A stretch of DNA of 64,000 nucleotides, from NCBI GenBank assembly GCA_016841445.1, contig JAENZD010000002.1:248001-312000 (forward strand), read 5' to 3'. Shown in pieces: positions 1-64,000 of the stretch. Numbering within the stretch: position 1 is the stretch's first letter; each line of letters opens with the position of its first letter. Source of the stretch: Anaerolineaceae bacterium. Lineage in GTDB: Bacteria > Chloroflexota > Anaerolineae > Anaerolineales > Anaerolineaceae. The notes beneath the pieces are model-generated. The model saw only the letters and a list, made by a program, of their open reading frames with translations. It ran no database searches and had not been told where the DNA came from. Made by a program: the position numbers and the translations under genes.

Positions 1-123
1 GCGATATGCCTGAACAGGCCATGGGGTCGGGAAAGATGCTTTTTCAATCGCCATAACCTGGCCAAGATCCATCAGTGTCATCGGGCGGTGACTGACCTGC
101 GCTTTCCCCTTATTGGGTTTCAT
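1..123 (-). CDS. rimI: Ribosomal protein alanine N-acetyltransferase RimI (N-terminal part, truncated by window edge)
   Basis: Only the first 41 codons are in the window. Reading the minus strand from the ATG at 123, the translation contains MDLGQVMAIEKASFPTPWP, matching the start of RimI-type GNAT domains (DL..V..IE..SFP.PW). RimI acetylates the N-terminal alanine of ribosomal protein S18 and in many bacteria sits beside tsaB. The start codon follows the tsaB stop by two bases, so the two are probably translated together. The acetyl-CoA-binding part lies outside the window, so the assignment rests on the N-terminus and context. Confidence 0.75.
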   Translation of the reverse strand, partial: MKPNKGKAQVSHRPMTLMDLGQVMAIEKASFPTPWPVQAYR

Positions 124-125
124 GA

Positions 126-794
126 TCAAGCCGGCAGAGGGTTGGTTGTGCTCAAATAAATGGGTGCCAGGTTGAGGGCATCCCCAGCGTGACCTTCCGC
201 CAGTTTCTCCCATGCCATTTCAGCCAGGAAACCAGCACGCCGCAAGCTGTGCGCCGGCGAGGCTAGCCGTGCGTTTTTCCAACGGCGCCCGATGATGGAT
301 CGGGCATCTTCTGAAAGTTCACCGCAAATCAGGGTGGGTTCGGTGATGGTCTTGACCAGCTCTTTAGGGTCGATGATGGCAGGTTCACCCTGGGCAGTCC
401 AGGCACCATCCTCAGCGGCATAATGGGCATACGCAAGCCGGGTACGCCCGGCATGCAGCACGGCAATCATCGGCAGGTCCTCGACCGGCTGCGCTTTCGC
501 AATCACGTCCAGTGATGGCACGCCAACCACCGGGAGTTTCAAAGCCAACGCCAGTCCTTTAATGAAGGCAGCGCCGATTCTCAAGCTGGTGAAAGAGCCA
601 GGCCCTGTGGCAACTGCCAGGCCGGTCAGCATTTTGCTGCTCGTCCCGGTTTGCTCAAAGAGCTGTTGGACGGCCGGTGCTAATTCAACCGTATGATGAT
701 GCTGGCTTTCCCAGGTGGTTTCATATCGGATCAGGCTGCCATCATATAAAGCGAGGCTGATCCAGGATGTGGAGGTATCAATCGCTAACAGCAT
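126..794 (-). CDS. tsaB: tRNA threonylcarbamoyladenosine biosynthesis protein TsaB
   Basis: A 222-residue protein of the ASKHA fold. The N-terminus LLAIDTSTSWISLALYDG is the typical phosphate-1 strand-loop-strand, and GPGSFTSLRIG (residues 64-74) is the TsaB signature. TsaB is the non-catalytic partner that binds TsaD and TsaE to make the t6A modification at position 37 of ANN-decoding tRNAs. The start codon overlaps the stop of the upstream tsaE by one base (TGATG), and rimI follows two bases after its stop, giving a compact tsaE-tsaB-rimI operon. Length is normal for the family; tsaD is not in the window. Confidence 0.93.
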   Translation of the reverse strand: MLLAIDTSTSWISLALYDGSLIRYETTWESQHHHTVELAPAVQQLFEQTGTSSKMLTGLAVATGPGSFTSLRIGAAFIKGLALALKLPVVGVPSLDVIAKAQPVEDLPMIAVLHAGRTRLAYAHYAAEDGAWTAQGEPAIIDPKELVKTITEPTLICGELSEDARSIIGRRWKNARLASPAHSLRRAGFLAEMAWEKLAEGHAGDALNLAPIYLSTTNPLPA

Positions 795-1291
795 CAGTAA
801 TCTCCATATAATTTTCTGCGTAATTTCTCAACCATTTTAATGTACTGCTTTCCCATGGGTTTGAACATCATCGCCCGATGCTCCACCCCGGAATATTTCA
901 GGTTGATCCAGAGATGGTTTTCAGGGATCGCGTTTTCAATCCGCTCCGGCCATTCAATCACCAGCGGGCCTTTTTCCAGCATCCGGTCGATATCCAAAAA
1001 GTCAACTTCTAGCGAATTTTGCAGGCGGTAAGCATCCAGGTGAACCATGCGTTCTTCATCTGCACGGCGGTATTCATTCACGATAATATAGGTTGGGCTC
1101 GATACCGGGTCGAGCGCACCCCAGCCCTGTGCGATCCCCTGGACGAGCGTGGTTTTGCCGGATCCCAAATTTCCTTCAAGGCAGATCACATCCCCGGTGT
1201 GGAGATGACTGCCGAGGTGAATACCCAGCCTGCGGGTCTGGTCAGGGCTGTGGCTGAAAAACTCGAAGTGACGGTCGTCTAAAATTGGCAT
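794..1291 (-). CDS. tsaE: tRNA threonylcarbamoyladenosine biosynthesis ATPase TsaE
   Basis: A 165-residue P-loop ATPase. The Walker A sequence GNLGSGKTT lies at residues 40-48, followed by the family motif SSPTYIIVNEY and HLDAYRL. TsaE hydrolyses ATP to reset the TsaB-TsaD complex during t6A synthesis. It is the first gene of the operon visible here and overlaps tsaB by one base. The C-terminal tail (about the last 25 residues, rich in Lys and Arg) is somewhat longer than in minimal TsaE proteins but does not change the call. Upstream is a repeat-filled gap, so the promoter lies near 1300. Confidence 0.93.
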   Translation of the reverse strand: MPILDDRHFEFFSHSPDQTRRLGIHLGSHLHTGDVICLEGNLGSGKTTLVQGIAQGWGALDPVSSPTYIIVNEYRRADEERMVHLDAYRLQNSLEVDFLDIDRMLEKGPLVIEWPERIENAIPENHLWINLKYSGVEHRAMMFKPMGKQYIKMVEKLRRKLYGDY

Positions 1292-1695
1292 AGTTGATTA
1301 TTATTATGATATCAGATTTTTGTCTATATAGGGTGGTGTGCCTTCCTGTCCTGAAGCGTAGCGGAACCCCCCTTCAGGGGGCAGAAGCGAAGCGGAATGG
1401 GTTCATCCCACCGTTAAGAATCCCTCTCCCTCGAGCTGAGTGGAACCAATCCACATCAGCGAAGTGTTAGGGCTCACGGGAGCCTTACCAGGGAGAGGCT
1501 AGGTGAGGGTTCCCATCAGAATATCGTTTCTATAAAACGGATTCCCTCATCCGTCACCCCTCAGGCGTGCCACCTTTCCCCAGGGGAAGGCTCTTGAGCC
1601 ATGTAGGTCAGGTTTCCAACGTGACGAAAAAAAATATTGTCACGTAGGTTGCTTGCGCAACCATACGTGACCTACATCGATTCTCCTACTTCGCG
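1292..1695. other. Gene-free interval made of degraded interspersed repeats
   Basis: No credible coding frame. The interval holds three repeat-like blocks: a GAAGCG(T/A)AGCGGAA-type stretch around 1352-1400, a stretch around 1414-1510 resembling the end-of-gene repeat CCCTCTCCC...GGGAGAGG, and CCCTCATCCGTCACCCCTCAGGCGTGCC around 1543-1570. The last resembles, in opposite orientation, the GGCACGCCGTTAGGCGTGAC segment near 62840. It ends with the CACGTAGG palindromic element listed separately. These look like non-autonomous repeats or their remains. Confidence 0.6.
1603..1677. repeat. CACGTAGG palindromic element, copy 1
   Basis: The arms GTCACGTAGGTTGC (1639-1652) and GCAACCATACGTGAC (1657-1671) form a hairpin with a 4-base loop and one bulge. 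Just outside is CAACGTGACGAAAA. The same arrangement (outer CAACGTGACGAAAA, spacer, GTCACGTAGGTTGC hairpin) occurs in the opposite orientation at 60493-60560, and the core arms recur in a longer hairpin at 27775-27834. This marks a dispersed family in this genome, MITE- or REP-like, with no protein coding capacity. Confidence 0.75.
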
Positions 1696-1908
1696 CTAGT
1701 CCGGGCTGCTATCCTCTGCGCTGCCTTTGCTGATGACTTTCTTCAGCCTGTTCTTTAATGCCCGCCGCTCCAGCAAGATGCGGTGCCCGCATCCCAGGCA
1801 TTCCAGGCCGATATCAGCGCCCAAACGAGTGACCCGCCATTCAGTGCTTCCGCAAGGGTGCGGCTTTCTCATTTGAATAATATCGTCTAATTCCAAATCC
1901 TGAAGCAT
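1696..1908 (-). CDS. DUF951 family small protein
   Basis: A 70-residue protein matching the DUF951 pattern: an N-terminal DDIIQMRKPHPCGSTEW, then GADIGLECLGCGHRILLERRALKNRLKKVI. The conserved Cys of HPCG and the CLGCG pair suggest metal or nucleic-acid binding, but the function is unknown. Family members are 60-75 residues, so this one is complete; the acidic tail EDSSPD is extra. Elsewhere such genes often lie near chromosome-partition or translation genes. Here it stands alone between a repeat region and a pseudogene. Confidence 0.85.
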   Translation of the reverse strand: MLQDLELDDIIQMRKPHPCGSTEWRVTRLGADIGLECLGCGHRILLERRALKNRLKKVISKGSAEDSSPD

Positions 1909-1983
1909 GTTTCGATTATACCTCGATGCGCTCTTCTAGCTGAAAGCTCAAAGGTGAAAGCTTAAAGCAAGTAGCAGGTAGCA

Positions 1984-2222
1984 GAGCCGCGCCCTGCTTG
2001 CCTTCTAAAAGGCCTTCCGATTCCCGGCTACGGGTTCTCTCAGGTGCAATGCCAACAAAAAACCCCATGGCGCAAATAATCCAGGGCTTCTCGCAAGGCG
2101 CTGAAATTCGCGGCATCGCGATCCATCCAGACCATGGTGCCAAACTTTCCGAGGATCCATTTAAAGAAGGGTTTCTCCTGAACCTTTTTCGCTACGATGG
2201 CAACCTGTTTGCAGCGGGACAT
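1984..2222 (-). pseudogene. Broken partial copy of the plsC-like acyltransferase gene at 27845-28516
   Basis: Reading the minus strand, one frame gives VAIVAKKVQEKPFFKWILG and WMDRDAANFSALREALDYL, nearly identical to the middle of the intact acyltransferase at 28 kb. A frame change near 2065 then leads to GIAPERTRSRESEGLLEGK in a second frame. The intact gene has GIAPEGTRSREAEGLLEGK, so the glycine of the catalytic EGTR motif is also lost (ERTR). The N-terminal HX4D region and the C-terminus are missing. The aligned nucleotide stretch runs from about 1984 to 2205. It is a dead partial duplicate. Confidence 0.88.
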
Positions 2223-2296
2223 TGATGCGGTGATGACTGCTGGCGTCCATTCAAAATCGTTAACCTTAAAATTTCCCAGATTTCATGAAACTGATT

Positions 2297-2315
2297 TATA
2301 ATAGTGCACACGTGT
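2297..2315 (+). promoter_or_regulatory. Promoter -10 and overlapping operator of the LacI-family gene
   Basis: TATAAT at 2297-2302 is followed at once by TGCACACGTGT (2305-2315). The exact reverse complement of these 11 bases, ACACGTGTGCA, overlaps the promoter of the aldehyde dehydrogenase gene at 3428-3438. The core ACACGTGT is palindromic with a central CG, as in LacI-family operators. The expected transcription start lies inside it, so binding would block initiation: autorepression is inferred. No clear -35 box is seen, and the leader before the ATG at 2319 would be only about ten bases. Confidence 0.65.
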
Positions 2316-2318
2316 AAA

Positions 2319-3350
2319 ATGAATAAGAAAAATGTGACGATCAAGGACATCGCAAGAGCTGCCGGGGTAACTCATCCGACTGTTTCGCGCGCCTTGAACA
2401 ATCATCCGGCAATTTCTGAAACCACGCGAAAACAAATTGTTGCATTAGCCCATGACATGGGGTACGTACCGAATGCCACTGCGCGCGGGTTGAAGACGAA
2501 CCGAACACGCGCTTTGGGTGCGATCCTCCAACGGATTGATGATCCTTTCTGGAGTGAGGTTCTGGATGGTGTGGAGAGCGTTTTGCATTCTGAGGGTTAC
2601 AGCCTGATCATCGCCTCTACACACAGTGAAAAGAAGCGCGAAAAAGAACTTTTACCGGCAATGGTTGAGCGTGGGGTGGATGGGGTTCTATTGATGTCAC
2701 CACGCTTCAGAGAGGAACAATGCCGTTTTCTTGATTCCTATAACCTTCCCATGGTGATGGTCAACAATGAAGGTGTCGGTGAGAGCCGATTTGTTATTTT
2801 AACCGATGATGAGTATGGCATCACGCTGCTTACCAGACATTTAATTGATATGGGTCACACTCGGATTGCTTACCTGGGCAAGCGTAACAGCGCATCCAGC
2901 CGAAACCGTTTGGCAGGATTTCGTGCAGAAATGCAAAGCGCCAGGCTGCCGGTTGATAAAAAATATTTCTATCACGCTTCAGCCGGGAATCCCATTGGGG
3001 GCAGGGAAGGGGCTGAATACCTGTTTTCATTAGATAAGCCCCCCACCGCGATTGTGTGTTACAACGATTTTATGGCGGTGGGTGTTTATAATTTTTTGCA
3101 GGAGAATGGGTTGCGTATCCCCGAGGATGTTTCTGTTACCGGTTTTGACAATATCCTCATTTCGTCATACCTCTACCCGCCCTTGACCACCTTCCATCAG
3201 TATAAGTTCGAGTTGGGAGAAGGAGCGGGGCGGATGATGATGGAAGTCCTTTCAGACCAGCAGAAAAACCTGGAAAGCCCGCCTGCAAAGAAGGTCATCC
3301 TTAAAGGCATTTTGAAGATTCGGTCTTCCACCACTTCACCCGGATCGTGA
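2319..3350 (+). CDS. LacI/GalR-family transcriptional repressor of the catabolic island
   Basis: A 343-residue regulator. The N-terminal helix-turn-helix is VTIKDIARAAGVTHPTVSRA (about residues 5-24), followed by the hinge helix and a periplasmic-binding-protein-like effector domain (GAILQRIDDPFWSEVLDG onward). A GTG start 15 bases upstream is possible, but the ATG at 2319 places MNKKNVTIKD correctly and the upstream bases are the operator. No Shine-Dalgarno sequence is seen, so the message may be nearly leaderless. It reads toward the catabolic genes. The effector is inferred to be an inositol or a breakdown product. Confidence 0.9.
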   Translation: MNKKNVTIKDIARAAGVTHPTVSRALNNHPAISETTRKQIVALAHDMGYVPNATARGLKTNRTRALGAILQRIDDPFWSEVLDGVESVLHSEGYSLIIASTHSEKKREKELLPAMVERGVDGVLLMSPRFREEQCRFLDSYNLPMVMVNNEGVGESRFVILTDDEYGITLLTRHLIDMGHTRIAYLGKRNSASSRNRLAGFRAEMQSARLPVDKKYFYHASAGNPIGGREGAEYLFSLDKPPTAIVCYNDFMAVGVYNFLQENGLRIPEDVSVTGFDNILISSYLYPPLTTFHQYKFELGEGAGRMMMEVLSDQQKNLESPPAKKVILKGILKIRSSTTSPGS

Positions 3351-3397
3351 ATGTCTTCTCAAAAGTAAGTACTGAGTAAAAATTTAGTTTATCTGGC

Positions 3398-3438
3398 TTG
3401 ACACCACAGGAAATTCATGTATACTGGACACGTGTGCA
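3398..3438 (+). promoter_or_regulatory. Sigma-70-type promoter with LacI-type operator, upstream of the aldehyde dehydrogenase operon
   Basis: TTGACA at 3398-3403, a 16-base spacer and TATACT at 3420-3425 form a strong promoter. ACACGTGTGCA at 3428-3438 covers the expected transcription start and is the exact reverse complement of the sequence in the regulator's own promoter (2305-2315). The sharing of this site between the two promoters is direct sequence evidence; repression by the adjacent LacI protein is inferred. The site lies about 90 bases before the start codon at 3530. Confidence 0.8.
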
Positions 3439-3529
3439 TAAAATAATAAGCAGAAGCAGTTGTGTTTTATCTGACCCAGCCCATACGCTTCTTGAAATCC
3501 AATTCACCTCAAAGATTTGGGAGTAATAA

Positions 3530-4942
3530 ATGTCTCATCAAGAACTGTCAGTCAAAGAATATATTACAGGATTAATGGCACGCGCGAGAAAAGCACAGAA
3601 ATTAGCGGAGCAATTAACCCAACAGGATGTGGATGAACTGGCAGCTGCGATCGCATGGGAGTTTGTTAGTAATGAAGCGCTCGTAGAAGAACTGGCAGAA
3701 TTTTCTTTTAAAGAGTGCGGCATGGGGGATGTGCCGTCAAAAATACTTAAGACCGTCAGCAAATGCCGCGGAATTTATTACGATGTCAAGCATGAGAAAA
3801 CGGTGGGCATTGTTGAAGAGATTCCTGAAAAGGGTCTCGTCCGGATTGCCAAGCCAGCTGGCGTGATCGGGTCGCTTGTCCCGGGCACACAGGGTGAAAT
3901 GCACCCGATTGTGCAGGCGATCAACGTTGTTAAAGCGCGCGATGCAATCATATTCTCTCCCCACCCAAGAGCAAAAAAGACGACGGCTAAAGTCGTTGGC
4001 ATATTACACGAGATCATGAAACGATATGATGTGCCAGAAGACATATTTCTGTGCATTGAAGAACCAAGCATTGCGAAGACAGAAGAACTGATGCGGCAGT
4101 GTGATCTTGTCATGGCCACAGGCGGCCATGGGATGGTTGTGGCTGCGTACAGTTCTGGTACGCCGGCGTATGGTGTGGGCGCAGGCAACGCGATTATTGT
4201 GATTGATAAGACTGCAGACCTTGCAGATGCAGCAGAAAAAATAAAACTGAGTAAAACCTTCGATTTAGCAGCAGGCTGCTCGTGTGATAACAGCCTGGTC
4301 ATCGATGAATCAGTTTATGATGAGATGCTCGCAGAACTGAAAAAAGTAGGCGCTTATTTGGCGACACCTGAAGAGAAAACAAGGCTCAGAAAGGCGATTT
4401 GGCCCAACTGGCCAGATAACCTGGCTTTGAACCGCGATATTGTCGCTTCACCTGTTGAGAATATCGCAAAGATCGCCGGAATCAAGATTCCGAGTGGAAC
4501 CAAGATGATCCTGGTGGAAGAAGACCAGACCGGTGCAGAGACGCCATGGGCAGGCGAAAAACTTTCTCTTGTCACAGCCGTTTATCGAAGCACAGATCTT
4601 GATGATGCCATTCGGATTGTAAACGAGAACCAGGCGTATTCAGGCGCCGGTCATTCGTGCGGTGTATTCACAAAAGACGATGCTGTGGTTGATGAAGTGT
4701 CACTTCGGACATACACCACACGGGTTGTCGTCAATCAACCTCAATCTTACACAAATACAGGCAATTGGATCAGCGGTATGCCGTTCACCAGCTCTCTTGG
4801 CTGCGGGACATGGGGCGGGAACATTGCTTCTGAGAATATCACATTGAAGCATTATCTGAACAACACCTGGGTGATTCGCGAGATTCCCAATAGAAACCCC
4901 ACGGATGAAGAACTTTTTGCGGGCTTCACGCCTAAAAAATAG
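3530..4942 (+). CDS. CoA-acylating aldehyde dehydrogenase, paralog 1
   Basis: A 470-residue NAD(P)-linked aldehyde dehydrogenase of the EutE/AdhE/sulfoacetaldehyde dehydrogenase (SauS) branch, which forms acyl-CoA from aldehyde, CoA and NAD(P)+. Visible motifs: GVIGSLVPGT near 111-120, ATGGHGMV (196-203), PAYGVGAGNA (212-221), catalytic Cys250 in FDLAAGCSCDNS, and the tail GCGTWGGN. The segment after GSLVPGT (QGEMHP) differs from the usual TNP/TNCEAT seen in the paralog at 22226, so the substrate probably differs. GGGAG lies before the ATG. It is first in an operon with CoA-transferase, lyase and transketolase genes. The proposed substrate, a hydroxy-semialdehyde from a transketolase step, is inference. 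Confidence 0.85.
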   Translation: MSHQELSVKEYITGLMARARKAQKLAEQLTQQDVDELAAAIAWEFVSNEALVEELAEFSFKECGMGDVPSKILKTVSKCRGIYYDVKHEKTVGIVEEIPEKGLVRIAKPAGVIGSLVPGTQGEMHPIVQAINVVKARDAIIFSPHPRAKKTTAKVVGILHEIMKRYDVPEDIFLCIEEPSIAKTEELMRQCDLVMATGGHGMVVAAYSSGTPAYGVGAGNAIIVIDKTADLADAAEKIKLSKTFDLAAGCSCDNSLVIDESVYDEMLAELKKVGAYLATPEEKTRLRKAIWPNWPDNLALNRDIVASPVENIAKIAGIKIPSGTKMILVEEDQTGAETPWAGEKLSLVTAVYRSTDLDDAIRIVNENQAYSGAGHSCGVFTKDDAVVDEVSLRTYTTRVVVNQPQSYTNTGNWISGMPFTSSLGCGTWGGNIASENITLKHYLNNTWVIREIPNRNPTDEELFAGFTPKK

Positions 4943-4970
4943 GCACTCTTGAGGAAAAGTTTAACCCAAT

Positions 4971-6452
4971 ATGATAGATAGGATTTGCGCACCCCTTAAA
5001 AACAAGGTTACTACAGCAGCAAAGGCTTCTGAATTAATCATGGATGGCATGACAATTGCGATGAGCGGTTATGCCATGGCGGGGTATCCGAAAGCGATTC
5101 CTGAAGAACTGGTGAGACGTAAGGCTGAGGGGCAGCCATTAAAAATCAATCTGATTACCGGTGCGAATGTTCCATGGCTTGACGATTTGTTGGGATCCTC
5201 GGAAATCATTGCAAGCAGGGTACCCATGTGTGCCAGCAAGGTGCTCTCTTCCCAGGTGAATTCAGGCACAGTTCGCTATGTTGAACAACAGATGTGTAAA
5301 ATGCCACGCCTGCTGCGCAGTCAGAGTTTTGGCAAAATTGATGTTCTGGTTGTGGAGGCGCTTGCTGTTACCGAAGAGGGACTTATTCCAACAACATCTG
5401 TGGGTTTTACGAATTATCTGATGGACGCAGCGAGCGAGATCATTGTTGAAATAAACAGGGCACAGCCTGAAATTCTATTTGGTATGCATGACATCTATAT
5501 TCCACAGCCGCCGCCTGATGCTGAGCCAATACCGCTGAAAAACTGCACAGATCGGATCGGCTCATTGGCCCTACCTGTTGACCTTTCGAAAATAAAATAT
5601 ATTGTCGAAACGGATGAGCCTGAGAATATTGTCGAGCAAACCACCACAACTGATGAATCCAGAAAAATTGCGGAATATTTGTTCAGGTGTTTAAAATTAG
5701 AATATGGTTCGAGAAGCGGCGGCAGCATTCCGCCCATTCAGTTAGGATTTGGCAATATTGCCAATGCCATTGCTGATTTGTTCCAAACATCTGAATTCAA
5801 GGATCTTCAATTTTTTTGTGGGGGCGTGTCGGAGAATGTTTTGAGGTTGCTGCAAAGTGGTAAAGCGTCTGCGATTTCGACCGGTGCGATTTCGATGAAC
5901 GAAAATGCCGCCAGGATACTTGACCAGATTCCTGAAGTGCATAAAAAAATCATCCTCAGAAATGGCGAGTTGATGAACAATGCAGAGATTGTTGGCAGGC
6001 TGGGTGTGGTGGCGTTAAATACGGGCATTGAGATTGATATTTACGGCAATGTCAATTCAAGTCACATCGCAGGGAATCGTGTTGTGTATGGTATTGGCGG
6101 CGGTGCTAATTTCGCCCAGAATGCGGGCTTATCAGTGCTGCTTATTCCATCCATGAGCAAAGGCGGTGCTATTTCAAACATCGTGCCGATGGTTTCACAT
6201 CAGGACATTTGTGAACATGATATCGATATTGTCATCACTGAAAACGGTGCTGCAGATTTACGGGGTTTAGACGATCTTCAGCGAGCGGAGGCGATTATTG
6301 AAAACTGTGCCGCAGAAGAATATCAACAGCAGTTATTTGCTTACTTCGCCGCAGCGAAAGAACTGGGTGGGCATCATCCTCAAAATCCGCAAATGGCATT
6401 TGCGTGGTATTCCAGATTGAAAGAAACAGGGACGATGCATGACGAACAATAA
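4971..6452 (+). CDS. Class I CoA-transferase (acetyl-CoA hydrolase/transferase family)
   Basis: A 493-residue protein resembling succinyl- or propionyl-CoA transferases such as YgfH, Cat1 and AarC. N-terminal domain: GMTIAMSGYAMAGYPKAIP and the LITGANV stretch. C-terminal domain: LGFGNIANA, then CGGVSENVLRLL containing the likely catalytic Glu (SE), DIYGNVNSSHIAG, GIGGGANFAQNA and ITENGAADLRGL. It moves CoA between carboxylates, conserving the thioester formed by the upstream acylating dehydrogenase. The 3' end overlaps the lyase gene by 14 bases, indicating translational coupling. GAGGAAAAG precedes the start. The actual acyl donor and acceptor cannot be read from sequence. Confidence 0.88.
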   Translation: MIDRICAPLKNKVTTAAKASELIMDGMTIAMSGYAMAGYPKAIPEELVRRKAEGQPLKINLITGANVPWLDDLLGSSEIIASRVPMCASKVLSSQVNSGTVRYVEQQMCKMPRLLRSQSFGKIDVLVVEALAVTEEGLIPTTSVGFTNYLMDAASEIIVEINRAQPEILFGMHDIYIPQPPPDAEPIPLKNCTDRIGSLALPVDLSKIKYIVETDEPENIVEQTTTTDESRKIAEYLFRCLKLEYGSRSGGSIPPIQLGFGNIANAIADLFQTSEFKDLQFFCGGVSENVLRLLQSGKASAISTGAISMNENAARILDQIPEVHKKIILRNGELMNNAEIVGRLGVVALNTGIEIDIYGNVNSSHIAGNRVVYGIGGGANFAQNAGLSVLLIPSMSKGGAISNIVPMVSHQDICEHDIDIVITENGAADLRGLDDLQRAEAIIENCAAEEYQQQLFAYFAAAKELGGHHPQNPQMAFAWYSRLKETGTMHDEQ

Positions 6453-7353
6453 GACGATTGAAGTATACGAAATAGGGCCGCGCGATGGTTTTCAAAGCGT
6501 TCGCGACTATATTCCCCTGCAAACAAAATTGTCCATCATTGAGAAAATTGTTGAAGCAGGCTTAAAGAAAATCCAAATCACGTCGTTCGTCAGCCCAAAA
6601 GCGATCCCGCAAATGAAAGACGCCCAGGAATTAACAGTCTACTGCCTGGAGCATTATCCCGGGGTTGAACTTTCTGCGCTTGTACCCAACTTGTTCGGTG
6701 CGAAAAAAGCTGCAGAAACGGGATTGAAAAATATATCTTATGTTGTGTCTTTGAGCGAAAGCCATAATCGTGCCAATACCAGAAGATCGCATGAGGAATC
6801 CTTTGAGGAATTGAGAAAGATATTGGATGAACTTTCGGAGATGGAAGTTTGTTTAGATCTGGCCACAGCTTTCGGATGTCCTTTCGAGGGTAAAAAGATG
6901 CCTGAAGAGGGCGCTGCTTTTTTACGGCCTTATGTTGAGTTAGGCATAAAAACCGTCAACTTGTGTGACACGATTGGCGTCGCTAATCCCGCCCAGGTCC
7001 GTGAAACCATTGCGGTGATCAATAAAAAATATCCTGACCTCACACTGGAAATCCATATTCACGATACACGAAATATGGGCATGGTGAATACGCTTGCAGC
7101 AATCGAGTGCGGCATTAAGACAGTACAATCCACATTGGGTGGTTTGGGGGGGTGTCCGTTTGCGCCTGGCGCATCGGGCAATCTTGCAACAGAAGACTTG
7201 GTCCATATGCTGTGTGAGATGGGCTACAAATTGGGCATCGATGAACAAAAACTTATCGAAGCAGCAAGGTATGAGAGTCATCTAATTGATGGTATCTATA
7301 GCGGCCATATTTATAAAATTGACGACCCAAGTGTAAAGCAAATAAAAGATTAG
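6439..7353 (+). CDS. HMG-CoA lyase-like DRE-TIM enzyme
   Basis: 304 residues. The motifs of hydroxymethylglutaryl-CoA lyase are present: EIGPRDGFQ (residues 11-19), SFVSPKAIPQMKDA, VSLSESHNRANTRRS, LCDTIGVANP, HIHDTRNMG, and the cysteine loop GGLGGCPFAPGASGNLATED. The known reaction is retro-Claisen cleavage of a 3-hydroxyacyl-CoA to acetyl-CoA plus an oxoacid. No leucine-degradation genes are nearby; the partners are a CoA-transferase, an acylating aldehyde dehydrogenase and a transketolase. A malyl-CoA-like or other short 3-hydroxyacyl-CoA substrate is therefore a reasonable alternative to HMG-CoA. It overlaps the preceding gene by 14 bases. Confidence 0.85.
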   Translation: MTNNKTIEVYEIGPRDGFQSVRDYIPLQTKLSIIEKIVEAGLKKIQITSFVSPKAIPQMKDAQELTVYCLEHYPGVELSALVPNLFGAKKAAETGLKNISYVVSLSESHNRANTRRSHEESFEELRKILDELSEMEVCLDLATAFGCPFEGKKMPEEGAAFLRPYVELGIKTVNLCDTIGVANPAQVRETIAVINKKYPDLTLEIHIHDTRNMGMVNTLAAIECGIKTVQSTLGGLGGCPFAPGASGNLATEDLVHMLCEMGYKLGIDEQKLIEAARYESHLIDGIYSGHIYKIDDPSVKQIKD

Positions 7354-7390
7354 AATTAGAAAGTAAGTTTTGGTAGACGACAGGTTAAAT

Positions 7391-8248
7391 ATGGAAAAGA
7401 ATTTACTGGTCGAAGAGATAAAAGATAAAACTGAGCGGATGCGACGTGATGCCATTGAAATGGGTTTTTCGGCAGGGAGCGAGGGGGCTCATTTTGGGCC
7501 TGCTTTGTCCTGTATGGATATGGTCGCAACATTGTTTTTTGGGGTGATGAATTATGACCCTGATAACCCTGAAATGCCCGAAAGAGACCGATTTGTTTTG
7601 AGCAAAGGGCATGCTTGCCTGGCGTATTATGCAGCACTGATAGAAGCTGGCTATATCCCAAGGGAAATGATTCCGCAGTTTAAAGGCAATAACAGTATTC
7701 TATGCGGACACCCGAGCAAGAATGTGCAATATGGTATTGAGGTTTCATCAGGTAGCCTTGGAAATGGATTTCCTGTAGCTTGTGGCATGGCTAAAGCAGC
7801 CAAGTTCAAGGGTGAAGCGCATCAGGTTTATTGCATCGTCGGTGATGGAGAATGTAATGAGGGCATTATCTGGGAAGCGGCATTAAATGCAGCCAAAAAT
7901 AAATTGGATAATCTTATTGTGCTTGTTGACATAAACAATTTTCAACTCTCAGGGACGACATCCGAAGTGATGCCAATCAACCTGGATGCATTATGGCGGG
8001 CTGCCGGATGGGAAGTCTTGCATATAGAAGATGGAAACAACGTGGAAGAAGTGCTGCAGATCCTTAATGAAGTGAAAGAGTCAGACATCGAAAAACCGCA
8101 TGTTATCCTGACAAAAACGGTTAAGGGAAAAGGCATTTCATATATGGAGAATAACCTTAAATTTCATGCAACATCCATAAATGAAGAACAATATCGGCAA
8201 GCTATTGCGGATTTGGACAAGGCTGAAGCGGAAAGAAAAGAACAATGA
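7391..8248 (+). CDS. Transketolase, N-terminal (TPP-binding) subunit
   Basis: 285 residues from the ATG at 7391; a TTG at 7370 would add seven residues. An AGG seven bases before the ATG favours the shorter form. It carries the thiamine-diphosphate half of transketolase: SKGHACLAYYAALIEAGY, GHPSKNVQYGIEVSSGSLGNGFPVACGMAKA, and the TPP motif GDGECNEGIIWEAALNAAKNKLDN. The pyrimidine-binding half is the next gene, so the enzyme is the split type. In sulfoglycolytic transketolase clusters a split transketolase likewise occurs with an acylating aldehyde dehydrogenase. C2 removal from an unphosphorylated ketose such as DKG is inferred. Confidence 0.9.
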   Translation: MEKNLLVEEIKDKTERMRRDAIEMGFSAGSEGAHFGPALSCMDMVATLFFGVMNYDPDNPEMPERDRFVLSKGHACLAYYAALIEAGYIPREMIPQFKGNNSILCGHPSKNVQYGIEVSSGSLGNGFPVACGMAKAAKFKGEAHQVYCIVGDGECNEGIIWEAALNAAKNKLDNLIVLVDINNFQLSGTTSEVMPINLDALWRAAGWEVLHIEDGNNVEEVLQILNEVKESDIEKPHVILTKTVKGKGISYMENNLKFHATSINEEQYRQAIADLDKAEAERKEQ

Positions 8249-9213
8249 CCAATATATCGTTAGAGACATTGAAGGAATGGTCGAAGTTGGGTCATCGAAA
8301 TTCCTTTGGGGAATCAATCATTCACCTTGCGAGGGAGCGAGAGGATGTTGTTGTTGTGAATGCTGATATCACCACAACGGCTCGCTTGGTTAATTTTAAA
8401 AATGAATTTCCTGATCGCATTTTCAATGTTGGCATTGCCGAACAGAATTTGATCGGGTTTTCTGCAGGCCTGGCAAGGGAAGGTTTGATGCCCTTTGCGG
8501 TAACTGTCGCAGCCTTTGTACCAATGCGCTGTGCTGAACAGATGCGGATGATGCTGGGTTACATGAACCTTAATGGAAGGGTTGTTGGGATTGAGTCTGG
8601 CTGCAGGTTCGGTCCACTGGGCAACACGCATTTTGCGATGGACGACATCGCGGTCACACGCACAATCCCAAATTTTACAGTGATCAGTCCGTCAGACCCG
8701 CATCAGATCTACAAAACGGTCTTTGCTGTGGCAGAACACCAAGGCCCTGTGCATATACGATTAACCGGTGCGCCTGGCTTTCCGCTCCTTTATCCCGATG
8801 ATTTTGATTTCGAGATCGGCAAAGCGATTGAATACCGTCCTGGGAAAGATGTTGCGATAATCACCACGGGGTCGGTCTTATCGGAGGGCATACGCGCTGC
8901 CGAGATCCTTGAGAAGAAGGGCATTTCTACCCGTGTGATCGACATGCACACGCTTAAACCCCTGGATCTTAATATGCTGGACAGCGTCTTTGCAGAGAAT
9001 AGCCTTGTTGTCACAGTTGAAGAGCACAGCATTATCGGCGGGCTTGGTTCTGCAGTGGCGTCCTACAAAGCAGGATTCGCAAATTCACCTAAACAGGTGA
9101 TGTGCAGTTTAGGAGACAGCTTTAAAAAAATCGGTAATTATGCTTTCCACATGAAGAATGCTGGGCTTGTTGCCGAGGATATCGCTGAAAAAGTGCTTCA
9201 AAATGTAGATTGA
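8245..9213 (+). CDS. Transketolase, C-terminal subunit
   Basis: A 322-residue partner of the preceding gene, overlapping it by four bases (ATGA). It contains the pyrimidine-binding domain (VVVNADITTTARLVNFKNEF, FNVGIAEQNLIGFSAGLA, with the catalytic Glu in GIAEQN) and the C-terminal domain (ITTGSVLSEGIRAAEILEKKG, VEEHSIIGGLGSAV). Together the subunits form one heteromeric enzyme that moves a two-carbon ketol unit between sugars. Split transketolases serve ordinary pentose metabolism in many anaerobes, but this pair lies inside a regulated catabolic island. A structured gene-free interval follows before the importer genes. Confidence 0.9.
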   Translation: MTNISLETLKEWSKLGHRNSFGESIIHLAREREDVVVVNADITTTARLVNFKNEFPDRIFNVGIAEQNLIGFSAGLAREGLMPFAVTVAAFVPMRCAEQMRMMLGYMNLNGRVVGIESGCRFGPLGNTHFAMDDIAVTRTIPNFTVISPSDPHQIYKTVFAVAEHQGPVHIRLTGAPGFPLLYPDDFDFEIGKAIEYRPGKDVAIITTGSVLSEGIRAAEILEKKGISTRVIDMHTLKPLDLNMLDSVFAENSLVVTVEEHSIIGGLGSAVASYKAGFANSPKQVMCSLGDSFKKIGNYAFHMKNAGLVAEDIAEKVLQNVD

Positions 9214-9525
9214 TCAAGATTAGGAGAAATTATCGATTTTCAAAGAATAAAGGAAAAATATGAGAATAAATTATGATTAATTCTCACCTGAATTCGATCA
9301 TTTATTAAAAACAAACCAGGTCTACAGAAAAAACCACGATGAGACTGCAGGCCTCGCTCAGTAGACTGAAACTCAGGACCCTTTATTAACTTGGAATACC
9401 CGGCTCTGCAGTCTGAGAAAAGGAGAGCTCTATTGATAAATTACTAAAAAAGTAAGATTCGGAAGTTTTTCAACCTATAAATTTGGTGTAAATGAATTTA
9501 CCCCAAAAAAGAAATGGAGAATGAA
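9214..9525 (+). other. Gene-free leader ahead of the importer and inositol genes
   Basis: 312 bases without a credible frame. AGACTGCAGGCC (9342-9353) can pair with GGCTCTGCAGTCT (9402-9414), a 12-bp stem with one bulged T around a 48-base loop that may hold smaller structure. Further down is a separate 26-bp inverted repeat (9482-9507). The interval may hold the end of the transketolase transcript, a promoter for the importer, and a cis-acting RNA element. It matches no riboswitch class I can recognise. Confidence 0.5.
9482..9507. promoter_or_regulatory. 26-bp inverted repeat upstream of the first sugar-binding protein gene
   Basis: TTTGGTGTAAAT (9482-9493), GA, ATTTACCCCAAA (9496-9507). 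The arms are complementary at 11 of 12 positions. It ends 18 bases before the chosen start codon and just before the GGAGA ribosome-binding site. It could be a dimeric repressor operator different from the ACACGTG site, or a hairpin controlling translation. Confidence 0.5.
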
Positions 9526-10518
9526 ATGAAGAAAAAGTTTATGTTTTTGATGGCATTGGTTTTAGTTGCCGCTTTGGTGATTGGCTGTACGCCTGAACCT
9601 GAAGAAGCAGCACCAACAGAAGAAGCAGCACCCGAAGAAGAAGCAGCACCCGAAGAAGCCGACGAAATTGTGGTTGGATTCGTGAGCGCGAATTTTAACG
9701 ATACCGGCCAGGTCTTTATTAAAGACGGCGCAAAAGCCAAAGCTGAAGAGCTTGGCATGGTATTCCGAGAAGCTGATGCTCAGGAAGACGTGATTAAACA
9801 GCAAGATCTCGTGCAGGCCTTCATTGCAGAAGAAGTTGACGTCTTGATTGTTGTTCCTGTCAGCACTGACGCTATGGACCCAATTATTGCAGCAGGTAAA
9901 GATGCTGGCATTCCGGTCGTGTTTGTTAACAGAAACCCGTTCGGTGAAGGACAGCCGCCAGAGGGAACTTACTATGTTGGCTCAGAAGAAGTTGTTGCTG
10001 GACAAAAACAAGCACAGTATCTGGGTGAACTGATGGGCGAAGAAGGCGGACAGGTCTTCATTCTTCAGGGCAAATTGGATAACGAAGCAGCTATCAAGCG
10101 CACATCTGGTTTTGTTGACATGATTGAAGCTGATTACCCCAATATTGAAATCGTGGCTATTGAGGTAGGTAACTGGCAGCGTGACCAGGGCGTATCAATT
10201 ACAGAAAACTGGTTGACAGCTTATGGCGAGGACATCGACGCTATTGTTGCAAACAATGACGAAATGGCCCTTGGTGCTATTGAAGCACTTCAGCGAGCAG
10301 GCCGAGAAGATGTTATCGTGCTTGGCGTTGACTTCACCCCAGATGCCAAGGCTGCAATCGAAGAAGGTAAGATGGTTGGTTCGGTTCGTCAGGACCTGGC
10401 TGGTCAAGGTGCAGGCGGCGTTCAGATCGCCTTTGATCTTTTCAACGGTGGTGTATCAGAAGCCCGTGTAATGATCCCCTTTGTGCTGATTACAGCCGAA
10501 GATGTTGGTGAGTATTAA
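9526..10518 (+). CDS. Sugar-binding lipoprotein of ribose-type ABC importer 1
   Basis: 330 residues. The signal peptide MKKKFMFLMALVLVAALVIG is followed by the lipobox cysteine (LVIGC) and a Glu/Ala/Pro-rich linker with repeated EEAAP, then the Peripla_BP_4 (RbsB-like) domain from EIVVGFVSANFNDTGQVFIKDG. The ATG at 9526 fits the GGAGA at 9516-9520 better than the ATG at 9514, which overlaps that sequence. It delivers a sugar or cyclitol to the permease encoded downstream. The neighbouring iol genes suggest an inositol, as for the Caulobacter IbpA-type binding proteins. The reiterated GAAGAAGCAGCACC stretch shows recent slippage-type expansion. Confidence 0.9.
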   Translation: MKKKFMFLMALVLVAALVIGCTPEPEEAAPTEEAAPEEEAAPEEADEIVVGFVSANFNDTGQVFIKDGAKAKAEELGMVFREADAQEDVIKQQDLVQAFIAEEVDVLIVVPVSTDAMDPIIAAGKDAGIPVVFVNRNPFGEGQPPEGTYYVGSEEVVAGQKQAQYLGELMGEEGGQVFILQGKLDNEAAIKRTSGFVDMIEADYPNIEIVAIEVGNWQRDQGVSITENWLTAYGEDIDAIVANNDEMALGAIEALQRAGREDVIVLGVDFTPDAKAAIEEGKMVGSVRQDLAGQGAGGVQIAFDLFNGGVSEARVMIPFVLITAEDVGEY

Positions 10519-10581
10519 AATTAAATTTGGGTTTGCACGCCTGATTGTTGGATGCAACCAATAATTTAAATTTCTAACACT

Positions 10582-10622
10582 GGCAGCCATGGGAAATCAA
10601 AAATTTCTTTTCCATGGCTGCC
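10582..10622 (+). terminator. Intercistronic hairpin after the binding-protein gene
   Basis: GGCAGCCATGG (10582-10592) pairs perfectly with CCATGGCTGCC (10612-10622), and the stem extends inward by AAA/TTT pairs. It is followed by AAATAAAA rather than a run of T. Such hairpins between a binding-protein gene and its ATPase gene usually stabilise the upstream message or partly terminate, giving more binding protein than transporter. Confidence 0.65.
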
Positions 10623-10683
10623 TAAATAAAATCATCACCTTGATTTTTGGTAAGCCTAAGGACCTTGAAAGAGGTGTAATTAT

Positions 10684-12189
10684 ATGTCTGATATAGAATA
10701 TATCCTCGAAGCAACGAATATTGTCAAGAAATTCCCGGGGGTTGATGCGCTCAAGGGTGTAGATTTGAGGGTTAAAAAAGGAGAAATTCTTGGCCTTGTG
10801 GGTGAAAACGGCGCTGGTAAATCGACTTTGATGAAGTGCATTATTGGAATTCATCCGCCTACTTCAGGGGAGATAAAATTTGATGGTCGCCAGTTAAATA
10901 AGTTCTCAACAAGTGATGCTTTGAGTATGGGCATCTCTTATATTCAACAGGAATTAAGCCCGATCGAATATCGACCTATTATGGAAAACATATGGGTTGG
11001 GAGGGAGCCGAGGAATCGATTTGGCTTGGTTGACCATAAGCAAATGTATGAGGATACAAAAGAGCTTTTATTAAGTATTGGCATGGATGAAGATCCAAAA
11101 ATGCTGGTAAGAGATTTAACGGTAGCCAAACAGCAGATGATTGAGATTGCAAAAGCCGTATCCTATGACGCAAAACTGATCATTATGGATGAACCCACTT
11201 CTGCGCTCAGTGGTAGTGAAATCACCGAATTATTCTCAATTATGAGGAAAATAAAGCAGGAAGGCAAATCGATCATTTATATTTCTCATAAGTTGGATGA
11301 AATTTATACCATTACGGATCGGGTTGTCGTTCTCCGGGATGGTGAATTTATTGGTGCTAAAGCAATTGACGAAATTGATGTTAACCAAATGATCGAAATG
11401 ATGGTTGGCCGTAAGGTTACTGATCTTTTCCCAAAGGTCAAATGTGAAATCTGCGACGTGAAGTTAGAGGTTCAAAATCTCAGCAGCGGGAAAGAATTTC
11501 AGGACGTTTCATTTGATGTCAGAGAAGGAGAAATTCTTGGCATCGCCGGGCTTGTTGGCTCAGGGCGAACAGCCCTGATTGAAACGATCTTTGGGATCAG
11601 AAAAAGAACAGCGGGCCATGTGTTTATTGATGGTCAAGAAGTCAACATTAAATCTCCTGCGGATGCGATTGCGAATGGAATGGCGTTTTTAACAGAGGAT
11701 CGAAGATTAAATGGGATTTTCCCAATGTTATCTGTTAAGACAAATATCATTGTTGCTAACTTGAATAATCTGATCAACAAAACAGGTCTTCTAAACACAA
11801 AATTGGTGAATATGAAGAGCCTTGAATACATTGATGCGATCCAGATTAAAACCCCCAGCCAGGATCAATTGGTTATGAACCTCTCAGGCGGAAACCAACA
11901 AAAAGTGCTGGTTGGAAGATGGCTTATGACAGAGCCTGAGATATTATTTTTAGATGAGCCAACTAGAGGAATCGATGTTGGCACAAAATCTGAGATTCAT
12001 AGGCTCATTTCGCAACTTGCAGGGCAAGGGAAGAGTATTGTTATGGTTTCCTCAGAGCTTCCAGAAATCCTTGGTATGAGTGATCGGGTTGTTGTCTTAT
12101 CTCAAGGAAAATTAACTGGGATTTTAGAGAATAGCGATGAACTGACTCAAGAAATTGTAATGCAGTACGCGACGAATAATATGAGCTAA
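10684..12189 (+). CDS. Sugar ABC importer 1, duplicated ATPase subunit (RbsA/MglA type)
   Basis: 501 residues with two ABC domains in tandem. Domain 1: Walker A GENGAGKST (about residue 40), the degenerate signature LTVAKQQM, and Walker B LIIMDEPTSAL. Domain 2: variant Walker A GLVGSGRTA, signature LSGGNQQKV, and Walker B ILFLDEPTRGIDVG. This pattern is normal for ribose/galactose/inositol importers. It energises the permease encoded ten bases downstream. AGAGG lies ahead of the ATG. It follows the binding-protein gene after a strong hairpin. A second, diverged importer of the same class ends the island (23963-27427). Confidence 0.93.
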   Translation: MSDIEYILEATNIVKKFPGVDALKGVDLRVKKGEILGLVGENGAGKSTLMKCIIGIHPPTSGEIKFDGRQLNKFSTSDALSMGISYIQQELSPIEYRPIMENIWVGREPRNRFGLVDHKQMYEDTKELLLSIGMDEDPKMLVRDLTVAKQQMIEIAKAVSYDAKLIIMDEPTSALSGSEITELFSIMRKIKQEGKSIIYISHKLDEIYTITDRVVVLRDGEFIGAKAIDEIDVNQMIEMMVGRKVTDLFPKVKCEICDVKLEVQNLSSGKEFQDVSFDVREGEILGIAGLVGSGRTALIETIFGIRKRTAGHVFIDGQEVNIKSPADAIANGMAFLTEDRRLNGIFPMLSVKTNIIVANLNNLINKTGLLNTKLVNMKSLEYIDAIQIKTPSQDQLVMNLSGGNQQKVLVGRWLMTEPEILFLDEPTRGIDVGTKSEIHRLISQLAGQGKSIVMVSSELPEILGMSDRVVVLSQGKLTGILENSDELTQEIVMQYATNNMS

Positions 12190-12199
12190 GGAGATTCTT

Positions 12200-13201
12200 A
12201 TGAATTCAAAAAATTCGGAAAAATTAAGTAAGATAAAGCAATTGGTTTCGAAGTATGGGATCGCACTGATTCTAGTTGGTATGGTCATTTTAATGACGAT
12301 CCTAAAGCCTCAATCATTTCCATCAGCAAAGAACATCCTGAATATCTTAAATCAAAGTGCGATTGTTGGAATAATGGCTCTTGGTATGACGATTGTGATT
12401 ATATCGAAAGGCATTGATCTTTCTGTTGGCTCAGTTCTGGCTCTGGCTGGAGTTGTCGCAGCAAGTCTATCCCAAACATCTGCGGCAAGCATCAAGGTTT
12501 TTGAGAGTTTAGGGCAGCAGCCGATTTTCGTTGCAATTCTGGCAGCATTAGCCGTTGGGGCGGCCGCCGGTGCGATAAGCGGCGGATTAATCGCTTTTAC
12601 AGGCATTCCAGCTTTTATATCTACACTGGGTATGATGACGATTGCAAGGGGTATCGTTTTTCTTTACACACAAGGGCAACCCGTCAGTAAATTATCCGAT
12701 GGTATGCTATTCTTTGGCTCGAATGTTTTTGAGGTAATCCCTGTCCCTGTGATTGTTTATGGGATCATGATCATTATCACCGCCATTATTTTAGGCTATA
12801 CGAGATTTGGAAAAAGCGTCTATGCCATTGGCGGTAATATCAATGCTGCTGAAGTATCTGGCATCAAGGTCAAAAGAAATATCGTATTAATTTACATTTT
12901 TGCTGGCGTAACCGCTGCCCTTGCATCTATTTTATTCACGGGCCGTGTCGCAAGCGTTCACCCTGGGTCTGCCACTGGCTATGAACTTACAGTGATTGCA
13001 GCCACAACCATTGGTGGCACAAGTCACTCTGGCGGAATTGGAACAGTGTGGGGCGCTGTGGTCGGCACACTTATTCTTAGCGTCCTGACAAATGGATTCA
13101 CGCTATTAGGTATCGACCCTTATTGGCAGCAGATCGTTCAAGGCATGATCATCGTTGGTGCGGTTGTTCTTGACATGAGAAAGAATGCTAAAAAAGCTTA
13201 A
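12200..13201 (+). CDS. Sugar ABC importer 1, permease (RbsC type)
   Basis: A 333-residue integral membrane protein with about eight to ten hydrophobic segments. Family motifs are visible: GIMALGMTIVIISKGIDLSVGS (near residues 54-75), the helix after GIPAFISTLGMM, and TTIGGTSHSGGIGTVWGAVVGTL. It is the transmembrane channel for the binding protein and ATPase encoded just upstream. AAGGAG precedes the start codon. Length and topology are normal for the BPD_transp_2 family. Confidence 0.92.
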   Translation: MNSKNSEKLSKIKQLVSKYGIALILVGMVILMTILKPQSFPSAKNILNILNQSAIVGIMALGMTIVIISKGIDLSVGSVLALAGVVAASLSQTSAASIKVFESLGQQPIFVAILAALAVGAAAGAISGGLIAFTGIPAFISTLGMMTIARGIVFLYTQGQPVSKLSDGMLFFGSNVFEVIPVPVIVYGIMIIITAIILGYTRFGKSVYAIGGNINAAEVSGIKVKRNIVLIYIFAGVTAALASILFTGRVASVHPGSATGYELTVIAATTIGGTSHSGGIGTVWGAVVGTLILSVLTNGFTLLGIDPYWQQIVQGMIIVGAVVLDMRKNAKKA

Positions 13202-13227
13202 TTGATTATCAGAAAAGGATTGTTAAA

Positions 13228-14232
13228 ATGAGAAAAATTGGGATAATTGGTTTTGGCAGAATTGGAAGGATACATTTTAATACGGCCCAGAAACTAAAAA
13301 ACGTAGAAATTGTCGCTGTTGCAGATCCTTTTGCTAATAAAATGAAAGACGTTTTTGACCAATATGGTGTTGATCATTATAGCGATGATTTTAATGAAAT
13401 CATAAACAACCCGGAAATCGATACGGTCTTTATCTGCTCACCAACGGATACACACGCAAATATAGCCATAGCATCGGCTAAGGCTGGCAAAGACATTTTC
13501 TGTGAAAAACCAATCGACTTGGATATTAATCGCGTTGAGGAAGTTTTGGCAGAAGTTAATCAAGCAGGCGTTGCTTTCCAGGTTGGTTTCAACAGAAGGT
13601 TTGATCCTAACTTTTTCAAGGCAAAAGAAGCAGTTCTCGCAGGTGATATTGGGGATGTTCAAGTGATAAAAATCACCTCACGTGACCCGGAAGCGCCACC
13701 TCTGAGCTATGTAAAATCATCCGGCGGGATTTTTGTTGATATGACGATCCATGACTTTGATATGGCGAGATTTTTAGCAGGCAGTGAACCTGTTGAGGTC
13801 TTTGCAGTGGGTGATGCCCTGATCAACAAGGATATTAAGCAGTACGATGATATTGACACTGCCATCATAACGATCAAATTTGCAAACGGTGCAATGGCTG
13901 TCATTGATAATTCACGACAGGCAGCCTATGGTTATGACCAACGCGTTGAGGTTTTTGGGAACAAGGGCATGGTTAAGTGTGAGAATAACACCCCGACACA
14001 AACAACTCTCTTTACCAATGATGGGGTCGTATTTGACAAACCGCTCTATTTCTTTTTAGAAAGATACCAAGCCTCATTTGAAGAAGAGCTTGTGCAATTC
14101 TTCAATGCTCTCGAAACAGGTCAGGAAACACCAGTCGTGGGTCAAGATGGTCTTGGTGCGCTCTTGATGGCCATCGCTGCAAAAAAATCACTTAAAGAAA
14201 ACCGACCTGTTTGCATCTCGGAAATCTCATAA
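13228..14232 (+). CDS. iolG: Inositol 2-dehydrogenase (IolG), Gfo/Idh/MocA family
   Basis: 334 residues. The N-terminal Rossmann motif GIIGFGRIGRIH binds NAD+. CEKPIDLD carries the catalytic Lys, and HDFDMARFL contains the Asp/His pair placed as in IolG (D..IHD.D). It oxidises myo-inositol to scyllo-inosose, the first step of inositol breakdown. It follows the importer permease by 27 bases, with AAAGGA before the ATG, and opens the enzyme block. Substrate preference among inositol isomers cannot be read from sequence. Confidence 0.85.
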   Translation: MRKIGIIGFGRIGRIHFNTAQKLKNVEIVAVADPFANKMKDVFDQYGVDHYSDDFNEIINNPEIDTVFICSPTDTHANIAIASAKAGKDIFCEKPIDLDINRVEEVLAEVNQAGVAFQVGFNRRFDPNFFKAKEAVLAGDIGDVQVIKITSRDPEAPPLSYVKSSGGIFVDMTIHDFDMARFLAGSEPVEVFAVGDALINKDIKQYDDIDTAIITIKFANGAMAVIDNSRQAAYGYDQRVEVFGNKGMVKCENNTPTQTTLFTNDGVVFDKPLYFFLERYQASFEEELVQFFNALETGQETPVVGQDGLGALLMAIAAKKSLKENRPVCISEIS

Positions 14233-14285
14233 CAAGATGTCCTATTCGAAATACCTATTCACCTGGGAAATAGGAGAATATTAAA

Positions 14286-15206
14286 TTGGTTAGCGCATTT
14301 AGCAGCTGTCCGGGCTCATGGGGCATTGAGGATTCAAGTAATCCTGAAAATACACCTTGGAAGACCGTCTTGGATCAAATCGGGGCGATTGGTTTCAATG
14401 CATTAGAATTGGGGCCTTATGGCTATCTGCCTTCCGAAGCTGCCATGCTGACCGAAGAATTAAACAAACGAGATCTAAAAATTGTTGCTGGAACATTGTA
14501 TGATGATTTGGTTTCAAAGGAGTCGTTTCATCGTATTGTAAATAAAACCCATGAAATTTGCCGTGTTCTATCGACCGTTCCGACTGCTGCCCCTTTAGTG
14601 AATCAGAAACAGGTTCCCCCATATTATGTGATCATCGACGCAGTCAAACCCGAAAGAGAGACGCTGCCCCGTTTCACAAAAGCGCCAATGGTTTCAGCAG
14701 ACTTGTGGGCACAAATGGTCTCTCACATTAAGGAGATAGCGAAGATCTCCTTAGAAGAGTACGGCGTTCGGTCTGTGATCCATCATCACGCCGGCGGCTA
14801 TATGGATTATATGGATGAAATCGATTTGATTCTCTCCGACATTTCTGCAGATCTTGTAGGCCTTTGTTTTGATACCGGGCATGCATACTACGCCGGCATT
14901 GATCCAGAACAAGGTATCCGAAAATACGCTTCCCGCATCGAATATGTGCATTTTAAAGATATCGATAAATCTGTTTATGATGTTGTCATTCATGAAAACA
15001 TCGGTTTTTATGAAGCTTGTTTTAAGAAGCTCATGTGTCCAATTGGTGAAGGCGTCTTAGATTACGGTTCAATCCGGAAAGCGCTCACCGATATTGAATA
15101 TGATGGTTGGATCACGATCGAGCAGGATAGACATCCAAACGATACAAGCGATGTACAGGCTTGTATTCAAAAGAGTGTGAAGTATCTCAAGGATCTTGGC
15201 TTTTAA
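14286..15206 (+). CDS. IolE-like TIM-barrel protein (inosose dehydratase/isomerase family), paralog 2
   Basis: 306 residues starting with TTG; GGAG lies 10 bases upstream and no ATG fits. Xylose-isomerase-like TIM barrel: CPGSWGIEDSSNPENTPW at the start (as in the IolE family C.I.W), HHHAGGYMDYMDEID, CFDTGHAYYAGIDP, YVHFKDI, PIGEGVLDY and WITIEQDRHP, which supply metal-binding Glu/Asp/His residues. The family dehydrates inososes or interconverts keto-inositols. A closer IolE homolog lies at 18388, so this copy may handle a different inosose or a different step. Confidence 0.75.
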   Translation: MVSAFSSCPGSWGIEDSSNPENTPWKTVLDQIGAIGFNALELGPYGYLPSEAAMLTEELNKRDLKIVAGTLYDDLVSKESFHRIVNKTHEICRVLSTVPTAAPLVNQKQVPPYYVIIDAVKPERETLPRFTKAPMVSADLWAQMVSHIKEIAKISLEEYGVRSVIHHHAGGYMDYMDEIDLILSDISADLVGLCFDTGHAYYAGIDPEQGIRKYASRIEYVHFKDIDKSVYDVVIHENIGFYEACFKKLMCPIGEGVLDYGSIRKALTDIEYDGWITIEQDRHPNDTSDVQACIQKSVKYLKDLGF

Positions 15207-15238
15207 TTTCACCTAATTTATACAAAGGATATTTGATC

Positions 15239-16414
15239 ATGTTTAATGAAGAACAAAGGTTTGAGAAGCCGATCAGGTGGGCAATGGTAGGGGGAGGGCG
15301 TGGAAGTCAAATTGGCTCCATTCACCGCGCGTCTGCCTTGCGCGATGGTTTATTTCAGCTTGTGGCTGGCGCTTTTGATATTAATCCTGAACGCGGCAAG
15401 GAATTTGGCACAAACCTGGGCGTTGACCCACACAGATGCTATGCGGATTATCAGGAAATGTTTGCAGAAGAATCTAAATGTGAAGATGGCATCCAGGCCG
15501 TTTCGATTGCTACACCCAATAAATTTCATTACGAGATAGCAAAAGCAGCGCTCTTATCAGGCTTGCACATCGTTTGTGAGAAGCCGCTTTGTTTTAAATC
15601 AAGCGAAGCTGAAGAACTAAAGACCATTGCCGAACAAAACAATTTGGTGATTGGTGTGACCTATGGTTACACGGGCTTCCCAATGGTACATCAGGCGCAA
15701 GAAATGATCAAAAATGGGGACTTGGGTGAAATTAGAATTATTAATACACAATTCGCCCATGGTTTTCATTCTGAAGAAGTCGAAAAGAACGATCCTGGCA
15801 CAAAATGGCGTGTGTCTCCGGAAGTTGCTGGTCCGACTTATGTCCTGGGGGATATTGGAACCCATGCATATTATTTGGCTGAATTGATGATTCCTGATCT
15901 CGAGATCAAGTCGCTTCTTTGCACTCGCCAGAGTTTTGTTGCCAGTCGTGCGCCCCTTGAAGACAATGCCACAGTGTTGATGAACTTTACAAACAATGCT
16001 GTAGGTACCTTGTGGTGCAGCGCGGTTAATGCCGGTGCTATGCACCAGCAGAAAATCCGCATCATTGGCGAAAAGGCCAGCATCGAATGGTGGGATGAGC
16101 ATCCAAATCAGCTCAAGTACGAAATTCAGGGTAAACCGGCCCAGGTACTCGATCGTGGCATGGGCTATCTGCACAATGAAAACCTTGCTGTTGCCGCTAA
16201 CCGTATCGGCGGAGGACACGCAGAAGGCTTGTTTGAATCTTGGGCAAACCTTTATCATCGCTTTGGTTTAGCTATGAATGCAAAAATTGTTGGCGATGAA
16301 TCTTTAGCAGAAAATCTTTGGTTCCCGGGAATTGATGCTGGGATCAGCGGCGTAAAATTCCTGGAAAAATGTGTTGAATCAGCGGACAACGGCAGCATTT
16401 GGGTCGATTATTAG
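15239..16414 (+). CDS. Gfo/Idh/MocA-family oxidoreductase, second dehydrogenase of the inositol cluster
   Basis: 391 residues from the ATG at 15239 (AAAGGA just upstream; a longer frame from 15161 overlaps the previous gene). Rossmann motif VGGGRGSQIGSIHRA, CEKPL with the catalytic Lys, and DIGTHAYYLAE with the Asp/His pair. The GGGRGSQIG form marks a subfamily distinct from IolG. Plausible roles are oxidation of scyllo- or chiro-inositol, or of an inositol conjugate, so that several isomers enter the same pathway. A specific substrate cannot be assigned. Confidence 0.8.
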   Translation: MFNEEQRFEKPIRWAMVGGGRGSQIGSIHRASALRDGLFQLVAGAFDINPERGKEFGTNLGVDPHRCYADYQEMFAEESKCEDGIQAVSIATPNKFHYEIAKAALLSGLHIVCEKPLCFKSSEAEELKTIAEQNNLVIGVTYGYTGFPMVHQAQEMIKNGDLGEIRIINTQFAHGFHSEEVEKNDPGTKWRVSPEVAGPTYVLGDIGTHAYYLAELMIPDLEIKSLLCTRQSFVASRAPLEDNATVLMNFTNNAVGTLWCSAVNAGAMHQQKIRIIGEKASIEWWDEHPNQLKYEIQGKPAQVLDRGMGYLHNENLAVAANRIGGGHAEGLFESWANLYHRFGLAMNAKIVGDESLAENLWFPGIDAGISGVKFLEKCVESADNGSIWVDY

Positions 16415-16497
16415 TAGGATTGCGACAATAATCTGCACGATCCAGCGGTGGTGCAAAACCCGATTTACAGAAGGTAAGTGTAGAGAAAGAGGAGATC

Positions 16498-18360
16498 ATG
16501 AAAGTTAAAAAGTTGACAATGGCGCAAGCGCTCATTGAATTTTTGATTAACCAGTATATCGAAGTGGATGGGACGGAGAAAAAGTTCGTGAAGGGGGTTA
16601 TGGGCATTTTTGGGCATGGCAATGTTGTTGGTTTGGGCCAGGCCTTGGAGCAGTACAAGGATGAAATAAGGTTTTATCAGGGCAAAAATGAGCAGGAAAT
16701 TGCACACGCCGCTATTGCATACAGCAAACAGAAAGACCGGCAAGAAATCTTTGCCTGCACAGCGTCCATTGGGCCAGGTTCCCTCAATATGGTGACAGCG
16801 GCAGGCACAGCGACTGTGAACAGGATTCCAGTTTTGCTATTGCCGTCCGATTCCTTCGCTTGCCGCCAGCCAGATCCGGTATTGCAGCAAATTGAAGATC
16901 CAACAGATTACACGATTACGGCAAATGATGCCTTTAAACCCATCAGCAAATATTGGGATCGGGTATCCAGGCCTGAGCAGTTGATGACGGCCATGATCAA
17001 TGCATTTCGTGTGTTGACGGATCCGGCGAACGCAGGTGCGGTCACTGTCTGCATTCCCCAAGATGTTCAGGGCGAAGCCTATGAGTATCCAGTAGAATTT
17101 TTAGAAAAGCGTGTATGGCACCTGGAAAGACGGCCGATTTCAGATCAGGCAGCGCAAAGAGCAGTTGAGCTCATCAAAAGCAAGAAAAAACCGCTCCTCA
17201 TTTGCGGTGGCGGTGCCAGGTACAGCCAGGCAGAAGAAGAACTTGTGGCCTTTGCCGAAAAGTTTAACATCCCCTTTGCTGAGACACAAGCCGGTAAAGG
17301 GATCATTCCTTTTGATCATCCGCTGAACCTGGGGGCGGGAGGCGTTTGCGGCACATATTCAGCAAATATCATTGCAAAAGAAAGCGACCTTATTATCGCG
17401 GTCGGCACCCGGTTAAACGACTTTGTTACATCGTCAAAAACAGCCTACACAAACGAAGATGTTGACATCCTTTCGATTAATGTTGCCCCGATGGATGCGC
17501 ATAAGATGAACAGCATTGCCCTGGTGGGAGATGCAAAATCTGTGCTCAGCACACTAACTGAGCGATTGAGCGAATCTGGATACCAGAGTGGTTACGGCGA
17601 TGAAATCAAAATGGCCAAAGGGCACTGGGCAGAAGTCATGCAGGATCTAGGTGAAATCGAACTCGAGGAAGGTTTATCGCAAACCAGGGTCCTAATTGAA
17701 TTAAACAAGATCCTGGAGGATGACGATATCATCCTTTCCGCATCAGGCAGTTTGCCATCAGACCTTGAAAGGGTCTGGCAGACGAAAGTTCGCGGCACAT
17801 ACCACCTTGAATATGGGTTTTCTTGTATGGGCTATGAAGTCCCCGGTGCATTGGGGGTTAAGATGGCAGAGCCTCAACGAGAGGTCTATGCCTTCGTAGG
17901 CGATGGCGGTTTCCTTATGTCGCATGCCGAACTTTATACCAGCATCCAGGAAGGTCAAAAGATCAACATTTTGCTTTTTGACAACCATGGACATCAGTGC
18001 ATCCATAATCTGCAAAGATCCCAGGGCATCGATACATTTGGCACCGTGTTCAGGCATCGAGAAGCCAGAACGGGTGGGCTCACGGGTCAATATGCCCCCA
18101 TTGATTTTGCAAGCCTTGCAAAAAGCTATGGTGCAAAAGTTTATCAAGTTGAAACCTTAGAACAATTAAAAGCAGCCGTTGAGCAATCCAAGAAGGATCA
18201 AGTCTCGACACTGATTGATATAAAAGTATTGCCAGGCACCATGACCGATGGCTATGAGAGTTTTTGGCGAGTGGGCACAGCGCAGGTCGCAAAGGACCCC
18301 AGGGTTTCACAAGCAGCCGAATCGATGCGTGAGTCTGTTAAAAAAGCAAAATCATTCTAA
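16498..18360 (+). CDS. iolD: 3D-(3,5/4)-trihydroxycyclohexane-1,2-dione hydrolase (IolD)
   Basis: A 620-residue ThDP enzyme. It starts with LTMAQALIEFLINQYIEVDG and continues GIFGHGNVVGLGQAL, ASIGPGSLNMVTAA, CRQPDPVLQQIEDP, and the ThDP motif GDGGFLMSHAELYTSIQEG...DNHGHQC, all typical of IolD. It opens the six-membered ring of the diketo-inositol to give 5-deoxy-D-glucuronate. This is the committing step specific to the classical inositol pathway and the strongest evidence for the island's substrate. AGAGGAG precedes the ATG; the following iolE is 28 bases away. Confidence 0.95.
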   Translation: MKVKKLTMAQALIEFLINQYIEVDGTEKKFVKGVMGIFGHGNVVGLGQALEQYKDEIRFYQGKNEQEIAHAAIAYSKQKDRQEIFACTASIGPGSLNMVTAAGTATVNRIPVLLLPSDSFACRQPDPVLQQIEDPTDYTITANDAFKPISKYWDRVSRPEQLMTAMINAFRVLTDPANAGAVTVCIPQDVQGEAYEYPVEFLEKRVWHLERRPISDQAAQRAVELIKSKKKPLLICGGGARYSQAEEELVAFAEKFNIPFAETQAGKGIIPFDHPLNLGAGGVCGTYSANIIAKESDLIIAVGTRLNDFVTSSKTAYTNEDVDILSINVAPMDAHKMNSIALVGDAKSVLSTLTERLSESGYQSGYGDEIKMAKGHWAEVMQDLGEIELEEGLSQTRVLIELNKILEDDDIILSASGSLPSDLERVWQTKVRGTYHLEYGFSCMGYEVPGALGVKMAEPQREVYAFVGDGGFLMSHAELYTSIQEGQKINILLFDNHGHQCIHNLQRSQGIDTFGTVFRHREARTGGLTGQYAPIDFASLAKSYGAKVYQVETLEQLKAAVEQSKKDQVSTLIDIKVLPGTMTDGYESFWRVGTAQVAKDPRVSQAAESMRESVKKAKSF

Positions 18361-18387
18361 ATCAAAATTTAAGGAGAGCAAAGCATT

Positions 18388-19287
18388 ATGTTAGATAGCC
18401 GTAAAGTCAAGCTGGGATGTGCACCGATCAATTGGACCAATGACGATCTGCCTTCACTGGGTGGAGAACTGACCTACCAGCAGTGCCTGAGTGAAATGGC
18501 ATTGGCAGGATATAAAGGCAGTGAGATTGGAACGAAGTACCCAAAGGATAAGGATGTATTGAAAAAGGCGTTGGATTTGCGAGGTTTGCAAATCTGTAAT
18601 GGTTGGTTCAGTAGCTTTTTTACCTCTGATAAACCGATCGATTATACATTGGATTTATTTGAGAAACATGCGGATTTTACATACTTTCTCGGTGCCCGGG
18701 TCATCGGCATTGGCGAATGCGGGGTGACCATTCATGGCGACGAGAGTTGCCCGCTGAGTAAAGCGCCCGTTCTTTCCGATGCGCAGTTTGAAAAATTAGC
18801 ACAAGGCCTCAATGAAATTGCCAAACTGGCCAAGGCCAAGGGCATGAAAACCGCTTTTCACTATCACATCGGCACAGGCGTGCAAACCATGGAAGAAACC
18901 GAAAGGCTCTTGGCCATGACCGACCCAGAGCTGGTTGGCATCGTTTTTGACACAGGCCACTCTACCTTGGCTGGCGATGATCCTGTAAAACTGCTTGAAA
19001 AATACATGGATCGGGTCAACCACATTCACTTTAAAGATTTGCGCAGCGACGTCTATCAACAACTCAAAGAAAATGACTGGAGCTTTTTAACCGGTGTTAA
19101 GGAAGGCCTCTTCACTGTGCCGGGCGATGGCGACATGGTCGATTGGGATGGGATCTTCGCCATTTTAAACAAAAGCAATTACGAGGGTTGGATTGTCGTC
19201 GAAGCAGAGCAGGACCCAGCCAAAGCCGACCCATTGGAATATGCGATCAAAGCCAGGAAGTTTCTTGCGGAAAAAACTGGACTTTAG
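18388..19287 (+). CDS. iolE: Inosose dehydratase IolE
   Basis: 299 residues. The N-terminus KLGCAPINWTNDDLPSLGG closely matches IolE proteins, followed by YKGSEIGTKYPKD, TAFHYHIGTGVQT, VFDTGHSTLAGDDP, HIHFKDLR and PGDGDMVDW, with Glu/Asp/His metal ligands on a TIM barrel. It dehydrates scyllo-inosose to 3D-(3,5/4)-trihydroxycyclohexane-1,2-dione, the IolD substrate. AAGGAGAG lies before the ATG. It is located between iolD and iolB, as in many iol operons. Confidence 0.92.
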   Translation: MLDSRKVKLGCAPINWTNDDLPSLGGELTYQQCLSEMALAGYKGSEIGTKYPKDKDVLKKALDLRGLQICNGWFSSFFTSDKPIDYTLDLFEKHADFTYFLGARVIGIGECGVTIHGDESCPLSKAPVLSDAQFEKLAQGLNEIAKLAKAKGMKTAFHYHIGTGVQTMEETERLLAMTDPELVGIVFDTGHSTLAGDDPVKLLEKYMDRVNHIHFKDLRSDVYQQLKENDWSFLTGVKEGLFTVPGDGDMVDWDGIFAILNKSNYEGWIVVEAEQDPAKADPLEYAIKARKFLAEKTGL

Positions 19288-19305
19288 TCAGAAGGGAATA
19301 CACAT

Positions 19306-20100
19306 ATGATCATTAAGAACAAGGATGGCTTTAAACAAGGCTATAACAGCATCACGGATATGGACGGAAAAGACAAAGATATCATGATGGATTTTGGTAT
19401 CCTCAAGCTGTCCAGTGGTGCAGCTTATTCTGAAAATGCACAAAAAGAGAAAGCTGTTTTGCTGCTCTATGGGGAAGTTGAATTGGCGTGGGACGACCAA
19501 AAAACCGTCATTAAAAGAGGCTCTTATTTAGATGATAACCCCTGGACGCTGAATGTTCCGAGTAGCACCGGCGTGAAAATAACCGGCATCGCAGAAGATT
19601 CTGAATTGGCAATCATGAAAACCACGAACCCGAAACAGTTCGAACCTAAACTCTACACCGACCAGGAGTGTCGCATTGAGCTTCGCGGCCAGGGGCAGAT
19701 GAATGATACCGGGACGAGAATTGTAAAGACCATCATGGATGTATCCATCACCACGGATTCAAAATTCATGTTGGGTGAAGATGTGCATTACCCCGGTAAG
19801 TGGGCTGGCTTCCCCTCCCATTCCCATGACCAACCGGAGATCTATTATTACAAGCTCAGCCCCGAGAACGGTTTTGGCTTGCTCAAGTTGGGGGATGAAG
19901 GCGTTGTTTTAGAACATAACGACACCGTCAAAATATACCCAAACGTGGTTCATCCCCAGGTGGCAGCCCCCGGCTATGCCATGTATTTTCTGTGGGTCAT
20001 TCGCCACCTCGATGGTAACCCCTATGTGACCCCCACATTTGAAGAAGAGCATTTGTGGGTTGAAGCGCCAGATGCTGTTATCTGGCCGGATAAGAAATAA
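19306..20100 (+). CDS. iolB: 5-deoxy-glucuronate isomerase (IolB)
   Basis: A 264-residue double-cupin protein. The C-terminal cupin has the IolB signature FPSHSHDQPEIYYYKL, with His and Glu metal ligands, then ENGFGLLKLGDE, VKIYPNVVHPQVAAPGYAMY and WVIRHLDGNPY. It converts 5-deoxy-D-glucuronate to 2-deoxy-5-keto-D-gluconate (DKG). In the textbook pathway DKG is then phosphorylated by IolC and cleaved by IolJ; neither gene is in this window. It is spaced 18 bases from iolE and 9 bases from the next gene, clearly one operon. Confidence 0.93.
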   Translation: MIIKNKDGFKQGYNSITDMDGKDKDIMMDFGILKLSSGAAYSENAQKEKAVLLLYGEVELAWDDQKTVIKRGSYLDDNPWTLNVPSSTGVKITGIAEDSELAIMKTTNPKQFEPKLYTDQECRIELRGQGQMNDTGTRIVKTIMDVSITTDSKFMLGEDVHYPGKWAGFPSHSHDQPEIYYYKLSPENGFGLLKLGDEGVVLEHNDTVKIYPNVVHPQVAAPGYAMYFLWVIRHLDGNPYVTPTFEEEHLWVEAPDAVIWPDKK

Positions 20101-20109
20101 AGGAGACAG

Positions 20110-20943
20110 ATGATCAAAAAAGCGATCCACGGGAAAACCATATTTAAAAGTAATTTAGCAACGGACATTCGAGTCGCACACGAATGTGGATTTTCAGGCA
20201 TTGAAATCGTTGATTCGAAGCTTTACTCCTATTTAGAGCAGGGCAATTCAACGGATGATCTGAACAAGATCCTTAAGAAATATGACGTTCAACCGGTTTG
20301 TATCAACGATATTTGCCATGTTGAAACCGATGATCCGCATCATCTGGATGAGATCCTGAAGGCCACCGAATACTTATCGAAAGTTGCCAAAGAAATCGGC
20401 TGCCCGACGATTCAGCTTGTCCCGCTGCTGGCCTTGGAAGGCAGGCCGTGGGAAGAGATAGTCTATATCACCGGCCGTAATGTGGGCCAGATCGGTGCGA
20501 TCGGCAAACAATACGGCGTCCGTTTCCAGATGGAACCCGTCGCGTGGTCCCCGATCAATTCCCTCTCCAAATGTCTTGAGATGATTGATGTGGCCGGCGA
20601 AGAAAACGTTGCCATGGTCGTTGATTTCTGGCACCTTTGGGCGGGGGGCGAAACATCGCCCGATGAGGTGGCCAATTTAGATTCGTCGATGATCTACAAC
20701 ATCCATTTTTGCGATGGAAAACGGCAGCCCAGGGATACCCAATGGGATGAAACCATATTACGAGGTTATTATCCTGGTGAGGGTGACATTCCGCTGGCGG
20801 CTTGGGTGGACGCTGTAAAAGCCACTGGCTATGACGGATTTTGGTCTTGCGAACTTGTCAGCGCAAAACACTGGGAAGATGATGTGTTTGAGGTGGCATC
20901 AAAGATGAGCAAGGCCATGGATGCATATATTGGCAGCAATTAA
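20110..20943 (+). CDS. IolI/IolH-like sugar isomerase (xylose-isomerase-like TIM barrel)
   Basis: 277 residues. TIM-barrel features: CGFSGIEIVDSKL, GCPTIQLVPLLALEG, RFQMEPVAW (metal Glu), VVDFWHLW (Asp and His), IHFCDGKRQ, YPGEGDIPL and FWSCELVSAKHW. The layout resembles IolI (inosose isomerase) and IolH more than IolE. A likely role is interconversion of keto-inositols so that isomers such as chiro-inositol reach IolE. AAGGAGA precedes the ATG at 20110. A 185-base regulatory gap separates it from the transaldolase gene. Confidence 0.75.
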   Translation: MIKKAIHGKTIFKSNLATDIRVAHECGFSGIEIVDSKLYSYLEQGNSTDDLNKILKKYDVQPVCINDICHVETDDPHHLDEILKATEYLSKVAKEIGCPTIQLVPLLALEGRPWEEIVYITGRNVGQIGAIGKQYGVRFQMEPVAWSPINSLSKCLEMIDVAGEENVAMVVDFWHLWAGGETSPDEVANLDSSMIYNIHFCDGKRQPRDTQWDETILRGYYPGEGDIPLAAWVDAVKATGYDGFWSCELVSAKHWEDDVFEVASKMSKAMDAYIGSN

Positions 20944-21033
20944 TTTCGCAGTGGAATGGTCGCCGATAAGGGTTGTGGTTAGCGAAAACAGATTACCACA
21001 ACAGTAAATCTATTGCCCGATCAAAAACCACCG

Positions 21034-21073
21034 GGAAATCCACGGTAAAATATTAACACGTGAGTGGATTTCC
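21034..21073. promoter_or_regulatory. 10-bp perfect inverted repeat enclosing an ACACGTG operator-like site
   Basis: GGAAATCCAC (21034-21043) and GTGGATTTCC (21064-21073) are exact reverse complements. The 20-base interval between them contains TAAAAT (21046-21051) and AACACGTGAG (21055-21064), which shares the ACACGTG core with the two LacI-type operators at 2305 and 3428. It lies about 55 bases before the transaldolase start. It may be an operator-promoter giving the transaldolase and dehydrogenase genes their own control, or an attenuating hairpin. Confidence 0.55.
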
Positions 21074-21128
21074 TCTTAAAATGAAAGAATGTAATTGTTG
21101 AAAAAGAAATAAGACCAAGGAGGTTATA

Positions 21129-22211
21129 ATGGCAAGTAAATTTAAAAGCCCGCTTCATCAAATGGTGAGCACCACGCCAACGGATTTGTGGAACGATTCC
21201 TGTTCTATCAAAGAACTGACCTATGCCATAGATCATGGCGCTGTAGGCGCAACATCCAATCCAACCATTGTCTACAATGTCCTCAAGCAGGAACTTGGAT
21301 TATGGGAAGATCGAATTCACCAATTAATCGATCAAAAACCCGATTGGTCTGAGGTAGAAATCACCTGGAAGATATTTGAAGAAATCGGGTTAAAAGGCGC
21401 GGAATTAATGCTGCCCGTTTTTGAGCGTGAAGGTGGCAAAAAAGGCCGGCTGTCGATCCAAACCAACCCGGCCAATTACCGCAATGCTGAAGCAGTTGCA
21501 GAACAGGCTGTGTATTTCAATTCACTTGCGCCCAACATTCAGGTCAAAGCGCCCGTCACCCAGGCCGGCGTCAAAGCCATTGAAGAAGCCACATACCAGG
21601 GCGTCAATATCAACGCTACGGTGTGTTTCACAGTGCCGCAGTCGCTGGCCGTGGCTGATGCTGTTGAGCGCGGGCTCAAACGTCGTGAAGCCGAGGGCAA
21701 ATCCGTTGCCGATATGTCGCCGGTCTGCACCATCATGGTCGGTCGCGTGGATGACTGGCTGAAAGTGGTCGCAAAGAAGGAAGGCATCATCACCACCCCC
21801 GGTTATATAGATTGGGCGGGCGTGGCTGTGATGAAAAAAGCATACGGCATCTACCAGAAGCGCGGCTACCGTACGCGTCTCCTCGCCGCAGCTTACCGCA
21901 ACCATTTACACTGGTCGGAGTTCATCGGCGGCGATGTTGTCCTGACCATCCCGTATAAATGGCAGCTGCTGTTCAATCAATCGGACGTCGAGGTCAAGAA
22001 CCGTATTCAGGATCCCGTGCCGGCTGAAATTGTCGATTCACTGTACGAACAATTTGAAGAATTCCGCAAGGCATACGATGAAGATGGCTTAACCGAAGCT
22101 GAATTTGATACCTACGGCGCTACAGTACGCACATTGCGTGGTTTTATCAATTCCTATCATGAGCTGCAGGGTTTCATCAGAGATTTCATGCTGCCTGATC
22201 CGGATAAATAG
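21129..22211 (+). CDS. Transaldolase-family enzyme, proposed DKG transaldolase
   Basis: A 360-residue transaldolase-fold protein: TDLWNDSCSIKEL (18-30), GAVGATSNPTIVYN (37-50), the Schiff-base Lys140 in NIQVKAPVTQAG, NATVCFTVPQSLA, CTIMVGRVDDWLK, and LLAAAYRNHLHW...IGGDVVLTIP. Transaldolases move a dihydroxyacetone unit from a ketose to an aldose phosphate. The gene occupies the place where iolC and iolJ are expected, directly before an acylating aldehyde dehydrogenase. On DKG plus glyceraldehyde-3-phosphate it would give malonate semialdehyde and fructose-6-phosphate. Family and active-site Lys are visible; the substrate is inferred. An AGGAGG site precedes the ATG. Confidence 0.85.
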   Translation: MASKFKSPLHQMVSTTPTDLWNDSCSIKELTYAIDHGAVGATSNPTIVYNVLKQELGLWEDRIHQLIDQKPDWSEVEITWKIFEEIGLKGAELMLPVFEREGGKKGRLSIQTNPANYRNAEAVAEQAVYFNSLAPNIQVKAPVTQAGVKAIEEATYQGVNINATVCFTVPQSLAVADAVERGLKRREAEGKSVADMSPVCTIMVGRVDDWLKVVAKKEGIITTPGYIDWAGVAVMKKAYGIYQKRGYRTRLLAAAYRNHLHWSEFIGGDVVLTIPYKWQLLFNQSDVEVKNRIQDPVPAEIVDSLYEQFEEFRKAYDEDGLTEAEFDTYGATVRTLRGFINSYHELQGFIRDFMLPDPDK

Positions 22212-22225
22212 GAAGGTTGATTTTT

Positions 22226-23605
22226 ATGTCTGAATACATTGATGGATTATTACAAAAAGCGCGTGCAGCCCAGGAGCAAATTGAATTTTGGTCCCAGGAA
22301 CAGGTCGATATGATGGTTGCGGCCGTCGGGTGGGAAACCTACAAGCGCGCAGACGAAATCGCGCGTCTCGCAATCGATGAAACCAAAATGGGCGTGTATG
22401 AGCACAAACTCCTCAAACATCAGAAAAAAACACTGGGCGTCCTCCGTGATATGCAGGGCGTGAAAACCGTGGGCGTGATCGAGGATGATCCGGCGAAGGG
22501 CTTGATCAAGATCGCCAAACCGATCGGTGTGATTGGTGCGCTGACGCCGGTCACCAACTGCGAGGCTACCCTACCCGCCAAAGCGCTGCCGGCTTTAAAG
22601 GGGCGCAATGCCATCATTTATGCGCCTCATCCCAAAGCCAAGAAGACGGCTATGCTGGTCTGCGAAAGTATGCGTAAAGGTTTGCAGAAAATTGGGGCAC
22701 CGCTGGACCTGATCCAGGTGATTGAAGAACCCTCCATAGAGAAAGCCCAGGAATTAATGGCGGCCGTAGACCTGGTGGTGGCGACGGGCGGCGGCGCCAT
22801 GGTTAAAGCCGCCTATTCCAGCGGCACGCCGGCCTATGGCGTCGGCGCTGGCAATGCGGTGGTCATTGTCGATGAGACAGCCAATTTGGCGGAAGCTGCT
22901 GAGAAGATCTTCCAGGGCAAGACCTTTGATAATGCCACCAGCTGCTCGTCTGAAAACTCGCTGGTGATACAGTCGTCCATTTATGATCAGATGGTCAAAG
23001 AACTGGAAAAGCAGGGTGGATATTTCTGCAGTGATGAGGAACGCGCCAAACTTAAAACCCTAATGTGGCCGGATGGCGTGCACCTTAATGGAGCTATTGT
23101 CGCGCAGCCTGTTGACAAGCTGGCTTCGATGGCCGGGATGAAAATCCCCAAAGGAACCACCTTCCTCATGGTCGAGGGCACGCAAGTCGGCAGGGATGAC
23201 CCGTTCTGCAAGGAAAAGTTATCCCTCGTTCTCACAATTTGGCAGTATGAGCAGTTTGAGGATGCGGTCAAAATGGTGGAAGATATCACAGCCCTCAATG
23301 GCAGCGGCCACTCCTGCGGCATCCATACGTCCAGTGAAGCGCATATCCTCCAGTTAGGTATGCGCGCCAAGGCCAGCCGTATCATGGTCAACCAGGCCCA
23401 CAGCTACGGCAACAGCGGCAACTATAATAATGGTATGCCCTTCACGCTGACACTTGGCTGCGGGACTTGGGGCGGCAATATCACCACCGAAAACATCCAC
23501 TGGAAGCATTATTTCAACACAACCTGGATCTCAAAACCCATCCCGCCGGTCGTGCCGGATGAAGAGGATATTTTTGCTGAGTACTGGCAGAAATTTGGCA
23601 AGTAG
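22226..23605 (+). CDS. CoA-acylating aldehyde dehydrogenase, paralog 2, proposed malonate-semialdehyde dehydrogenase
   Basis: 459 residues from the ATG at 22226 (GGAAGG nine bases upstream; a TTG at 22217 is less likely). EutE/SauS-like acylating dehydrogenase: GVIGALTPVTNCEAT (101-115), ATGGGAMV (186-193), PAYGVGAGNA (202-211), catalytic Cys240 in FDNATSCSSENS, and GCGTWGGN near the end. It has the standard substrate-pocket TN motif, unlike paralog 1. Coupled to the transaldolase gene 14 bases before, it could turn malonate semialdehyde into malonyl-CoA. Classical IolA instead gives acetyl-CoA and CO2. A terminator follows. Confidence 0.85.
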   Translation: MSEYIDGLLQKARAAQEQIEFWSQEQVDMMVAAVGWETYKRADEIARLAIDETKMGVYEHKLLKHQKKTLGVLRDMQGVKTVGVIEDDPAKGLIKIAKPIGVIGALTPVTNCEATLPAKALPALKGRNAIIYAPHPKAKKTAMLVCESMRKGLQKIGAPLDLIQVIEEPSIEKAQELMAAVDLVVATGGGAMVKAAYSSGTPAYGVGAGNAVVIVDETANLAEAAEKIFQGKTFDNATSCSSENSLVIQSSIYDQMVKELEKQGGYFCSDEERAKLKTLMWPDGVHLNGAIVAQPVDKLASMAGMKIPKGTTFLMVEGTQVGRDDPFCKEKLSLVLTIWQYEQFEDAVKMVEDITALNGSGHSCGIHTSSEAHILQLGMRAKASRIMVNQAHSYGNSGNYNNGMPFTLTLGCGTWGGNITTENIHWKHYFNTTWISKPIPPVVPDEEDIFAEYWQKFGK

Positions 23606-23622
23606 ATTTTACTGATAAATTG

Positions 23623-23650
23623 AACCCCGATCCTATCGGTCGGGGTTTTT
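23623..23650 (+). terminator. Rho-independent terminator of the inositol operon
   Basis: AACCCCGA (23623-23630) pairs with TCGGGGTT (23640-23647) and is followed by a T run through 23650. It lies 18 bases after the aldehyde dehydrogenase stop, separating the enzyme operon from the second importer. Confidence 0.88.
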
Positions 23651-23962
23651 ATGATTATTAGTTGATAAAAAATAGCAGTGAAGAATATCAGCATGACGAT
23701 CATCGAAAAATATCCAACGCAAAACGTTTTTGCACTGGCAATTCAATCGATTTTTTTGGAACAACCGCCAAGCCTGGCTCAAATTTACTGAAAAAGGTTG
23801 CAGGATCTGTATTTTTCATGGTTGATCATTCCAAAATGATTATGATGTATAATATAAAATCTATATTTGTACGGTGCAAAGTATCACCGGTAATCCTTGA
23901 TCAAGCCATCTTGGATTAATGCTTCAATCATCAGCAATTACAGTAAAAACAACGGAGTTTTC
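23651..23962 (+). promoter_or_regulatory. Gene-free interval with promoter and operator-like palindrome ahead of importer 2
   Basis: No credible gene. TATAAT at 23848-23853 is a likely -10 box; the -35 is unclear (TTGATC at 23822 is 20 bases away). At 23866-23880, TTTGTACGGTGCAAA is a 15-bp palindrome with one mismatched pair, placed just after the expected transcription start. It has the central-CG look of LacI-family sites but differs from ACACGTGT. GGAG at 23954-23957 is the ribosome-binding site for the ATG at 23963. Confidence 0.55.
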
Positions 23963-25474
23963 ATGTCCGAGTTCTTGTTGGAAATGAGAAACATCGATAA
24001 GAGTTTCTTTCAAGTAAAAATTCTAGATGATATCAATTTTGATCTTCTTCCTGGCGAGGTCCATGCGCTGGTAGGGGAAAATGGAGCGGGAAAATCTTCC
24101 CTGATGAAGATATTGATGGGAATCTATAGCCGGGATGCCGGAACGATTTTGTTGGATGGTGAGGAAGTCAACTTTCATACACCGCGAGAAGCTTTGAGTG
24201 CAGGTATCGCCATGATTCCTCAGGAATTAAACCCGATCCTCGATATGCAGGTAGCAGAATACTTATTTATCGGCAGAGAGATTACGCATACAAACATGGG
24301 GCCTGTCAGCATTGTTGATCATAAAGCGCAAATTGAACAGGCGAAGAATTTATTCGAAGATACGGGTGTAGATATCAATCCCAGACACCTGATGCGAAAT
24401 TTAAGTGTGGCTCAGATCCAATTGATCGAGATTATCAAGGCGATTTCTCTGGATTCTAAGGTCATTATTATGGATGAACCGACCTCAGCGATCACATTTA
24501 AAGAGGTCGATACATTATTCGAACAAATCCGTAAATTAAAAACAAAAGGTGTGGGGATTATCTATATCTCCCATAAAATGGAGGAGATTTCAGAAATTGC
24601 TGACCGTATTACAGTCTTGCGAGATGGAAAATGGATCGGCACGGATACCGCCCAGAACTTGAGCAAAGAAAAGATTATCAAGATGATGGTTGGTCGGGAA
24701 ATCAAAGAGGTCTATCCCAAGGTCAAAGTGGAACTCGGTGATGTGGCTTTAGAGGTTCGTGATTTGCTGCTCAAAGATAAATTCCAAAAGATCAGTTTTT
24801 CCCTCCGGAATGGCGAAGTGCTTGGGATCGCAGGCCTTGTTGGCGCAGGACGCAGCGAACTGGTGGAGACGATTTTTGGAATTAGTAAACCGGAATTCGG
24901 TGAGGTGCTGGTGCATGGTAAACCTATTAAAATTCAACATCCAATGGTTGCCATCCGCAACAAGATCGCTTTGATCACAGAAGACCGTAGTGCAACAGGC
25001 CTGAATCTGAAAACAACAGTCGAACACAATATTTCTTTTGTTCAACTCAGTAAGTTGGCCAGGTTTGGCTTCATCAATAATAAATTGGAACGAAAAAAGG
25101 TTGAGCAAATGGTTGGGAAACTGCGAATTAAAGCATTTTCCCTCAAAAGTATGGTCAATTCATTGAGCGGCGGAAATCAACAAAAAGTGGTCCTGGCAAA
25201 GTGGCTCCTTTCAGAACCTGAGATCATTATCATGGATGAACCAACTCGGGGAATTGATGTCGGCGCAAAGCGGGATATTTATCTCCTGATTGGTGAGTTA
25301 GCGAAGGCTGGCAAAGCGGTTCTGATGATATCCTCAGAAATTCCGGAACTGATCGGGCTCTGCGATCGAATTATAACAATGGCTGGAGGACGATTAACGG
25401 GTGAGATTCCGAGAGATCGTTTTTCACAGGAAGAAATTATGCACTATGCATCAAAGTTTGAGGTAAGAGAATGA
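23963..25474 (+). CDS. Sugar ABC importer 2, duplicated ATPase subunit
   Basis: 503 residues from the ATG at 23963, supported by GGAG and by the alignment of SEFLLEMRNIDKSF with other family starts; an in-frame upstream extension lacks a site. Domain 1: GENGAGKSS, LSVAQIQLIEI, IIMDEPTSAI. Domain 2: GLVGAGRSE, LSGGNQQKV, IIMDEPTRGIDVG. Same class as the ATPase at 10684 but clearly diverged, so not a recent duplicate. It overlaps the permease gene by four bases (ATGA). It probably imports another inositol isomer or a related sugar. Confidence 0.92.
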   Translation: MSEFLLEMRNIDKSFFQVKILDDINFDLLPGEVHALVGENGAGKSSLMKILMGIYSRDAGTILLDGEEVNFHTPREALSAGIAMIPQELNPILDMQVAEYLFIGREITHTNMGPVSIVDHKAQIEQAKNLFEDTGVDINPRHLMRNLSVAQIQLIEIIKAISLDSKVIIMDEPTSAITFKEVDTLFEQIRKLKTKGVGIIYISHKMEEISEIADRITVLRDGKWIGTDTAQNLSKEKIIKMMVGREIKEVYPKVKVELGDVALEVRDLLLKDKFQKISFSLRNGEVLGIAGLVGAGRSELVETIFGISKPEFGEVLVHGKPIKIQHPMVAIRNKIALITEDRSATGLNLKTTVEHNISFVQLSKLARFGFINNKLERKKVEQMVGKLRIKAFSLKSMVNSLSGGNQQKVVLAKWLLSEPEIIIMDEPTRGIDVGAKRDIYLLIGELAKAGKAVLMISSEIPELIGLCDRIITMAGGRLTGEIPRDRFSQEEIMHYASKFEVRE

Positions 25475-26436
25475 AAACATCCGCAAAGAAGAAAACGCTG
25501 AAATGGAATTCACTCAGAGAGCTGGGAATATTACTGGCTTTCATTGTGGTGCTGGTAACCTTAATGATTTTGTCACCGACGGCATTTGCCAAACCCGCAA
25601 ACCTTCTCAATATTGTCAAACAAGCATCGATTAATGGGATTTTAGCGACAGGGATGATGTTCGTGATTATTTCCGGGGGGATTGACCTGTCTGTGGGGTC
25701 CATCGTTGCCCTATCAGGTGTGATTGCAGCCAGTTTTGCACACCCTGGAGAGTACCCTTTGATTGTGCCCATTGTTCTCTCAGCGTTAGCCGGGCTTGCA
25801 GCAGGAGTGCTAAATGGCGTCGGTGTCGCGTATGGTAACATACCATCGTTTATTGTCACCCTGGGTTCAATGACGATTATTCGCGGCCTGGCCTTGATCT
25901 ATAGCAAAGGGCAGCCGATATTTGGTGTAACAGACGAATTTGAAGCGCTTGCCAGTGGCTTTGCTTTTGGCAGCATTCCTATCCTTGTCATCTATTTCCT
26001 GATCATCACGGCTATCAGTGCGTTTGTGCTCACAAAAACGGTCTATGGGCGACGCGTATATGCGGTTGGTGGCAACGAGATCACCGCAAAAGTGTCCGGG
26101 GTCAGTGTTAAAAGGATTAAGATCGCCGTTTATTCAATCTCTGGATTGCTGGCAGGCGTTGCAGGGCTTTTGCTTGCATCCCGTATCGTTTCAGGTCAGC
26201 CAACATCAGGCCAGTCTTACGAATTGGACGCGATTGCGGCAGTGATCATTGGTGGCGTAAGCATGAGCGGTGGATCTGGAAAGTGGTATGGTACCGTTAT
26301 CGGCGCCTTGATGATCGCTGTGATTGGCAATGGCCTTGATATCCTGAATGTGTCATCGCACTTTCAGCTGCTGATCAAAGGCTCCATTATCATTGTTGCT
26401 GTGCTGTTAGATGTAAAGGGCAAGCGTAACCAATAA
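25471..26436 (+). CDS. Sugar ABC importer 2, permease
   Basis: A 321-residue RbsC-type permease with many hydrophobic segments. Typical motifs: GILATGMMFVIISGGIDLSVGS, GNIPSFIVTLGSM, VYAVGGNEITAKVSGV and AAVIIGGVSMSGGSGKWYGTVIGALM. The start codon overlaps the ATPase stop. The binding-protein gene follows 64 bases later, reversing the gene order of importer 1, where the binding protein comes first. This supports separate origins for the two importers. Confidence 0.92.
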   Translation: MKTSAKKKTLKWNSLRELGILLAFIVVLVTLMILSPTAFAKPANLLNIVKQASINGILATGMMFVIISGGIDLSVGSIVALSGVIAASFAHPGEYPLIVPIVLSALAGLAAGVLNGVGVAYGNIPSFIVTLGSMTIIRGLALIYSKGQPIFGVTDEFEALASGFAFGSIPILVIYFLIITAISAFVLTKTVYGRRVYAVGGNEITAKVSGVSVKRIKIAVYSISGLLAGVAGLLLASRIVSGQPTSGQSYELDAIAAVIIGGVSMSGGSGKWYGTVIGALMIAVIGNGLDILNVSSHFQLLIKGSIIIVAVLLDVKGKRNQ

Positions 26437-26500
26437 TAAAAAAATTTTCCAGGGTCAACTGGTTTATGATCAAAAAAATTCAATATACTTAGGAGAAAAA

Positions 26501-27427
26501 ATGAAAAAATATCTTAGCTTAACAATTGTATCGATAATGCTTCTCTTCCTGATTGTAGGTTGCGCTAAAGATGCATCCGAAGAAAAAACATTCGGTTTCT
26601 TTATCAGCCACCAAACGAATGCGTTTACATCCGAACTTACGGCAGCAGTAACTGGAAAAGCCGAAGAGTTGGGTGTGAAGGTGACCGTCTATGATGCTGA
26701 AAAAGACCCGGCGAAGCAGATCTCCCAAATCGAGAATGCGGTCAACCAGGGTATTGCCGGCATTTTGATCGAACCTGTTTCAGTTGATGGTCTCGTGCCA
26801 GCTCTGGCAGCCGCCAAAGAAGCCGGTGTTCCGGTTGTGGTTGTCAACCAGCGCATTAGCGATGAATCAGCTGCAGACTCTTTCGTGGGCGTTGAGCATT
26901 ATACAAGTGGTTTCATGGAGATGACAGCAGCGGCTGGAGACCTCGGTGGCGAAGGTAATGTTGCTTTCCTGCTGGGGCCTCTTGGTTCAGATGGACAGAT
27001 TGGTAGAACAACTGCTTACTATGATGTCCTTAAAGATTATCCTGATATAAACGTTGTATTCGAACAGACAGCAAACTGGGTAACCGAAGAAGCCCTTGCA
27101 GTTACGGAAAACTGGCTACAGACGGGTACCGAGATCGACGCAATCGTTGCCAACAATGATGGTATGGCAATGGGCGCATTGAAAGCAGTTGAAGATGCCC
27201 AAATGCTCGATAAGATCCTCATTTATGGTGTTGATGCGACACCGGATGCCCTTGCAGCAGTTAAGGATGGTCGCCTGAAAGTCACCATTTCGCAAAACAC
27301 AACCACCCAAGGACAGGTTGGTTTGGAAACGCTGGTTAAATTAGCCAATGGTGAAGAAGTAGAATCTGAAATTCTGGTGGATTTCGTGCTGATCGATATC
27401 AACAATGTGGACGAATACCTCCCATAG
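26501..27427 (+). CDS. Sugar-binding lipoprotein of importer 2
   Basis: 308 residues. The signal peptide MKKYLSLTIVSIMLLFLIVG ends at the lipobox Cys (LIVGC), followed by the RbsB-like domain from TFGFFISHQTNAFTSELTAAV. NWVTEEALAVTENWLQTGTEIDAIVANNDGMAMGAL matches the corresponding region of the first binding protein (NWQRDQGVSITENWL), so both probably bind related ligands. It lacks the Glu/Ala/Pro linker. AGGAGA lies before the ATG. It is the last gene of the island; a strong terminator follows. Confidence 0.9.
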   Translation: MKKYLSLTIVSIMLLFLIVGCAKDASEEKTFGFFISHQTNAFTSELTAAVTGKAEELGVKVTVYDAEKDPAKQISQIENAVNQGIAGILIEPVSVDGLVPALAAAKEAGVPVVVVNQRISDESAADSFVGVEHYTSGFMEMTAAAGDLGGEGNVAFLLGPLGSDGQIGRTTAYYDVLKDYPDINVVFEQTANWVTEEALAVTENWLQTGTEIDAIVANNDGMAMGALKAVEDAQMLDKILIYGVDATPDALAAVKDGRLKVTISQNTTTQGQVGLETLVKLANGEEVESEILVDFVLIDINNVDEYLP

Positions 27428-27483
27428 AATCTAAAAACCCCAAAATTTTCAAACCCCTCTAATTAAACCTGTTGACCCAAAGA

Positions 27484-27520
27484 GGCGGTGGCAAGTACGA
27501 ATGCCACCGCCTTATTTCTT
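27484..27520 (+). terminator. Rho-independent terminator ending the catabolic island
   Basis: GGCGGTGGCA (27484-27493) pairs perfectly with TGCCACCGCC (27502-27511), followed by TTATTTCTT. It lies 56 bases after the second binding-protein stop. Confidence 0.9.
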
Positions 27521-27774
27521 GGATGGATCCCACTCTGCTGCGCTTCAGCCCCCCATAGAGAGGTTCCGCTTCGCTTCAGGACTTCGTCCTTACAGGAGGC
27601 GGTGCACTCCTTACAGGACGCTTCGCAGTCGCATAGCTCCTCGAACTGAAGAAAAGTGGCTGGTAGCCAGTAGCTGGTAGCGATTAAGAGGGCTTAGGGT
27701 GCGCTCTTTCTTTTGAGAGCACTAAATTTGGGTTGCATATTTATTGGTGTATAAAAACAATTGCGCACCTTACT
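27521..27774. other. Gene-free interval with degraded repeats
   Basis: No gene found. The stretch includes GCTTCGCTTCAGGACTTCGTCCTTACAGG-like direct duplications (27567-27615) and GCTGGTAGCCAGTAGCTGGTAGC (27659-27682). These resemble the other repeat-filled gaps (1292-1695 and 62515-63020) and look like decayed non-coding repeats rather than promoter DNA. Confidence 0.5.
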
Positions 27775-27834
27775 GTCACGTAGGTTGGCCTGTCCCCCGT
27801 CATTGCATTTGGGGGACAGGCCAACTTACGTGAC
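27775..27834. repeat. CACGTAGG palindromic element, copy 2 (long hairpin)
   Basis: A 24-base arm (27775-27798, starting GTCACGTAGGTTGGCC) pairs with 27811-27834 (ending AACTTACGTGAC) with one mismatch and a 12-base loop. The outer GTCACGTAGG sequence is shared with the elements at 1639 and 60512; the inner arm is different. It sits 11 bases beyond the acyltransferase stop and may serve as that gene's terminator-like structure. Confidence 0.75.
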
Positions 27835-27844
27835 CTACGCCTCG

Positions 27845-28516
27845 CTACTCGTTATCAGCAAGCAACTCTTTCAGTCGTGGATGGTCTGCATAGAACCCCC
27901 GGTATTCCGGGGGAAGTACGGCAGCGATCCGGCACATGATCTCGTCGGTGCTCCGTATGAGCCATCCCTGGCGGTCATCCTGATCCATTTCAGGGAGGAA
28001 GTATGGCTTCCCAACACGGATCGTGACCGGCGGCCGGCGTAATTTTGAAAAGTGCTGATTAATTTTCTCCGACCCGGCGATCCCAACCGGTAAAATCGGT
28101 ACGGTTGACCGAGCAGCCAGCAGCGCGGCACCCTGTTTGCCTTCTAAAAGGCCTTCCGCTTCCCGGCTGCGGGTTCCCTCAGGTGCAATGCCAACAACAA
28201 CACCCTGGCGCAAATAATCTAGGGCTTCCCGCAAAGCGCTAAAATCCGCGGCATCGCGATCCATCCAGACCATGGTGCCAAACTTCCCGAGGATCCATTT
28301 AAAGAAAGGTTTCTCCTGATACTTTTTCGCTACGATGGCAACCAGGTCATTCCGGTCTGTGATCGTCATCAGTAAAGGCGTATCCAGCCGGCTGAGATGG
28401 TTGCTCGTCATAAGCAGGGGACCTGTTTTGGGGATATAGTCCTGATTGACAACATTGAATTTCATCAATGTCTTGATCAAAAATCGAATGACAGAAAGGA
28501 GCGGTTTTTTTTCCAT
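27845..28516 (-). CDS. 1-acyl-sn-glycerol-3-phosphate acyltransferase-like protein (PlsC family)
   Basis: 223 residues from the ATG at 28516, chosen because GGAG lies upstream at normal spacing; an ATG five codons earlier overlaps that site. Acyltransferase motifs: SNHLSRLDTPLL (the HX4D catalytic motif), WMDRDAADFSALREAL, and GIAPEGTRSR (EGTR, phosphate binding). The N-terminus holds a hydrophobic membrane-associated segment. It transfers an acyl chain to lysophosphatidate or a similar lysolipid at the membrane. A damaged partial copy lies at 1984-2222. Last gene of a minus-strand group that includes the PrsW gene. Confidence 0.88.
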   Translation of the reverse strand: MEKKPLLSVIRFLIKTLMKFNVVNQDYIPKTGPLLMTSNHLSRLDTPLLMTITDRNDLVAIVAKKYQEKPFFKWILGKFGTMVWMDRDAADFSALREALDYLRQGVVVGIAPEGTRSREAEGLLEGKQGAALLAARSTVPILPVGIAGSEKINQHFSKLRRPPVTIRVGKPYFLPEMDQDDRQGWLIRSTDEIMCRIAAVLPPEYRGFYADHPRLKELLADNE

Positions 28517-28582
28517 GACTGGGTTCTCCATTAAGCAAAAGGTGCTCGGAAGTGTCTCGCAATAAAAAATATTACCCGTTGA

Positions 28583-29824
28583 TTAAGATAAAGAGTCTTC
28601 TTTGTTTTCGATAGCATTCTTTTTTCGGAAATGGCGATTGATCAAACAGATGCCAAGGGCCGAAAGGATCATCAGGAAGATCAGGGGTGCGTTGAACAGG
28701 ATGTCCTGATGCAGGGTCGTTTCTTCAATTTCCATAATAACCGGTATGAAACCGGATGCGAGTGCCAGGCCATTCCAGAGGCCATGCAGAACGATCGCAG
28801 CAAGGGTTGATAATACCAGAGACCCCCACTTCCGATCTCGCCAGGTCCTGGCTAAACCCCAACCGGCTATACCTGATGCCAGCATGTGTAAGATGCCGGT
28901 TCCAGCCCGGCCCACGGCAACAACAATCCAATCGTCCGCAGTGATGACGTTCGTAAAATAAAGCACATTTTCTATCAGGGCAAAACCTGCGCCAGCGATC
29001 AACCCACCCACAAATCCTTCCTGGGGAGATATCTTTTTCCTGGCTAACGCCCATAAAGCCAGGGGCTTAAGCAGCTCTTCAATGGCCGGTATGATCCCTG
29101 CAATCAAAGCAAATGCACCAAAGATCACGATGGGTTGGCGCAGATAGGGCTCAATAATCCGCATGACCTCGTCGAGGTTCTCACCGCTCGCTTGCAGCCT
29201 TTCGAGGGTACCCATTAATACCTGCCCGAATTGAGGGTTAACAACCTGAATTCCAATAACGAGAAGAATAAGCAGGCCTATGACCGCCAGCACTTCAACA
29301 ACGATCACGACCACCGGCATCACGGTCAGGCTGAACCCGAAGATTCGCCACTTCCTGATTTCAGAACCGCCGTCTAATTTTGTTTGCGCTTTGTGATAGA
29401 TCCACAGGACCGGTATCCCCGCTGTCAGGAGATTAACCGGTCCGATCAGGAAAGCAGCGATATTGGGCCTGTTGGAAATCAGCCAGCCGACAAAAACGAT
29501 CACGGGCCAAACTAAAATGACCCAACTGGTTATTTTTGAATAAATTGGGCGACTGGTATCCAGCCAAGCCGGGATGGGGCGTCCCCGGAGTTGGAAAAAA
29601 CTAATAAGAATTGTTGGTGTTAGGAGAACCGCAGAAAGGATGGATGACCATAGAATGATGCTCAGCGGGATATTCTGCGCCATCCCTGTTTGTGGGGTGA
29701 CGAATGAGACCAACCAGACCAACCCCAGCACCAGGGACTGCCCCAGGAAATATAAGAATCCCAGGGCACTGATCACAAGGGTCAGAATGATCTGCCATTT
29801 TTTTTCTGAGGGCCGTTCTCCCAT
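28583..29824 (-). CDS. PrsW-family intramembrane metalloprotease
   Basis: A 413-residue polytopic membrane protein. The PrsW core is in the C-terminal half: PAIEELLKPLALWAL (the EE..K motif), GGLIAGAGFALIENVLYF (with EN), GILHMLASGIAGW and VLHGLWNGLA (histidine motifs). PrsW proteases in Firmicutes cleave anti-sigma factors, but many homologs have unknown substrates. The N-terminal half adds about five extra membrane segments. It starts 23 bases after the stop of the upstream DsbA-cyclophilin gene, so the two are probably co-transcribed. Confidence 0.87.
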   Translation of the reverse strand: MGERPSEKKWQIILTLVISALGFLYFLGQSLVLGLVWLVSFVTPQTGMAQNIPLSIILWSSILSAVLLTPTILISFFQLRGRPIPAWLDTSRPIYSKITSWVILVWPVIVFVGWLISNRPNIAAFLIGPVNLLTAGIPVLWIYHKAQTKLDGGSEIRKWRIFGFSLTVMPVVVIVVEVLAVIGLLILLVIGIQVVNPQFGQVLMGTLERLQASGENLDEVMRIIEPYLRQPIVIFGAFALIAGIIPAIEELLKPLALWALARKKISPQEGFVGGLIAGAGFALIENVLYFTNVITADDWIVVAVGRAGTGILHMLASGIAGWGLARTWRDRKWGSLVLSTLAAIVLHGLWNGLALASGFIPVIMEIEETTLHQDILFNAPLIFLMILSALGICLINRHFRKKNAIENKEDSLS

Positions 29825-29847
29825 AAGGTCTTTTAAGTTCCTCTCAG

Positions 29848-31278
29848 CTAGTTTTCGATAATTTCAATGCCGTAGATGATTGTTGCACTATTGAACCCAA
29901 CGGCTGTTTGTGGGTCTCGCCGAGCGATATCATCCAGTGCTGCTAAGGTCGCTTCCGTGACCTGTCCGAAAATGGTGTAACTGCCATCCAGCTGTTGGGC
30001 AGGACCTAGCGTGATAAAGAATTGGCTGCCGTTGGTGTCTGGACCAGAGTTTGCCATCCCAACGACGCCAACCTGATCGTAAGAAAGGTCAGGATCAATT
30101 TCGTTGACAAAGGTGTAGCCAGGTCCGACATATCCCATACCGGATGGGTCGCCAGCCTGGGCTACAAAGTCTTCAAGAACCCGGTGGAAATAGATATCAT
30201 CAAACCAGCCATCCCGGGCCAGGAAAACAAATGAGTTGACGGCTAACGGTGCAGCGTCTGCAAACAGTTCAATTTCAATTTCACCTGCGCTGGTATCCAG
30301 CTTGGCTGTGTATGACTTCTCAGGATCAATGACCCAGTTCGGGCATTGTTCATAACCGCCAAACTCGTAGATGCTGAGCAGCCCAAAAATATCAGAGTAG
30401 TTACTCTGAGCAATGCGGCCATTGACAATTTTGAATGGTGTGTAATTCACACCCATTGAGAGTCGTTCATTGGTGTTTTCTTCCAGTTCCTGCCGAACAT
30501 CTTCATCATATAAACCGGTCTCAAACTGATCTGTATCCAAGCCAATAGCCTCCGCTTGAACAACGACCCAACTTACAAACTCCTCTTCTGAATAATAAGT
30601 CCAGAGCTGTTGATTGATGTACAACAGGTCGTGCATTTCCCAGAACTTATCCTTATCCTGGGCACCTGCGGCCTCAGCCGCCATGGATGACAAATAAGCT
30701 TTGTCATGGATGGAATAGAGGGGTAAATGTCTGAAGACAAACCGCATTGACTCGGGATACTGGTCGACCAGGTTTTTTATCCCCAGGGAAAAACTTGGGC
30801 AGGCCGGGCACTGGAAATCCGCATATTCCAAGATAGTGATGGGCGCATCGGGATTGCCATAGATCCAGTCGGTTTCTTTTGAGACCGGGTCCAACTGATC
30901 GACAACTGCCTGGTAGGCATCCGTGTCTGCGGTCGTGGCATAATCGAAAATGGTTGAGCAGGGCATTTGACCTGAAGAAAAAATATTATCCTCATCCAAA
31001 TCGGTTTCTTCTGTGGGGCTTTCTGTTATTTCCGGATTCGACGTTTCAGTCGGAAGAGGTGTTTCTTGATTCTCGATTTGAATAACTTCTTCTGTCATTT
31101 CCTCAGTTTTATCAGTTTCGTTATTATCTGATAATTGGTTTTGGGTATTCTCAGATTGCCGTCCCAGGAAATAGAATCCGCCAGCAGTAATAGAGATCAC
31201 AACTGCACCAATTAAAATAACGATGAGCCCTATACCTGCCCACAATAGCCATTTTGGAAAACTCTTTTTTTTGTTCAT
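29848..31278 (-). CDS. Membrane-anchored DsbA-like/cyclophilin fusion protein, paralog A
   Basis: About 476 residues from the ATG at 31278 (a TTG at 31287 is possible). Order: short basic N-terminus, one transmembrane helix (WLLWAGIGLIVILIGAVVIS), an acidic Thr/Glu-rich linker, a thioredoxin-fold DsbA-type domain with active site CPAC in FQCPACPSF, then a cyclophilin-type peptidyl-prolyl isomerase domain (FHRVLEDFVAQAGDPSGMGY, NGSQFFITLGPAQQLDG). Predicted to catalyse both disulfide exchange and proline isomerisation outside the membrane. From MPCST onward it is nearly identical to the next gene upstream, but the anchor differs. Confidence 0.9.
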   Translation of the reverse strand: MNKKKSFPKWLLWAGIGLIVILIGAVVISITAGGFYFLGRQSENTQNQLSDNNETDKTEEMTEEVIQIENQETPLPTETSNPEITESPTEETDLDEDNIFSSGQMPCSTIFDYATTADTDAYQAVVDQLDPVSKETDWIYGNPDAPITILEYADFQCPACPSFSLGIKNLVDQYPESMRFVFRHLPLYSIHDKAYLSSMAAEAAGAQDKDKFWEMHDLLYINQQLWTYYSEEEFVSWVVVQAEAIGLDTDQFETGLYDEDVRQELEENTNERLSMGVNYTPFKIVNGRIAQSNYSDIFGLLSIYEFGGYEQCPNWVIDPEKSYTAKLDTSAGEIEIELFADAAPLAVNSFVFLARDGWFDDIYFHRVLEDFVAQAGDPSGMGYVGPGYTFVNEIDPDLSYDQVGVVGMANSGPDTNGSQFFITLGPAQQLDGSYTIFGQVTEATLAALDDIARRDPQTAVGFNSATIIYGIEIIEN

Positions 31279-31303
31279 TTTATCCAAACACCCTTATCAT
31301 GTA

Positions 31304-32515
31304 TTATTGTTCGATAATTTCAATGCCATAGATGATTGTTGCATCGTCAAAGCCAACAGCTGTATCCGGGTCTCGCAGCGCGATACTATCCAGTGCTGCT
31401 AAGGTCGCTTCCGTGACCTGGCCGAAAATGGTGTAACTGCCATCCAGTTGTTGGGCAGGGCCTAATGTAATGAAGAATTGGCTGCCGTTGGTATCGGCGC
31501 CGGAATTGGCCATTCCAACGACGCCAACCTGATCGTAAGAAAGGTCAGGATCAATTTCGTTGATAAATTTGTAGCCAGGTCCGACATACCCCATACCGGA
31601 TGGGTCACCAGCCTGAGCTATAAAGCCCTCAAGAACCCGGTGGAAATAGAGATCATCAAACCAGCCTTCCCGGGCCAGGAAAACAAACGAGTTGACAGCT
31701 AAAGGCGCTGCGTCTGTAAACAGTTCGATTTCGATTTCACCTGCGCTGGTATCTAACTTGGCAGTATATGATTTTTCAGGGTCAATGACCCAGTCAGGGC
31801 ATTCCTCATAGCCACCAAACTTGTGAATGCTCAGCAATCCAAAAATATCAGGCAGGTTATTCTGATAGATGCGCCCGTTGACGATCTTGAAGGGTGTGTA
31901 ATTCACACCCATTGACAGTCGTTCATTGGTCTTTTCTTCCAGTTCCTTGCGAACGTCTTTGTCATAAAGATCGGTTTCAAACTGATCTGTGTCCAAGCCG
32001 ATAGCCTCTGCTTGCGCAAGGAGCCAACTGACAAACTCTGGCTCTGAATAATTGGTCCAGAGTTGTTGATTGATGTACAACAGGTCGTGCATTTCCCAGA
32101 ATTTATCTTTGTCCTGGGCACCCGCTGCCTCAGCCGCCATGGATGACAAATAAGCTTTGTCATGGATGGTATACAGGGGTAAATGTCTGAATACAAACCG
32201 CATCGACTCAGGATACTGGTCGACCAGGTTTTTTATCCCCAGGGAAAAACTTGGGCAGGCCGGGCACTGGAAATCAGCATATTCCATGATGGTGATGGGG
32301 GCATCGGGATTGCCATAGATCCAGTCGGTTTCTTTTGAGACCGGGTCCAGCTGATCCACAACTGCCTGGTAGGAATCCGTTTCTGCGGTGGTTTCATAAT
32401 CATAAATGGTTGAACAGGGCATTTCCCCTTCACCAATCCTTGCAGAATTGGATTTTGAACATCCAGCAATGAGTAACACACCAATAATCAAAAACAAAAA
32501 TGCTCTTTTCTTCAT
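31304..32515 (-). CDS. Lipoprotein DsbA-like/cyclophilin fusion protein, paralog B
   Basis: 403 residues. Signal peptide with lipobox (LLIAGC), a short linker, a DsbA-like domain (GNPDAPITIMEYADFQCPAC, active site CPAC) and a cyclophilin domain (FHRVLEGFIAQAGDPSGMGY, NGSQFFITLGPAQQLDG). The two enzymatic domains match paralog A almost residue for residue, while the N-terminus is a lipid anchor instead of a transmembrane helix and long linker. The two genes are 25-26 bases apart and form a tandem duplication. The extracytoplasmic folding role is inferred from the domains. Confidence 0.9.
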   Translation of the reverse strand: MKKRAFLFLIIGVLLIAGCSKSNSARIGEGEMPCSTIYDYETTAETDSYQAVVDQLDPVSKETDWIYGNPDAPITIMEYADFQCPACPSFSLGIKNLVDQYPESMRFVFRHLPLYTIHDKAYLSSMAAEAAGAQDKDKFWEMHDLLYINQQLWTNYSEPEFVSWLLAQAEAIGLDTDQFETDLYDKDVRKELEEKTNERLSMGVNYTPFKIVNGRIYQNNLPDIFGLLSIHKFGGYEECPDWVIDPEKSYTAKLDTSAGEIEIELFTDAAPLAVNSFVFLAREGWFDDLYFHRVLEGFIAQAGDPSGMGYVGPGYKFINEIDPDLSYDQVGVVGMANSGADTNGSQFFITLGPAQQLDGSYTIFGQVTEATLAALDSIALRDPDTAVGFDDATIIYGIEIIEQ

Positions 32516-32584
32516 TCGTAAACCTCTCTAATATTAATAGTCAATCACCTGATGGTCAAAATTCGCTGCTACAGGTGAAAGCTG

Positions 32585-33202
32585 CTATGGCGAAAGCCGC
32601 TGCATCACGGCTTGCCGCATGGATTCTTGTACTTTTTCTTTATCGTGGGCAGCGTTAATTATCACCCAACGGTCAGGCTCTTCATTTGCCAGTTTCAAAT
32701 AGCCCTGACGGACACGTTCGTGGAATGCAACGGCATAGGCATCCAGACGGTTCCATTCAGAACAGTTATCCTGCTTCCGTTCGATTCCTTTACTAACCGG
32801 GATATCCAAAAGCAAGGTCAAATCCGGTTTTAGACCACCGGTTGAGAAATCAAGCAGGGACCGCAATGTTGTTAAATCCGTATTATGCCCGTATCCCTGG
32901 TAAGCCAGGGTGGAATCTCCAAAGCGGTCACACAGGACAACTTTTCCCAGTTCCAAGGCAGGCCGGATGACGCTCTCTACATGCTGGGCGCGGGCAGCTA
33001 AAAATAACAGGATCTCAGTTCGGGGAACAATGGAGACATTCTTGAGGTTCATCAACACTTCCCGGATTTGGTCACCAACGGGGGTGCCGCCAGGTTCCCG
33101 GGTAACAACGATCTCATAACCAGCATCTTTAATGAATTCTGCCAGTGCCGGGATCTGGGAGGTCTTCCCGCTGCCTTCAGGGCCTTCTAGGGTGATGAAC
33201 AT
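32585..33202 (-). CDS. tmk: Thymidylate kinase
   Basis: 205 residues. P-loop LEGPEGSGKTSQ (residues 4-15), TREPGGTPVGDQIR (the DRE-like dTMP-binding region), and DRFGDSTLAYQGYG, all typical of bacterial Tmk. It phosphorylates dTMP to dTDP. The start codon is two bases after the stop of the Ycf45-like ATPase gene, so the two are co-transcribed. Length is normal. Confidence 0.95.
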   Translation of the reverse strand: MFITLEGPEGSGKTSQIPALAEFIKDAGYEIVVTREPGGTPVGDQIREVLMNLKNVSIVPRTEILLFLAARAQHVESVIRPALELGKVVLCDRFGDSTLAYQGYGHNTDLTTLRSLLDFSTGGLKPDLTLLLDIPVSKGIERKQDNCSEWNRLDAYAVAFHERVRQGYLKLANEEPDRWVIINAAHDKEKVQESMRQAVMQRLSP

Positions 33203-33204
33203 GA

Positions 33205-34848
33205 TTACTCTCTAAATATCCTGACATGCCTGTTGGGTTCTTTCCCATAAGAGTGGGAAATCAGATCTGCCTGGCGGGCCATCTCATGCTGAAGACGGCG
33301 AATCGTCGCAGATGCTGGGTTTAGGTCCACATAGCGTTCGCCATTGAGGACAGATTGGATTGCAGCCTGGGTCTGGTCTACCATTGCATTTTCATCCAGG
33401 CGTGGTTTGCTGGTAGTCGATAGATTGAATAAATCGACCAGGAACTGCTCCATTTGCTGGCTGGTGTTTGACCGCAAAACAAAAATTGGCATCCCGCGCT
33501 GTTCAGCTTCGACAACAGGCTGCTGTCTTTCGCGATAGTAGCGACGCAGCGTCAGCAGTGAATCGGCATCTTTGAGGTTCCGGACAATCTTTGCAGGCAC
33601 ATTCAACTGCTGTGCTGCCTGCAGCAGCCGGTTTCGAGCGACGCCGTAAGGATAAATACTAACAGGATTTAATGCAGCCCGTTCCTGCTCGACCATTTCC
33701 ATCGATTGTTCCAGTGTTTCCACCTGCTTGTTTTGAGCCTGCTGGCGCTGGCTGGTTGTCGACCTGGAAAATGGTGTGGTGTCACGGCTGCTTGTATGGT
33801 TTAATGCCTGGGCTGCCGTGCTTATTTTTGCAGGCGCAGGTTTCTGGATATGGATTTTATTCTCGTCATCCCTGTAGCGGATTTCAGGGGGCAGCGGATA
33901 GCCTCGTAACAGCGCGTCAACTGCAGCCGCAACATCACTCTGCACTGCGATCCGGTTACGGTCCTGGATTTCAACCAGCAAATCAAAGGTTGGCGGAGAG
34001 CGCCGTTCAAGGACGGTTTTCTGTGTTCCACGCCGACGGGCTTCATCATCTGATAGGGTAACGGATTCGATTCCACCGACCAGGTCGGACAGGGTTGGGT
34101 TAAGCAGCAGGTTTTCCAGGGTGTTTCCGTGGGCTGTACCAATCAACTGGACACCCCGCTCAGCGATCGTGCGGGCTGCTGTTGCTTCCAGCTCACGTCC
34201 AATTTCATCGATGACAATGACTTCGGGATTGTGGTTCTCGACCGCTTCAATCATAACCTCATGCTGGAGGGAAGGTTGTGCAACCTGCATCCGTCGTGCA
34301 AGGCCAATTGCAGGGTGGGGCACATCGCCATCACCGCCGATCTCATTGCTGGTGTCAACGATGATCACCCGGGCGGATTCGGCCAGGATCCTGGCCGCTT
34401 CCCGCAGGATGGTTGTCTTGCCAACGCCGGGCCGTCCAAGGATGAGGATGCTGGCACCTGATTCAATTAAGTCCTGGATGATATCGCTCGTGCCGTACAC
34501 AGCACGACCAATGCGGAACGTGAGGCCAATCACCTCTCGATGGCGGTTTCGGATGGCTGAAATCCTGTGCAGGGTGCGTTCAATCCCGGCGCGGTTGTCA
34601 TCATCAAACTCGCTGATGCCACTGGTGACACCGTTGATGTCTTCGTAGGTCACCTCTTTTTCGCTGAGGATGGCTTCGCGATTCACGAAACGCGCTTTAG
34701 GACGGCGTCCCAAATCCATGACAATCTCTAGCAGGTTTTCGCTATCATTTAATTCCCGGACGACCTTGGAAATGTGAGGCGGTAAAACATCCAGCATCAA
34801 ATCCAGATCGTCGGTTATTTTTTGATGTTCTTGCATATAATTATTCAA
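33205..34848 (-). CDS. Ycf45-like AAA ATPase with C-terminal R3H domain
   Basis: 547 residues. The N-terminal half resembles SpoIIIAA/Ycf45-type ATPases: [23 protein letters not shown] (Walker A), [33 protein letters not shown] (Walker B) and [13 protein letters not shown] Gln/Ser-rich linker follows around 355-385, then a nucleic-acid-binding part ending in an R3H-type motif ([29 protein letters not shown]). Found in cyanobacteria, plastids and Chloroflexi; the cellular role is not established, but single-stranded nucleic-acid binding is expected. Co-transcribed with tmk. Confidence 0.85.
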
Positions 34849-34972
34849 AATCTTGTTCCTAAATTTTATTAATCTACTAATATCCTATATTTTAGCGTGA
34901 TGCAAAAAATAATTGTATCCCATTTTTATTAACAACATCTAAAATATCATTTAGAGACTCAACTGCCCGAAT

Positions 34973-36004
34973 TCAATCCTGATGGTTCTGAATGGGGGCT
35001 AAAGGAATGGTAGGTTCCGTTTTCCCATTTTCGATGCTGGCGAAAGGATAGGCTTCTTCAGCTTTCTGCCTTAATGCCAGGTAGCGAACCATGAGTGCTT
35101 GTTCAGGCCCCGGGGATACAGGTAAATTCTCTAACGCCTGGTCGATCCATGGCTGGTAGGAACGGCTGGTGATGTAAACAGGACGTCCATTACGTTCGGG
35201 TAGATTGGTGACCATTTGAAGCAGCAAATCAGAACTATCTGCCTGCACCTTCGGGTGGATCACCGGCAGAACCCAGGCGCCTGCAGGGCCATAAACCAGG
35301 TCTGCATAAGCCTGCAAATTGCCGTGTGCGTCAATGTAGACCAACCCCAACCTTTCACGGCGAGTCAGCGGCTCAATTGGTTGAATGAGCGGCGGCACCA
35401 GCGTCAGGTAAAGGCTTTGCATGCTTGAGACATCTTCACAGTTCCAAATGCGCCAACTTCCTTCAAGCGCAGATTTTGGGGCTTTTTGAACGCCATTCCA
35501 CCTGTAAATTTGCTGTTTTGCCAGGACAGAAAAGCCTGCTTTCCGGAAATGGGTAAAGAGTTCAGAGGTCAATGGAATTTCAGCGACTAATTGTTTTGCT
35601 CCCCACTTCCCTGCACGCCTGATCAATCCCTCAAGCAGGAAAACCAGGTCCCCAGGGTCACTTTCAGGCGGGAGGAGCAAATAACTTAAATGCGTTGTTT
35701 CTAATTTTATTGATTGATGGATCTGGCCAATGATTTTTATACTTGATTCTTCAGACTCGTAAACCCCAGTGAATTTATGCTCCAAAGGGAATACAGAAGA
35801 AAGCAGGTTTGTCAGTGAAAAGGGTGTGCCGCGCGTTAAAGATTTGATATTATCCAGGCTGTGTAGTTGGCGGCGGTGGCGGAAGATGAATGGATAGTCG
35901 TACCACAGGATCGGTCGGACTTTTATGATTTTGTTAACTCCACAAAGTATTGGTGAAAACGGGTATCTGAAGTCAGCTCTGGGTGGAAGGATGTCGCCAG
36001 GCAT
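34973..36004 (-). CDS. GNAT-like protein of unknown function
   Basis: Up to 343 residues. Much of it resembles a degenerate GNAT acetyltransferase: IIKVRPILWYDYPFIFRHRRQLHSLDN, then a segment with GLIRRAGKWGAKQLVAEIPLTSELFTHFRKAGFSVLAKQQIYRW, as in the acceptor-binding strand-helix of GNAT proteins. No clear acetyl-CoA loop is seen. The annotated start overlaps pdxT by 82 bases. In this frame no ATG or GTG occurs soon after the pdxT stop, so either the overlap is real or a rare start is used. Function is unknown. Confidence 0.6.
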   Translation of the reverse strand: MPGDILPPRADFRYPFSPILCGVNKIIKVRPILWYDYPFIFRHRRQLHSLDNIKSLTRGTPFSLTNLLSSVFPLEHKFTGVYESEESSIKIIGQIHQSIKLETTHLSYLLLPPESDPGDLVFLLEGLIRRAGKWGAKQLVAEIPLTSELFTHFRKAGFSVLAKQQIYRWNGVQKAPKSALEGSWRIWNCEDVSSMQSLYLTLVPPLIQPIEPLTRRERLGLVYIDAHGNLQAYADLVYGPAGAWVLPVIHPKVQADSSDLLLQMVTNLPERNGRPVYITSRSYQPWIDQALENLPVSPGPEQALMVRYLALRQKAEEAYPFASIENGKTEPTIPLAPIQNHQD

Positions 36005-36498
36005 TTTCCTTGCTGCGCAGCGACAATTCGACCATCAGGGATCGTTAACAAGACACTTGCTTCACCAGAGACGGATTTAATGATGGGTGCGCGGATAAAA
36101 ACCGCATGGAAGGGATGTTCTTCACCTCTCTCAAGGAAGGGCGCTGGCAGATCGATTTCGAAACTATCCACCTGGCGTCCAAATGCATTCCTTTCGACCT
36201 GGATATCCATCAGGTTTAAGAGCGGTTGGTCCCGCATTGCATCTTTGGAAAGGAAAATTGCACCTGCACAGGTGCCCCAGATGGCATGCTCTTTTCCGAA
36301 TTCACGGAGGGGTTCGATCAGATGATATGCCACAGCCAATTTCCCAATGGTCGTTGATTCACCACCCGGGATGATCAAACCGTCAAGGTTTTCTAATTCT
36401 TTTGGCAGCCTGACCAGGCTTGGAACGACCCCGATCGATTGCATGATGACGAAATGTTCTAGAAAATCACCTTGCAGGGCTAGAATGCCGATATTCAT
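35923..36498 (-). CDS. pdxT: Pyridoxal 5'-phosphate synthase glutaminase subunit PdxT
   Basis: 191 residues from the ATG at 36498; a longer frame from 36528 would overlap pdxS and start with TTG. MNIGILALQGDFLEH is the standard N-terminus. IIPGGESTTIGKL binds glutamine, the nucleophile Cys lies in WGTCAGAIFL, and the catalytic His/Glu pair in TSFHPELTSD. It supplies ammonia to PdxS for PLP synthesis. It lies directly after pdxS. Length is typical. Confidence 0.95.
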   Translation of the reverse strand: MNIGILALQGDFLEHFVIMQSIGVVPSLVRLPKELENLDGLIIPGGESTTIGKLAVAYHLIEPLREFGKEHAIWGTCAGAIFLSKDAMRDQPLLNLMDIQVERNAFGRQVDSFEIDLPAPFLERGEEHPFHAVFIRAPIIKSVSGEASVLLTIPDGRIVAAQQGKCLATSFHPELTSDTRFHQYFVELTKS

Positions 36499-36521
36499 GC
36501 CTGGTTCTTTCAGGAAAGTGG

Positions 36522-37409
36522 TTACCAACCCCTGGAAGCAATCAGCTCAGCTTCAGGGATATCCGTGATTTGCCGCCCAACCATTGCCTCACCCAGGTTG
36601 CGGGAAACCTCTGCCAGGATCTCGGGGTTGTTGAAGTGTGTGGTTGCCTTAACAATGGCATTGGCACGTTTAGCGGGATCACCGGATTTGAAGATACCGG
36701 AGCCGACAAACACGCCGTCAACACCCAACTGCATCATCAGCGCCGCATCTGCTGGGGTTGCAATACCGCCGGCCGCAAAATTGACCACGGGCATCCGTCC
36801 CAGCTCACGAGTCTCCAATACCAATGCGTAAGGTGCGCCAATTTCTTTGGCAAAGGCCATCAGCTCTTCTTCAGGCAAATTCTGCAACCGCCTGATCTCA
36901 CCCAAGACCGTACGCGCATGACGCACAGCTTCTACGACGTCACCGGTTCCAGCTTCACCTTTTGTCCGGATCATGGCTGCACCCTCGCCAACACGGCGAA
37001 GGGCTTCACCCAGGTTGCGGCATCCGCAAACGAATGGAATCTTGAAATCGTGTTTATAGATATGGTTGGCTTCATCGGCAGGAGTCAGGACTTCGGATTC
37101 GTCGATATAATCAACACCCAGGGATTCAAGAATTTGGGCTTCAACAAAATGACCAATGCGGCATTTAGCCATCACCGGGATGGAGACCGCATCCATAATT
37201 TGTAATATCAGCTCAGGATCGCTCATACGGGCAACCCCACCATCGGCTCGAATATCAGCCGGGACTCGCTCCAAAGCCATCACTGCGACCGCACCGGAAT
37301 CTTCTGCGATCTTGGCGTGGTCAGGTGTGACCACATCCATGATCACGCCGCCTTTTAACATTTGGGCTAAACCCTTTTTAATTTTGAAAGTTGCGACCTG
37401 CTGTTCCAT
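36522..37409 (-). CDS. pdxS: Pyridoxal 5'-phosphate synthase subunit PdxS
   Basis: A 295-residue (beta/alpha)8 barrel. Characteristic segments: [51 protein letters not shown] (with an active-site Lys in MAK), [25 protein letters not shown] and [14 protein letters not shown]. It builds PLP from ribose-5-phosphate, glyceraldehyde-3-phosphate and ammonia. AGGTAC/GGAGG-like bases precede the ATG, and pdxT follows. Very highly conserved. Confidence 0.96.
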
Positions 37410-37518
37410 AGTACCTCCAAGTAATTTTACTCACGCATTTTACCACGCAGAGAGGATAGCGACAATAAAGGAGACTTTCCTCAATGGACGGCAAGAGATC
37501 ATGAGGTATTTATCCTGT

Positions 37519-38292
37519 TTATAAGTCATCGAAAAACCGGGTGTCCTCCAAATTATCACGTTCTTTGGCAGGACGAATGGTTTCAGTTTCATCCGCTTTT
37601 ACCGCCTCAAGTTCTGCTTCTTCAGCCATTCGAAGGACTTCGGGTGTTGCGCGGACCGTCATGACCCATTTCCCGCAGTTATCACAGCGGTCCAGGCGGC
37701 CCACCACGAGGTTCATGCCATAGATATGCCTGGGGAACGGTCGCCCGCATTTTGGGCAGATCGTCCCACCCATTAAGCCGTACGAGCGGGGTGCACCAGG
37801 TTCTCGGGTGCCCTGTTTTTTCCCTTTCAGGAAAACGGTTTGCACGAATGTTACGATTGCTATCACACCTAAAAGTATCCCGCCAATGATAAGAAATATC
37901 TTCTTAATCTGCTGGCTGGATGTTTCACGAGCGAGGAAATCATAGATCAACGCTGGTGTTAATTGGGAAGAGCCATCTTTTAAGAAAACCTCCCCATAAA
38001 GCTGGTGAGCGCCCGGGTTGAAATCTTCGGTGTTGAATTGATAGCGAAAAGGTGAAGAATCAAGAGTCGCTAAGATTTCATCATCGATGAAGAAATTTAC
38101 ACTTTTGACGTTTTCCTCGTCCCCTATCAAGGCGATGGAGAAACTTCCCTGGATATCATTTGCCCAGCTATAGCCAAAATCCTTTCGAACATGAACGGTA
38201 TATTCATAATCCTGGGCTAAGGCTGGTTGCGCAGAAAACAGCAGCGAAGTAAGAACTAAGATGATAATTGCGATGTATTTTGTTTTCATCAT
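37519..38292 (-). CDS. Secreted/membrane protein with C-terminal zinc-ribbon-like domain, unknown function
   Basis: About 257 residues from the ATG at 38292 (a longer frame uses TTG at 38319). Signal peptide YIAIIILVLTSLLFSAQPALA, an extracytoplasmic beta-rich domain of about 130 residues resembling an Ig-like cargo domain (VKSVNFFIDDEILATLDSSPF, GAHQLYGEVF), one transmembrane helix (IFLIIGGILLGVIAIVTFV), then a cytoplasmic part with two CxxC pairs (CPKCGRPF and CDNCGKW) and an acidic tail. The topology suggests an envelope sensor or scaffold, but nothing more specific can be said. Confidence 0.7.
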   Translation of the reverse strand: MMKTKYIAIIILVLTSLLFSAQPALAQDYEYTVHVRKDFGYSWANDIQGSFSIALIGDEENVKSVNFFIDDEILATLDSSPFRYQFNTEDFNPGAHQLYGEVFLKDGSSQLTPALIYDFLARETSSQQIKKIFLIIGGILLGVIAIVTFVQTVFLKGKKQGTREPGAPRSYGLMGGTICPKCGRPFPRHIYGMNLVVGRLDRCDNCGKWVMTVRATPEVLRMAEEAELEAVKADETETIRPAKERDNLEDTRFFDDL

Positions 38293-38353
38293 GGTGTAAT
38301 GATAAGAATTTCCTTTCAAAGAGATTTTACCCCCATTGACAACACTTCTTGCA

Positions 38354-38740
38354 CTAAACTATTTTAAAAGACCGCGAGTCAAAATTGGTGTGCTCTTCGA
38401 TCAGGTCTTGAATGTCCGCCCAGGGGACTTCATTATTATGCTTAAGCCGGATGTATCGCATTGCTTTCCCCGACCCTTGTAATAATTTTTTGGGATCAGG
38501 GATGAATGCACCATGTGTGAAATACAGGCGAATATGGTCCGGTTTGATTGCAATCCCGCAGATCCCGGCGCTTACCGGACCACCGGAATCACCGAAGTAG
38601 TAAACAATTCCCCCAGGACGGATATCTTCGGTTGCATTCAGGGTGATATCTGCGATAAGATTCCGCAGTTCAAATACGATCTCACATAAAGGGGATGGTG
38701 TAACTTCAAGGAATTGCTTGATCCGGGTAAAAGGCAGCAT
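38354..38740 (-). CDS. DUF1801-family protein
   Basis: 128 residues resembling the YdhG/DUF1801 fold: LCEIVFELRNLIADITLNATEDI, a central GICGIAIKPDHIRLYFTHGA, and the end LLQGSGKAMRYIRLKH, where GSGK..R is the conserved motif. Proteins of this family have iron-chaperone-like (frataxin-like) structure, but their biochemical role is unclear. It lies 15 bases from the next gene, in a run of small accessory genes all read from the minus strand. Confidence 0.8.
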   Translation of the reverse strand: MLPFTRIKQFLEVTPSPLCEIVFELRNLIADITLNATEDIRPGGIVYYFGDSGGPVSAGICGIAIKPDHIRLYFTHGAFIPDPKKLLQGSGKAMRYIRLKHNNEVPWADIQDLIEEHTNFDSRSFKIV

Positions 38741-38755
38741 GTGATTGTTATTTTT

Positions 38756-39760
38756 CTACGCCGAAGTCAGAAACCGAAGCGCACGTAACGTTACCCATTT
38801 ATTCGGTTCACCCTTGTTCCCGAAATTTCCCCATGTTTTTGCATTATACTCATTCTCCAATTTCCACCGCCCTTGAGCATCCGCTTTGTCTTGAATAAAC
38901 TGGCGTAAAGGCTTCATGCGGGGGTCTTCCCCGTAACCCAGGGCGACCATGGCTTCGGCAATTTGCAGCAGATCAGTCACATAATAAACCGGGAAGCCAA
39001 ATTTCCACCATCCCCGGTTGGTCTCTTTGCGATAGGGCCAGCTTGCTGATGTCAGGTCCACACTAAATGTGAAGTCAGCCCCTGTCTCAATGGCATGCTG
39101 AATGGGTGCGCTGACCCGATCTTTTGGCAAAAGGCTGAATGCCAGCATCACCTTGGCAGCCCCCCAGGCGCACGGCAGGTCATCATTCGCAGCGCACCGG
39201 AAAACAGGACCGCAGTTAAGATCATAGTACCGAAGCGCTGCAGTGGTATCAGATTTTGGGGCGACACCTTCACCCGTCACGCTGCGTGCCATCCATTCAA
39301 ATGCTCGTGTCAACCGCAGATCGTCAACACCTAAAGCCGTTAATGCCCAGCACAGGTTGCCCTGCAGGCAGTCGAATGTGCGATGCGCCTGTCCGTTATG
39401 TGAAAAATAGCCGCCTTCTGAATAAGCATGATCCAGCAAGTAACCGCAAGCCTGGGCGATGCGTTCATCCTGGCTGGCGGATGCCCCTAACTGCCCCAAA
39501 AGAATCAAAGCCCAGACTGTAGACCGGTATTTTGGGGAGTAACCGGGACCGGGTTTGCTCCAGTATCCATCAGGCTGCATATATTTCAGAACATGGGAAA
39601 TTGGGCCTTCCTCGTGAGCTTTTCTTTGGGTTTCGAGATATTGAGGATCATCCTTTGGGACCTTCACAAGATCCCGCAGCGCCAGGTGCCGGACCCCGGG
39701 ATCTTCACCTTCCAATAACCAATTAAGGGTTGTTTGATACTTTTCCTGATCAAGGTTCAA
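38756..39760 (-). CDS. Alpha/alpha-toroid (prenyltransferase/squalene-cyclase-like fold) protein, unknown function
   Basis: 334 residues. Repeated patterns ALILLGQLGAS, ACGYLLDHAYSEGGYFSH, CWALTALGV, DLLQIAEAMVALGYGED and LRQFIQDKADAQGRWKLEN resemble the helical repeats of terpenoid-cyclase-like toroids, where GYW/GRW turns join helices. No DXDD or zinc-binding prenyltransferase motif is visible, so it is not a proven cyclase. Such genes are common in Anaerolineae as hypothetical proteins, sometimes automatically called NifH-like without basis. Confidence 0.65.
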   Translation of the reverse strand: MNLDQEKYQTTLNWLLEGEDPGVRHLALRDLVKVPKDDPQYLETQRKAHEEGPISHVLKYMQPDGYWSKPGPGYSPKYRSTVWALILLGQLGASASQDERIAQACGYLLDHAYSEGGYFSHNGQAHRTFDCLQGNLCWALTALGVDDLRLTRAFEWMARSVTGEGVAPKSDTTAALRYYDLNCGPVFRCAANDDLPCAWGAAKVMLAFSLLPKDRVSAPIQHAIETGADFTFSVDLTSASWPYRKETNRGWWKFGFPVYYVTDLLQIAEAMVALGYGEDPRMKPLRQFIQDKADAQGRWKLENEYNAKTWGNFGNKGEPNKWVTLRALRFLTSA

Positions 39761-39805
39761 AGCAAGCCTCCTTACTGTGAGACGACCTCAGAATCCCATT
39801 AACTA

Positions 39806-40291
39806 TTAAATTATCTTTTCGGTTTTTCCAGCCAGGTTGCGAAGCTGCTCTAACTGGCCGATATGGTAGGTGTTGTGAAAGAAATAGAAGAAAGCCACAT
39901 ACCCACGGCGTTTTTTCCCCTGCCAGAAATCGATCTCATCATCAAAATCTGCATCATTCATCTGCGCCAAACGATTTATGATGATTTCCGTTAACTGATG
40001 GTAGCTTTCAATCAAAGTCTTCATCTGGTGGACACCTTCTGCTTCCCCCCGGATCGGTTCTGAATTTATCCTGTAACGTTTGAGGTCTGGCAGATTTGAG
40101 GGCAGTTCGCCATTGATTATATTAAGAATTTCAACCAGGTTGACAACCAGGTGCCCTAATACCCAATTCAGGCAGTTTCCTCCCGGATGGGGTTGGCGCA
40201 GACTGTCGGCATGGCTGAGACCCGCAGTCTGTTCACTTAAGATTTCTGCTTCCCCTTGTAACATTTTTGAAAAATCATCAATGTGGATCAT
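39806..40291 (-). CDS. DinB-family protein
   Basis: 161 residues forming a four-helix bundle: an N-terminal helix, CLNWVLGHLVVNLVEIL with the first metal-ligand His, and YFFHNTYHIGQLEQLR with the H...H pair near the C-terminus. DinB/YfiT-like proteins bind a divalent metal. Some are thiol S-transferases using bacillithiol or mycothiol, but this one has no assigned substrate. It is followed on the same strand by the toroid protein gene. Confidence 0.82.
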   Translation of the reverse strand: MIHIDDFSKMLQGEAEILSEQTAGLSHADSLRQPHPGGNCLNWVLGHLVVNLVEILNIINGELPSNLPDLKRYRINSEPIRGEAEGVHQMKTLIESYHQLTEIIINRLAQMNDADFDDEIDFWQGKKRRGYVAFFYFFHNTYHIGQLEQLRNLAGKTEKII

Positions 40292-40358
40292 TCATTCTCC
40301 GATACAACTTGGTTTTTCAAAGCACGCACACGCTATTATCCGTTGATTGCAGTTTCCA

Positions 40359-40787
40359 TTATACGATCAAGCTGCCATCCTCATTAAACTGCCAGAATTC
40401 CGCCCAGGCAACTTCCCAGTAGTAGCCATCGGGATCGGTAAAATAACCACTGTACCCACCCCAGAACACCGCTTGAGCAGGCTTGACGATTTTGGCACCT
40501 GCTTTTTCAGCTAGCTTCAGGATTGTGTCTACTTCATCTTTTCGATGGGTATTGTGCGCCAGGGTGATTCCGTGAAAGACTGGTGAACCAGGGGTTAAAC
40601 CAGGGGACACATCCTCTGCCAGTTTATCCAGGGGATACAGCCCAAGGCGGGTGCCGGATGTTTGAAAGAAAATGATCCCGTCTTCCAGTTTACTGTCAGT
40701 TGGGAACCCCAAGCCCTCATGGTAGAAGCGATAAGACCTTTCCAGGTCTTTGACCCCTAACGTGATGATGCTCATCCGAGGTTCCAT
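40359..40787 (-). CDS. VOC-superfamily (glyoxalase-like) protein
   Basis: 142 residues with paired beta-alpha-beta modules: ITLGVKDLERSYRFYHEGLGF at the start and DPDGYYWEVAWAEFW at the end, both typical of glyoxalase/bleomycin-resistance/dioxygenase folds. HGITLAHNTH in the middle and the final Glu are candidate metal ligands. The substrate is unknown. It is one of several small accessory enzyme genes in this minus-strand stretch (38.3-41.2 kb). Confidence 0.87.
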   Translation of the reverse strand: MEPRMSIITLGVKDLERSYRFYHEGLGFPTDSKLEDGIIFFQTSGTRLGLYPLDKLAEDVSPGLTPGSPVFHGITLAHNTHRKDEVDTILKLAEKAGAKIVKPAQAVFWGGYSGYFTDPDGYYWEVAWAEFWQFNEDGSLIV

Positions 40788-40833
40788 TTTTGCTCCTTAA
40801 TGGATTGTCATTGGGCAAATGACGGTATGATAA

Positions 40834-41223
40834 TTATAAGAGGTTTTTAAATGCCCGGATCATTTCTTCACTTGAAACAGCCATCCATGGGATAACCTCG
40901 ACTGTGAGGTAACCCTCTACCACTTTGGGGTCTGCTTCTGCCAGCTCTCTGGCTTCTTCGACTGAGGCTGCATATATACTGACCCCCAAAATTTCATGCT
41001 CCTGTAATACTGGACCGTTCAGGATCAGCTTACCACTGAGCTGAAGTTTTGCCAGATGCTGAAGATGGGCAAGCTGAAGGCATTCATTTCGTTCTTTATC
41101 TTCCCGTGATGCAGGCCCTTTCCGCAAGATCACCATGGCATACTCCTCAGCCAAACCTATCATCTTATGGATCGCTTCGGGATCCAATGTTGGTAATTTA
41201 TCTAAAAATCCTGTTGAAGCCAT
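40834..41223 (-). CDS. YciI-like protein
   Basis: 129 residues with a ferredoxin-like fold of the YciI family. CLQLAHLQHLAKLQLSGKLILNGPV supplies the conserved H..HL segment, followed by GVSIYAASVEEARELAEADPKVVEGYLTVEVIPW. A longer than usual N-terminal helix region (about 40 residues) precedes it. The family is related to muconolactone isomerase-like enzymes, and its function is mostly unknown. A single gene with a short gap to the broken ABC-2 permease upstream. Confidence 0.8.
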   Translation of the reverse strand: MASTGFLDKLPTLDPEAIHKMIGLAEEYAMVILRKGPASREDKERNECLQLAHLQHLAKLQLSGKLILNGPVLQEHEILGVSIYAASVEEARELAEADPKVVEGYLTVEVIPWMAVSSEEMIRAFKNLL

Positions 41224-41279
41224 ATCTACTATCCCAGACGGTGTTGGATGGGTAAAAGGTATTCTTTTGTTGTTTCCTG

Positions 41280-42077
41280 TTATTTCCAGCGGGTCAGGAT
41301 CGTCTCGCGTTGAAAAATGGTAGCACCTAAATAAATCATCCCGATATCCAGCAGGATCATTGACCCGATAAAACTCAGCATGACCATGACGTTGATGATG
41401 ATCACGCCGGCCAGCTGGGCAAACAGCAAACCTAAAATTGGGAGAATGAACAGTGATGAAATCTGTTCTGCCACACGGGGGTCATTCACCCGGGAGGAGA
41501 CAAAGATCGCAAAGTTGACCGATGCAATCGACATCAACGGTCCGACGACCAGGATCGCAAGCAGTCAGGTCGGGCCGGCGATATAACCAATCACAGCCTG
41601 GCTGACCCCGATCAGCGGTAAGGCTGCCAGGAACAACCCGAAAGATGCCCATCCAACGAGGATGGCCGGCAGTGCAGCAGCAAGGCTTTTCCCAGCAAGG
41701 AGTTCAATTGTGGTGATCGGTGTTGCCAGTAAGGGCTCAAGGCTGTGGGTCGCTTTTTCACCCACAATACTGTAAGAAGCGATCGTAACCGGAATGATCA
41801 CAGGGATCATCATGAAAAGCAGCAAGAACTGGTTCATAACGTAAATTTGCATACAATCCCCGCCTGACATTCCATCACTGCACGCCGGGAGGAATCCGGC
41901 CGGTACATCAGCGGTGGCCGCGCTTGTAAAGTCATCCATTCCCTGGTTGGTGATATACAACATAACCAGGGGTAAAACGATGAATATCAGGGGTATGAAG
42001 ATCGTAGCAAACAGCACCATACGGTTCTTAAAAACCTCTGCCCACTCCTTGTCAATAATCGTTCGGATATGTTTCAT
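41280..42077 (-). pseudogene. ABC-2 exporter permease interrupted by an in-frame TGA
   Basis: Reading the minus strand, the first 170 codons encode a permease start (MKHIRTIIDKEWAEVFKNRM, several membrane segments, and IVGEKATHSLEPLLATPI, typical of ABC-2/NatB-like permeases). They end at TGA (41567-41565) after GYIAGPT. Without changing frame, translation continues LLAILVVGPLMSIASVNFAIF to a normal stop at 41280, giving a 265-codon product if TGA were a sense codon. A single TGG to TGA change (Trp to stop) or a base-call error explains this. The partner ATPase gene is intact and overlaps by four bases. Confidence 0.85.
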
Positions 42078-43018
42078 GATTTCACCTTCTCTGTCTCTGA
42101 TTCCCGTATGGTCTGAAGATAGATTTCCTCAAGAGAGTGGCGCAGCTCCCCGACAAATAGGATATCAGCACCAGCATTAACAAGGTCACGGATTATAACG
42201 GGATTGATGGATTCAGGATCCTCTAAAGAGACGACCAATTTTTCTTCAACGTTTTTTACTTCTATGACACCCGGTATTTTCTCAACCACACCTATCCATT
42301 TGGGATCAACCGCTCGCAGATGGAAAACCACTTTTCGTCCATAGATCTTCTGGCGTAAATTGGCAGGGGTATCTACTTCGATCAAGCTGGTATTAAAAAT
42401 CCCGATCCGGTTGCAGAGATGGTCTGCTTCGTTCAGGTTATGGGTGCACATGAATATGGTGCGACCTTGTACACTTAACTCTTCAATGAAAGATCTCACA
42501 AGACTGGCTGCTTCGGGGTCCAGGCCGCTGGTTGGCTCGTCCAGGAAAAGGATGTGCGGTTCATGCAGAAGCGTACGGGCTATGGCCAATTTCTGGCGCA
42601 TACCTTTTGAGAACCCCCCAACAGCGTCATCCCTGCGGGACCAAAGGCCCAGCATTTGAAGATATTTCTGGACCTGGCCATCAACATCGTTCACATCATA
42701 CAAATTGGCATAAATTGACAGGTTCTTGAAGGCACTCAGCCGCTCGTACATCCCCGGGCTCTCAGTCAGGATGCCCACAGAACGACGGATCTCCTGGTCA
42801 TTTTCCCCGAGTTTAAACCCGTTTATCCAGGCTGTACCTTCAGTTGGAGCAATCAGGCTGGTCAGCATTCGCACTGTTGTGGTCTTCCCGGCACCGTTCG
42901 GACCCAGGAAGCCGAACACTTCACCTTCAGCGACGGATAGCGAGAGGTCTACAACAGCGTGTATATCTTCACTCTTTTTGATCTTAAATATCTTGGTCAG
43001 GTTTTTTATTTCAATCAT
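42074..43018 (-). CDS. ABC-2-type exporter ATPase
   Basis: 314 residues. Walker A GPNGAGKTT (about residue 39), signature FSKGMRQKLAIARTL, Walker B ILFLDEPTSGLDP, and CTHNLNEADHLCNRIGIF with the switch His. The C-terminal extension of about 90 residues is typical of ABC-2 drug or natrium exporters. It would energise the adjacent permease, which carries a nonsense codon; if the permease is truly dead, this ATPase has lost its partner. ATGA overlap with the permease gene. Confidence 0.92.
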   Translation of the reverse strand: MIEIKNLTKIFKIKKSEDIHAVVDLSLSVAEGEVFGFLGPNGAGKTTTVRMLTSLIAPTEGTAWINGFKLGENDQEIRRSVGILTESPGMYERLSAFKNLSIYANLYDVNDVDGQVQKYLQMLGLWSRRDDAVGGFSKGMRQKLAIARTLLHEPHILFLDEPTSGLDPEAASLVRSFIEELSVQGRTIFMCTHNLNEADHLCNRIGIFNTSLIEVDTPANLRQKIYGRKVVFHLRAVDPKWIGVVEKIPGVIEVKNVEEKLVVSLEDPESINPVIIRDLVNAGADILFVGELRHSLEEIYLQTIRESETEKVKS

Positions 43019-43229
43019 AATTCTCTCGATGTCATTTCAATGGTTTACTTATTGTAACTTGCAGGAAGCAATTCTACATTAGAACTGTAATAAGGGGAAG
43101 GTTCTCCATGGATTAGGCAATGAACTGGGAAGAGTAGAAGATAGACAGGGATTCTTGGTGTGAAGAAATCAACACCCCTTATCTCATCTGTGAGATAAAC
43201 AATTCTTGAAAATAACCACAGAAGGTTGT

Positions 43230-43871
43230 TTAGTTGTGATCGAATGACAACCAATAGGCCGCTGCACCGAAGGCAACGGCGACATTCAAAGAGCGTTTCT
43301 CACCAAGCATTGGGAGGGCGACAACAGATTCGCAAATCTCGATGATATCAGGGTCAACACCGGCTTGTTCATTCCCAAGGATAAGTGCTACCGGCCGCTC
43401 ATCTTTTGGATCGAGATGAAATTGAAACATGGGTACAGCTTGAGGTGTAAATTCCAGCGCAATCAGATGGTATCCCTGTTCATGAAGGGCTATGGATACA
43501 TCCAGTGCGTTGGTGTGGTACTGCCAGGGCACGCTCAGTTCTGAACCCAGGGCTGTCTTTTGAATGTCGGCATGGTCTGCCGGTGTGGGCGTGATCCCGC
43601 ACAGATAAAGTTGGCTTGCGCCAACAGCATCAGCAGTGCGAAAGATAGAACCGACATTAAATACACTGCGGATGTTATCAAGGATAACTTCAATGGATAT
43701 TCTTGCTTTTTGGAATTCTGCTTTATTCGGTTCATACGAGATACTTTTTCGCATGAAATTCAGCGGAGAACCGCAGCGTGGACAGAATGCTCCTTTGTGG
43801 CGTGCAGGATCGATTGGAAAACGAAACCGGCAGTCGGGATTGGTGCAACCCCTGATTTCAAATTCAGCCAT
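43230..43871 (-). CDS. SpoU/TrmH-family RNA 2'-O-methyltransferase with N-terminal zinc ribbon
   Basis: 213 residues. The first 40 residues hold CTNPDC...CPRC, a four-cysteine zinc ribbon. The SPOUT knot follows: IRSVFNVGSIFRTADAVGASQLYLCG (motif 1), ALILGNEQAGVDPDII (motif 2) and LPMLGEKRSLNVAVAFGAAAY (motif 3, with the conserved SLNV). It methylates a ribose in tRNA or rRNA; the target cannot be assigned. The N-terminal ribbon is an addition to the usual TrmH core and may guide RNA recognition. Confidence 0.87.
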   Translation of the reverse strand: MAEFEIRGCTNPDCRFRFPIDPARHKGAFCPRCGSPLNFMRKSISYEPNKAEFQKARISIEVILDNIRSVFNVGSIFRTADAVGASQLYLCGITPTPADHADIQKTALGSELSVPWQYHTNALDVSIALHEQGYHLIALEFTPQAVPMFQFHLDPKDERPVALILGNEQAGVDPDIIEICESVVALPMLGEKRSLNVAVAFGAAAYWLSFDHN

Positions 43872-44300
43872 TCTGAAAATCCTATTGGATAAAAAAGATT
43901 GACGTAACTAACCTATTAATTGTACATCTATAAAATAAACCCCGTATACTTACCTAGATATCCATTAAATGCCAAACGCCTGGGTGAGGGGGGCACCCAA
44001 GCGTTTGACGCTATAAATATATCATAAAGAGTGAGAGAATACAAGCCTCTGAAGATTAGAATTATATTAGAAATTAAGGTTATTTTCAGAGTTTGCTGAT
44101 TCCACGGGAGGATTACTTGTGGTGTAAGCTAATGGCTGTTGAATCGTTCAAACTTTCAATAAAATATTTGTTTTCACTTGAAAATCTGTGATAATTAATA
44201 TGATGAAGCACAGCCTCAGATGATAGCCATTTTCCGCTGTGGTAAAATTCATTTATTAATACAAATAATAGTATATTAGTCATATTTATTGGGAGGAAAA
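43872..44300. promoter_or_regulatory. Divergent gene-free interval with a hairpin, upstream of the 2-oxoacid dehydrogenase operon
   Basis: 429 AT-rich bases without a credible gene, between divergent genes, so both promoters must lie here. CAAACGC and TGGGTG (43973-43986) pair with CACCCA and GCGTTTG (43994-44007) to form a hairpin with one internal mismatch. It may be an operator or a short non-coding RNA structure. The stretch just before the start codon contains GGGAGG (44291-44296). No riboswitch class was recognised. Confidence 0.5.
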
Positions 44301-45281
44301 ATGCCGCTTTCTAAAGAACTGAAGAAAGAAATGTTCTGGATGATGCTGCTTTCCAGGCGGCTGGATGAGCGAGCCTGGGTGCTTCATCGCCAGGGCAAAA
44401 TCGCATTTCATATTTCCGGGATTGGCCAGGAGGCGGCGCAGGTCGGTGCCGTTTATGCGCTTAATAAGGGAAAGGATTGGCTAGTTCCCTATTACCGTGA
44501 CCTGGCGATGATGATCGCGATGGGGATGACCCCAACCGAATTTGTGATGAGCCTGATGGGCAAAGCTGCTGAGCCAACCTCAGGCGCAAGGCAGATGCCG
44601 AGCCATTTCAGCTTACGCCAGGCGAATATCGTCAGCCACTCAGCACCTGTAGCGACACAGTCCCCCCATGCATCGGGGATTGGACTTGGGATCAAGCTGG
44701 ATGGTAAAGATGAGGTTGTGCTTACCACAGTCGGTGAGGGTTCCACATCACAGGGAGAGTGGTATGAAGCTGTTAATTTTGCGGCTATTCACACCCTGCC
44801 GGTGGTATTCATCGTAGAGAATAACCAGTATGCAATATCCGTTCCCCAGGAAAAGCAAATGGCCGTCAGCAACGCTGCAGATAAAGCCTGCGGCTTAGGT
44901 TTGGATGGCTTCCAGGTGGACGGAACGAAGGTTTTTGAGGTCTACGAAGCAGTCGAAAGAGCGGTTGAAAAGGCCCGGAATGGCGGCGGCGCAACGGTGA
45001 TCGAAGCAAAAATGTACCGCCTCACGCCCCATTCTTCGGACGATGACGACCGCAGCTATCGCACCCGTGAGGAGGTTGAGGAACATAAGAAGCGGGATCC
45101 TATTCTTTTAGCCAGGGAACAGCTGATTGAAGAAGGCTTAATGACAGAAGAGGAATACCAGGAATGGGAAGAAAAAGCGAAAGCTGAGGTGGACCGGGCT
45201 GTTGATGAAGCAACAAAGGCACCTTATCCAAAACCTGAAGATGCTGCCTTCCCGGTTTATGCGGAGGTGAAACATGGCTGA
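44301..45281 (+). CDS. 2-oxoacid dehydrogenase E1 component, alpha subunit
   Basis: 326 residues from the ATG at 44301 after GGGAGG (a TTG four codons earlier overlaps that site). It carries the ThDP part of E1: GQEAAQVGAVYALNKGKDWLVPYYRDLA, SGARQMPSHFS, and TVGEGSTSQGEWYEAVNFAAIHTLPVVFIVENNQYAIS, the ThDP motif GEGS...NN. RSYRTREEVEEHKKRDP near the C-terminus is branched-chain-like. With E1beta it decarboxylates a 2-oxoacid, branched-chain or pyruvate. The substrate is uncertain. Overlaps E1beta by eight bases. Confidence 0.9.
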   Translation: MPLSKELKKEMFWMMLLSRRLDERAWVLHRQGKIAFHISGIGQEAAQVGAVYALNKGKDWLVPYYRDLAMMIAMGMTPTEFVMSLMGKAAEPTSGARQMPSHFSLRQANIVSHSAPVATQSPHASGIGLGIKLDGKDEVVLTTVGEGSTSQGEWYEAVNFAAIHTLPVVFIVENNQYAISVPQEKQMAVSNAADKACGLGLDGFQVDGTKVFEVYEAVERAVEKARNGGGATVIEAKMYRLTPHSSDDDDRSYRTREEVEEHKKRDPILLAREQLIEEGLMTEEEYQEWEEKAKAEVDRAVDEATKAPYPKPEDAAFPVYAEVKHG

Positions 45282-46260
45282 AATCACACTTGTTGAAGCC
45301 ATCCGCCAGGCAATGGATGAAGAACTGGCACATGACGAAAACGTGTTTATTATTGGCGAAGATGTCGGCGTGCGCGGTGGTGTTTTTCGTGCGACTGTCG
45401 GTTTATTCGATAAATATGGCGGAGACCGGGTGATCGATTCACCCCTGGCAGAGCTGACCATTGTGGGAGTGGGTGTTGGTGCTGCCCTTTATGGCAAACG
45501 TCCGATCTGCGAAATCCAGTTTGCTGATTTTATCTACCCGGCTTTCAACCAGATCGTGAGCGAAGCAGCCAAGATGTATTATCGCTCAAACGGTGAATGG
45601 TCTGTTCCGATGGTGATCCGTGCCCCTTACGGTGGTGGGATTGGCGGCGGGCTGTACCACTCCCAGAGCGTGGAAGCATTCTTCACCCATGTGCCGGGGT
45701 TGAAAGTGGTGATCCCATCCAACCCCTATGATGCTAAGGGGCTGCTGAAATCAGCCGTGCGCGACCCGAATCCTGTGATGTTCTTTGAACCCAAGAAAGG
45801 CTACCGGCTGATCAAAGGTGACGTACCGGATGATGAGGAATATACCGTCCCGATCGGACCAGCCAAGGTGGCACGAAAAGGCAGTGACCTGAGCCTGTTT
45901 GCTTACGGCATGATGCACCATTATGCATTGAAGGCAGCGCAGATGGTTGCGGATGAAGGGATCGATGTTGAGGTGATTGACCTGCGCACGCTCTACCCGG
46001 TTGACCGGGAAACCATTCTTTCTTCGATTCGAAAGACCAGCAAAGCCCTGATCGTCCATGAAGACAACCTGACCGGTGGGTATGGCGCTGAAATAGCTGC
46101 GACGATTGCGGAATGGAGCTTCATGGACCTTGATGCGCCGGTTAAGCGTTTGGGAGGGCCGGATGTCCCGGCAGTACCTTTCAGCCACCCGATGCAGGAG
46201 TGGTTTATGGTCAATACAGACAAGATTGCTGATGCCATCCGGGAGCTGGCTTCATTTTAA
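45274..46260 (+). CDS. 2-oxoacid dehydrogenase E1 component, beta subunit
   Basis: 328 residues. AEITLVEAIRQAMDEELAHDENVFIIGEDVGVRGGVFRAT is the classic N-terminus, followed by DSPLAELTIVGVGVGAALYG (with the Glu that activates ThDP), EIQFADFIYPAFNQIVSEAAKMYYRS, PYGGGIGGGLYHSQS and VEVIDLRTLYPVDRETI. It completes the E1 heterotetramer with the alpha subunit. Gene overlap and the following E2 gene show an operon encoding one complex. Confidence 0.92.
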   Translation: MAEITLVEAIRQAMDEELAHDENVFIIGEDVGVRGGVFRATVGLFDKYGGDRVIDSPLAELTIVGVGVGAALYGKRPICEIQFADFIYPAFNQIVSEAAKMYYRSNGEWSVPMVIRAPYGGGIGGGLYHSQSVEAFFTHVPGLKVVIPSNPYDAKGLLKSAVRDPNPVMFFEPKKGYRLIKGDVPDDEEYTVPIGPAKVARKGSDLSLFAYGMMHHYALKAAQMVADEGIDVEVIDLRTLYPVDRETILSSIRKTSKALIVHEDNLTGGYGAEIAATIAEWSFMDLDAPVKRLGGPDVPAVPFSHPMQEWFMVNTDKIADAIRELASF

Positions 46261-46332
46261 GGTGGTCTACGTCCATACTACCTCGGGGCAAAGGTTTACA
46301 ATGATAGGGAGAATATTCAAGGAGGATTTGCT

Positions 46333-47628
46333 ATGCCAACCAAAGTGATTATGCCCAAACTGGGCGAGTCGGTGGTGGAGGGAACCGTTACCGCCTGGCT
46401 TAAGAAGGAAGGGGAGCAGGTTGAGGAATATGAATCGCTGCTGGAAGTCAACACGGATAAAGTAGACACCGAAGTTCCCAGCCCGGCCAGTGGAACAATC
46501 CTGAAAATTATTGTTGGTGAAGATACAACTGTTGAAGCAGGCACCATATTGGCCTGGATTGGTGACCCGGGTGAGGAAATTCCTGAGGGTGGCGGAAAAG
46601 TCGAACAAGGGGAAGAACCATTGCCAGAGCCCGAAGCGGATTTAACTGGAAAAGAGCAGAATGGCCAGCAGCCTTCTGGTCGTAATGAAGATCTGGGCTA
46701 TATTTCCCCCGTGGTCGCCAGGTTGGCCAGTGAAAAGAATGTGAAACTGCAGAATGTCAAAGGCACTGGCATGGATGGGCGGATCACCAAAAAAGATGTG
46801 TTGAACTACCTCGAAAGCGAACAGGGTGCAGAAGACGTAGAGGTTCCCATCTGGGAGACGCCTGCTGATGGTGATCTTTTCCGCCCAACGGAAATGGTGT
46901 TTGCAAAGCTGGATCAGGCGCAGTCTGATGCGAACCAGGAGAAAATGCAGGCTATTCCGGGTGAAACAATGAAGTTGAGTCCCATGCGAAAGCGGATTGC
47001 TGAACACATGGTGATGAGCAAGCACACTGCACCCCATGTGACGACGGTGATGGAAGCGGATATGAGCCGCGTGGCAGCGCACCGCCAGGCTAACCAGTTT
47101 GAAGGCGCAAGAGTAACGTACACGGCTTATTTCCTGGCGGCAATCACTGCCGGCTTGAAGGCTGTCCCCCTGGCGAATTCGTCCTGGACAGATGAAGGTA
47201 TTCGAATTCACCAGCAAATAAACCTGGGAATGGCAGTAGCTTTGCCTTCGGGCGGTTTAATCGTGCCGGTGATCCAACATGCTGATGAGCTTTCGTTGAC
47301 CGGGATTGCCAAAAAAGTTAATGACCTGGCCGAACGCGCCCGAGTTGGCAAACTGGAACCGAATGAGGTTCAGGGAGGGACGTTTACGCTGACAAATCAT
47401 GGGACAAAAGGATCATTGTTTGCGACCCCGGTCATCAACCAGCCACAAAGCGGTATCCTGGGGACAGGTATCATCCAGAAACGTGCGGTGGTCATTGCGG
47501 ATGCGATCGCGATCCGGCCGATGGTTTACCTGAGCTACGCTTTTGACCATCGGATACTGGATGGGCAGTCCGCAGACACATTTTTGGCTCACGTTGTTCA
47601 AGCTCTCGAAAATTGGATTGGGGCTTAG
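46333..47628 (+). CDS. 2-oxoacid dehydrogenase E2 component (dihydrolipoamide acyltransferase)
   Basis: 431 residues. One lipoyl domain with the lipoyl Lys43 in VNTDKVDTEVPSP, an acidic Glu/Gly/Pro linker (about 80-115), a peripheral-subunit-binding domain (YISPVVARLASEKNVKL...GRITKKDVL), then the catalytic domain with KLSPMRKRIAEHMVMSK and AFDHRILDGQSAD, whose His and Asp are catalytic. It transfers the acyl group from E1 to CoA and forms the core of the complex. CAAGGAGG precedes the ATG. Confidence 0.93.
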   Translation: MPTKVIMPKLGESVVEGTVTAWLKKEGEQVEEYESLLEVNTDKVDTEVPSPASGTILKIIVGEDTTVEAGTILAWIGDPGEEIPEGGGKVEQGEEPLPEPEADLTGKEQNGQQPSGRNEDLGYISPVVARLASEKNVKLQNVKGTGMDGRITKKDVLNYLESEQGAEDVEVPIWETPADGDLFRPTEMVFAKLDQAQSDANQEKMQAIPGETMKLSPMRKRIAEHMVMSKHTAPHVTTVMEADMSRVAAHRQANQFEGARVTYTAYFLAAITAGLKAVPLANSSWTDEGIRIHQQINLGMAVALPSGGLIVPVIQHADELSLTGIAKKVNDLAERARVGKLEPNEVQGGTFTLTNHGTKGSLFATPVINQPQSGILGTGIIQKRAVVIADAIAIRPMVYLSYAFDHRILDGQSADTFLAHVVQALENWIGA

Positions 47629-47741
47629 CGGACGTTTATTAGCAGGTGAATTTCGGTATAATAAAAGACTGGATGTTACTTATATATGATTGTGATCATC
47701 ATAAATGATGATATTAAAAATGAAAGAGAGATGACCTTAAA

Positions 47742-49139
47742 ATGAAAGAATATGATGTTGTTGTAATTGGTGCCGGCCCAGGCGGATACGTTGCTGCTAT
47801 TCGCAGTTCCCAGCTTGGCTTGAAGACAGCCATTGTTGAGAAACGCTGGTTGGGCGGTGTTTGTTTAAATGTAGGCTGCATTCCCTCAAAAGCACTCATA
47901 AAAAACGCAGAGGTGGCACATACCCTTCGTGAGCGCGGCAGGGAATTTGGCTTCAGTTTTGATAACCTTGAACTGGATTATAAGGTTGCTTATGAACGCA
48001 GCCGAAAAGTTTCAGACCGTTTGGTACGCGGTGTGGGATTCTTAATGAAGAAAAACAACATCGATGTTCATATGGGGGCCGCTAAGCTCACTGCTAAGGA
48101 TACGGTTGAGGTTACTCCTGAAGAAGGTGAAAAAGAAACCCTTAAAGCCAAGAACATCATCATTGCTACCGGTTCCCATCCTTTCACTGTGCCTGGCGTT
48201 GACCTGGATGGTGAAAAAGTTGTGGATTATGAAGATGCGATCCTCCGCAAAGAACTGCCTGAATCCGTCGTGATTATTGGCGGCGGCGCGATTGGTGTGG
48301 AGTTCGCCACCATTTGGAATGGTTACGGGGTGGATGTGACCATTGTTGAAATGTTGGATCACCTCTTACCCACTGAGGACGAATCTGTTGCGGCTGAGAT
48401 TGAAAAGGCTTATAAAAAACGCAAAATCAACGTCATGACCAAATCAAAGGTCAAAATTGTTGAAACCAATGATAAAGGTACAAAGGTCACTGTAGAAACC
48501 AAAGATGGCGAAGAAGTGATTGAAGCGGAGCTAACCCTGGCGGCGATTGGGTTCAAACCCAACAGTAATGGCCTGGGATTGGAAGAAATTGGCGTCACAT
48601 TGGATAAGCGCGGCTTCATTGAGATCGATGAGAAAATGGCGACCAGCGTAAAAGGCATTTACGCCATCGGTGATGTGACCGGCAAGCTCCTTCTTGCACA
48701 TGTTGCCCAAGCCATGGGCGTGGTTGCAGCAGAAAACATTGCAGGCGTTGAAACCGTCACGCTCGATTACAACATGATGCCAAGGGCAACCTACAGCTAC
48801 CCACAGACGGCATCTTTTGGTTACACTGAAGCAAAAGCCAAAGAACAGGGCTACGATGTGGCGGTGGGAGAGTTCCCCTTCCAGCCTAATGGCAAGGCCC
48901 TGGGTCTTGGAGATTACCAGGGGTTCGTGAAGGTCGTTACGGACAAGAAATACGGCGAGCTGTTAGGTGCGCAAATGGTAGGACCTGAAGTTTCTGAACT
49001 GCTCCCCGAATTAACCCTGGCGCAGCGCTTTGAACTGACTGCCCATGAGATCGGTCGCAACGTGCACGCCCACCCAACCCTGACGGAAGCTATCATGGAA
49101 GCAGCTGAACAGGCTTTGGGCAAGGCAATTCACATCTGA
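47742..49139 (+). CDS. lpdA: Dihydrolipoamide dehydrogenase (E3)
   Basis: 465 residues. FAD motif VVVIGAGPGGYVAAI, redox-active disulfide Cys41/Cys46 in GGVCLNVGCIPSK, NAD motif VIIGGGAIGVEFATIWNGYG, the second FAD motif GIYAIGDVTGKLLLAHVAQAMG, and the catalytic His in NVHAHPTLTEAIMEAA. It reoxidises the lipoyl group of E2 with NAD+. It is the last gene of the four-gene complex, about 110 bases after E2, and is followed by a terminator. Confidence 0.95.
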   Translation: MKEYDVVVIGAGPGGYVAAIRSSQLGLKTAIVEKRWLGGVCLNVGCIPSKALIKNAEVAHTLRERGREFGFSFDNLELDYKVAYERSRKVSDRLVRGVGFLMKKNNIDVHMGAAKLTAKDTVEVTPEEGEKETLKAKNIIIATGSHPFTVPGVDLDGEKVVDYEDAILRKELPESVVIIGGGAIGVEFATIWNGYGVDVTIVEMLDHLLPTEDESVAAEIEKAYKKRKINVMTKSKVKIVETNDKGTKVTVETKDGEEVIEAELTLAAIGFKPNSNGLGLEEIGVTLDKRGFIEIDEKMATSVKGIYAIGDVTGKLLLAHVAQAMGVVAAENIAGVETVTLDYNMMPRATYSYPQTASFGYTEAKAKEQGYDVAVGEFPFQPNGKALGLGDYQGFVKVVTDKKYGELLGAQMVGPEVSELLPELTLAQRFELTAHEIGRNVHAHPTLTEAIMEAAEQALGKAIHI

Positions 49140-49190
49140 TCAAAAATTTGCTAAAATTGAGTTAACAGGCGGACCATTTCCCCTAGAAAG

Positions 49191-49230
49191 CCATTCCCCG
49201 GAACCATCTTTGTGTTGGGGAATGGTTTTT
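49191..49230 (+). terminator. Rho-independent terminator after lpdA
   Basis: CCATTCCCC (49191-49199) pairs with GGGGAATGG (49217-49225), followed by TTTTT. The loop is 17 bases. Located 52 bases after the lpdA stop. Confidence 0.85.
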
Positions 49231-49380
49231 GATTAATAACGAATTTTGGGGTTGTTTTTAGATGTCATGTTTCCAATATCACAAAAAACGGTGGAGCTGG
49301 CCTTGATGGGGGCATCCGCAAAGCTTAACGGCACCCCGAGATTAAGGGGTCATGATTTCAACGTGATGAAAAAGGATGCC

Positions 49381-51423
49381 TTAAGCCATATTCGCCAGCG
49401 CAAATGTCCACATATCTGAGAATTCTTCAATTAACTTGGCGGTGGGTTTGCCGGCTCCGTGTCCAGCCCGGGTCTCGATCCGGATCAGGACGGGTGCATT
49501 CCCAGCCTGGGCAGCCTGTAACGCAGCAGCAAACTTAAAACTGTGTGCAGGAAAAACCCTATCGTCATGATCGCCTGTCATTACCATGGTTGGGGGATAT
49601 GCAACCCCAGGTTGGATGTTGTGATATGGTGAATATGCTTTTAGAAACGCAAACTCCTCCGGGTTGTCGGGCGAGCCATAATCCGAAACCCATGCCCATC
49701 CAATGGTAAATTTATGGAAGCGAAGCATGTCCATCACCCCCACGTTCGGCAGGCAGACACCAAACAGGTCAGGCCGCTGGGTCATACAGGCACCGATCAG
49801 CAGGCCGCCGTTGCTTCGGCCGCCGATCGTTAGCTTCGCTTTGCGGGTATAGCCCTCCTCGACCAGGACTTCCGCAGCCGAGATGAAATCATCAAATACA
49901 TTCTGTTTATTGGTTTTCATTCCGCCTTCATGCCATTCTCTTCCGTATTCCCCGCCGCCGCGAAGATGTGCCTGGGCATAGATTCCGCCCATCTCCATCC
50001 ACACCAGGTTGGGCACGCTGAAACTGACCGGGATGGAAATATCGAACCCGCCGTAGCCGTATAAATAGGTTGGGACATCACCATTTACTTCGAGGTCTTT
50101 GCGGTGGCTGATGAACAGCGGTATCCGGGTGCCGTCCTTGCTCTTATAAAAAACCTGTTCAGTAGCATAATCTTCAGGGTTGAAAGCCAGGACAGGAGAT
50201 CGGAAGATTTCACTTTTCCGGGTTTCGAGATCAATGTGATAAACTGTTCCGGGGGTTGTGAAGTTGGAGAATTTATAGAAGGTTTCAGGGTCGTCGCTGC
50301 GACCGCTGAAACCAATGACAGTCCCCGGTCCAGGCAGCTCGAGATCACCATCCGGCGAACCGTCTGTTTTAAAAAACCGAACCTGGTGCGCTGCGTGATG
50401 CAAATAGGTGCAGACGAATCGGCCACCTACATAATCAATAAATTCCAATTTGTCGTCACCTTCTGGAATTAATGTTTCCCAATCGCCTGCCTTGGGCTGG
50501 CTGATATCCATCGCGATCAATTGATGCTGGGGGGCCTGGTAATCCGTCTTGAAGAAGAATCGCCCTTCCTGATTGCCTACCAGGATGTATTCCGCATCAA
50601 AATCCCGCAGCAGTTCGCCTACCTCAGCATCCGAGTCTGACAGGTCCCGGTAGAATACACCGTTTTCAGAAGCTGTTCCATGGGAGACATAAATGATCAG
50701 GAAGTTTCCATCTTCGGTCACGACACCATTGAAAAGCCATTCCTTTTGGTCAGGACGTTCGTAGATCAGCTTGTCGTCCGATTGGGGGGTTCCTAATTTG
50801 TGATAATAAAGTTTATGAAAATAATTTGACTGCTTGAGGGCTGCCCCTTCCGGTTCTTCATAGCGGCTGTAGAAGAATCCCTGGCTGTCTTTGTCCCAGC
50901 TGGCACCCGAGAATTTAACCCAATCAACCCTATCTTCCAGATCCTGACAGTCGTCTACCCGCCGGACATGCCAGGTTTGCCAATCGGAACCAGCCTCAGA
51001 CAACCCATAAGCCAGGTATTGACCATCCCTGCTGACAGCAGCGCCGCTCAGGGCAACGGTGCCATCTTCAGAGAGGGTGTTCGGGTCAATCAACAGCCGG
51101 GGTTCAGCTTCCAAATTTTTCATCCAATACAGCACATCCTGGTTTTGAAGCCCGTTATTGAACATGAAAAAATAGCGACCTGCACGTTTGAACGGTGCGG
51201 AATACTTCTCGTAATTCCACAGTTCTGTCATCCGGTTTTGGATCTTTTTTCGCAGCGGTGACTGCTTCAGAAAGTCAAATGTGACCTCATTTTGGGCATC
51301 GATCCAATCTTTGATCTCGTCGCTGTCAAGGTCTTCCATCCAGCGGTAGGGGTCCGGCACATCCTGCCCGTGAAGCTTCTCCACCAGATCTTGCTTTCTC
51401 GTTTGGGGATATTTGAAGGACAT
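49381..51423 (-). CDS. Prolyl oligopeptidase (S9A family)
   Basis: 680 residues from the ATG at 51423 (AGGAGA five bases upstream; a GTG one codon earlier is less likely). The N-terminal part forms a beta-propeller (for example DPYRWMEDLDSDEIKDWIDAQN, typical of S9A). The C-terminal hydrolase domain has YGYGGFDISIPVSFS, the nucleophile Ser in GGRSNGGLLIGACMTQRP, the Asp in GDHDDRVFPAHSFKF and the His in RAGHGAGKPTAK. It cleaves after proline in short peptides. No signal peptide, so cytoplasmic. Length matches the family. Confidence 0.95.
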   Translation of the reverse strand: MSFKYPQTRKQDLVEKLHGQDVPDPYRWMEDLDSDEIKDWIDAQNEVTFDFLKQSPLRKKIQNRMTELWNYEKYSAPFKRAGRYFFMFNNGLQNQDVLYWMKNLEAEPRLLIDPNTLSEDGTVALSGAAVSRDGQYLAYGLSEAGSDWQTWHVRRVDDCQDLEDRVDWVKFSGASWDKDSQGFFYSRYEEPEGAALKQSNYFHKLYYHKLGTPQSDDKLIYERPDQKEWLFNGVVTEDGNFLIIYVSHGTASENGVFYRDLSDSDAEVGELLRDFDAEYILVGNQEGRFFFKTDYQAPQHQLIAMDISQPKAGDWETLIPEGDDKLEFIDYVGGRFVCTYLHHAAHQVRFFKTDGSPDGDLELPGPGTVIGFSGRSDDPETFYKFSNFTTPGTVYHIDLETRKSEIFRSPVLAFNPEDYATEQVFYKSKDGTRIPLFISHRKDLEVNGDVPTYLYGYGGFDISIPVSFSVPNLVWMEMGGIYAQAHLRGGGEYGREWHEGGMKTNKQNVFDDFISAAEVLVEEGYTRKAKLTIGGRSNGGLLIGACMTQRPDLFGVCLPNVGVMDMLRFHKFTIGWAWVSDYGSPDNPEEFAFLKAYSPYHNIQPGVAYPPTMVMTGDHDDRVFPAHSFKFAAALQAAQAGNAPVLIRIETRAGHGAGKPTAKLIEEFSDMWTFALANMA

Positions 51424-51445
51424 CACATTCTCCTGTTACCAAAAG

Positions 51446-52015
51446 TTAATTGTAATTGGCAATATATTTGAAAAGTTCCGCTGTTAACAGCGCGTCGTCA
51501 ACAGCCCGGTGAGCGTTGGGCAGCGGTATGCCGCAAGCGGCACCGGCAGCTTCCAATTTATGATAGCGGAAACTGCGTCCAAACCGTCCGGTCTCACCGT
51601 AGAAAGCGGCATAGAGCTTCATCACGCAGAAAAAGTATTGGTCATCCATTGACCAATCCAGCCAGTAGCGGCTGTGGGTTTGCTTCATCAACCGCAAATC
51701 AAAGTCAGCATTGTACATCCCCACAAAGCGACCTTCCATGACTGATTGCAGTTCCTCCCAAATATCCTTCCAAACGGGAGCGTCCGCGACCATATCATCG
51801 GTGATATGGTGAATGGTCGTGGAATCGGGTGGGATGGGGATGGCGGGTTTGATGAATGATTCGAAAAGTGTCTGACCGGAGAGGTCCACCACACCGACCT
51901 CGATCACCACGTCATTTGGTGAAAAACCGGTGGTTTCGGTATCGATAAAAATTGGGTCATACGCCAGGATTTTTTTAGCTCGAGCGATGACCTTCGGGTG
52001 TGCAGTAGGAAACAT
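51446..52015 (-). CDS. DEDDh 3'-5' exonuclease (DNA polymerase III epsilon-like)
   Basis: 189 residues. Exo I IFIDTETTGFSPNDVVIEVGVV (D, E), Exo II MYNADFDLRLMKQT (N..FD) and Exo III PNAHRAVDDALLTAELF (H..DD) are all present, giving the DEDDh catalytic set. The family removes nucleotides from 3' ends in repair, RNA processing or replication proofreading. As a standalone domain it is more likely a repair or maturation nuclease than the replicative epsilon subunit. AAAGGAA precedes the ATG. It is the next gene upstream of the prolyl oligopeptidase. Confidence 0.9.
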   Translation of the reverse strand: MFPTAHPKVIARAKKILAYDPIFIDTETTGFSPNDVVIEVGVVDLSGQTLFESFIKPAIPIPPDSTTIHHITDDMVADAPVWKDIWEELQSVMEGRFVGMYNADFDLRLMKQTHSRYWLDWSMDDQYFFCVMKLYAAFYGETGRFGRSFRYHKLEAAGAACGIPLPNAHRAVDDALLTAELFKYIANYN

Positions 52016-52078
52016 ATTAATTCCTTTATTTGGTTTAGATCCAGTTTGGCAAGTTTACCATATTTGGGTTTGTAAGTT

Positions 52079-52696
52079 TTACATTACCTGGAATCCCTGC
52101 AGAAGCTGGTAGATGGCAAAACCAGCCAGCGCTAAAGCAGCGATCAACAGCAGAACCTTGCGCACCTTTTCGCCCATTTTCCCCATGACGGAAAATAAAA
52201 TGATCAGGGCGATGTTCGTGAGGATGAACACGCCATAGAAACTGGCCAGGTAGGATGCACCCCACCAGGGTGAAATCTCCCAGGTTTGGAGCAGGTTGGG
52301 GCCGTTGATCAGGCTCCAGAACAACCAGGGACCAGGCGCTAGCAGATTCATCAGGGTTGCTTTCCACAAAACGCTCCAACTGTTTGTGGTTTGCTGTTCT
52401 TCTTCTATCATCTTGAAATGGCGAAAAGATTGGAAAGAGTCCCAGGCCAGGAAAAGCAAAAATAAACCCCCACCGATCTGCAGGATGCGGATAAACGAAT
52501 CAGGCAGGTTGTTCAGTACCAGCAGGACGATCAGGATGACCGGCCCGTCAGTGACGAGCGGTGCGAATGCCGCAGGCAGGGCTTTCTTCCAGCCGCCTTT
52601 GATGGCAAAGGAGAGGAATGCCGCCTGAAGGGGCCCGGGGGTCACACCGGCGGAAAAGCCGATGGTGATGGCTTTGAGGAAGAAAGTGAAAAGCAT
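52079..52696 (-). CDS. LysE-family exporter
   Basis: 205 residues with about six transmembrane helices. ITIGFSAGVTPGPLQAAFLSFAIKGGWKKAL contains the family GxxPGP motif near the N-terminus, followed by FAPLVTDGPVILIVLLVL and GGLFLLFLAWDSF. LysE/RhtB exporters remove amino acids or other small solutes; the substrate cannot be read here. A strong palindrome (52772-52802) separates it from the adenine deaminase gene. Confidence 0.87.
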   Translation of the reverse strand: MLFTFFLKAITIGFSAGVTPGPLQAAFLSFAIKGGWKKALPAAFAPLVTDGPVILIVLLVLNNLPDSFIRILQIGGGLFLLFLAWDSFQSFRHFKMIEEEQQTTNSWSVLWKATLMNLLAPGPWLFWSLINGPNLLQTWEISPWWGASYLASFYGVFILTNIALIILFSVMGKMGEKVRKVLLLIAALALAGFAIYQLLQGFQVM

Positions 52697-52771
52697 GGGG
52701 ATTATTATACAACAAGCACTAGGGATGGTTTGTATTTAGACAATTTCCCAAAAAAATCATTTTTATGTGGA

Positions 52772-52802
52772 CGTTCAGACGCCCCGCCGAGGCGTCTGAA
52801 CG
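52772..52802 (-). terminator. Perfect 12-bp palindrome downstream of the adenine deaminase gene
   Basis: CGTTCAGACGCC (52772-52783) and GGCGTCTGAACG (52791-52802) are exact reverse complements with a 7-base loop. On the minus strand it lies after the deaminase stop and is followed within 20 bases by ATAAAAATGATTTTTTT, so it can act as a terminator. Confidence 0.7.
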
Positions 52803-52870
52803 GCTGTCAGTAAATTTTAAAATTATCAAGAACCATTCTGCTTAATCCACCGCCTTGGTAAATCTGATGC

Positions 52871-53872
52871 TCACTCGTTAAAATACTCCTCAAGTGCTGA
52901 CTTCAACTGCGCCTTTTCCTGTTCACCCAAAAAAGATGCCTGAATGGCATTCAGACTGATTTTGTAAAGGTCTTCTTTTGATAAATTTAACCCCGCCTGT
53001 GTTGCAAGGAAGTTTTCGTTCATATAGCCGCCGAAATAAGCCGGGTCATCCGAGTTGATCGTGACGCAAACCCCCAAATCCAGAAGCTGTTTGATATTAT
53101 GTTCCGCCATATCTTCGAAAACATGCAGTTTAATGTTGGATAATGGGCAAACCGTCAAGGGGATTTGGTTTTTTACCAAAAAATCAACCAGATTTGGGTC
53201 ATCAATCGAGCGCACGCCGTGATCAATGCGTTTGACATCCAGCAAATCGATCGCTTCCCACACATACTCCGCGGGACCTTCTTCGCCGGCATGCGCGACA
53301 GGAATATAGCCCTCATCCATAGCCCGGTGGAAAACATCTTTGAACAAAACAGGCGGGCGATCCATCTCTGAGGAGTCCAATCCAACGCCAAAGATCAATT
53401 CCCTGAAGGGACGAGCTTCATCCAGGGCTTTCTGTGCGGCTTCGGGGCTCAGATGGCGCAAAAAGCACATGATCAACGCTGAACTTACACCCAGCTTGTG
53501 TTGGGCATCCTGTTTGGCATGAGAAAGACCGTTGATCACCGTCTCAAATGAGATTCCTCGACCGGTGTGGGTCTGTGGATCAAAGAAAATTTCAGCGTGG
53601 CGAACATTTTGCTCACTTGCTTTATTTAAGTAAGCCCACATCAGGTCATAGAAATCCTGTTCCGTTTGCAGCACATTCGCGCCCTGGTAGTAAATATCTA
53701 AAAACGACTGCAGGTTCGTGAAATGATACGCGTCTTCAACTTCCCGGATGGTTTTATAGGGGAGTGCCAGGTGGTTGCGTTGTGCCAGGGCAAACATCAT
53801 TTCAGGTTCAAGGGTACCTTCGATGTGAAGGTGGAGTTCAACTTTGGGACAATTTTCAATGAATTTTTTCAT
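52871..53872 (-). CDS. Adenine deaminase-like member of the adenosine deaminase family
   Basis: 333 residues. [24 protein letters not shown] contains the HxH metal site with the EGTLEPE form typical of the adenine aminohydrolase (Aah1-like) branch; true adenosine deaminases usually have DGxL. Further motifs: [53 protein letters not shown] and [14 protein letters not shown]. It deaminates a purine, most likely adenine to hypoxanthine. AGAGGAAA precedes the ATG. A standalone gene in a purine-salvage role. Confidence 0.85.
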
Positions 53873-54196
53873 TAATTTCCTCTGGATTCAACTGCCAAAC
53901 TTTTTCAGTGCCACTATTTTGAATGTTTATTATCCTTTACGATTAATTGTAGCGTGCTGCGCCCGTTGAACGCATTGAGTTTAAGGAAGTAGGAGAAGTC
54001 GACCATCCATTGCCCTGGTGGAAGCAAATCATGATTGCTTTGAGCATCTCAGAGAGCAGCATTTGAATTATTATACGATAAGGTAAAAGAATTAAATTGG
54101 TCAATTAACTTTTAATGAAAAAGCAGGCATTCTGATAGAACCCGTAGAGCCGTCACGTGGGGACGGCTCTAGCATCTAAATTCGAATGTGTTGTAT
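53873..54196. other. Gene-free interval with a terminator-like hairpin
   Basis: 324 bases with no gene visible. AGAGCCGTC (54146-54154) pairs with GACGGCTCT (54162-54170). On the minus strand this hairpin lies 27 bases beyond the alpha/beta hydrolase stop, with no strong T run, and is probably a weak terminator. The rest is unstructured AT-rich DNA that should hold the deaminase promoter near 53900. Confidence 0.6.
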
Positions 54197-55213
54197 TTAC
54201 AAGTCGTATTGATCCAGCCAGGCATCCAGGTCCTCCACCAGGACTTCTGAAAAAGGCTCATTCAACCTTTCTTCATAAGGCTGGCAAAGGGATTCTGTTG
54301 TTCGGAAATGGTGATCACCCTCCGGGATGCTGATGGCCGTCAGGTTTTCCGAACCCTCCGGGAAGATTTCAGCGAATTGCTTAATATTTTGATCTGCTGG
54401 CACATAGGGATCGTGTTCGCCGTAAACGAACAGGCCTGGATTTGTTGTGCTGAGGATCACATCCCTGGGATCATAGTGGATGATCCCTGAATCAAAGCCG
54501 ATTACCCCGACATGGATGACGCGGCCGATAGCTGCGCCGAACCGGGCTAAACCTAACTGGCGAACCACCTTTTTAGCCAGTTCATCCCCAGCAAACCCCT
54601 GGCAGCGGAAGTCGTTCTCGTAAATATCCGCCATTTGTTCCTGGACAGAGGTTACAGGCCCTGCCAAGCTGATAAAAAAGGCAACTGAAGGATCTTGTGA
54701 TGCTGCCAGGTTTGCGATCCACCCTCCCTGGCTGTGCCCAATGAGTCCAATTTGGTTTGTATCAATACCTGGATGGTCTCGGAAAAAATCTACCACAGCC
54801 AGAACGTCTTCAGCCCTGCCCGGGAAATCATTCTTCATCCAATTTCCTTCCGACTGCCCCATCCCGCGCTTATTGAAGAATATGACCGCGTAGTCACGGG
54901 GAAGAAAGACATTCAGGATATATTTTTCGATCAATCCAGGCGCATATGCCTGGTAGGTTGTGCTGCCTGATCCGGGGATGAAGATCACAGCGGGTTTCTC
55001 ACTCGAACCCATTGGAGATTGGATCAGCTCTACCTCCAAGGCGATTTTTCCACTCTCAACAAAATACGATTCGTGCTCCATGCTGTGCCCATTGATGAGA
55101 CTTGCCCAATCCGTCATGGGTTCAGGCTGTACGGGTTGATCCGCCCTGTAGATGATGACTGCCAGGATCACAATAACGACAAACCCAGCGATCAAAAATA
55201 TTCTTTTATTCAT
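54197..55213 (-). CDS. Membrane-anchored alpha/beta hydrolase
   Basis: 338 residues from the ATG at 55213 (GGAG upstream; a longer frame to 55252 has no site). One N-terminal transmembrane helix (IFLIAGFVVIVILAVIIY), then an alpha/beta hydrolase fold: PAVIFIPGSGSTTYQAYAPG (oxyanion loop), FFNKRGMGQSEGNW, nucleophile Ser in GLIGHSQGGWIANLAA, the acid residue in FVYGEHDPYVPADQN and the His in PEGDHHFRTTE. Probably an extracytoplasmic esterase or peptidase-like hydrolase; substrate unknown. Confidence 0.87.
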   Translation of the reverse strand: MNKRIFLIAGFVVIVILAVIIYRADQPVQPEPMTDWASLINGHSMEHESYFVESGKIALEVELIQSPMGSSEKPAVIFIPGSGSTTYQAYAPGLIEKYILNVFLPRDYAVIFFNKRGMGQSEGNWMKNDFPGRAEDVLAVVDFFRDHPGIDTNQIGLIGHSQGGWIANLAASQDPSVAFFISLAGPVTSVQEQMADIYENDFRCQGFAGDELAKKVVRQLGLARFGAAIGRVIHVGVIGFDSGIIHYDPRDVILSTTNPGLFVYGEHDPYVPADQNIKQFAEIFPEGSENLTAISIPEGDHHFRTTESLCQPYEERLNEPFSEVLVEDLDAWLDQYDL

Positions 55214-55407
55214 TTTGTACTCCGTTAATTTTGTTTGACTTACAGCTTTCAATGCAATTAGAGAAATTCCTCTCTTTTTTTCAATGAATGCGTAATTCAG
55301 TATATCCTTGTCGAAGTCCCAACGCCAAATTTGACAAATACCAGTTCAGACCATTCAAAATTTTCTCAATGATGTTTATGCTCACTTTCAAAAGAATATG
55401 TGATAAA

Positions 55408-55437
55408 AAAAGAGCAGTCTTTTTTAACTGCTCTTTT
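55408..55437 (-). terminator. Rho-independent terminator of recJ
   Basis: AAAAGAGCAGT (55408-55418) pairs with ACTGCTCTTTT (55427-55437). Read on the minus strand, it is followed by a T run (the A run at 55405-55411 on plus), 44 bases after the recJ stop. T runs on both sides could make it bidirectional. Confidence 0.85.
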
Positions 55438-55480
55438 CGAAAAATGTTGGTGATTGGTATTAATCGTGAAATCAGGAATG

Positions 55481-57208
55481 TCAGGTTGAAGCTTTGATGT
55501 CCTTCACATTCAACTGCACCGAACGGCGACCATTAAAGTCATTGATCTCGATCCGGTACGCCAGGTCGATCAGGTCAGGCATATCCGCCATCCAGTGCCC
55601 CTGACGGAAGGCAATTGCATCGAAGGTGTGCACCCCGGCTTGCAGGGTCAATTTGAGGTGTTTCCCCTCTTTTCCAACAAGCCTGGCATATCGAACATTC
55701 ACCCCAAACGAGGCAAAAACGGGTTCAGGATTCTCTCGACCGGTTGGTTCAAGCTGGTGCAGGTCGTCCAGGATACCTGGGATATAACGAGGATTGAGTT
55801 GATCTAACTTGATTTCACGGTCTATCATCAGAACAGGGAGCGGCTCAGAATCGCCAAGCTGTTTTGTGGCAATTTCCTGCAGGCGCGCCAGGAGCGCAGC
55901 CCGGTTTTCGTTACGGATAGTGAAACCCGCTGCCGCAGAATGGCCGCCGTGCCTGACCAATAAATCCGAGCATTCGTCCAAGGCCTGGGTGATGTGGAAT
56001 TCAGGGATGGAGCGGCAGGAGGCAACTGTAAATTCAGCACCTTCATGACCAACAATTGACGGGCGGTAGAAAGACTCCACTAAACGCGAGGCTGCCAATC
56101 CGACCACACCTTCGCTGAACTGCGGGTCAGCAGCAAAGAACAGAACGGCATTGGGGTCTTCTCCCAGAACCATCTGGGCGGCTTTCTCCCGGATAAAGCT
56201 GGTCATTTCCTGGCGCTCATTGTTGTAAGAATCCAACTGCTGTGCGAGCTGCCCTGTTTTGAGCAGGTCTTTTGAGGTTAACAGTTCAAGGGCTGTCAGG
56301 GCTGATTCCAATCGCCCGGCAGCGTTCAAGCGCGGTCCGATCCTGAACCCGAGGTCCGATGTACTGCACTTCGTCAGGTCCACCCCCGCTACTTTTGCCA
56401 ATGAAAAAATACCCTGCCGCTGGGTGTGACGCAGCTGCTCCAGGCCTTTAGATACCAGCATTCGGTTTTCACCCTTCAGTGGGGCCATGTCCACCACTGT
56501 GCCAATTGCCACCAGGCCAAGCCATTGATCAGCGGAAACGTCTTCCTGGGGAAAATCGTGCAGATAAGCCTGGGCGAGCTTGTAGGCTAACCCAACGCCC
56601 GCCAGGTATTTTTCAGGATAAGGGTCACCCTTTTGCTTGGGGTCGATCACTGCAAGGGCAGGTGGTAGTTCAGGTCCCGGGTGATGGTGGTCGGTGACGA
56701 TCACATCCATCCCCAGCTCATTTGCAAGGGTGATCTCTTCTATCGCTCGTACACCGCAATCCACGGTGATGATCAAAGCTGTTTCCTCGTTGGCAAGCAG
56801 CCGGATGGCATCCTTGTTCAAACCGTATCCTTCATCATAACGATCCGGGATATAGGCATGGGGGGTAACGCCAAGTGCGGACAAGAATTCAACCAATAAA
56901 GCCGTCGAGGTGACGCCGTCTGCATCGTAATCGCCATAGATGACGATTTTCTCACCGTTTTCGATGGCTTTGTGCAAACGATCAACAGCCTGGGACATTG
57001 ATTTCAGTAAAAGAGGATTTGTGGGAAAGTCAACGGTGCAGGAAACAAATGCAGCTGCTGATTCAGCATCTTCATAACCGCGGTTAAACAAAAGTTGGCG
57101 CATAAAGGGTGAAAAATCACTTAATGCTTTGGATGCATATTCCGGGACCTCAGGAAGGATTTGCCAATGTTTTGGGAGGGGGGTCAGGTCGATTTCTTCG
57201 GATGTCAT
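55481..57208 (-). CDS. recJ: Single-stranded-DNA-specific exonuclease RecJ
   Basis: 575 residues. The DHH phosphoesterase core has IVIYGDYDADGVTSTALLVEF, ALIITVDCGVRA, DVIVTDHHHPG (the DHH motif) and GLVAIGTVVDMAPL. The DHHA1 domain has VRHGGHSAAAGFTI, and an OB-like C-terminus begins near EPVFASFGVNVRYARLVG. It degrades single-stranded DNA 5' to 3' in recombination and mismatch repair. Length is typical. The start ATG at 57208 has only a weak ribosome-binding site. Confidence 0.95.
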   Translation of the reverse strand: MTSEEIDLTPLPKHWQILPEVPEYASKALSDFSPFMRQLLFNRGYEDAESAAAFVSCTVDFPTNPLLLKSMSQAVDRLHKAIENGEKIVIYGDYDADGVTSTALLVEFLSALGVTPHAYIPDRYDEGYGLNKDAIRLLANEETALIITVDCGVRAIEEITLANELGMDVIVTDHHHPGPELPPALAVIDPKQKGDPYPEKYLAGVGLAYKLAQAYLHDFPQEDVSADQWLGLVAIGTVVDMAPLKGENRMLVSKGLEQLRHTQRQGIFSLAKVAGVDLTKCSTSDLGFRIGPRLNAAGRLESALTALELLTSKDLLKTGQLAQQLDSYNNERQEMTSFIREKAAQMVLGEDPNAVLFFAADPQFSEGVVGLAASRLVESFYRPSIVGHEGAEFTVASCRSIPEFHITQALDECSDLLVRHGGHSAAAGFTIRNENRAALLARLQEIATKQLGDSEPLPVLMIDREIKLDQLNPRYIPGILDDLHQLEPTGRENPEPVFASFGVNVRYARLVGKEGKHLKLTLQAGVHTFDAIAFRQGHWMADMPDLIDLAYRIEINDFNGRRSVQLNVKDIKAST

Positions 57209-57448
57209 AAATTCGTTTCTACTAGGATAAAAATAAGCTCAATTAGAAGATTATAACCGATGATAGGTGCCGGTCAGGGATTTTAATGCAGAAAGGAGGA
57301 TGGGTGCAAACGATATGATTGTCCCCCTCACCTCACTCCTCTCCCTCCACAGGGCGAGGAAGCTAAATTTTTCATTCATATTGTTTTGTTAAGCCACTCT
57401 GAAGACTTATCCCCAAAGCTGGAAAAAGCCGTTAAAATAAGAAGACTG

Positions 57449-58546
57449 ATGACAAACAATAATGGAAAACTTCCCCTTGACCATGTACTGATTGGCGACT
57501 GCTGCGATATGCTGGCGTCGCTCCCAGAAGATTCGGTCGACTTGATCTTTGCTGATCCGCCTTACAACCTGCAGCTTGAAGGGGAGTTATGGCGGCCAAA
57601 CCTGACCAAGGTTGACGCGGTGGATGATGACTGGGACCAGTTTGACAGCTTTACCCAGTATGATCACTTTACCCGTAACTGGTTGACTGCCTGCCGGCGA
57701 GTGCTTAAACCCAATGGTACGCTGTGGGTGATCGGTTCCTACCACAATATCTACCGTGTTGGGAAAATTTTACAGGACCTTGACTTCTGGGTTCTGAACG
57801 ATGTGGTGTGGGTTAAAGCCAACCCCATGCCCAACTTCCGCGGTGTGCGCTACACCAACGCCCATGAGACGTTACTGTGGGTGCAAAAGCAAAAGGGAGC
57901 GAAATATACTTTCAATTACCATGCCATGAAGGGCTTGAACGATGGGCTTCAAATGCGCAGCGATTGGTACCTCCCGATCTGTACGGGCAAGGAGCGTTTG
58001 AGGGATGATGCCGGTGATAAGGCGCATCCCACACAGAAACCGGAAGCCCTGCTGTACCGGGTGATCCTTTCAAGTTCCAACCCTGGAGATGTTGTATTGG
58101 ACCCGTTTTTTGGAACCGGTACCACAGGGGCGGTTGCCAGGAAGCTTCACCGTCATTTCATCGGTGTGGAGATCGACTCGAACTATGCCGACCTTGCGAT
58201 GGCCAGGGTCAGGGAAGTTGTCCAGCTCGAATTTGACCCGCCGATTTTTGTGACCCCCAACCCCCGCAGGAAAAAGCGGGTGGCATTTAGCACATTGGTT
58301 GAGAGCGGATTGTTGGAACCGGGGCAGACGCTTTATTTTGGCATCGAAGGTGAACTGACAGCTAAAGTCCTGGCAGACGGGCAGATTGTTTTTAATGGGC
58401 AGAGAGGGTCAATCCATCAAATCGCCAAAGAAATCCGCAGCGGTCCAAGTAATGGATGGCACTTATGGTACTATTGGGATGAAAAATTGCAAAACAGGGA
58501 AGAAATCGATAAACTGAGGGAGATTGTCCGTTCAGGATCATCATAA
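57449..58546 (+). CDS. CcrM-like adenine-specific DNA methyltransferase
   Basis: 365 residues from the ATG at 57449 (the frame extends to a TTG at 57386). Very similar along its whole length to alphaproteobacterial CcrM: VDLIFADPPYNLQLEGELWRP with catalytic DPPY at 36-39, KVDAVDDDWDQFDSF, WVIGSYHNIYRVGKILQDL, NPMPNFRGVRYTNAHETL, KAHPTQKPEALLYRVILSSSNPGD and DPFFGTGTTG (SAM binding), plus the C-terminal DNA-recognition domain ending GSIHQIAKEI...GWHLWYYW. CcrM methylates adenine in GANTC. No restriction enzyme gene is adjacent, so it is an orphan methylase with a probable regulatory role. Confidence 0.9.
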   Translation: MTNNNGKLPLDHVLIGDCCDMLASLPEDSVDLIFADPPYNLQLEGELWRPNLTKVDAVDDDWDQFDSFTQYDHFTRNWLTACRRVLKPNGTLWVIGSYHNIYRVGKILQDLDFWVLNDVVWVKANPMPNFRGVRYTNAHETLLWVQKQKGAKYTFNYHAMKGLNDGLQMRSDWYLPICTGKERLRDDAGDKAHPTQKPEALLYRVILSSSNPGDVVLDPFFGTGTTGAVARKLHRHFIGVEIDSNYADLAMARVREVVQLEFDPPIFVTPNPRRKKRVAFSTLVESGLLEPGQTLYFGIEGELTAKVLADGQIVFNGQRGSIHQIAKEIRSGPSNGWHLWYYWDEKLQNREEIDKLREIVRSGSS

Positions 58547-58555
58547 GTATACAAA

Positions 58556-58583
58556 CCGGTGGCAAAATCTCACCAGCCACCGG
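58556..58583 (+). terminator. Hairpin between the methyltransferase and oligoendopeptidase genes
   Basis: CCGGTGGC (58556-58563) and GCCACCGG (58576-58583) form an 8-bp stem with a 12-base loop, ten bases after the methyltransferase stop. The tail AATTAATATAAAA is not a T run, so termination is weak or partial; it may instead cap the 3' end of the message. Confidence 0.55.
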
Positions 58584-58605
58584 AATTAATATAAAAGGAA
58601 ACAAA

Positions 58606-60378
58606 ATGACAGAAAAAACCTATTCTCAAGGACCGTGGAGTCTGCAAGACCTGTTTACAGGTTTCGACGACCCAAGCTATCAAGCAACCTTTGATGAGAT
58701 TGAAAAAGGTGTGCAGGATTTCCAGGCTTATCGTGACCAATTGAGCCCGGATCTCAGCGAAGACCTGTTCATCAGCATCATCACGGATTATGAACATATT
58801 TTCCGAAGGGTCAGCCGAATTGGTGGATTTGCCGAATTGTCTTTTACGACAAATACACAGGACCAGCAAGCCCAAGCCGAAATGGCAAAAGTCGACCAAT
58901 TCCAGGCTGAGATCAGCAACCAATCGCTGTTTTTTAACCTCTGGTGGAAGGCATTGGATGATGAAAATGCAAAGCGTCTTTTAGCCGCTTCAGGAGATTA
59001 TCGCTACTGGCTGGAAGCCATGCGTAACTTCAAGGACTTCACCCTCACTGAACCCGAAGAAAAACTGATCAATATCAAGGATGTGACCGGTGTTCGAGCG
59101 CTTAATATGCTGTACGATTCGATCACCAACCGTTACGTTTTCAAGCTTGAAGTCGATGGCGAAGAAAAGGAAATGACCCGCGGTGAAATTGCTGCGATGG
59201 TCAGAGAGTCCGATCCGGACCTGCGTGCCCGGGCTTACCAGGAAATGTTCCGGGTTTATGAGGAAGATGCACCTGTTCTCGGTCAGATTTACCAGGCGAT
59301 TGCCCGTGATTGGCGTAATGAGAATGTTAAACTGCGTGGATTCAAATCTCCTATTTCCGTGCGCAACCTGGTCAATGATATCCCGGATACGGTCATTGAG
59401 ACCTTGCTGGATGTGACCCGTAAAAATGCAAAGCACTTCCACCGATTCTTTAGATTGAAAGCAAAACTGATTGGGATGGACAAATTGCGACGTTACGATG
59501 TCTATGCTCCCGTTGAAAAATCGGATAAGAAATATGACTTCAGCGAAGCCTCAGACATTGTCCTGGATTCCTTCAATGAATTTGAACCCCGGTTTGCGGC
59601 TATGGCAAAACAGATCCTGGATGCCAGCCATGTGGATAGTGAAATCCGCAAGGGCAAGATGAGCGGCGCTTTCTGTGCAACGATCTCACCAGACCTAACA
59701 CCCTGGGTTCTGCTCAATTACCAGGGGAAACCGGACGATGTTGCCACGATGGCGCATGAATTGGGACATGGTATCCATTCTTTGATGGCCCAGGAGCATA
59801 CGGCGATGACCCAACATGCGTGCCTCCCTCTGGCTGAAACAGCCTCAACTTTTGGGGAAATGATGTTGATCGACAAACTCCTTGCCAACGAGACTGATAA
59901 AGGCGTCCGGCGAGATCTTCTTTTCCGGCAGGTAGATGATGCCTTCGCGACGATCCTGCGCCAAAACTATTTTTCAATGTTCGAGCAAACCGCGCATGAC
60001 ATGATTGCGGAAGGCGCACAGGTGAACGAACTGGCGGATGCTTATATGAAGAACCTGGAAAGTGAATTTGGCGATTCTGTGATCCTCCCGGATGAGTTCC
60101 GCTGGGAGTGGGTCATGATCCCGCATTTTTATAATGTGCCTTTCTATGTCTACGCTTATGCTTTCGGGCAGTTATTGGTCTTCTCGCTTTACAAGCAGTA
60201 CCAGGCTGAGGGTGAATCTTTCAAACCACGCTATCTAAAGATATTGTCTTCAGGGGGGTCAATCGCCCCGATGGAACTGCTGAGCAATGCGGGTATGGAT
60301 GTTTCCAAGGCTGAGTTCTGGCAGGGTGGCTATGATGTGATCGAAGAAATGATCAGCCGGTTGGAGAAATTGACCTAA
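58606..60378 (+). CDS. Oligoendopeptidase F (M3 family)
   Basis: A 590-residue zinc peptidase. The active site HELGH at residues 384-388 (in TMAHELGHGIHSLMAQ) is followed by the third ligand region LAETASTFGEMML. The PepF N-terminal domain (YSQGPWSLQDLFTGFDDPSYQATFDEIE onward) precedes it. It cleaves short peptides in the cytoplasm. AAAAGGAAAC lies before the ATG. Length and motif order are normal for PepF. Confidence 0.95.
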   Translation: MTEKTYSQGPWSLQDLFTGFDDPSYQATFDEIEKGVQDFQAYRDQLSPDLSEDLFISIITDYEHIFRRVSRIGGFAELSFTTNTQDQQAQAEMAKVDQFQAEISNQSLFFNLWWKALDDENAKRLLAASGDYRYWLEAMRNFKDFTLTEPEEKLINIKDVTGVRALNMLYDSITNRYVFKLEVDGEEKEMTRGEIAAMVRESDPDLRARAYQEMFRVYEEDAPVLGQIYQAIARDWRNENVKLRGFKSPISVRNLVNDIPDTVIETLLDVTRKNAKHFHRFFRLKAKLIGMDKLRRYDVYAPVEKSDKKYDFSEASDIVLDSFNEFEPRFAAMAKQILDASHVDSEIRKGKMSGAFCATISPDLTPWVLLNYQGKPDDVATMAHELGHGIHSLMAQEHTAMTQHACLPLAETASTFGEMMLIDKLLANETDKGVRRDLLFRQVDDAFATILRQNYFSMFEQTAHDMIAEGAQVNELADAYMKNLESEFGDSVILPDEFRWEWVMIPHFYNVPFYVYAYAFGQLLVFSLYKQYQAEGESFKPRYLKILSSGGSIAPMELLSNAGMDVSKAEFWQGGYDVIEEMISRLEKLT

Positions 60379-60492
60379 ATATTACACTTTTTTGAGTAGT
60401 AGGGAGGCTGTCCCAAAAGGAAGGGATGGCCTCTCTACTTTGCTTGCATAATATAAGATCATTCGCGTTGCCAAAATGACAAAAGCATGTCA

Positions 60493-60560
60493 GTCACGGA
60501 TGGTTGCGTCAGCAACCTACGTGACAGAATCATTTTCGTCACGTTGAAAACGGGACTTAC
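60493..60560. repeat. CACGTAGG palindromic element, copy 3 (inverted relative to copy 1)
   Basis: GTCACGGATGGTTGC (60493-60507) pairs with GCAACCTACGTGAC (60512-60525). Outside the hairpin is TTTTCGTCACGTTG (60533-60546), the reverse complement of the CAACGTGACGAAAA that flanks copy 1 at 1615-1630. Hairpin, spacer and flanking sequence are conserved together, so this is a discrete mobile or REP-like unit rather than chance. Confidence 0.75.
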
Positions 60561-60630
60561 ATTGTCTAGGACGCAAGCGGTAATTAATGTATAGACGCAC
60601 CGCTGGGGCGTTTATCCGAATCAAATGACA

Positions 60631-60663
60631 TCCCGAGGCGTGTCTCGCTTCGGGATATTTTTT
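60631..60663 (+). terminator. Rho-independent terminator upstream of the GNAT gene
   Basis: TCCCGAGGCG (60631-60640) pairs with CGCTTCGGGA (60646-60655; one G-T pair), followed by TATTTTTT. It lies 250 bases after the oligoendopeptidase stop and isolates the following gene. Confidence 0.85.
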
Positions 60664-60732
60664 GACTTGAGGTTAAATCTTATCGAAAACGCGTTACAAT
60701 TTTGAGAAGAAATAAACAAAGGAGCAGGAAAT

Positions 60733-62058
60733 ATGGCTGAAAACCTCATCCGAAAGCTAGAAGACGGTTTGATCATCCGGCATTCGACGAAAGATGATGA
60801 AGAGGCGCTGGTTGCGTTCAATAATGAAATACATTCTGAAGGCGCATGGGATAAAAAAGGGCTCGAAGCCTGGACCCGGGACTTGATCAGCGGTGAAGGG
60901 CCGACTTTTGATCCGGGTGATTTTACCATCGTGGAAGACATGAATACCCATGAGATCGTCTCGACCTGCTGCACAATATCTCAAACGTGGTCATATGAAG
61001 AGATTCCTTTTAAAGTCGGACGTCCGGAGCTGGTGGGAACCAAGAAGAAATACCGGAGACGGGGTTTGATAAGGGAACAGTTTGAAATCCTCCACGAAAG
61101 GAGCGCTGAGCGTGGCGAACTGGTTCAGGTTATCACGGGGATCCCTTATTATTACCGCCAATTTGGCTATGAAATGACCATGAACCTGGGTGGCGGACGC
61201 GCAGGCTACGAGCTTCACGTTCCTGAATTGAAAGAGGATGATAAAGAGCCTTATTCATTCCGCCCCGCAGGTGAAGCCGATATCCCATTTCTGAGATCAA
61301 TGTACGAGCTGGAATGCAAGCGCAGCATGGTCAATGCCGTATGGGATGAGGATCAGTGGCGTTATGAACTGACCGGCAAGCGCAAGCTGAACATCAACCG
61401 CCGTGAAATTTATATTATCTTGGATGAAAATGAAAATCCTGCTGGCTTTATCAGTACCCCACCTATTAAGTGGGAAAATATCCTGGTCGCTGAAAATTTT
61501 GAGATCACACAGGAGCAGTCCTGGAGCGAGGTTACGCCCAGTGTGATTCGCTTTTTATGGAAAACCGGCTTGCGGCTGGGGGAAGAACAAGGAAAAGAGC
61601 AGAAGATGTTCGGCTTCTGGCTGGGAGAGGAGCATCCCGTGTACCAGGTGGCTGAGACAAAACTTCCGCGAATCAGAAAACCATACACCTTCTTTGTTCG
61701 GGTACCGGACCTGGTAGCTTTTCTTGAAGTGATCAAACCAGTTCTGGAAAAAAGGTTATTAGGATCAGCTTTTGCTAACTACAACGGCCTTGTGAAATTT
61801 AACTTTTATAAAGATGGCCTCTCATTGGATTTTAAAAACGGGCAGATTAAAGCCATTCAAAACTTATCCCATGATGCACTGGATGATCCCGCTGCAACAT
61901 TCCCACCGCTGACCTTCCTTCACCTGGTCTTTGGTTACCGGACGATGGCGGAATTGGATCATACCTACACCGACTGCTCTGTAAAGGATGCCGAGATGGG
62001 CAACCTGGTCAACGCACTGTTTCCCAAGAAATCATCATTAGTTTGGCCAATTTCGTGA
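60733..62058 (+). CDS. GNAT-family N-acetyltransferase, Eis-like length
   Basis: 441 residues. The N-terminal GNAT domain has IRHSTKDDEEALVAFNNEIH at its start and the acetyl-CoA loop VGTKKKYRRRGLIREQFEIL (R/QxxGxG/A-like RRRGLI), then ITGIPYYYRQFGYE, a common GNAT segment. A second half of about 220 residues resembles a degenerate GNAT plus a C-terminal sterol-carrier-like domain (VKFNFYKDGLSLDFKNGQIK, FLHLVFGYRTMAEL), the layout of Eis-type aminoglycoside acetyltransferases. The substrate is unknown. AAGGAGCAGG lies before the ATG. Confidence 0.8.
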   Translation: MAENLIRKLEDGLIIRHSTKDDEEALVAFNNEIHSEGAWDKKGLEAWTRDLISGEGPTFDPGDFTIVEDMNTHEIVSTCCTISQTWSYEEIPFKVGRPELVGTKKKYRRRGLIREQFEILHERSAERGELVQVITGIPYYYRQFGYEMTMNLGGGRAGYELHVPELKEDDKEPYSFRPAGEADIPFLRSMYELECKRSMVNAVWDEDQWRYELTGKRKLNINRREIYIILDENENPAGFISTPPIKWENILVAENFEITQEQSWSEVTPSVIRFLWKTGLRLGEEQGKEQKMFGFWLGEEHPVYQVAETKLPRIRKPYTFFVRVPDLVAFLEVIKPVLEKRLLGSAFANYNGLVKFNFYKDGLSLDFKNGQIKAIQNLSHDALDDPAATFPPLTFLHLVFGYRTMAELDHTYTDCSVKDAEMGNLVNALFPKKSSLVWPIS

Positions 62059-62059
62059 G

Positions 62060-62111
62060 ATAGGCGATCAAGAATAAGGCGATTAGGAATTAGGTGATCA
62101 GGAATTAGGCA
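62060..62111. repeat. Short tandem repeat with AGGAATTAGG units before the DUF559 gene
   Basis: Units of the form (A/G)GGAATTAGGTGATCA recur here. The 27 bases at 62085-62111 are identical to 62963-62989 on the far side of the DUF559 gene. No coding capacity. Confidence 0.8.
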
Positions 62112-62139
62112 CGTTGCAAGGTGTGATGAATGAGGGAGT

Positions 62140-62514
62140 ATGAGTCTACCAATAAATAAAAATCTTACAAAAAACGCGCAAACCCTTCGCCGTACTATGA
62201 CCAAAGAAGAACGTCACTTATGGTATGACTTTCTGAAGAATTACCCGGTTCATTTCAACCGACAAAAAGTGATAGGCGACTATATTGTCGATTTCTATTG
62301 CACCAAAGCTAGGCTGGTTGTGGAGCTGGATGGGTCACAGCATTATGAAGATGATCAGATTGCAAATGATGAGAAGAGAACAGAATACCTGATGAGCCTT
62401 GGCCTGGAAGTCCTGAGGGTGCCTAATAATGAGATATGGGATAATTTTGAGGGCGTGTGTGAAGGAATTGATTTTGCAGTAAAGAGAAGAACTAATCATG
62501 AAAAGATGGCGTGA
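62140..62514 (+). CDS. DUF559-domain protein (Vsr/restriction-endonuclease-like fold)
   Basis: 124 residues. NAQTLRRTMTKEERHLWYDFLKN is the standard N-terminal helix, then FNRQKVIGDYIVDFYCTKARLVVELDGSQHYED, where D, E and the following Q form the PD-(D/E)xK-like catalytic set, and LGLEVLRVPNNEIWDNFEGV. DUF559 proteins are thought to be nucleases related to very-short-patch repair enzymes and are spread by horizontal transfer. The gene lies between blocks of identical repeats and a purine-rich GAGGGAG sits only one base before the ATG, so translation control may be unusual. Confidence 0.85.
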   Translation: MSLPINKNLTKNAQTLRRTMTKEERHLWYDFLKNYPVHFNRQKVIGDYIVDFYCTKARLVVELDGSQHYEDDQIANDEKRTEYLMSLGLEVLRVPNNEIWDNFEGVCEGIDFAVKRRTNHEKMA

Positions 62515-63020
62515 GAAATTGAGCGTTTAAAGAAGTAAAAAATACCCTCATCAGTCAGCTGCGCTGACAGCTTCCCCCGAGGGAAGCCTTTTTATTAAGC
62601 CTTCCCTTAGAGCGCAACGGAACAACTTCAGGTGCTTGGGGAAGCCTTTTCACTCCTTATCCGTATGATGTCGATGATAGATATCTTTGAGAGAAACCAA
62701 ATACCCTCATCAGTCAGCTGCGCTGACAGCTTCCCCCAGGGGAAGCCTTAAACAATTATCCACCTTCGCCCACGGTTGAAAGTGTTTCGCTTTGCTTCAA
62801 GGGAAGCCTTTTTATTAAGCCTTCCCCAACGGGGAAGGTGGCACGCCGTTAGGCGTGACGGATGAGGGGCATTTAGGTAACAGGCAACCAGGAATTAGGC
62901 AATCAGGAAATTGCCGAGCCTTCAAGCGTGACGGAGGAGGGGCATTTAGGTAACAGTCCATCAGGAATTAGGTGATCAGGAATTAGGCATGACTTTAGGC
63001 GTGTCGGATGAAGGACGTTT
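62515..63020. repeat. Repeat mosaic: 39-base and 26-base direct repeats and a 73-base-period tandem repeat
   Basis: No gene. Three repeat types are visible. A 39-base sequence containing CAGTCAGCTGCGCTGACAG is identical at 62540-62578 and 62699-62737. A 26-base near-palindrome beginning GGGAAGCCTTTTTATT is identical at 62581-62606 and 62801-62826. From about 62853 a 73-base-period imperfect tandem array (marked by GCGTGACGGA, GAGGGGCATTTAGGTAACAG and AGGAATTAGG) runs for two copies plus part of a third to about 63018. CTCATC(A/C)GTCA-type ends link it to the block near 1543. Confidence 0.85.
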
Positions 63021-63962
63021 TTAACTTTTATCCTTTGGTTTGAGCCAGGGCCAGCGTTCTTCCGGGGGCAGTTCAGGTTTTGTCTCAACAACTGGTTCTA
63101 TTGGGTGTACAACCGGCGTTGACGTCCGCGGTGCAGAGCGTTTCGCAGTCCCGCGGATATTGCGGTTCACGCCAGCCTGCATCTGCTGGTACTCCGTCGT
63201 ACGCACATACTCTTTAAGCTTGTTGATCCGCCGGATGATCATCGGATGCGTTTGAAAGATTTCCGCCAGGCGGTTGGATGCCTGGTCATCTTCTGCGTCG
63301 ATCATCGCCAGGGCCTGGTTGAATTCTGACTGGCTGCGGATAGTTGGGGCAACCAGTTTGACCATGGCTGACACGGCGCTGTTTAGATTTCCACAAGCTA
63401 GGAGGCCAGCGCGATCAGCTGAGAATTCGCACATCCGGTTCCACCAGCGAAAAGCAGCATACAGAATGATTGCTGCCCCAAAAGGCGCTGGGATTCCTGC
63501 TAACCCGCCCACAATCGTATTCAGCCAGGTGTGTCCCAGTGCAACATGCCCCATCTCGTGGCCGATGATGAACTTTAATTCCCCGGCATTCATGACTTTG
63601 AGCAGAGGTTTATATAAAACCAGCGCTTTTGGGCTGCCAAGACCGAAAGTATATGCGTTCATCTCGTTTTTCCCGGCAAGGAAAACATTCACCGGACCTG
63701 GCAGTAGTTTTGCTTCACACTCGCTAACCAATGCAGATAATTCAGGTGTATTGTTATCATTGATAGATAATGTTTGCCGCAGTAATGTTTGATGGTGTGA
63801 GCGGATCATCAATGCACTGATCACGAACATCCCCAGAATAAAAACCCCGCTCAAGCAAAACGTGGCTGTTGATGTTATCACAATGACCGCAAGTACTAAA
63901 AGAATGGTCAGGACCAGTACTATAGTCTCGTTATCAACCCTGTATCGGCGGGATCTAAACAT
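63021..63962 (-). CDS. M48-family metalloprotease (HtpX/Ste24-like)
   Basis: 313 residues. Two N-terminal hydrophobic segments (ETIVLVLTILLVLAVIVITS and FCLSGVFILGMFVISALM) anchor it. The zinc site is IGHEMGHVALGHTW (HEXXH) with a downstream Glu in CEFSADRAG. After another hydrophobic region a proline-rich C-terminal tail follows (ending PELPPEERWPWLKPKDKS). It is predicted to degrade membrane or misfolded proteins at the cytoplasmic face. The 3' end abuts the tandem-repeat array, with the stop only a few bases from it. Confidence 0.92.
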   Translation of the reverse strand: MFRSRRYRVDNETIVLVLTILLVLAVIVITSTATFCLSGVFILGMFVISALMIRSHHQTLLRQTLSINDNNTPELSALVSECEAKLLPGPVNVFLAGKNEMNAYTFGLGSPKALVLYKPLLKVMNAGELKFIIGHEMGHVALGHTWLNTIVGGLAGIPAPFGAAIILYAAFRWWNRMCEFSADRAGLLACGNLNSAVSAMVKLVAPTIRSQSEFNQALAMIDAEDDQASNRLAEIFQTHPMIIRRINKLKEYVRTTEYQQMQAGVNRNIRGTAKRSAPRTSTPVVHPIEPVVETKPELPPEERWPWLKPKDKS

Positions 63963-64000
63963 GGTTTCTCTCTAATGCGCTAAACTCAGAAAATCTCTAA

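Follow-up and report, generated by a model that had tools for sequence, protein, structure and literature searches.

The window analysed here, a 64,000-nucleotide stretch of an Anaerolineaceae bacterium contig (JAENZD010000002.1, positions 248,001 to 312,000), carries inositol (iol) genes flanked on both sides by sugar ABC transporter genes. The original prediction, made from the sequence alone, described a run of open reading frames between 13228 and 23605; these frames and their order were confirmed, all on the + strand, but the same-strand run to which they belong begins near 2304 rather than at 13228. It opens with an RbsR-like LacI-family regulator (2304..3350, below cut-offs) and a transketolase module comprising a SauS-like acylating aldehyde dehydrogenase (dehydrogenase 1; 3530..4942; NF047625 475 bits, cut-off 600), a CoA-transferase of the succinate/acetate type (4971..6452; NF053853 489 bits, cut-off 500; TIGR03458 487 bits, cut-off 658.7), an HMG-CoA-lyase-like enzyme (6439..7353; NF004283 273 bits, cut-off 246) and the N-terminal and C-terminal subunits of a transketolase (7370..8248 and 8245..9213; 256 and 216 bits against the respective halves of NF004559). 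The upstream transporter consists of a substrate-binding protein (9514..10518) and an ATPase (10684..12189), both identified by profile scan, and a probable permease (12200..13201) assigned only from its reading frame and its position beside the ATPase. The iol genes follow: iolG, for inositol 2-dehydrogenase (13228..14232; TIGR04380 455 bits, cut-off 355), an iolE-like sugar isomerase/dehydratase gene (14286..15206; PF01261; TIGR04379 155 bits, cut-off 290), a second Gfo/Idh/MocA dehydrogenase (15239..16414; NCBIfam and Pfam profiles), iolD, for THcHDO hydrolase (16498..18360; TIGR04377 921 bits, cut-off 715), a second iolE, for inosose dehydratase (18388..19287; TIGR04379 396 bits), a divergent iolB of the KduI/IolB family (19306..20100; PF04962 162 bits, cut-off 23.9; TIGR04378 91 bits, cut-off 205) and an iolI-like TIM-barrel isomerase (20110..20943; PF01261). 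They are succeeded by a transaldolase (TAL; 21129..22211; PF00923 138 bits, cut-off 27), whose proposed substrate is 2-deoxy-5-ketogluconate (DKG), and by a second acylating aldehyde dehydrogenase (dehydrogenase 2; 22217..23605, alternative start 22229; NF047625 573 bits), 48% identical to dehydrogenase 1. A second transporter, with a probable ATPase (23897..25474) and a probable permease (25471..26436) known from reading frames only and a substrate-binding protein (26501..27427) found by profile scan, lies downstream. The predicted identities of iolG, iolD and the second iolE all exceeded NCBIfam cut-offs, whereas the other gene called iolE-like fell short; iolB was recognized by its Pfam family but missed the curated cut-off, and the formation of DKG is therefore itself only inferred.

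In the available excerpts of one account (PMC9007349), the classical pathway is the IolG-E-D-B-C-J-A system of Bacillus subtilis, and IolC-DUF2090 fusions also exist. The window shares IolG, IolE, IolD and an IolB-family protein with this pathway, as well as malonate semialdehyde as the inferred C3 product. It differs in that DKG is proposed to be split by a transaldolase while still unphosphorylated, and in having a SauS-like acylating dehydrogenase, with neither IolC nor IolA above cut-off in the genome. The claim that iolC, iolJ and iolA are missing from the window was upheld among the matches listed for the profiles TIGR04382 (iolC), TIGR01722 (iolA) and PF01116 (class II aldolases), a set that included no IolJ-specific model and no DUF2090 model (PF09863). 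An intact set elsewhere in the genome would have counted against the original prediction, and genome-wide neither iolC (best score 232 bits, cut-off 300, in another cluster on contig C3) nor iolA (186 bits, cut-off 448.5) was found above its cut-off; for these two genes the outcome favored the prediction, and class II aldolases do occur outside the window. The iolC model reached its cut-off in 10 of 201 genomes.

TAL, a protein of 360 aa, meets the definition of transaldolase family PF00923 by domain, fold and Schiff-base lysine; its transfer of dihydroxyacetone is inferred. Its predicted structure (pLDDT 94.5) aligns with the Neisseria gonorrhoeae transaldolase over 321 residues (Z 38.9, rmsd 2.0). 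Lys140, correctly singled out from the start as the Schiff-base residue, is invariant in 25 clade members and lies in a K-x-P motif that aligns with solved transaldolases. We infer the substrates, products, acceptor and direction of a route in which inositol, once taken up, would be converted by IolG, IolE, IolD and the IolB-like isomerase to free DKG. Written as a ketose, HOCH2-CO-CHOH-CHOH-CH2-COO-, DKG would, by our own reasoning, have the C3/C4 configuration used by transaldolases. Lys140 would form a Schiff base with DKG, malonate semialdehyde would be released, and the dihydroxyacetone unit would be passed to glyceraldehyde-3-phosphate to give fructose-6-phosphate. Dehydrogenase 2 may then convert malonate semialdehyde to malonyl-CoA, and in other TAL genomes IolA would yield acetyl-CoA and CO2 from it. 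Neither a DKG kinase nor a DKG-phosphate aldolase would be required. We consider this route from free DKG through TAL to malonyl-CoA probable, in the absence of any assay; the predicted action of TAL on DKG gained support from linkage to IolD, adjacency to iolB and iolD, and mutual exclusion of dehydrogenase 2 and IolA, and from nothing biochemical. A precedent is sulfoglycolysis by SqvA/BmSF-TAL, in which, according to the accessible parts of PMC9594981, an unphosphorylated acidic ketose is cleaved and its dihydroxyacetone passed to glyceraldehyde-3-phosphate. The window TAL is inferred to treat an unphosphorylated acidic ketose similarly, with the same acceptor, but its substrate would be a keto acid rather than a sulfo-sugar, and its length and iol neighbors do not match a short SqvA-type transaldolase encoded with sulfoquinovose genes (BmSF-TAL chains have 218-226 residues). 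The data point to an undescribed splitting of an inositol-derived sugar acid without prior phosphorylation, with similar gene sets in many bacteria; as far as the accessible portions of the open-licence PubMed Central literature extend, no description was found of a transaldolase or a transketolase serving inositol or DKG breakdown.

The close TAL clade (56% identity or more) was observed in 27 of the 201 genomes sampled and IolD in 40. IolD accompanied 22 of the 27 TAL genomes versus 18 of the 174 others (Fisher 4e-14, shared descent ignored), and the 40 IolD genomes divide into 22 with TAL (one also with iolC), 10 with transketolase, type II glyceraldehyde-3-phosphate dehydrogenase (GAPDH-II) and phosphoglycerate kinase (PGK) genes, 5 with iolC only and 3 unresolved. 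A database search gave at least 578 stretches with TAL; of the best 80, 40 contained iolD or iolN and 49 any iol gene, and the remaining 31 had no iol neighbor, many of these loci being shortened by contig ends. The linkage of TAL to iol genes spans phyla, and the clade is present in the named strains Pelolinea submarina and Levilinea saccharolytica. The expectation that TAL would co-occur with iolB in genomes without iolC was borne out in part: TAL of this clade goes with IolD and is often the direct neighbor of iolB or iolD, but iolC sometimes occurs with it. Because iolC adjoins TAL in one genome (G174), occurs in the region around TAL on a Clavibacter plasmid and has a relative (35% identity or more) in 6 of the 80 best database loci, TAL is not always a replacement for the kinase.

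Dehydrogenase 2 (60% identity or more) was found in 16 of the 27 TAL genomes, IolA above cut-off in 6, both in none and neither in 5 (hypergeometric 0.0016, shared descent ignored). The same exclusion was observed within the TAL loci examined, where dehydrogenase 2 was present in 9 genomes (our own included), IolA in 4 and both in none, and among the best 80 of the at least 578 stretches, where iolA-like genes (40% identity or more) numbered 18 and dehydrogenase 2 genes 5, again never together. IolA directly adjoins TAL in two genomes (G053 and G155), and none of eight checked IolD genomes without TAL had dehydrogenase 2 above 37% identity. As in SauS, the acylating sulfoacetaldehyde dehydrogenase (NF047625), an acidic aldehyde substrate and a CoA product are inferred for dehydrogenase 2; unlike SauS, it scores below the model's cut-off, and its context predicts malonate semialdehyde. 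In 7 of the 16 genomes, however, dehydrogenase 2 lies outside the examined TAL locus, and the two such loci scanned had an aminotransferase neighbor, suggesting that another pathway may be served there. The outlying genes reduce the likelihood of malonyl-CoA formation from malonate semialdehyde by dehydrogenase 2, which, without an assay, we favor only mildly and hold to be less certain than the TAL step.

The alternative that best withstands the evidence is that the upstream transketolase is the main DKG-splitting enzyme in this organism, with TAL as a second branch, and we regard it as possible but not favored. The transketolase would convert DKG and glyceraldehyde-3-phosphate to xylulose-5-phosphate and (R)-malate semialdehyde, dehydrogenase 1 would produce malyl-CoA, and, more speculatively, the CoA-transferase and the lyase-like enzyme would yield either malate or acetyl-CoA and glyoxylate. 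All of these genes lie in the iol run, and the window IolD groups (100/100, on a long branch) with eight IolD proteins whose genomes carry linked genes for a split transketolase but lack TAL. Against this, identity between the window transketolase and that of the sister group does not exceed 36% over both subunits, and the lyase-like gene had no full-length match above 40% identity in the 201 genomes, short partial matches aside; given these low identities, the module is without conserved context. Kinship of the window transketolase to that of the sister group was rejected on that 36% identity and the long branch of the window transketolase, and a conserved transketolase/lyase module, judged on the lyase-like gene alone, was unsupported. 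In the sister group itself, ten genomes with IolD but neither TAL nor iolC carry linked genes for transketolase, GAPDH-II and a PGK paralogue, nine of them also with LarA. There, transketolase would split DKG to (R)-/D-malate semialdehyde, a mimic of D-glyceraldehyde-3-phosphate, which GAPDH-II would convert to malyl-phosphate and the PGK paralogue to D-malate and ATP, and LarA, as a malate racemase, would convert D-malate to L-malate. The SqwGH transketolase of sulfoglycolysis acts on an unphosphorylated acidic ketose (PMC9594981, from the parts available), and the same logic is proposed for the window module and the sister group; they differ in a carboxylate substrate, a predicted malate semialdehyde product and, in the sister group, GAPDH-II and PGK. 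That the window module may act on DKG as a second outlet remains tentative. It is an even question whether DKG serves generally as a carboxylate mimic of xylulose-5-phosphate, entering either a TAL branch or a transketolase branch that in the sister group would form a carboxylate copy of lower glycolysis, with the window carrying both splitting enzymes and acyl-CoA chemistry after each.

A second alternative retains DKG as the substrate of TAL and makes the enzyme an aldolase of the fructose-6-phosphate aldolase type, releasing free dihydroxyacetone along with malonate semialdehyde. Where classical transaldolases have their catalytic Glu, 25 of 25 aligned members have Gln (Q111), as do fructose-6-phosphate aldolases, which leaves room for dihydroxyacetone to be released free; our genome also has two genes for dihydroxyacetone kinase (DhaK). 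DhaK matches were nevertheless present in only 8 of the 27 TAL genomes, their absence from the other 19 favoring transfer over release in those genomes, and the fold and length of TAL are those of full-size transaldolases; we therefore think this reading unlikely. On the profiles used, with no IolJ-specific or DUF2090 model among them, there is still less reason to invoke a concealed IolC/IolJ route, in which the iolC-like kinase on contig C3 and a class II aldolase would serve inositol. The kinase does attain 232 of the required 300 bits, and two of the three class II aldolases in the genome, all outside the window, lie near weak (27-28%) IolM- or IolO-like matches, one (PRK08185 413 bits, cut-off 405) having a DhaK gene and an IolO-like gene (28%) close by, and another an IolM-like gene (27%). 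But the kinase has as its neighbors a further split transketolase, a DRL-type oxidoreductase and a weak match to Gfo/Idh, genomes lacking IolD reach comparable iolC scores (222-254 bits), and none of the three aldolases is within ~10 kb of iolG, iolD, iolE or iolB matches. Finally, an ordinary pentose-phosphate transaldolase, present in the operon by chance, would share the classical fold, but we give this very little credence and reject a housekeeping role for TAL, since it reaches no NCBIfam transaldolase model (best 113 versus 367 bits), its clade shows linkage to iol genes in different phyla, ten loci of a distant ~30% clade have no iolD, iolB or iolG match, and another transaldolase, a candidate for the housekeeping role, lies inside a 924-aa open frame at C3:749458. 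In that distant clade, 8 of the 10 loci have a transketolase match and the sole iol-type match is an iolE-like gene (30%, locus L067), and the idea that it shares the iol context was abandoned.

Plants contain abundant inositol and phytate, the use of which a large survey, in the sections available, infers from iolB, iolC, iolD and iolE (PMC9430895). If the kinase-free cleavage of DKG is correct, surveys of this kind can be wrong about which microbes break inositol down, the products would be malonyl-CoA, or malate and ATP, instead of acetyl-CoA, the transaldolase and transketolase logic of sulfoglycolysis would extend to carboxylate sugars, and a function would be assigned to a widespread TAL clade. 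Because named strains carry TAL, the route is directly testable.

An inositol route through IolN, IolM and IolO has been described in Thermotoga. Three loci pair TAL of the same clade with IolN-, IolM- and IolO-like genes; unlike that route, the window has IolD, and the TAL loci are proposed to cleave the keto acid, not to reduce it. Two of the three have a gene for tartronate-semialdehyde reductase, which matches the aldehyde expected where CHOH-COO replaces CH2-COO. By our own reasoning, D-tagaturonate would lack the C4 configuration normal for transaldolases, a problem for the IolN-type loci; an Actinomycetota locus with a tagaturonate-epimerase-family neighbor may bear on this stereochemistry. 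In one IolN-type locus (G061), the frame after dehydrogenase 2 proved to be not a glycerate kinase but a PTS IIC-like protein. One plasmid-borne relative of the TAL clade is annotated only as a 'transaldolase family protein'.

Comparative genomics, without an enzyme assay, gives good support to the reaction proposed for the 360-aa transaldolase (TAL; 21129..22211, + strand), in which 2-deoxy-5-ketogluconate (DKG) and glyceraldehyde-3-phosphate would yield malonate semialdehyde and fructose-6-phosphate. The inositol gene run at 13228-23605 is real and lies on a single strand. In an NCBIfam/Pfam scan of the run, IolG, IolD and one IolE cleared the curated cut-offs, IolB proved divergent and, like a second IolE-like gene, scored below its own, and a Gfo/Idh gene, an IolI-like isomerase, the transaldolase and an acylating dehydrogenase nearest SauS (dehydrogenase 2; 22217..23605) completed the set; the matches listed for the window include neither iolC nor iolA, as claimed, nor any class II aldolase. 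The gene content of the original prediction stood, but its boundary overlooked an upstream module: the same-strand run already begins near 2304, ahead of the iol genes, with a LacI regulator, a SauS-like dehydrogenase 1 (3530..4942), a CoA-transferase, an HMG-CoA-lyase-like gene, a split transketolase and an ABC transporter. Further ABC transporter genes lie downstream of 23605. On the - strand at 29848-32515, two adjacent, highly alike genes appear from their translation to encode thioredoxin/DsbA-like domains fused to cyclophilin.

Across 201 genomes (our own and 200 relatives), the TAL clade, defined by at least 56% identity and excluding a 91-residue fragment in G096, is present in 27, and IolD, counted at E up to 1e-150, in 40, two of them below the curated cut-off; a shorter IolD match adjoining TAL in G161 was not counted. 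Both occur in 22 genomes, TAL only in 5, IolD only in 18 and neither in 156 (Fisher 4e-14, uncorrected for shared descent), which bears out the predicted link between the TAL clade and inositol genes. The accompanying expectation that iolC would be absent is met only as a tendency, since iolC, above cut-off in 10 of the 201 genomes, occurs in 1/22 IolD genomes with TAL versus 5/18 without it (p 0.07, likewise uncorrected). The 40 IolD genomes divide into 22 with TAL, 10 with a transketolase/GAPDH-II/PGK set, 5 with iolC only and 3 unresolved (G037, G138, G166). Mapped onto a 36-row IolD tree, the TAL label (20 rows) takes 5 changes, compared with 12.1 in shuffles; for the transketolase label (8 rows), 1 change is enough.

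IolD matches were found in 19 and IolB matches in 16 of the 30 close-TAL loci fetched, usually in the order iolB-TAL-iolD-iolG-iolE-iolG; in G174, iolC lies directly 3′ of TAL. Three loci (L035, L036 and L053, from G061, G030 and G053) combine TAL with IolN-, IolM- and IolO-like genes, which in G061 scored 542 of 245, 164 of 450 and 205 of 300 bits, respectively, and in two of the three (G061 and G030) a tartronate-semialdehyde-reductase family gene comes next (357 of 340.75 bits in G030; the G061 copy is 78% identical). A GTDB-based collection contains at least 578 stretches encoding a TAL relative; among the best 80 of these, iolD or iolN occurs in 40, some iol gene in 49, and TAL and iolD share a strand in 35 of the 37 loci where both could be placed. 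By BLAST label, which may be wrong for single contigs given that most are metagenome bins, some iol gene is present among these 80 in Chloroflexota (26/36), Acidobacteria (3/5), Actinomycetota (4/9), Proteobacteria (6/9), Deltaproteobacteria (1/4), Verrucomicrobia (2/2), Omnitrophota (3/3), Planctomycetota (1/1), Armatimonadota (1/1), an Asgard archaeon (1/1) and unassigned loci (1/2), and in none of the Spirochaetota (0/5), Calditrichales (0/1) or Myxococcales (0/1).

Other neighbours were also seen. TAL is joined to an aldehyde ferredoxin oxidoreductase and a fucose-isomerase-C-domain gene in G053 and G040 (L044, L055), adjoins a tagaturonate-epimerase (UxaE) family gene in L213 (9917-12368), and is followed directly by an inositol-monophosphatase-family gene in L220 (1410-2282) and L259 (11106-11906). 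The 548- and 423-aa proteins directly 3′ of TAL in L202 (11110-12756) and L216 (11110-12381) matched no Pfam/NCBIfam family at the thresholds applied. Around a distant TAL clade (~27-33% identity; L063-L072), transketolase matches lie nearby in 8 of 10 loci and iolD, iolB and iolG matches in none.

The AlphaFold model of TAL (pLDDT 94.5, pTM 0.91) best matches N. gonorrhoeae transaldolase (Z 38.9, rmsd 2.0, 321 aligned) and also aligns with BmSF-TAL (Z 21.9, rmsd 1.9, 199 aligned). Across 25 members Lys140, Asn44, Asp23, Asn162 and Thr164 are invariant, as are Gln111, which replaces the classical catalytic Glu, and Met203, at the position of Phe178 in TalB numbering. Fructose-6-phosphate aldolases carry Gln at the classical transaldolase Glu position, and such Glu/Gln swaps are named in PDB titles among the structural matches, so an aldolase activity of TAL is not excluded; DhaK occurs in 8 of the 27 TAL genomes, with two copies in our own. 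The nearest known logic is that of the sulfo-TAL and sulfo-TK pathways (PMC9594981). A 2022 inositol survey (PMC9430895) defines a cluster as at least three of iolB, iolC, iolD and iolE, and the word 'transaldolase' does not occur in it. We found no inositol route via transaldolase or transketolase in the open-licence literature, judged mostly on titles and abstract starts.

Conversion of the resulting malonate semialdehyde to malonyl-CoA by dehydrogenase 2 is less well supported than the TAL step, though we lean towards it. Among the 27 TAL genomes, dehydrogenase 2 (at least 60% identity) occurs in 16, IolA above cut-off in 6, neither in 5 and both in none; within the fetched TAL loci the two occur in 9 genomes (own included) and 4, respectively, and TAL directly adjoins IolA in G053 and G155. 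The best 80 of the at least 578 loci hold an IolA-like match (at least 40% identity) in 18, dehydrogenase 2 in 5 and both in none, and in L253 TAL is paired with IolA (559 of 448.5 bits) while iol genes are absent. A check of 8 IolD genomes lacking TAL showed no dehydrogenase 2 above 37% identity. In 7 of its 16 carriers dehydrogenase 2 lies off the TAL locus, beside class III aminotransferases in both loci with a scanned neighbour (L292, L291); a relative at 48% identity, in G174, is three genes away from a PhnW transaminase. These neighbours are consistent with a family whose substrates are short aldehydes bearing an acidic group, but they leave room for another role too; among solved proteins, dehydrogenase 2 comes closest to an acetylating succinate-semialdehyde dehydrogenase (377 bits).

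A transketolase could also draw on DKG. Within one genus, g17, ten IolD genomes lack both a close TAL and iolC above cut-off and carry linked type II GAPDH (405 of 185 bits where scanned), PGK paralogue and split transketolase genes, on one contig with IolD or IolE in nine (example, L123 6813-18154 in G031); the contig of G120 ends at the GAPDH gene, and four ORFs separate PGK from transketolase in G062. Type II GAPDH occurs in 15 of the 201 genomes, namely these ten, another of g17 that lacks IolD, and four more. The locus GAPDH retains its SCNTT motif. All ten have exactly two PGK matches apiece, a copy scoring 535-552 bits and the locus copy at 344-355, the latter reading HQGDT versus HLGRP in housekeeping copies and HQGKP in the nearest solved PGK; the basic residue of HLGRP/HQGKP has a functional role. 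A LarA-family gene comes next in nine loci, the tenth stopping at a contig end, and the one tested scored 374 bits against malate racemase Mar2 (next structure, 222). By our own chemical reasoning, transketolase cleavage of DKG would leave (R)-malate semialdehyde, isosteric with D-glyceraldehyde-3-phosphate. In G061, GAPDH-II, PGK and LarA form a trio lacking iol genes, and after it comes a malic enzyme that scores 375 bits against a full-length model of 1178 bits (L167 9778-14594); the LarA of the trio scored 386 bits against Mar2 (next structure, 212). A nearby malic enzyme is a hint for malate racemase according to Desguin et al. (PMC7583248), and the LarA family is also treated in PMC11770544. 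The fetched loci of G094, G111 and G117 showed no IolB match, and the DKG premise is weaker there for that reason. Overall, a GAPDH/PGK malate route in these g17 genomes is likely enough to test. G106, a genome without IolD, has IolN-, IolO- and IolB-like (37%) genes with GAPDH-II and the PGK paralogue (L171 3327-10035). For the window, the transketolase is a possible but tentative DKG outlet: the window's IolD groups with the g17 IolD clade (100/100), but the window's transketolase does not group with theirs (36% identity at best).

The classical route through IolC, IolJ and IolA is considered unlikely here. As predicted, neither iolC nor iolA exceeded cut-off in a genome-wide profile search of our genome (3.35 Mb, 8 contigs, 98.85% complete). 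IolJ and IolC-DUF2090 are DKG-phosphate aldolases according to Price et al. (PMC9007349). Three class II aldolases, which leave room for an IolJ, are all encoded outside the window, and none comes within ~10 kb of a match to iolG, iolD, iolE or iolB. One has an IolO-like gene (28%) and a DhaK gene in its vicinity, and a second has an IolM-like gene (27%). The kinase that scores highest for iolC (232 of 300 bits) belongs to a separate cluster on contig C3 (L138 3694-9892), which may serve another sugar and also contains a split transketolase, a DRL-type oxidoreductase and a weak Gfo/Idh match. Contig C3 also encodes another transaldolase, in a 924-aa open frame.
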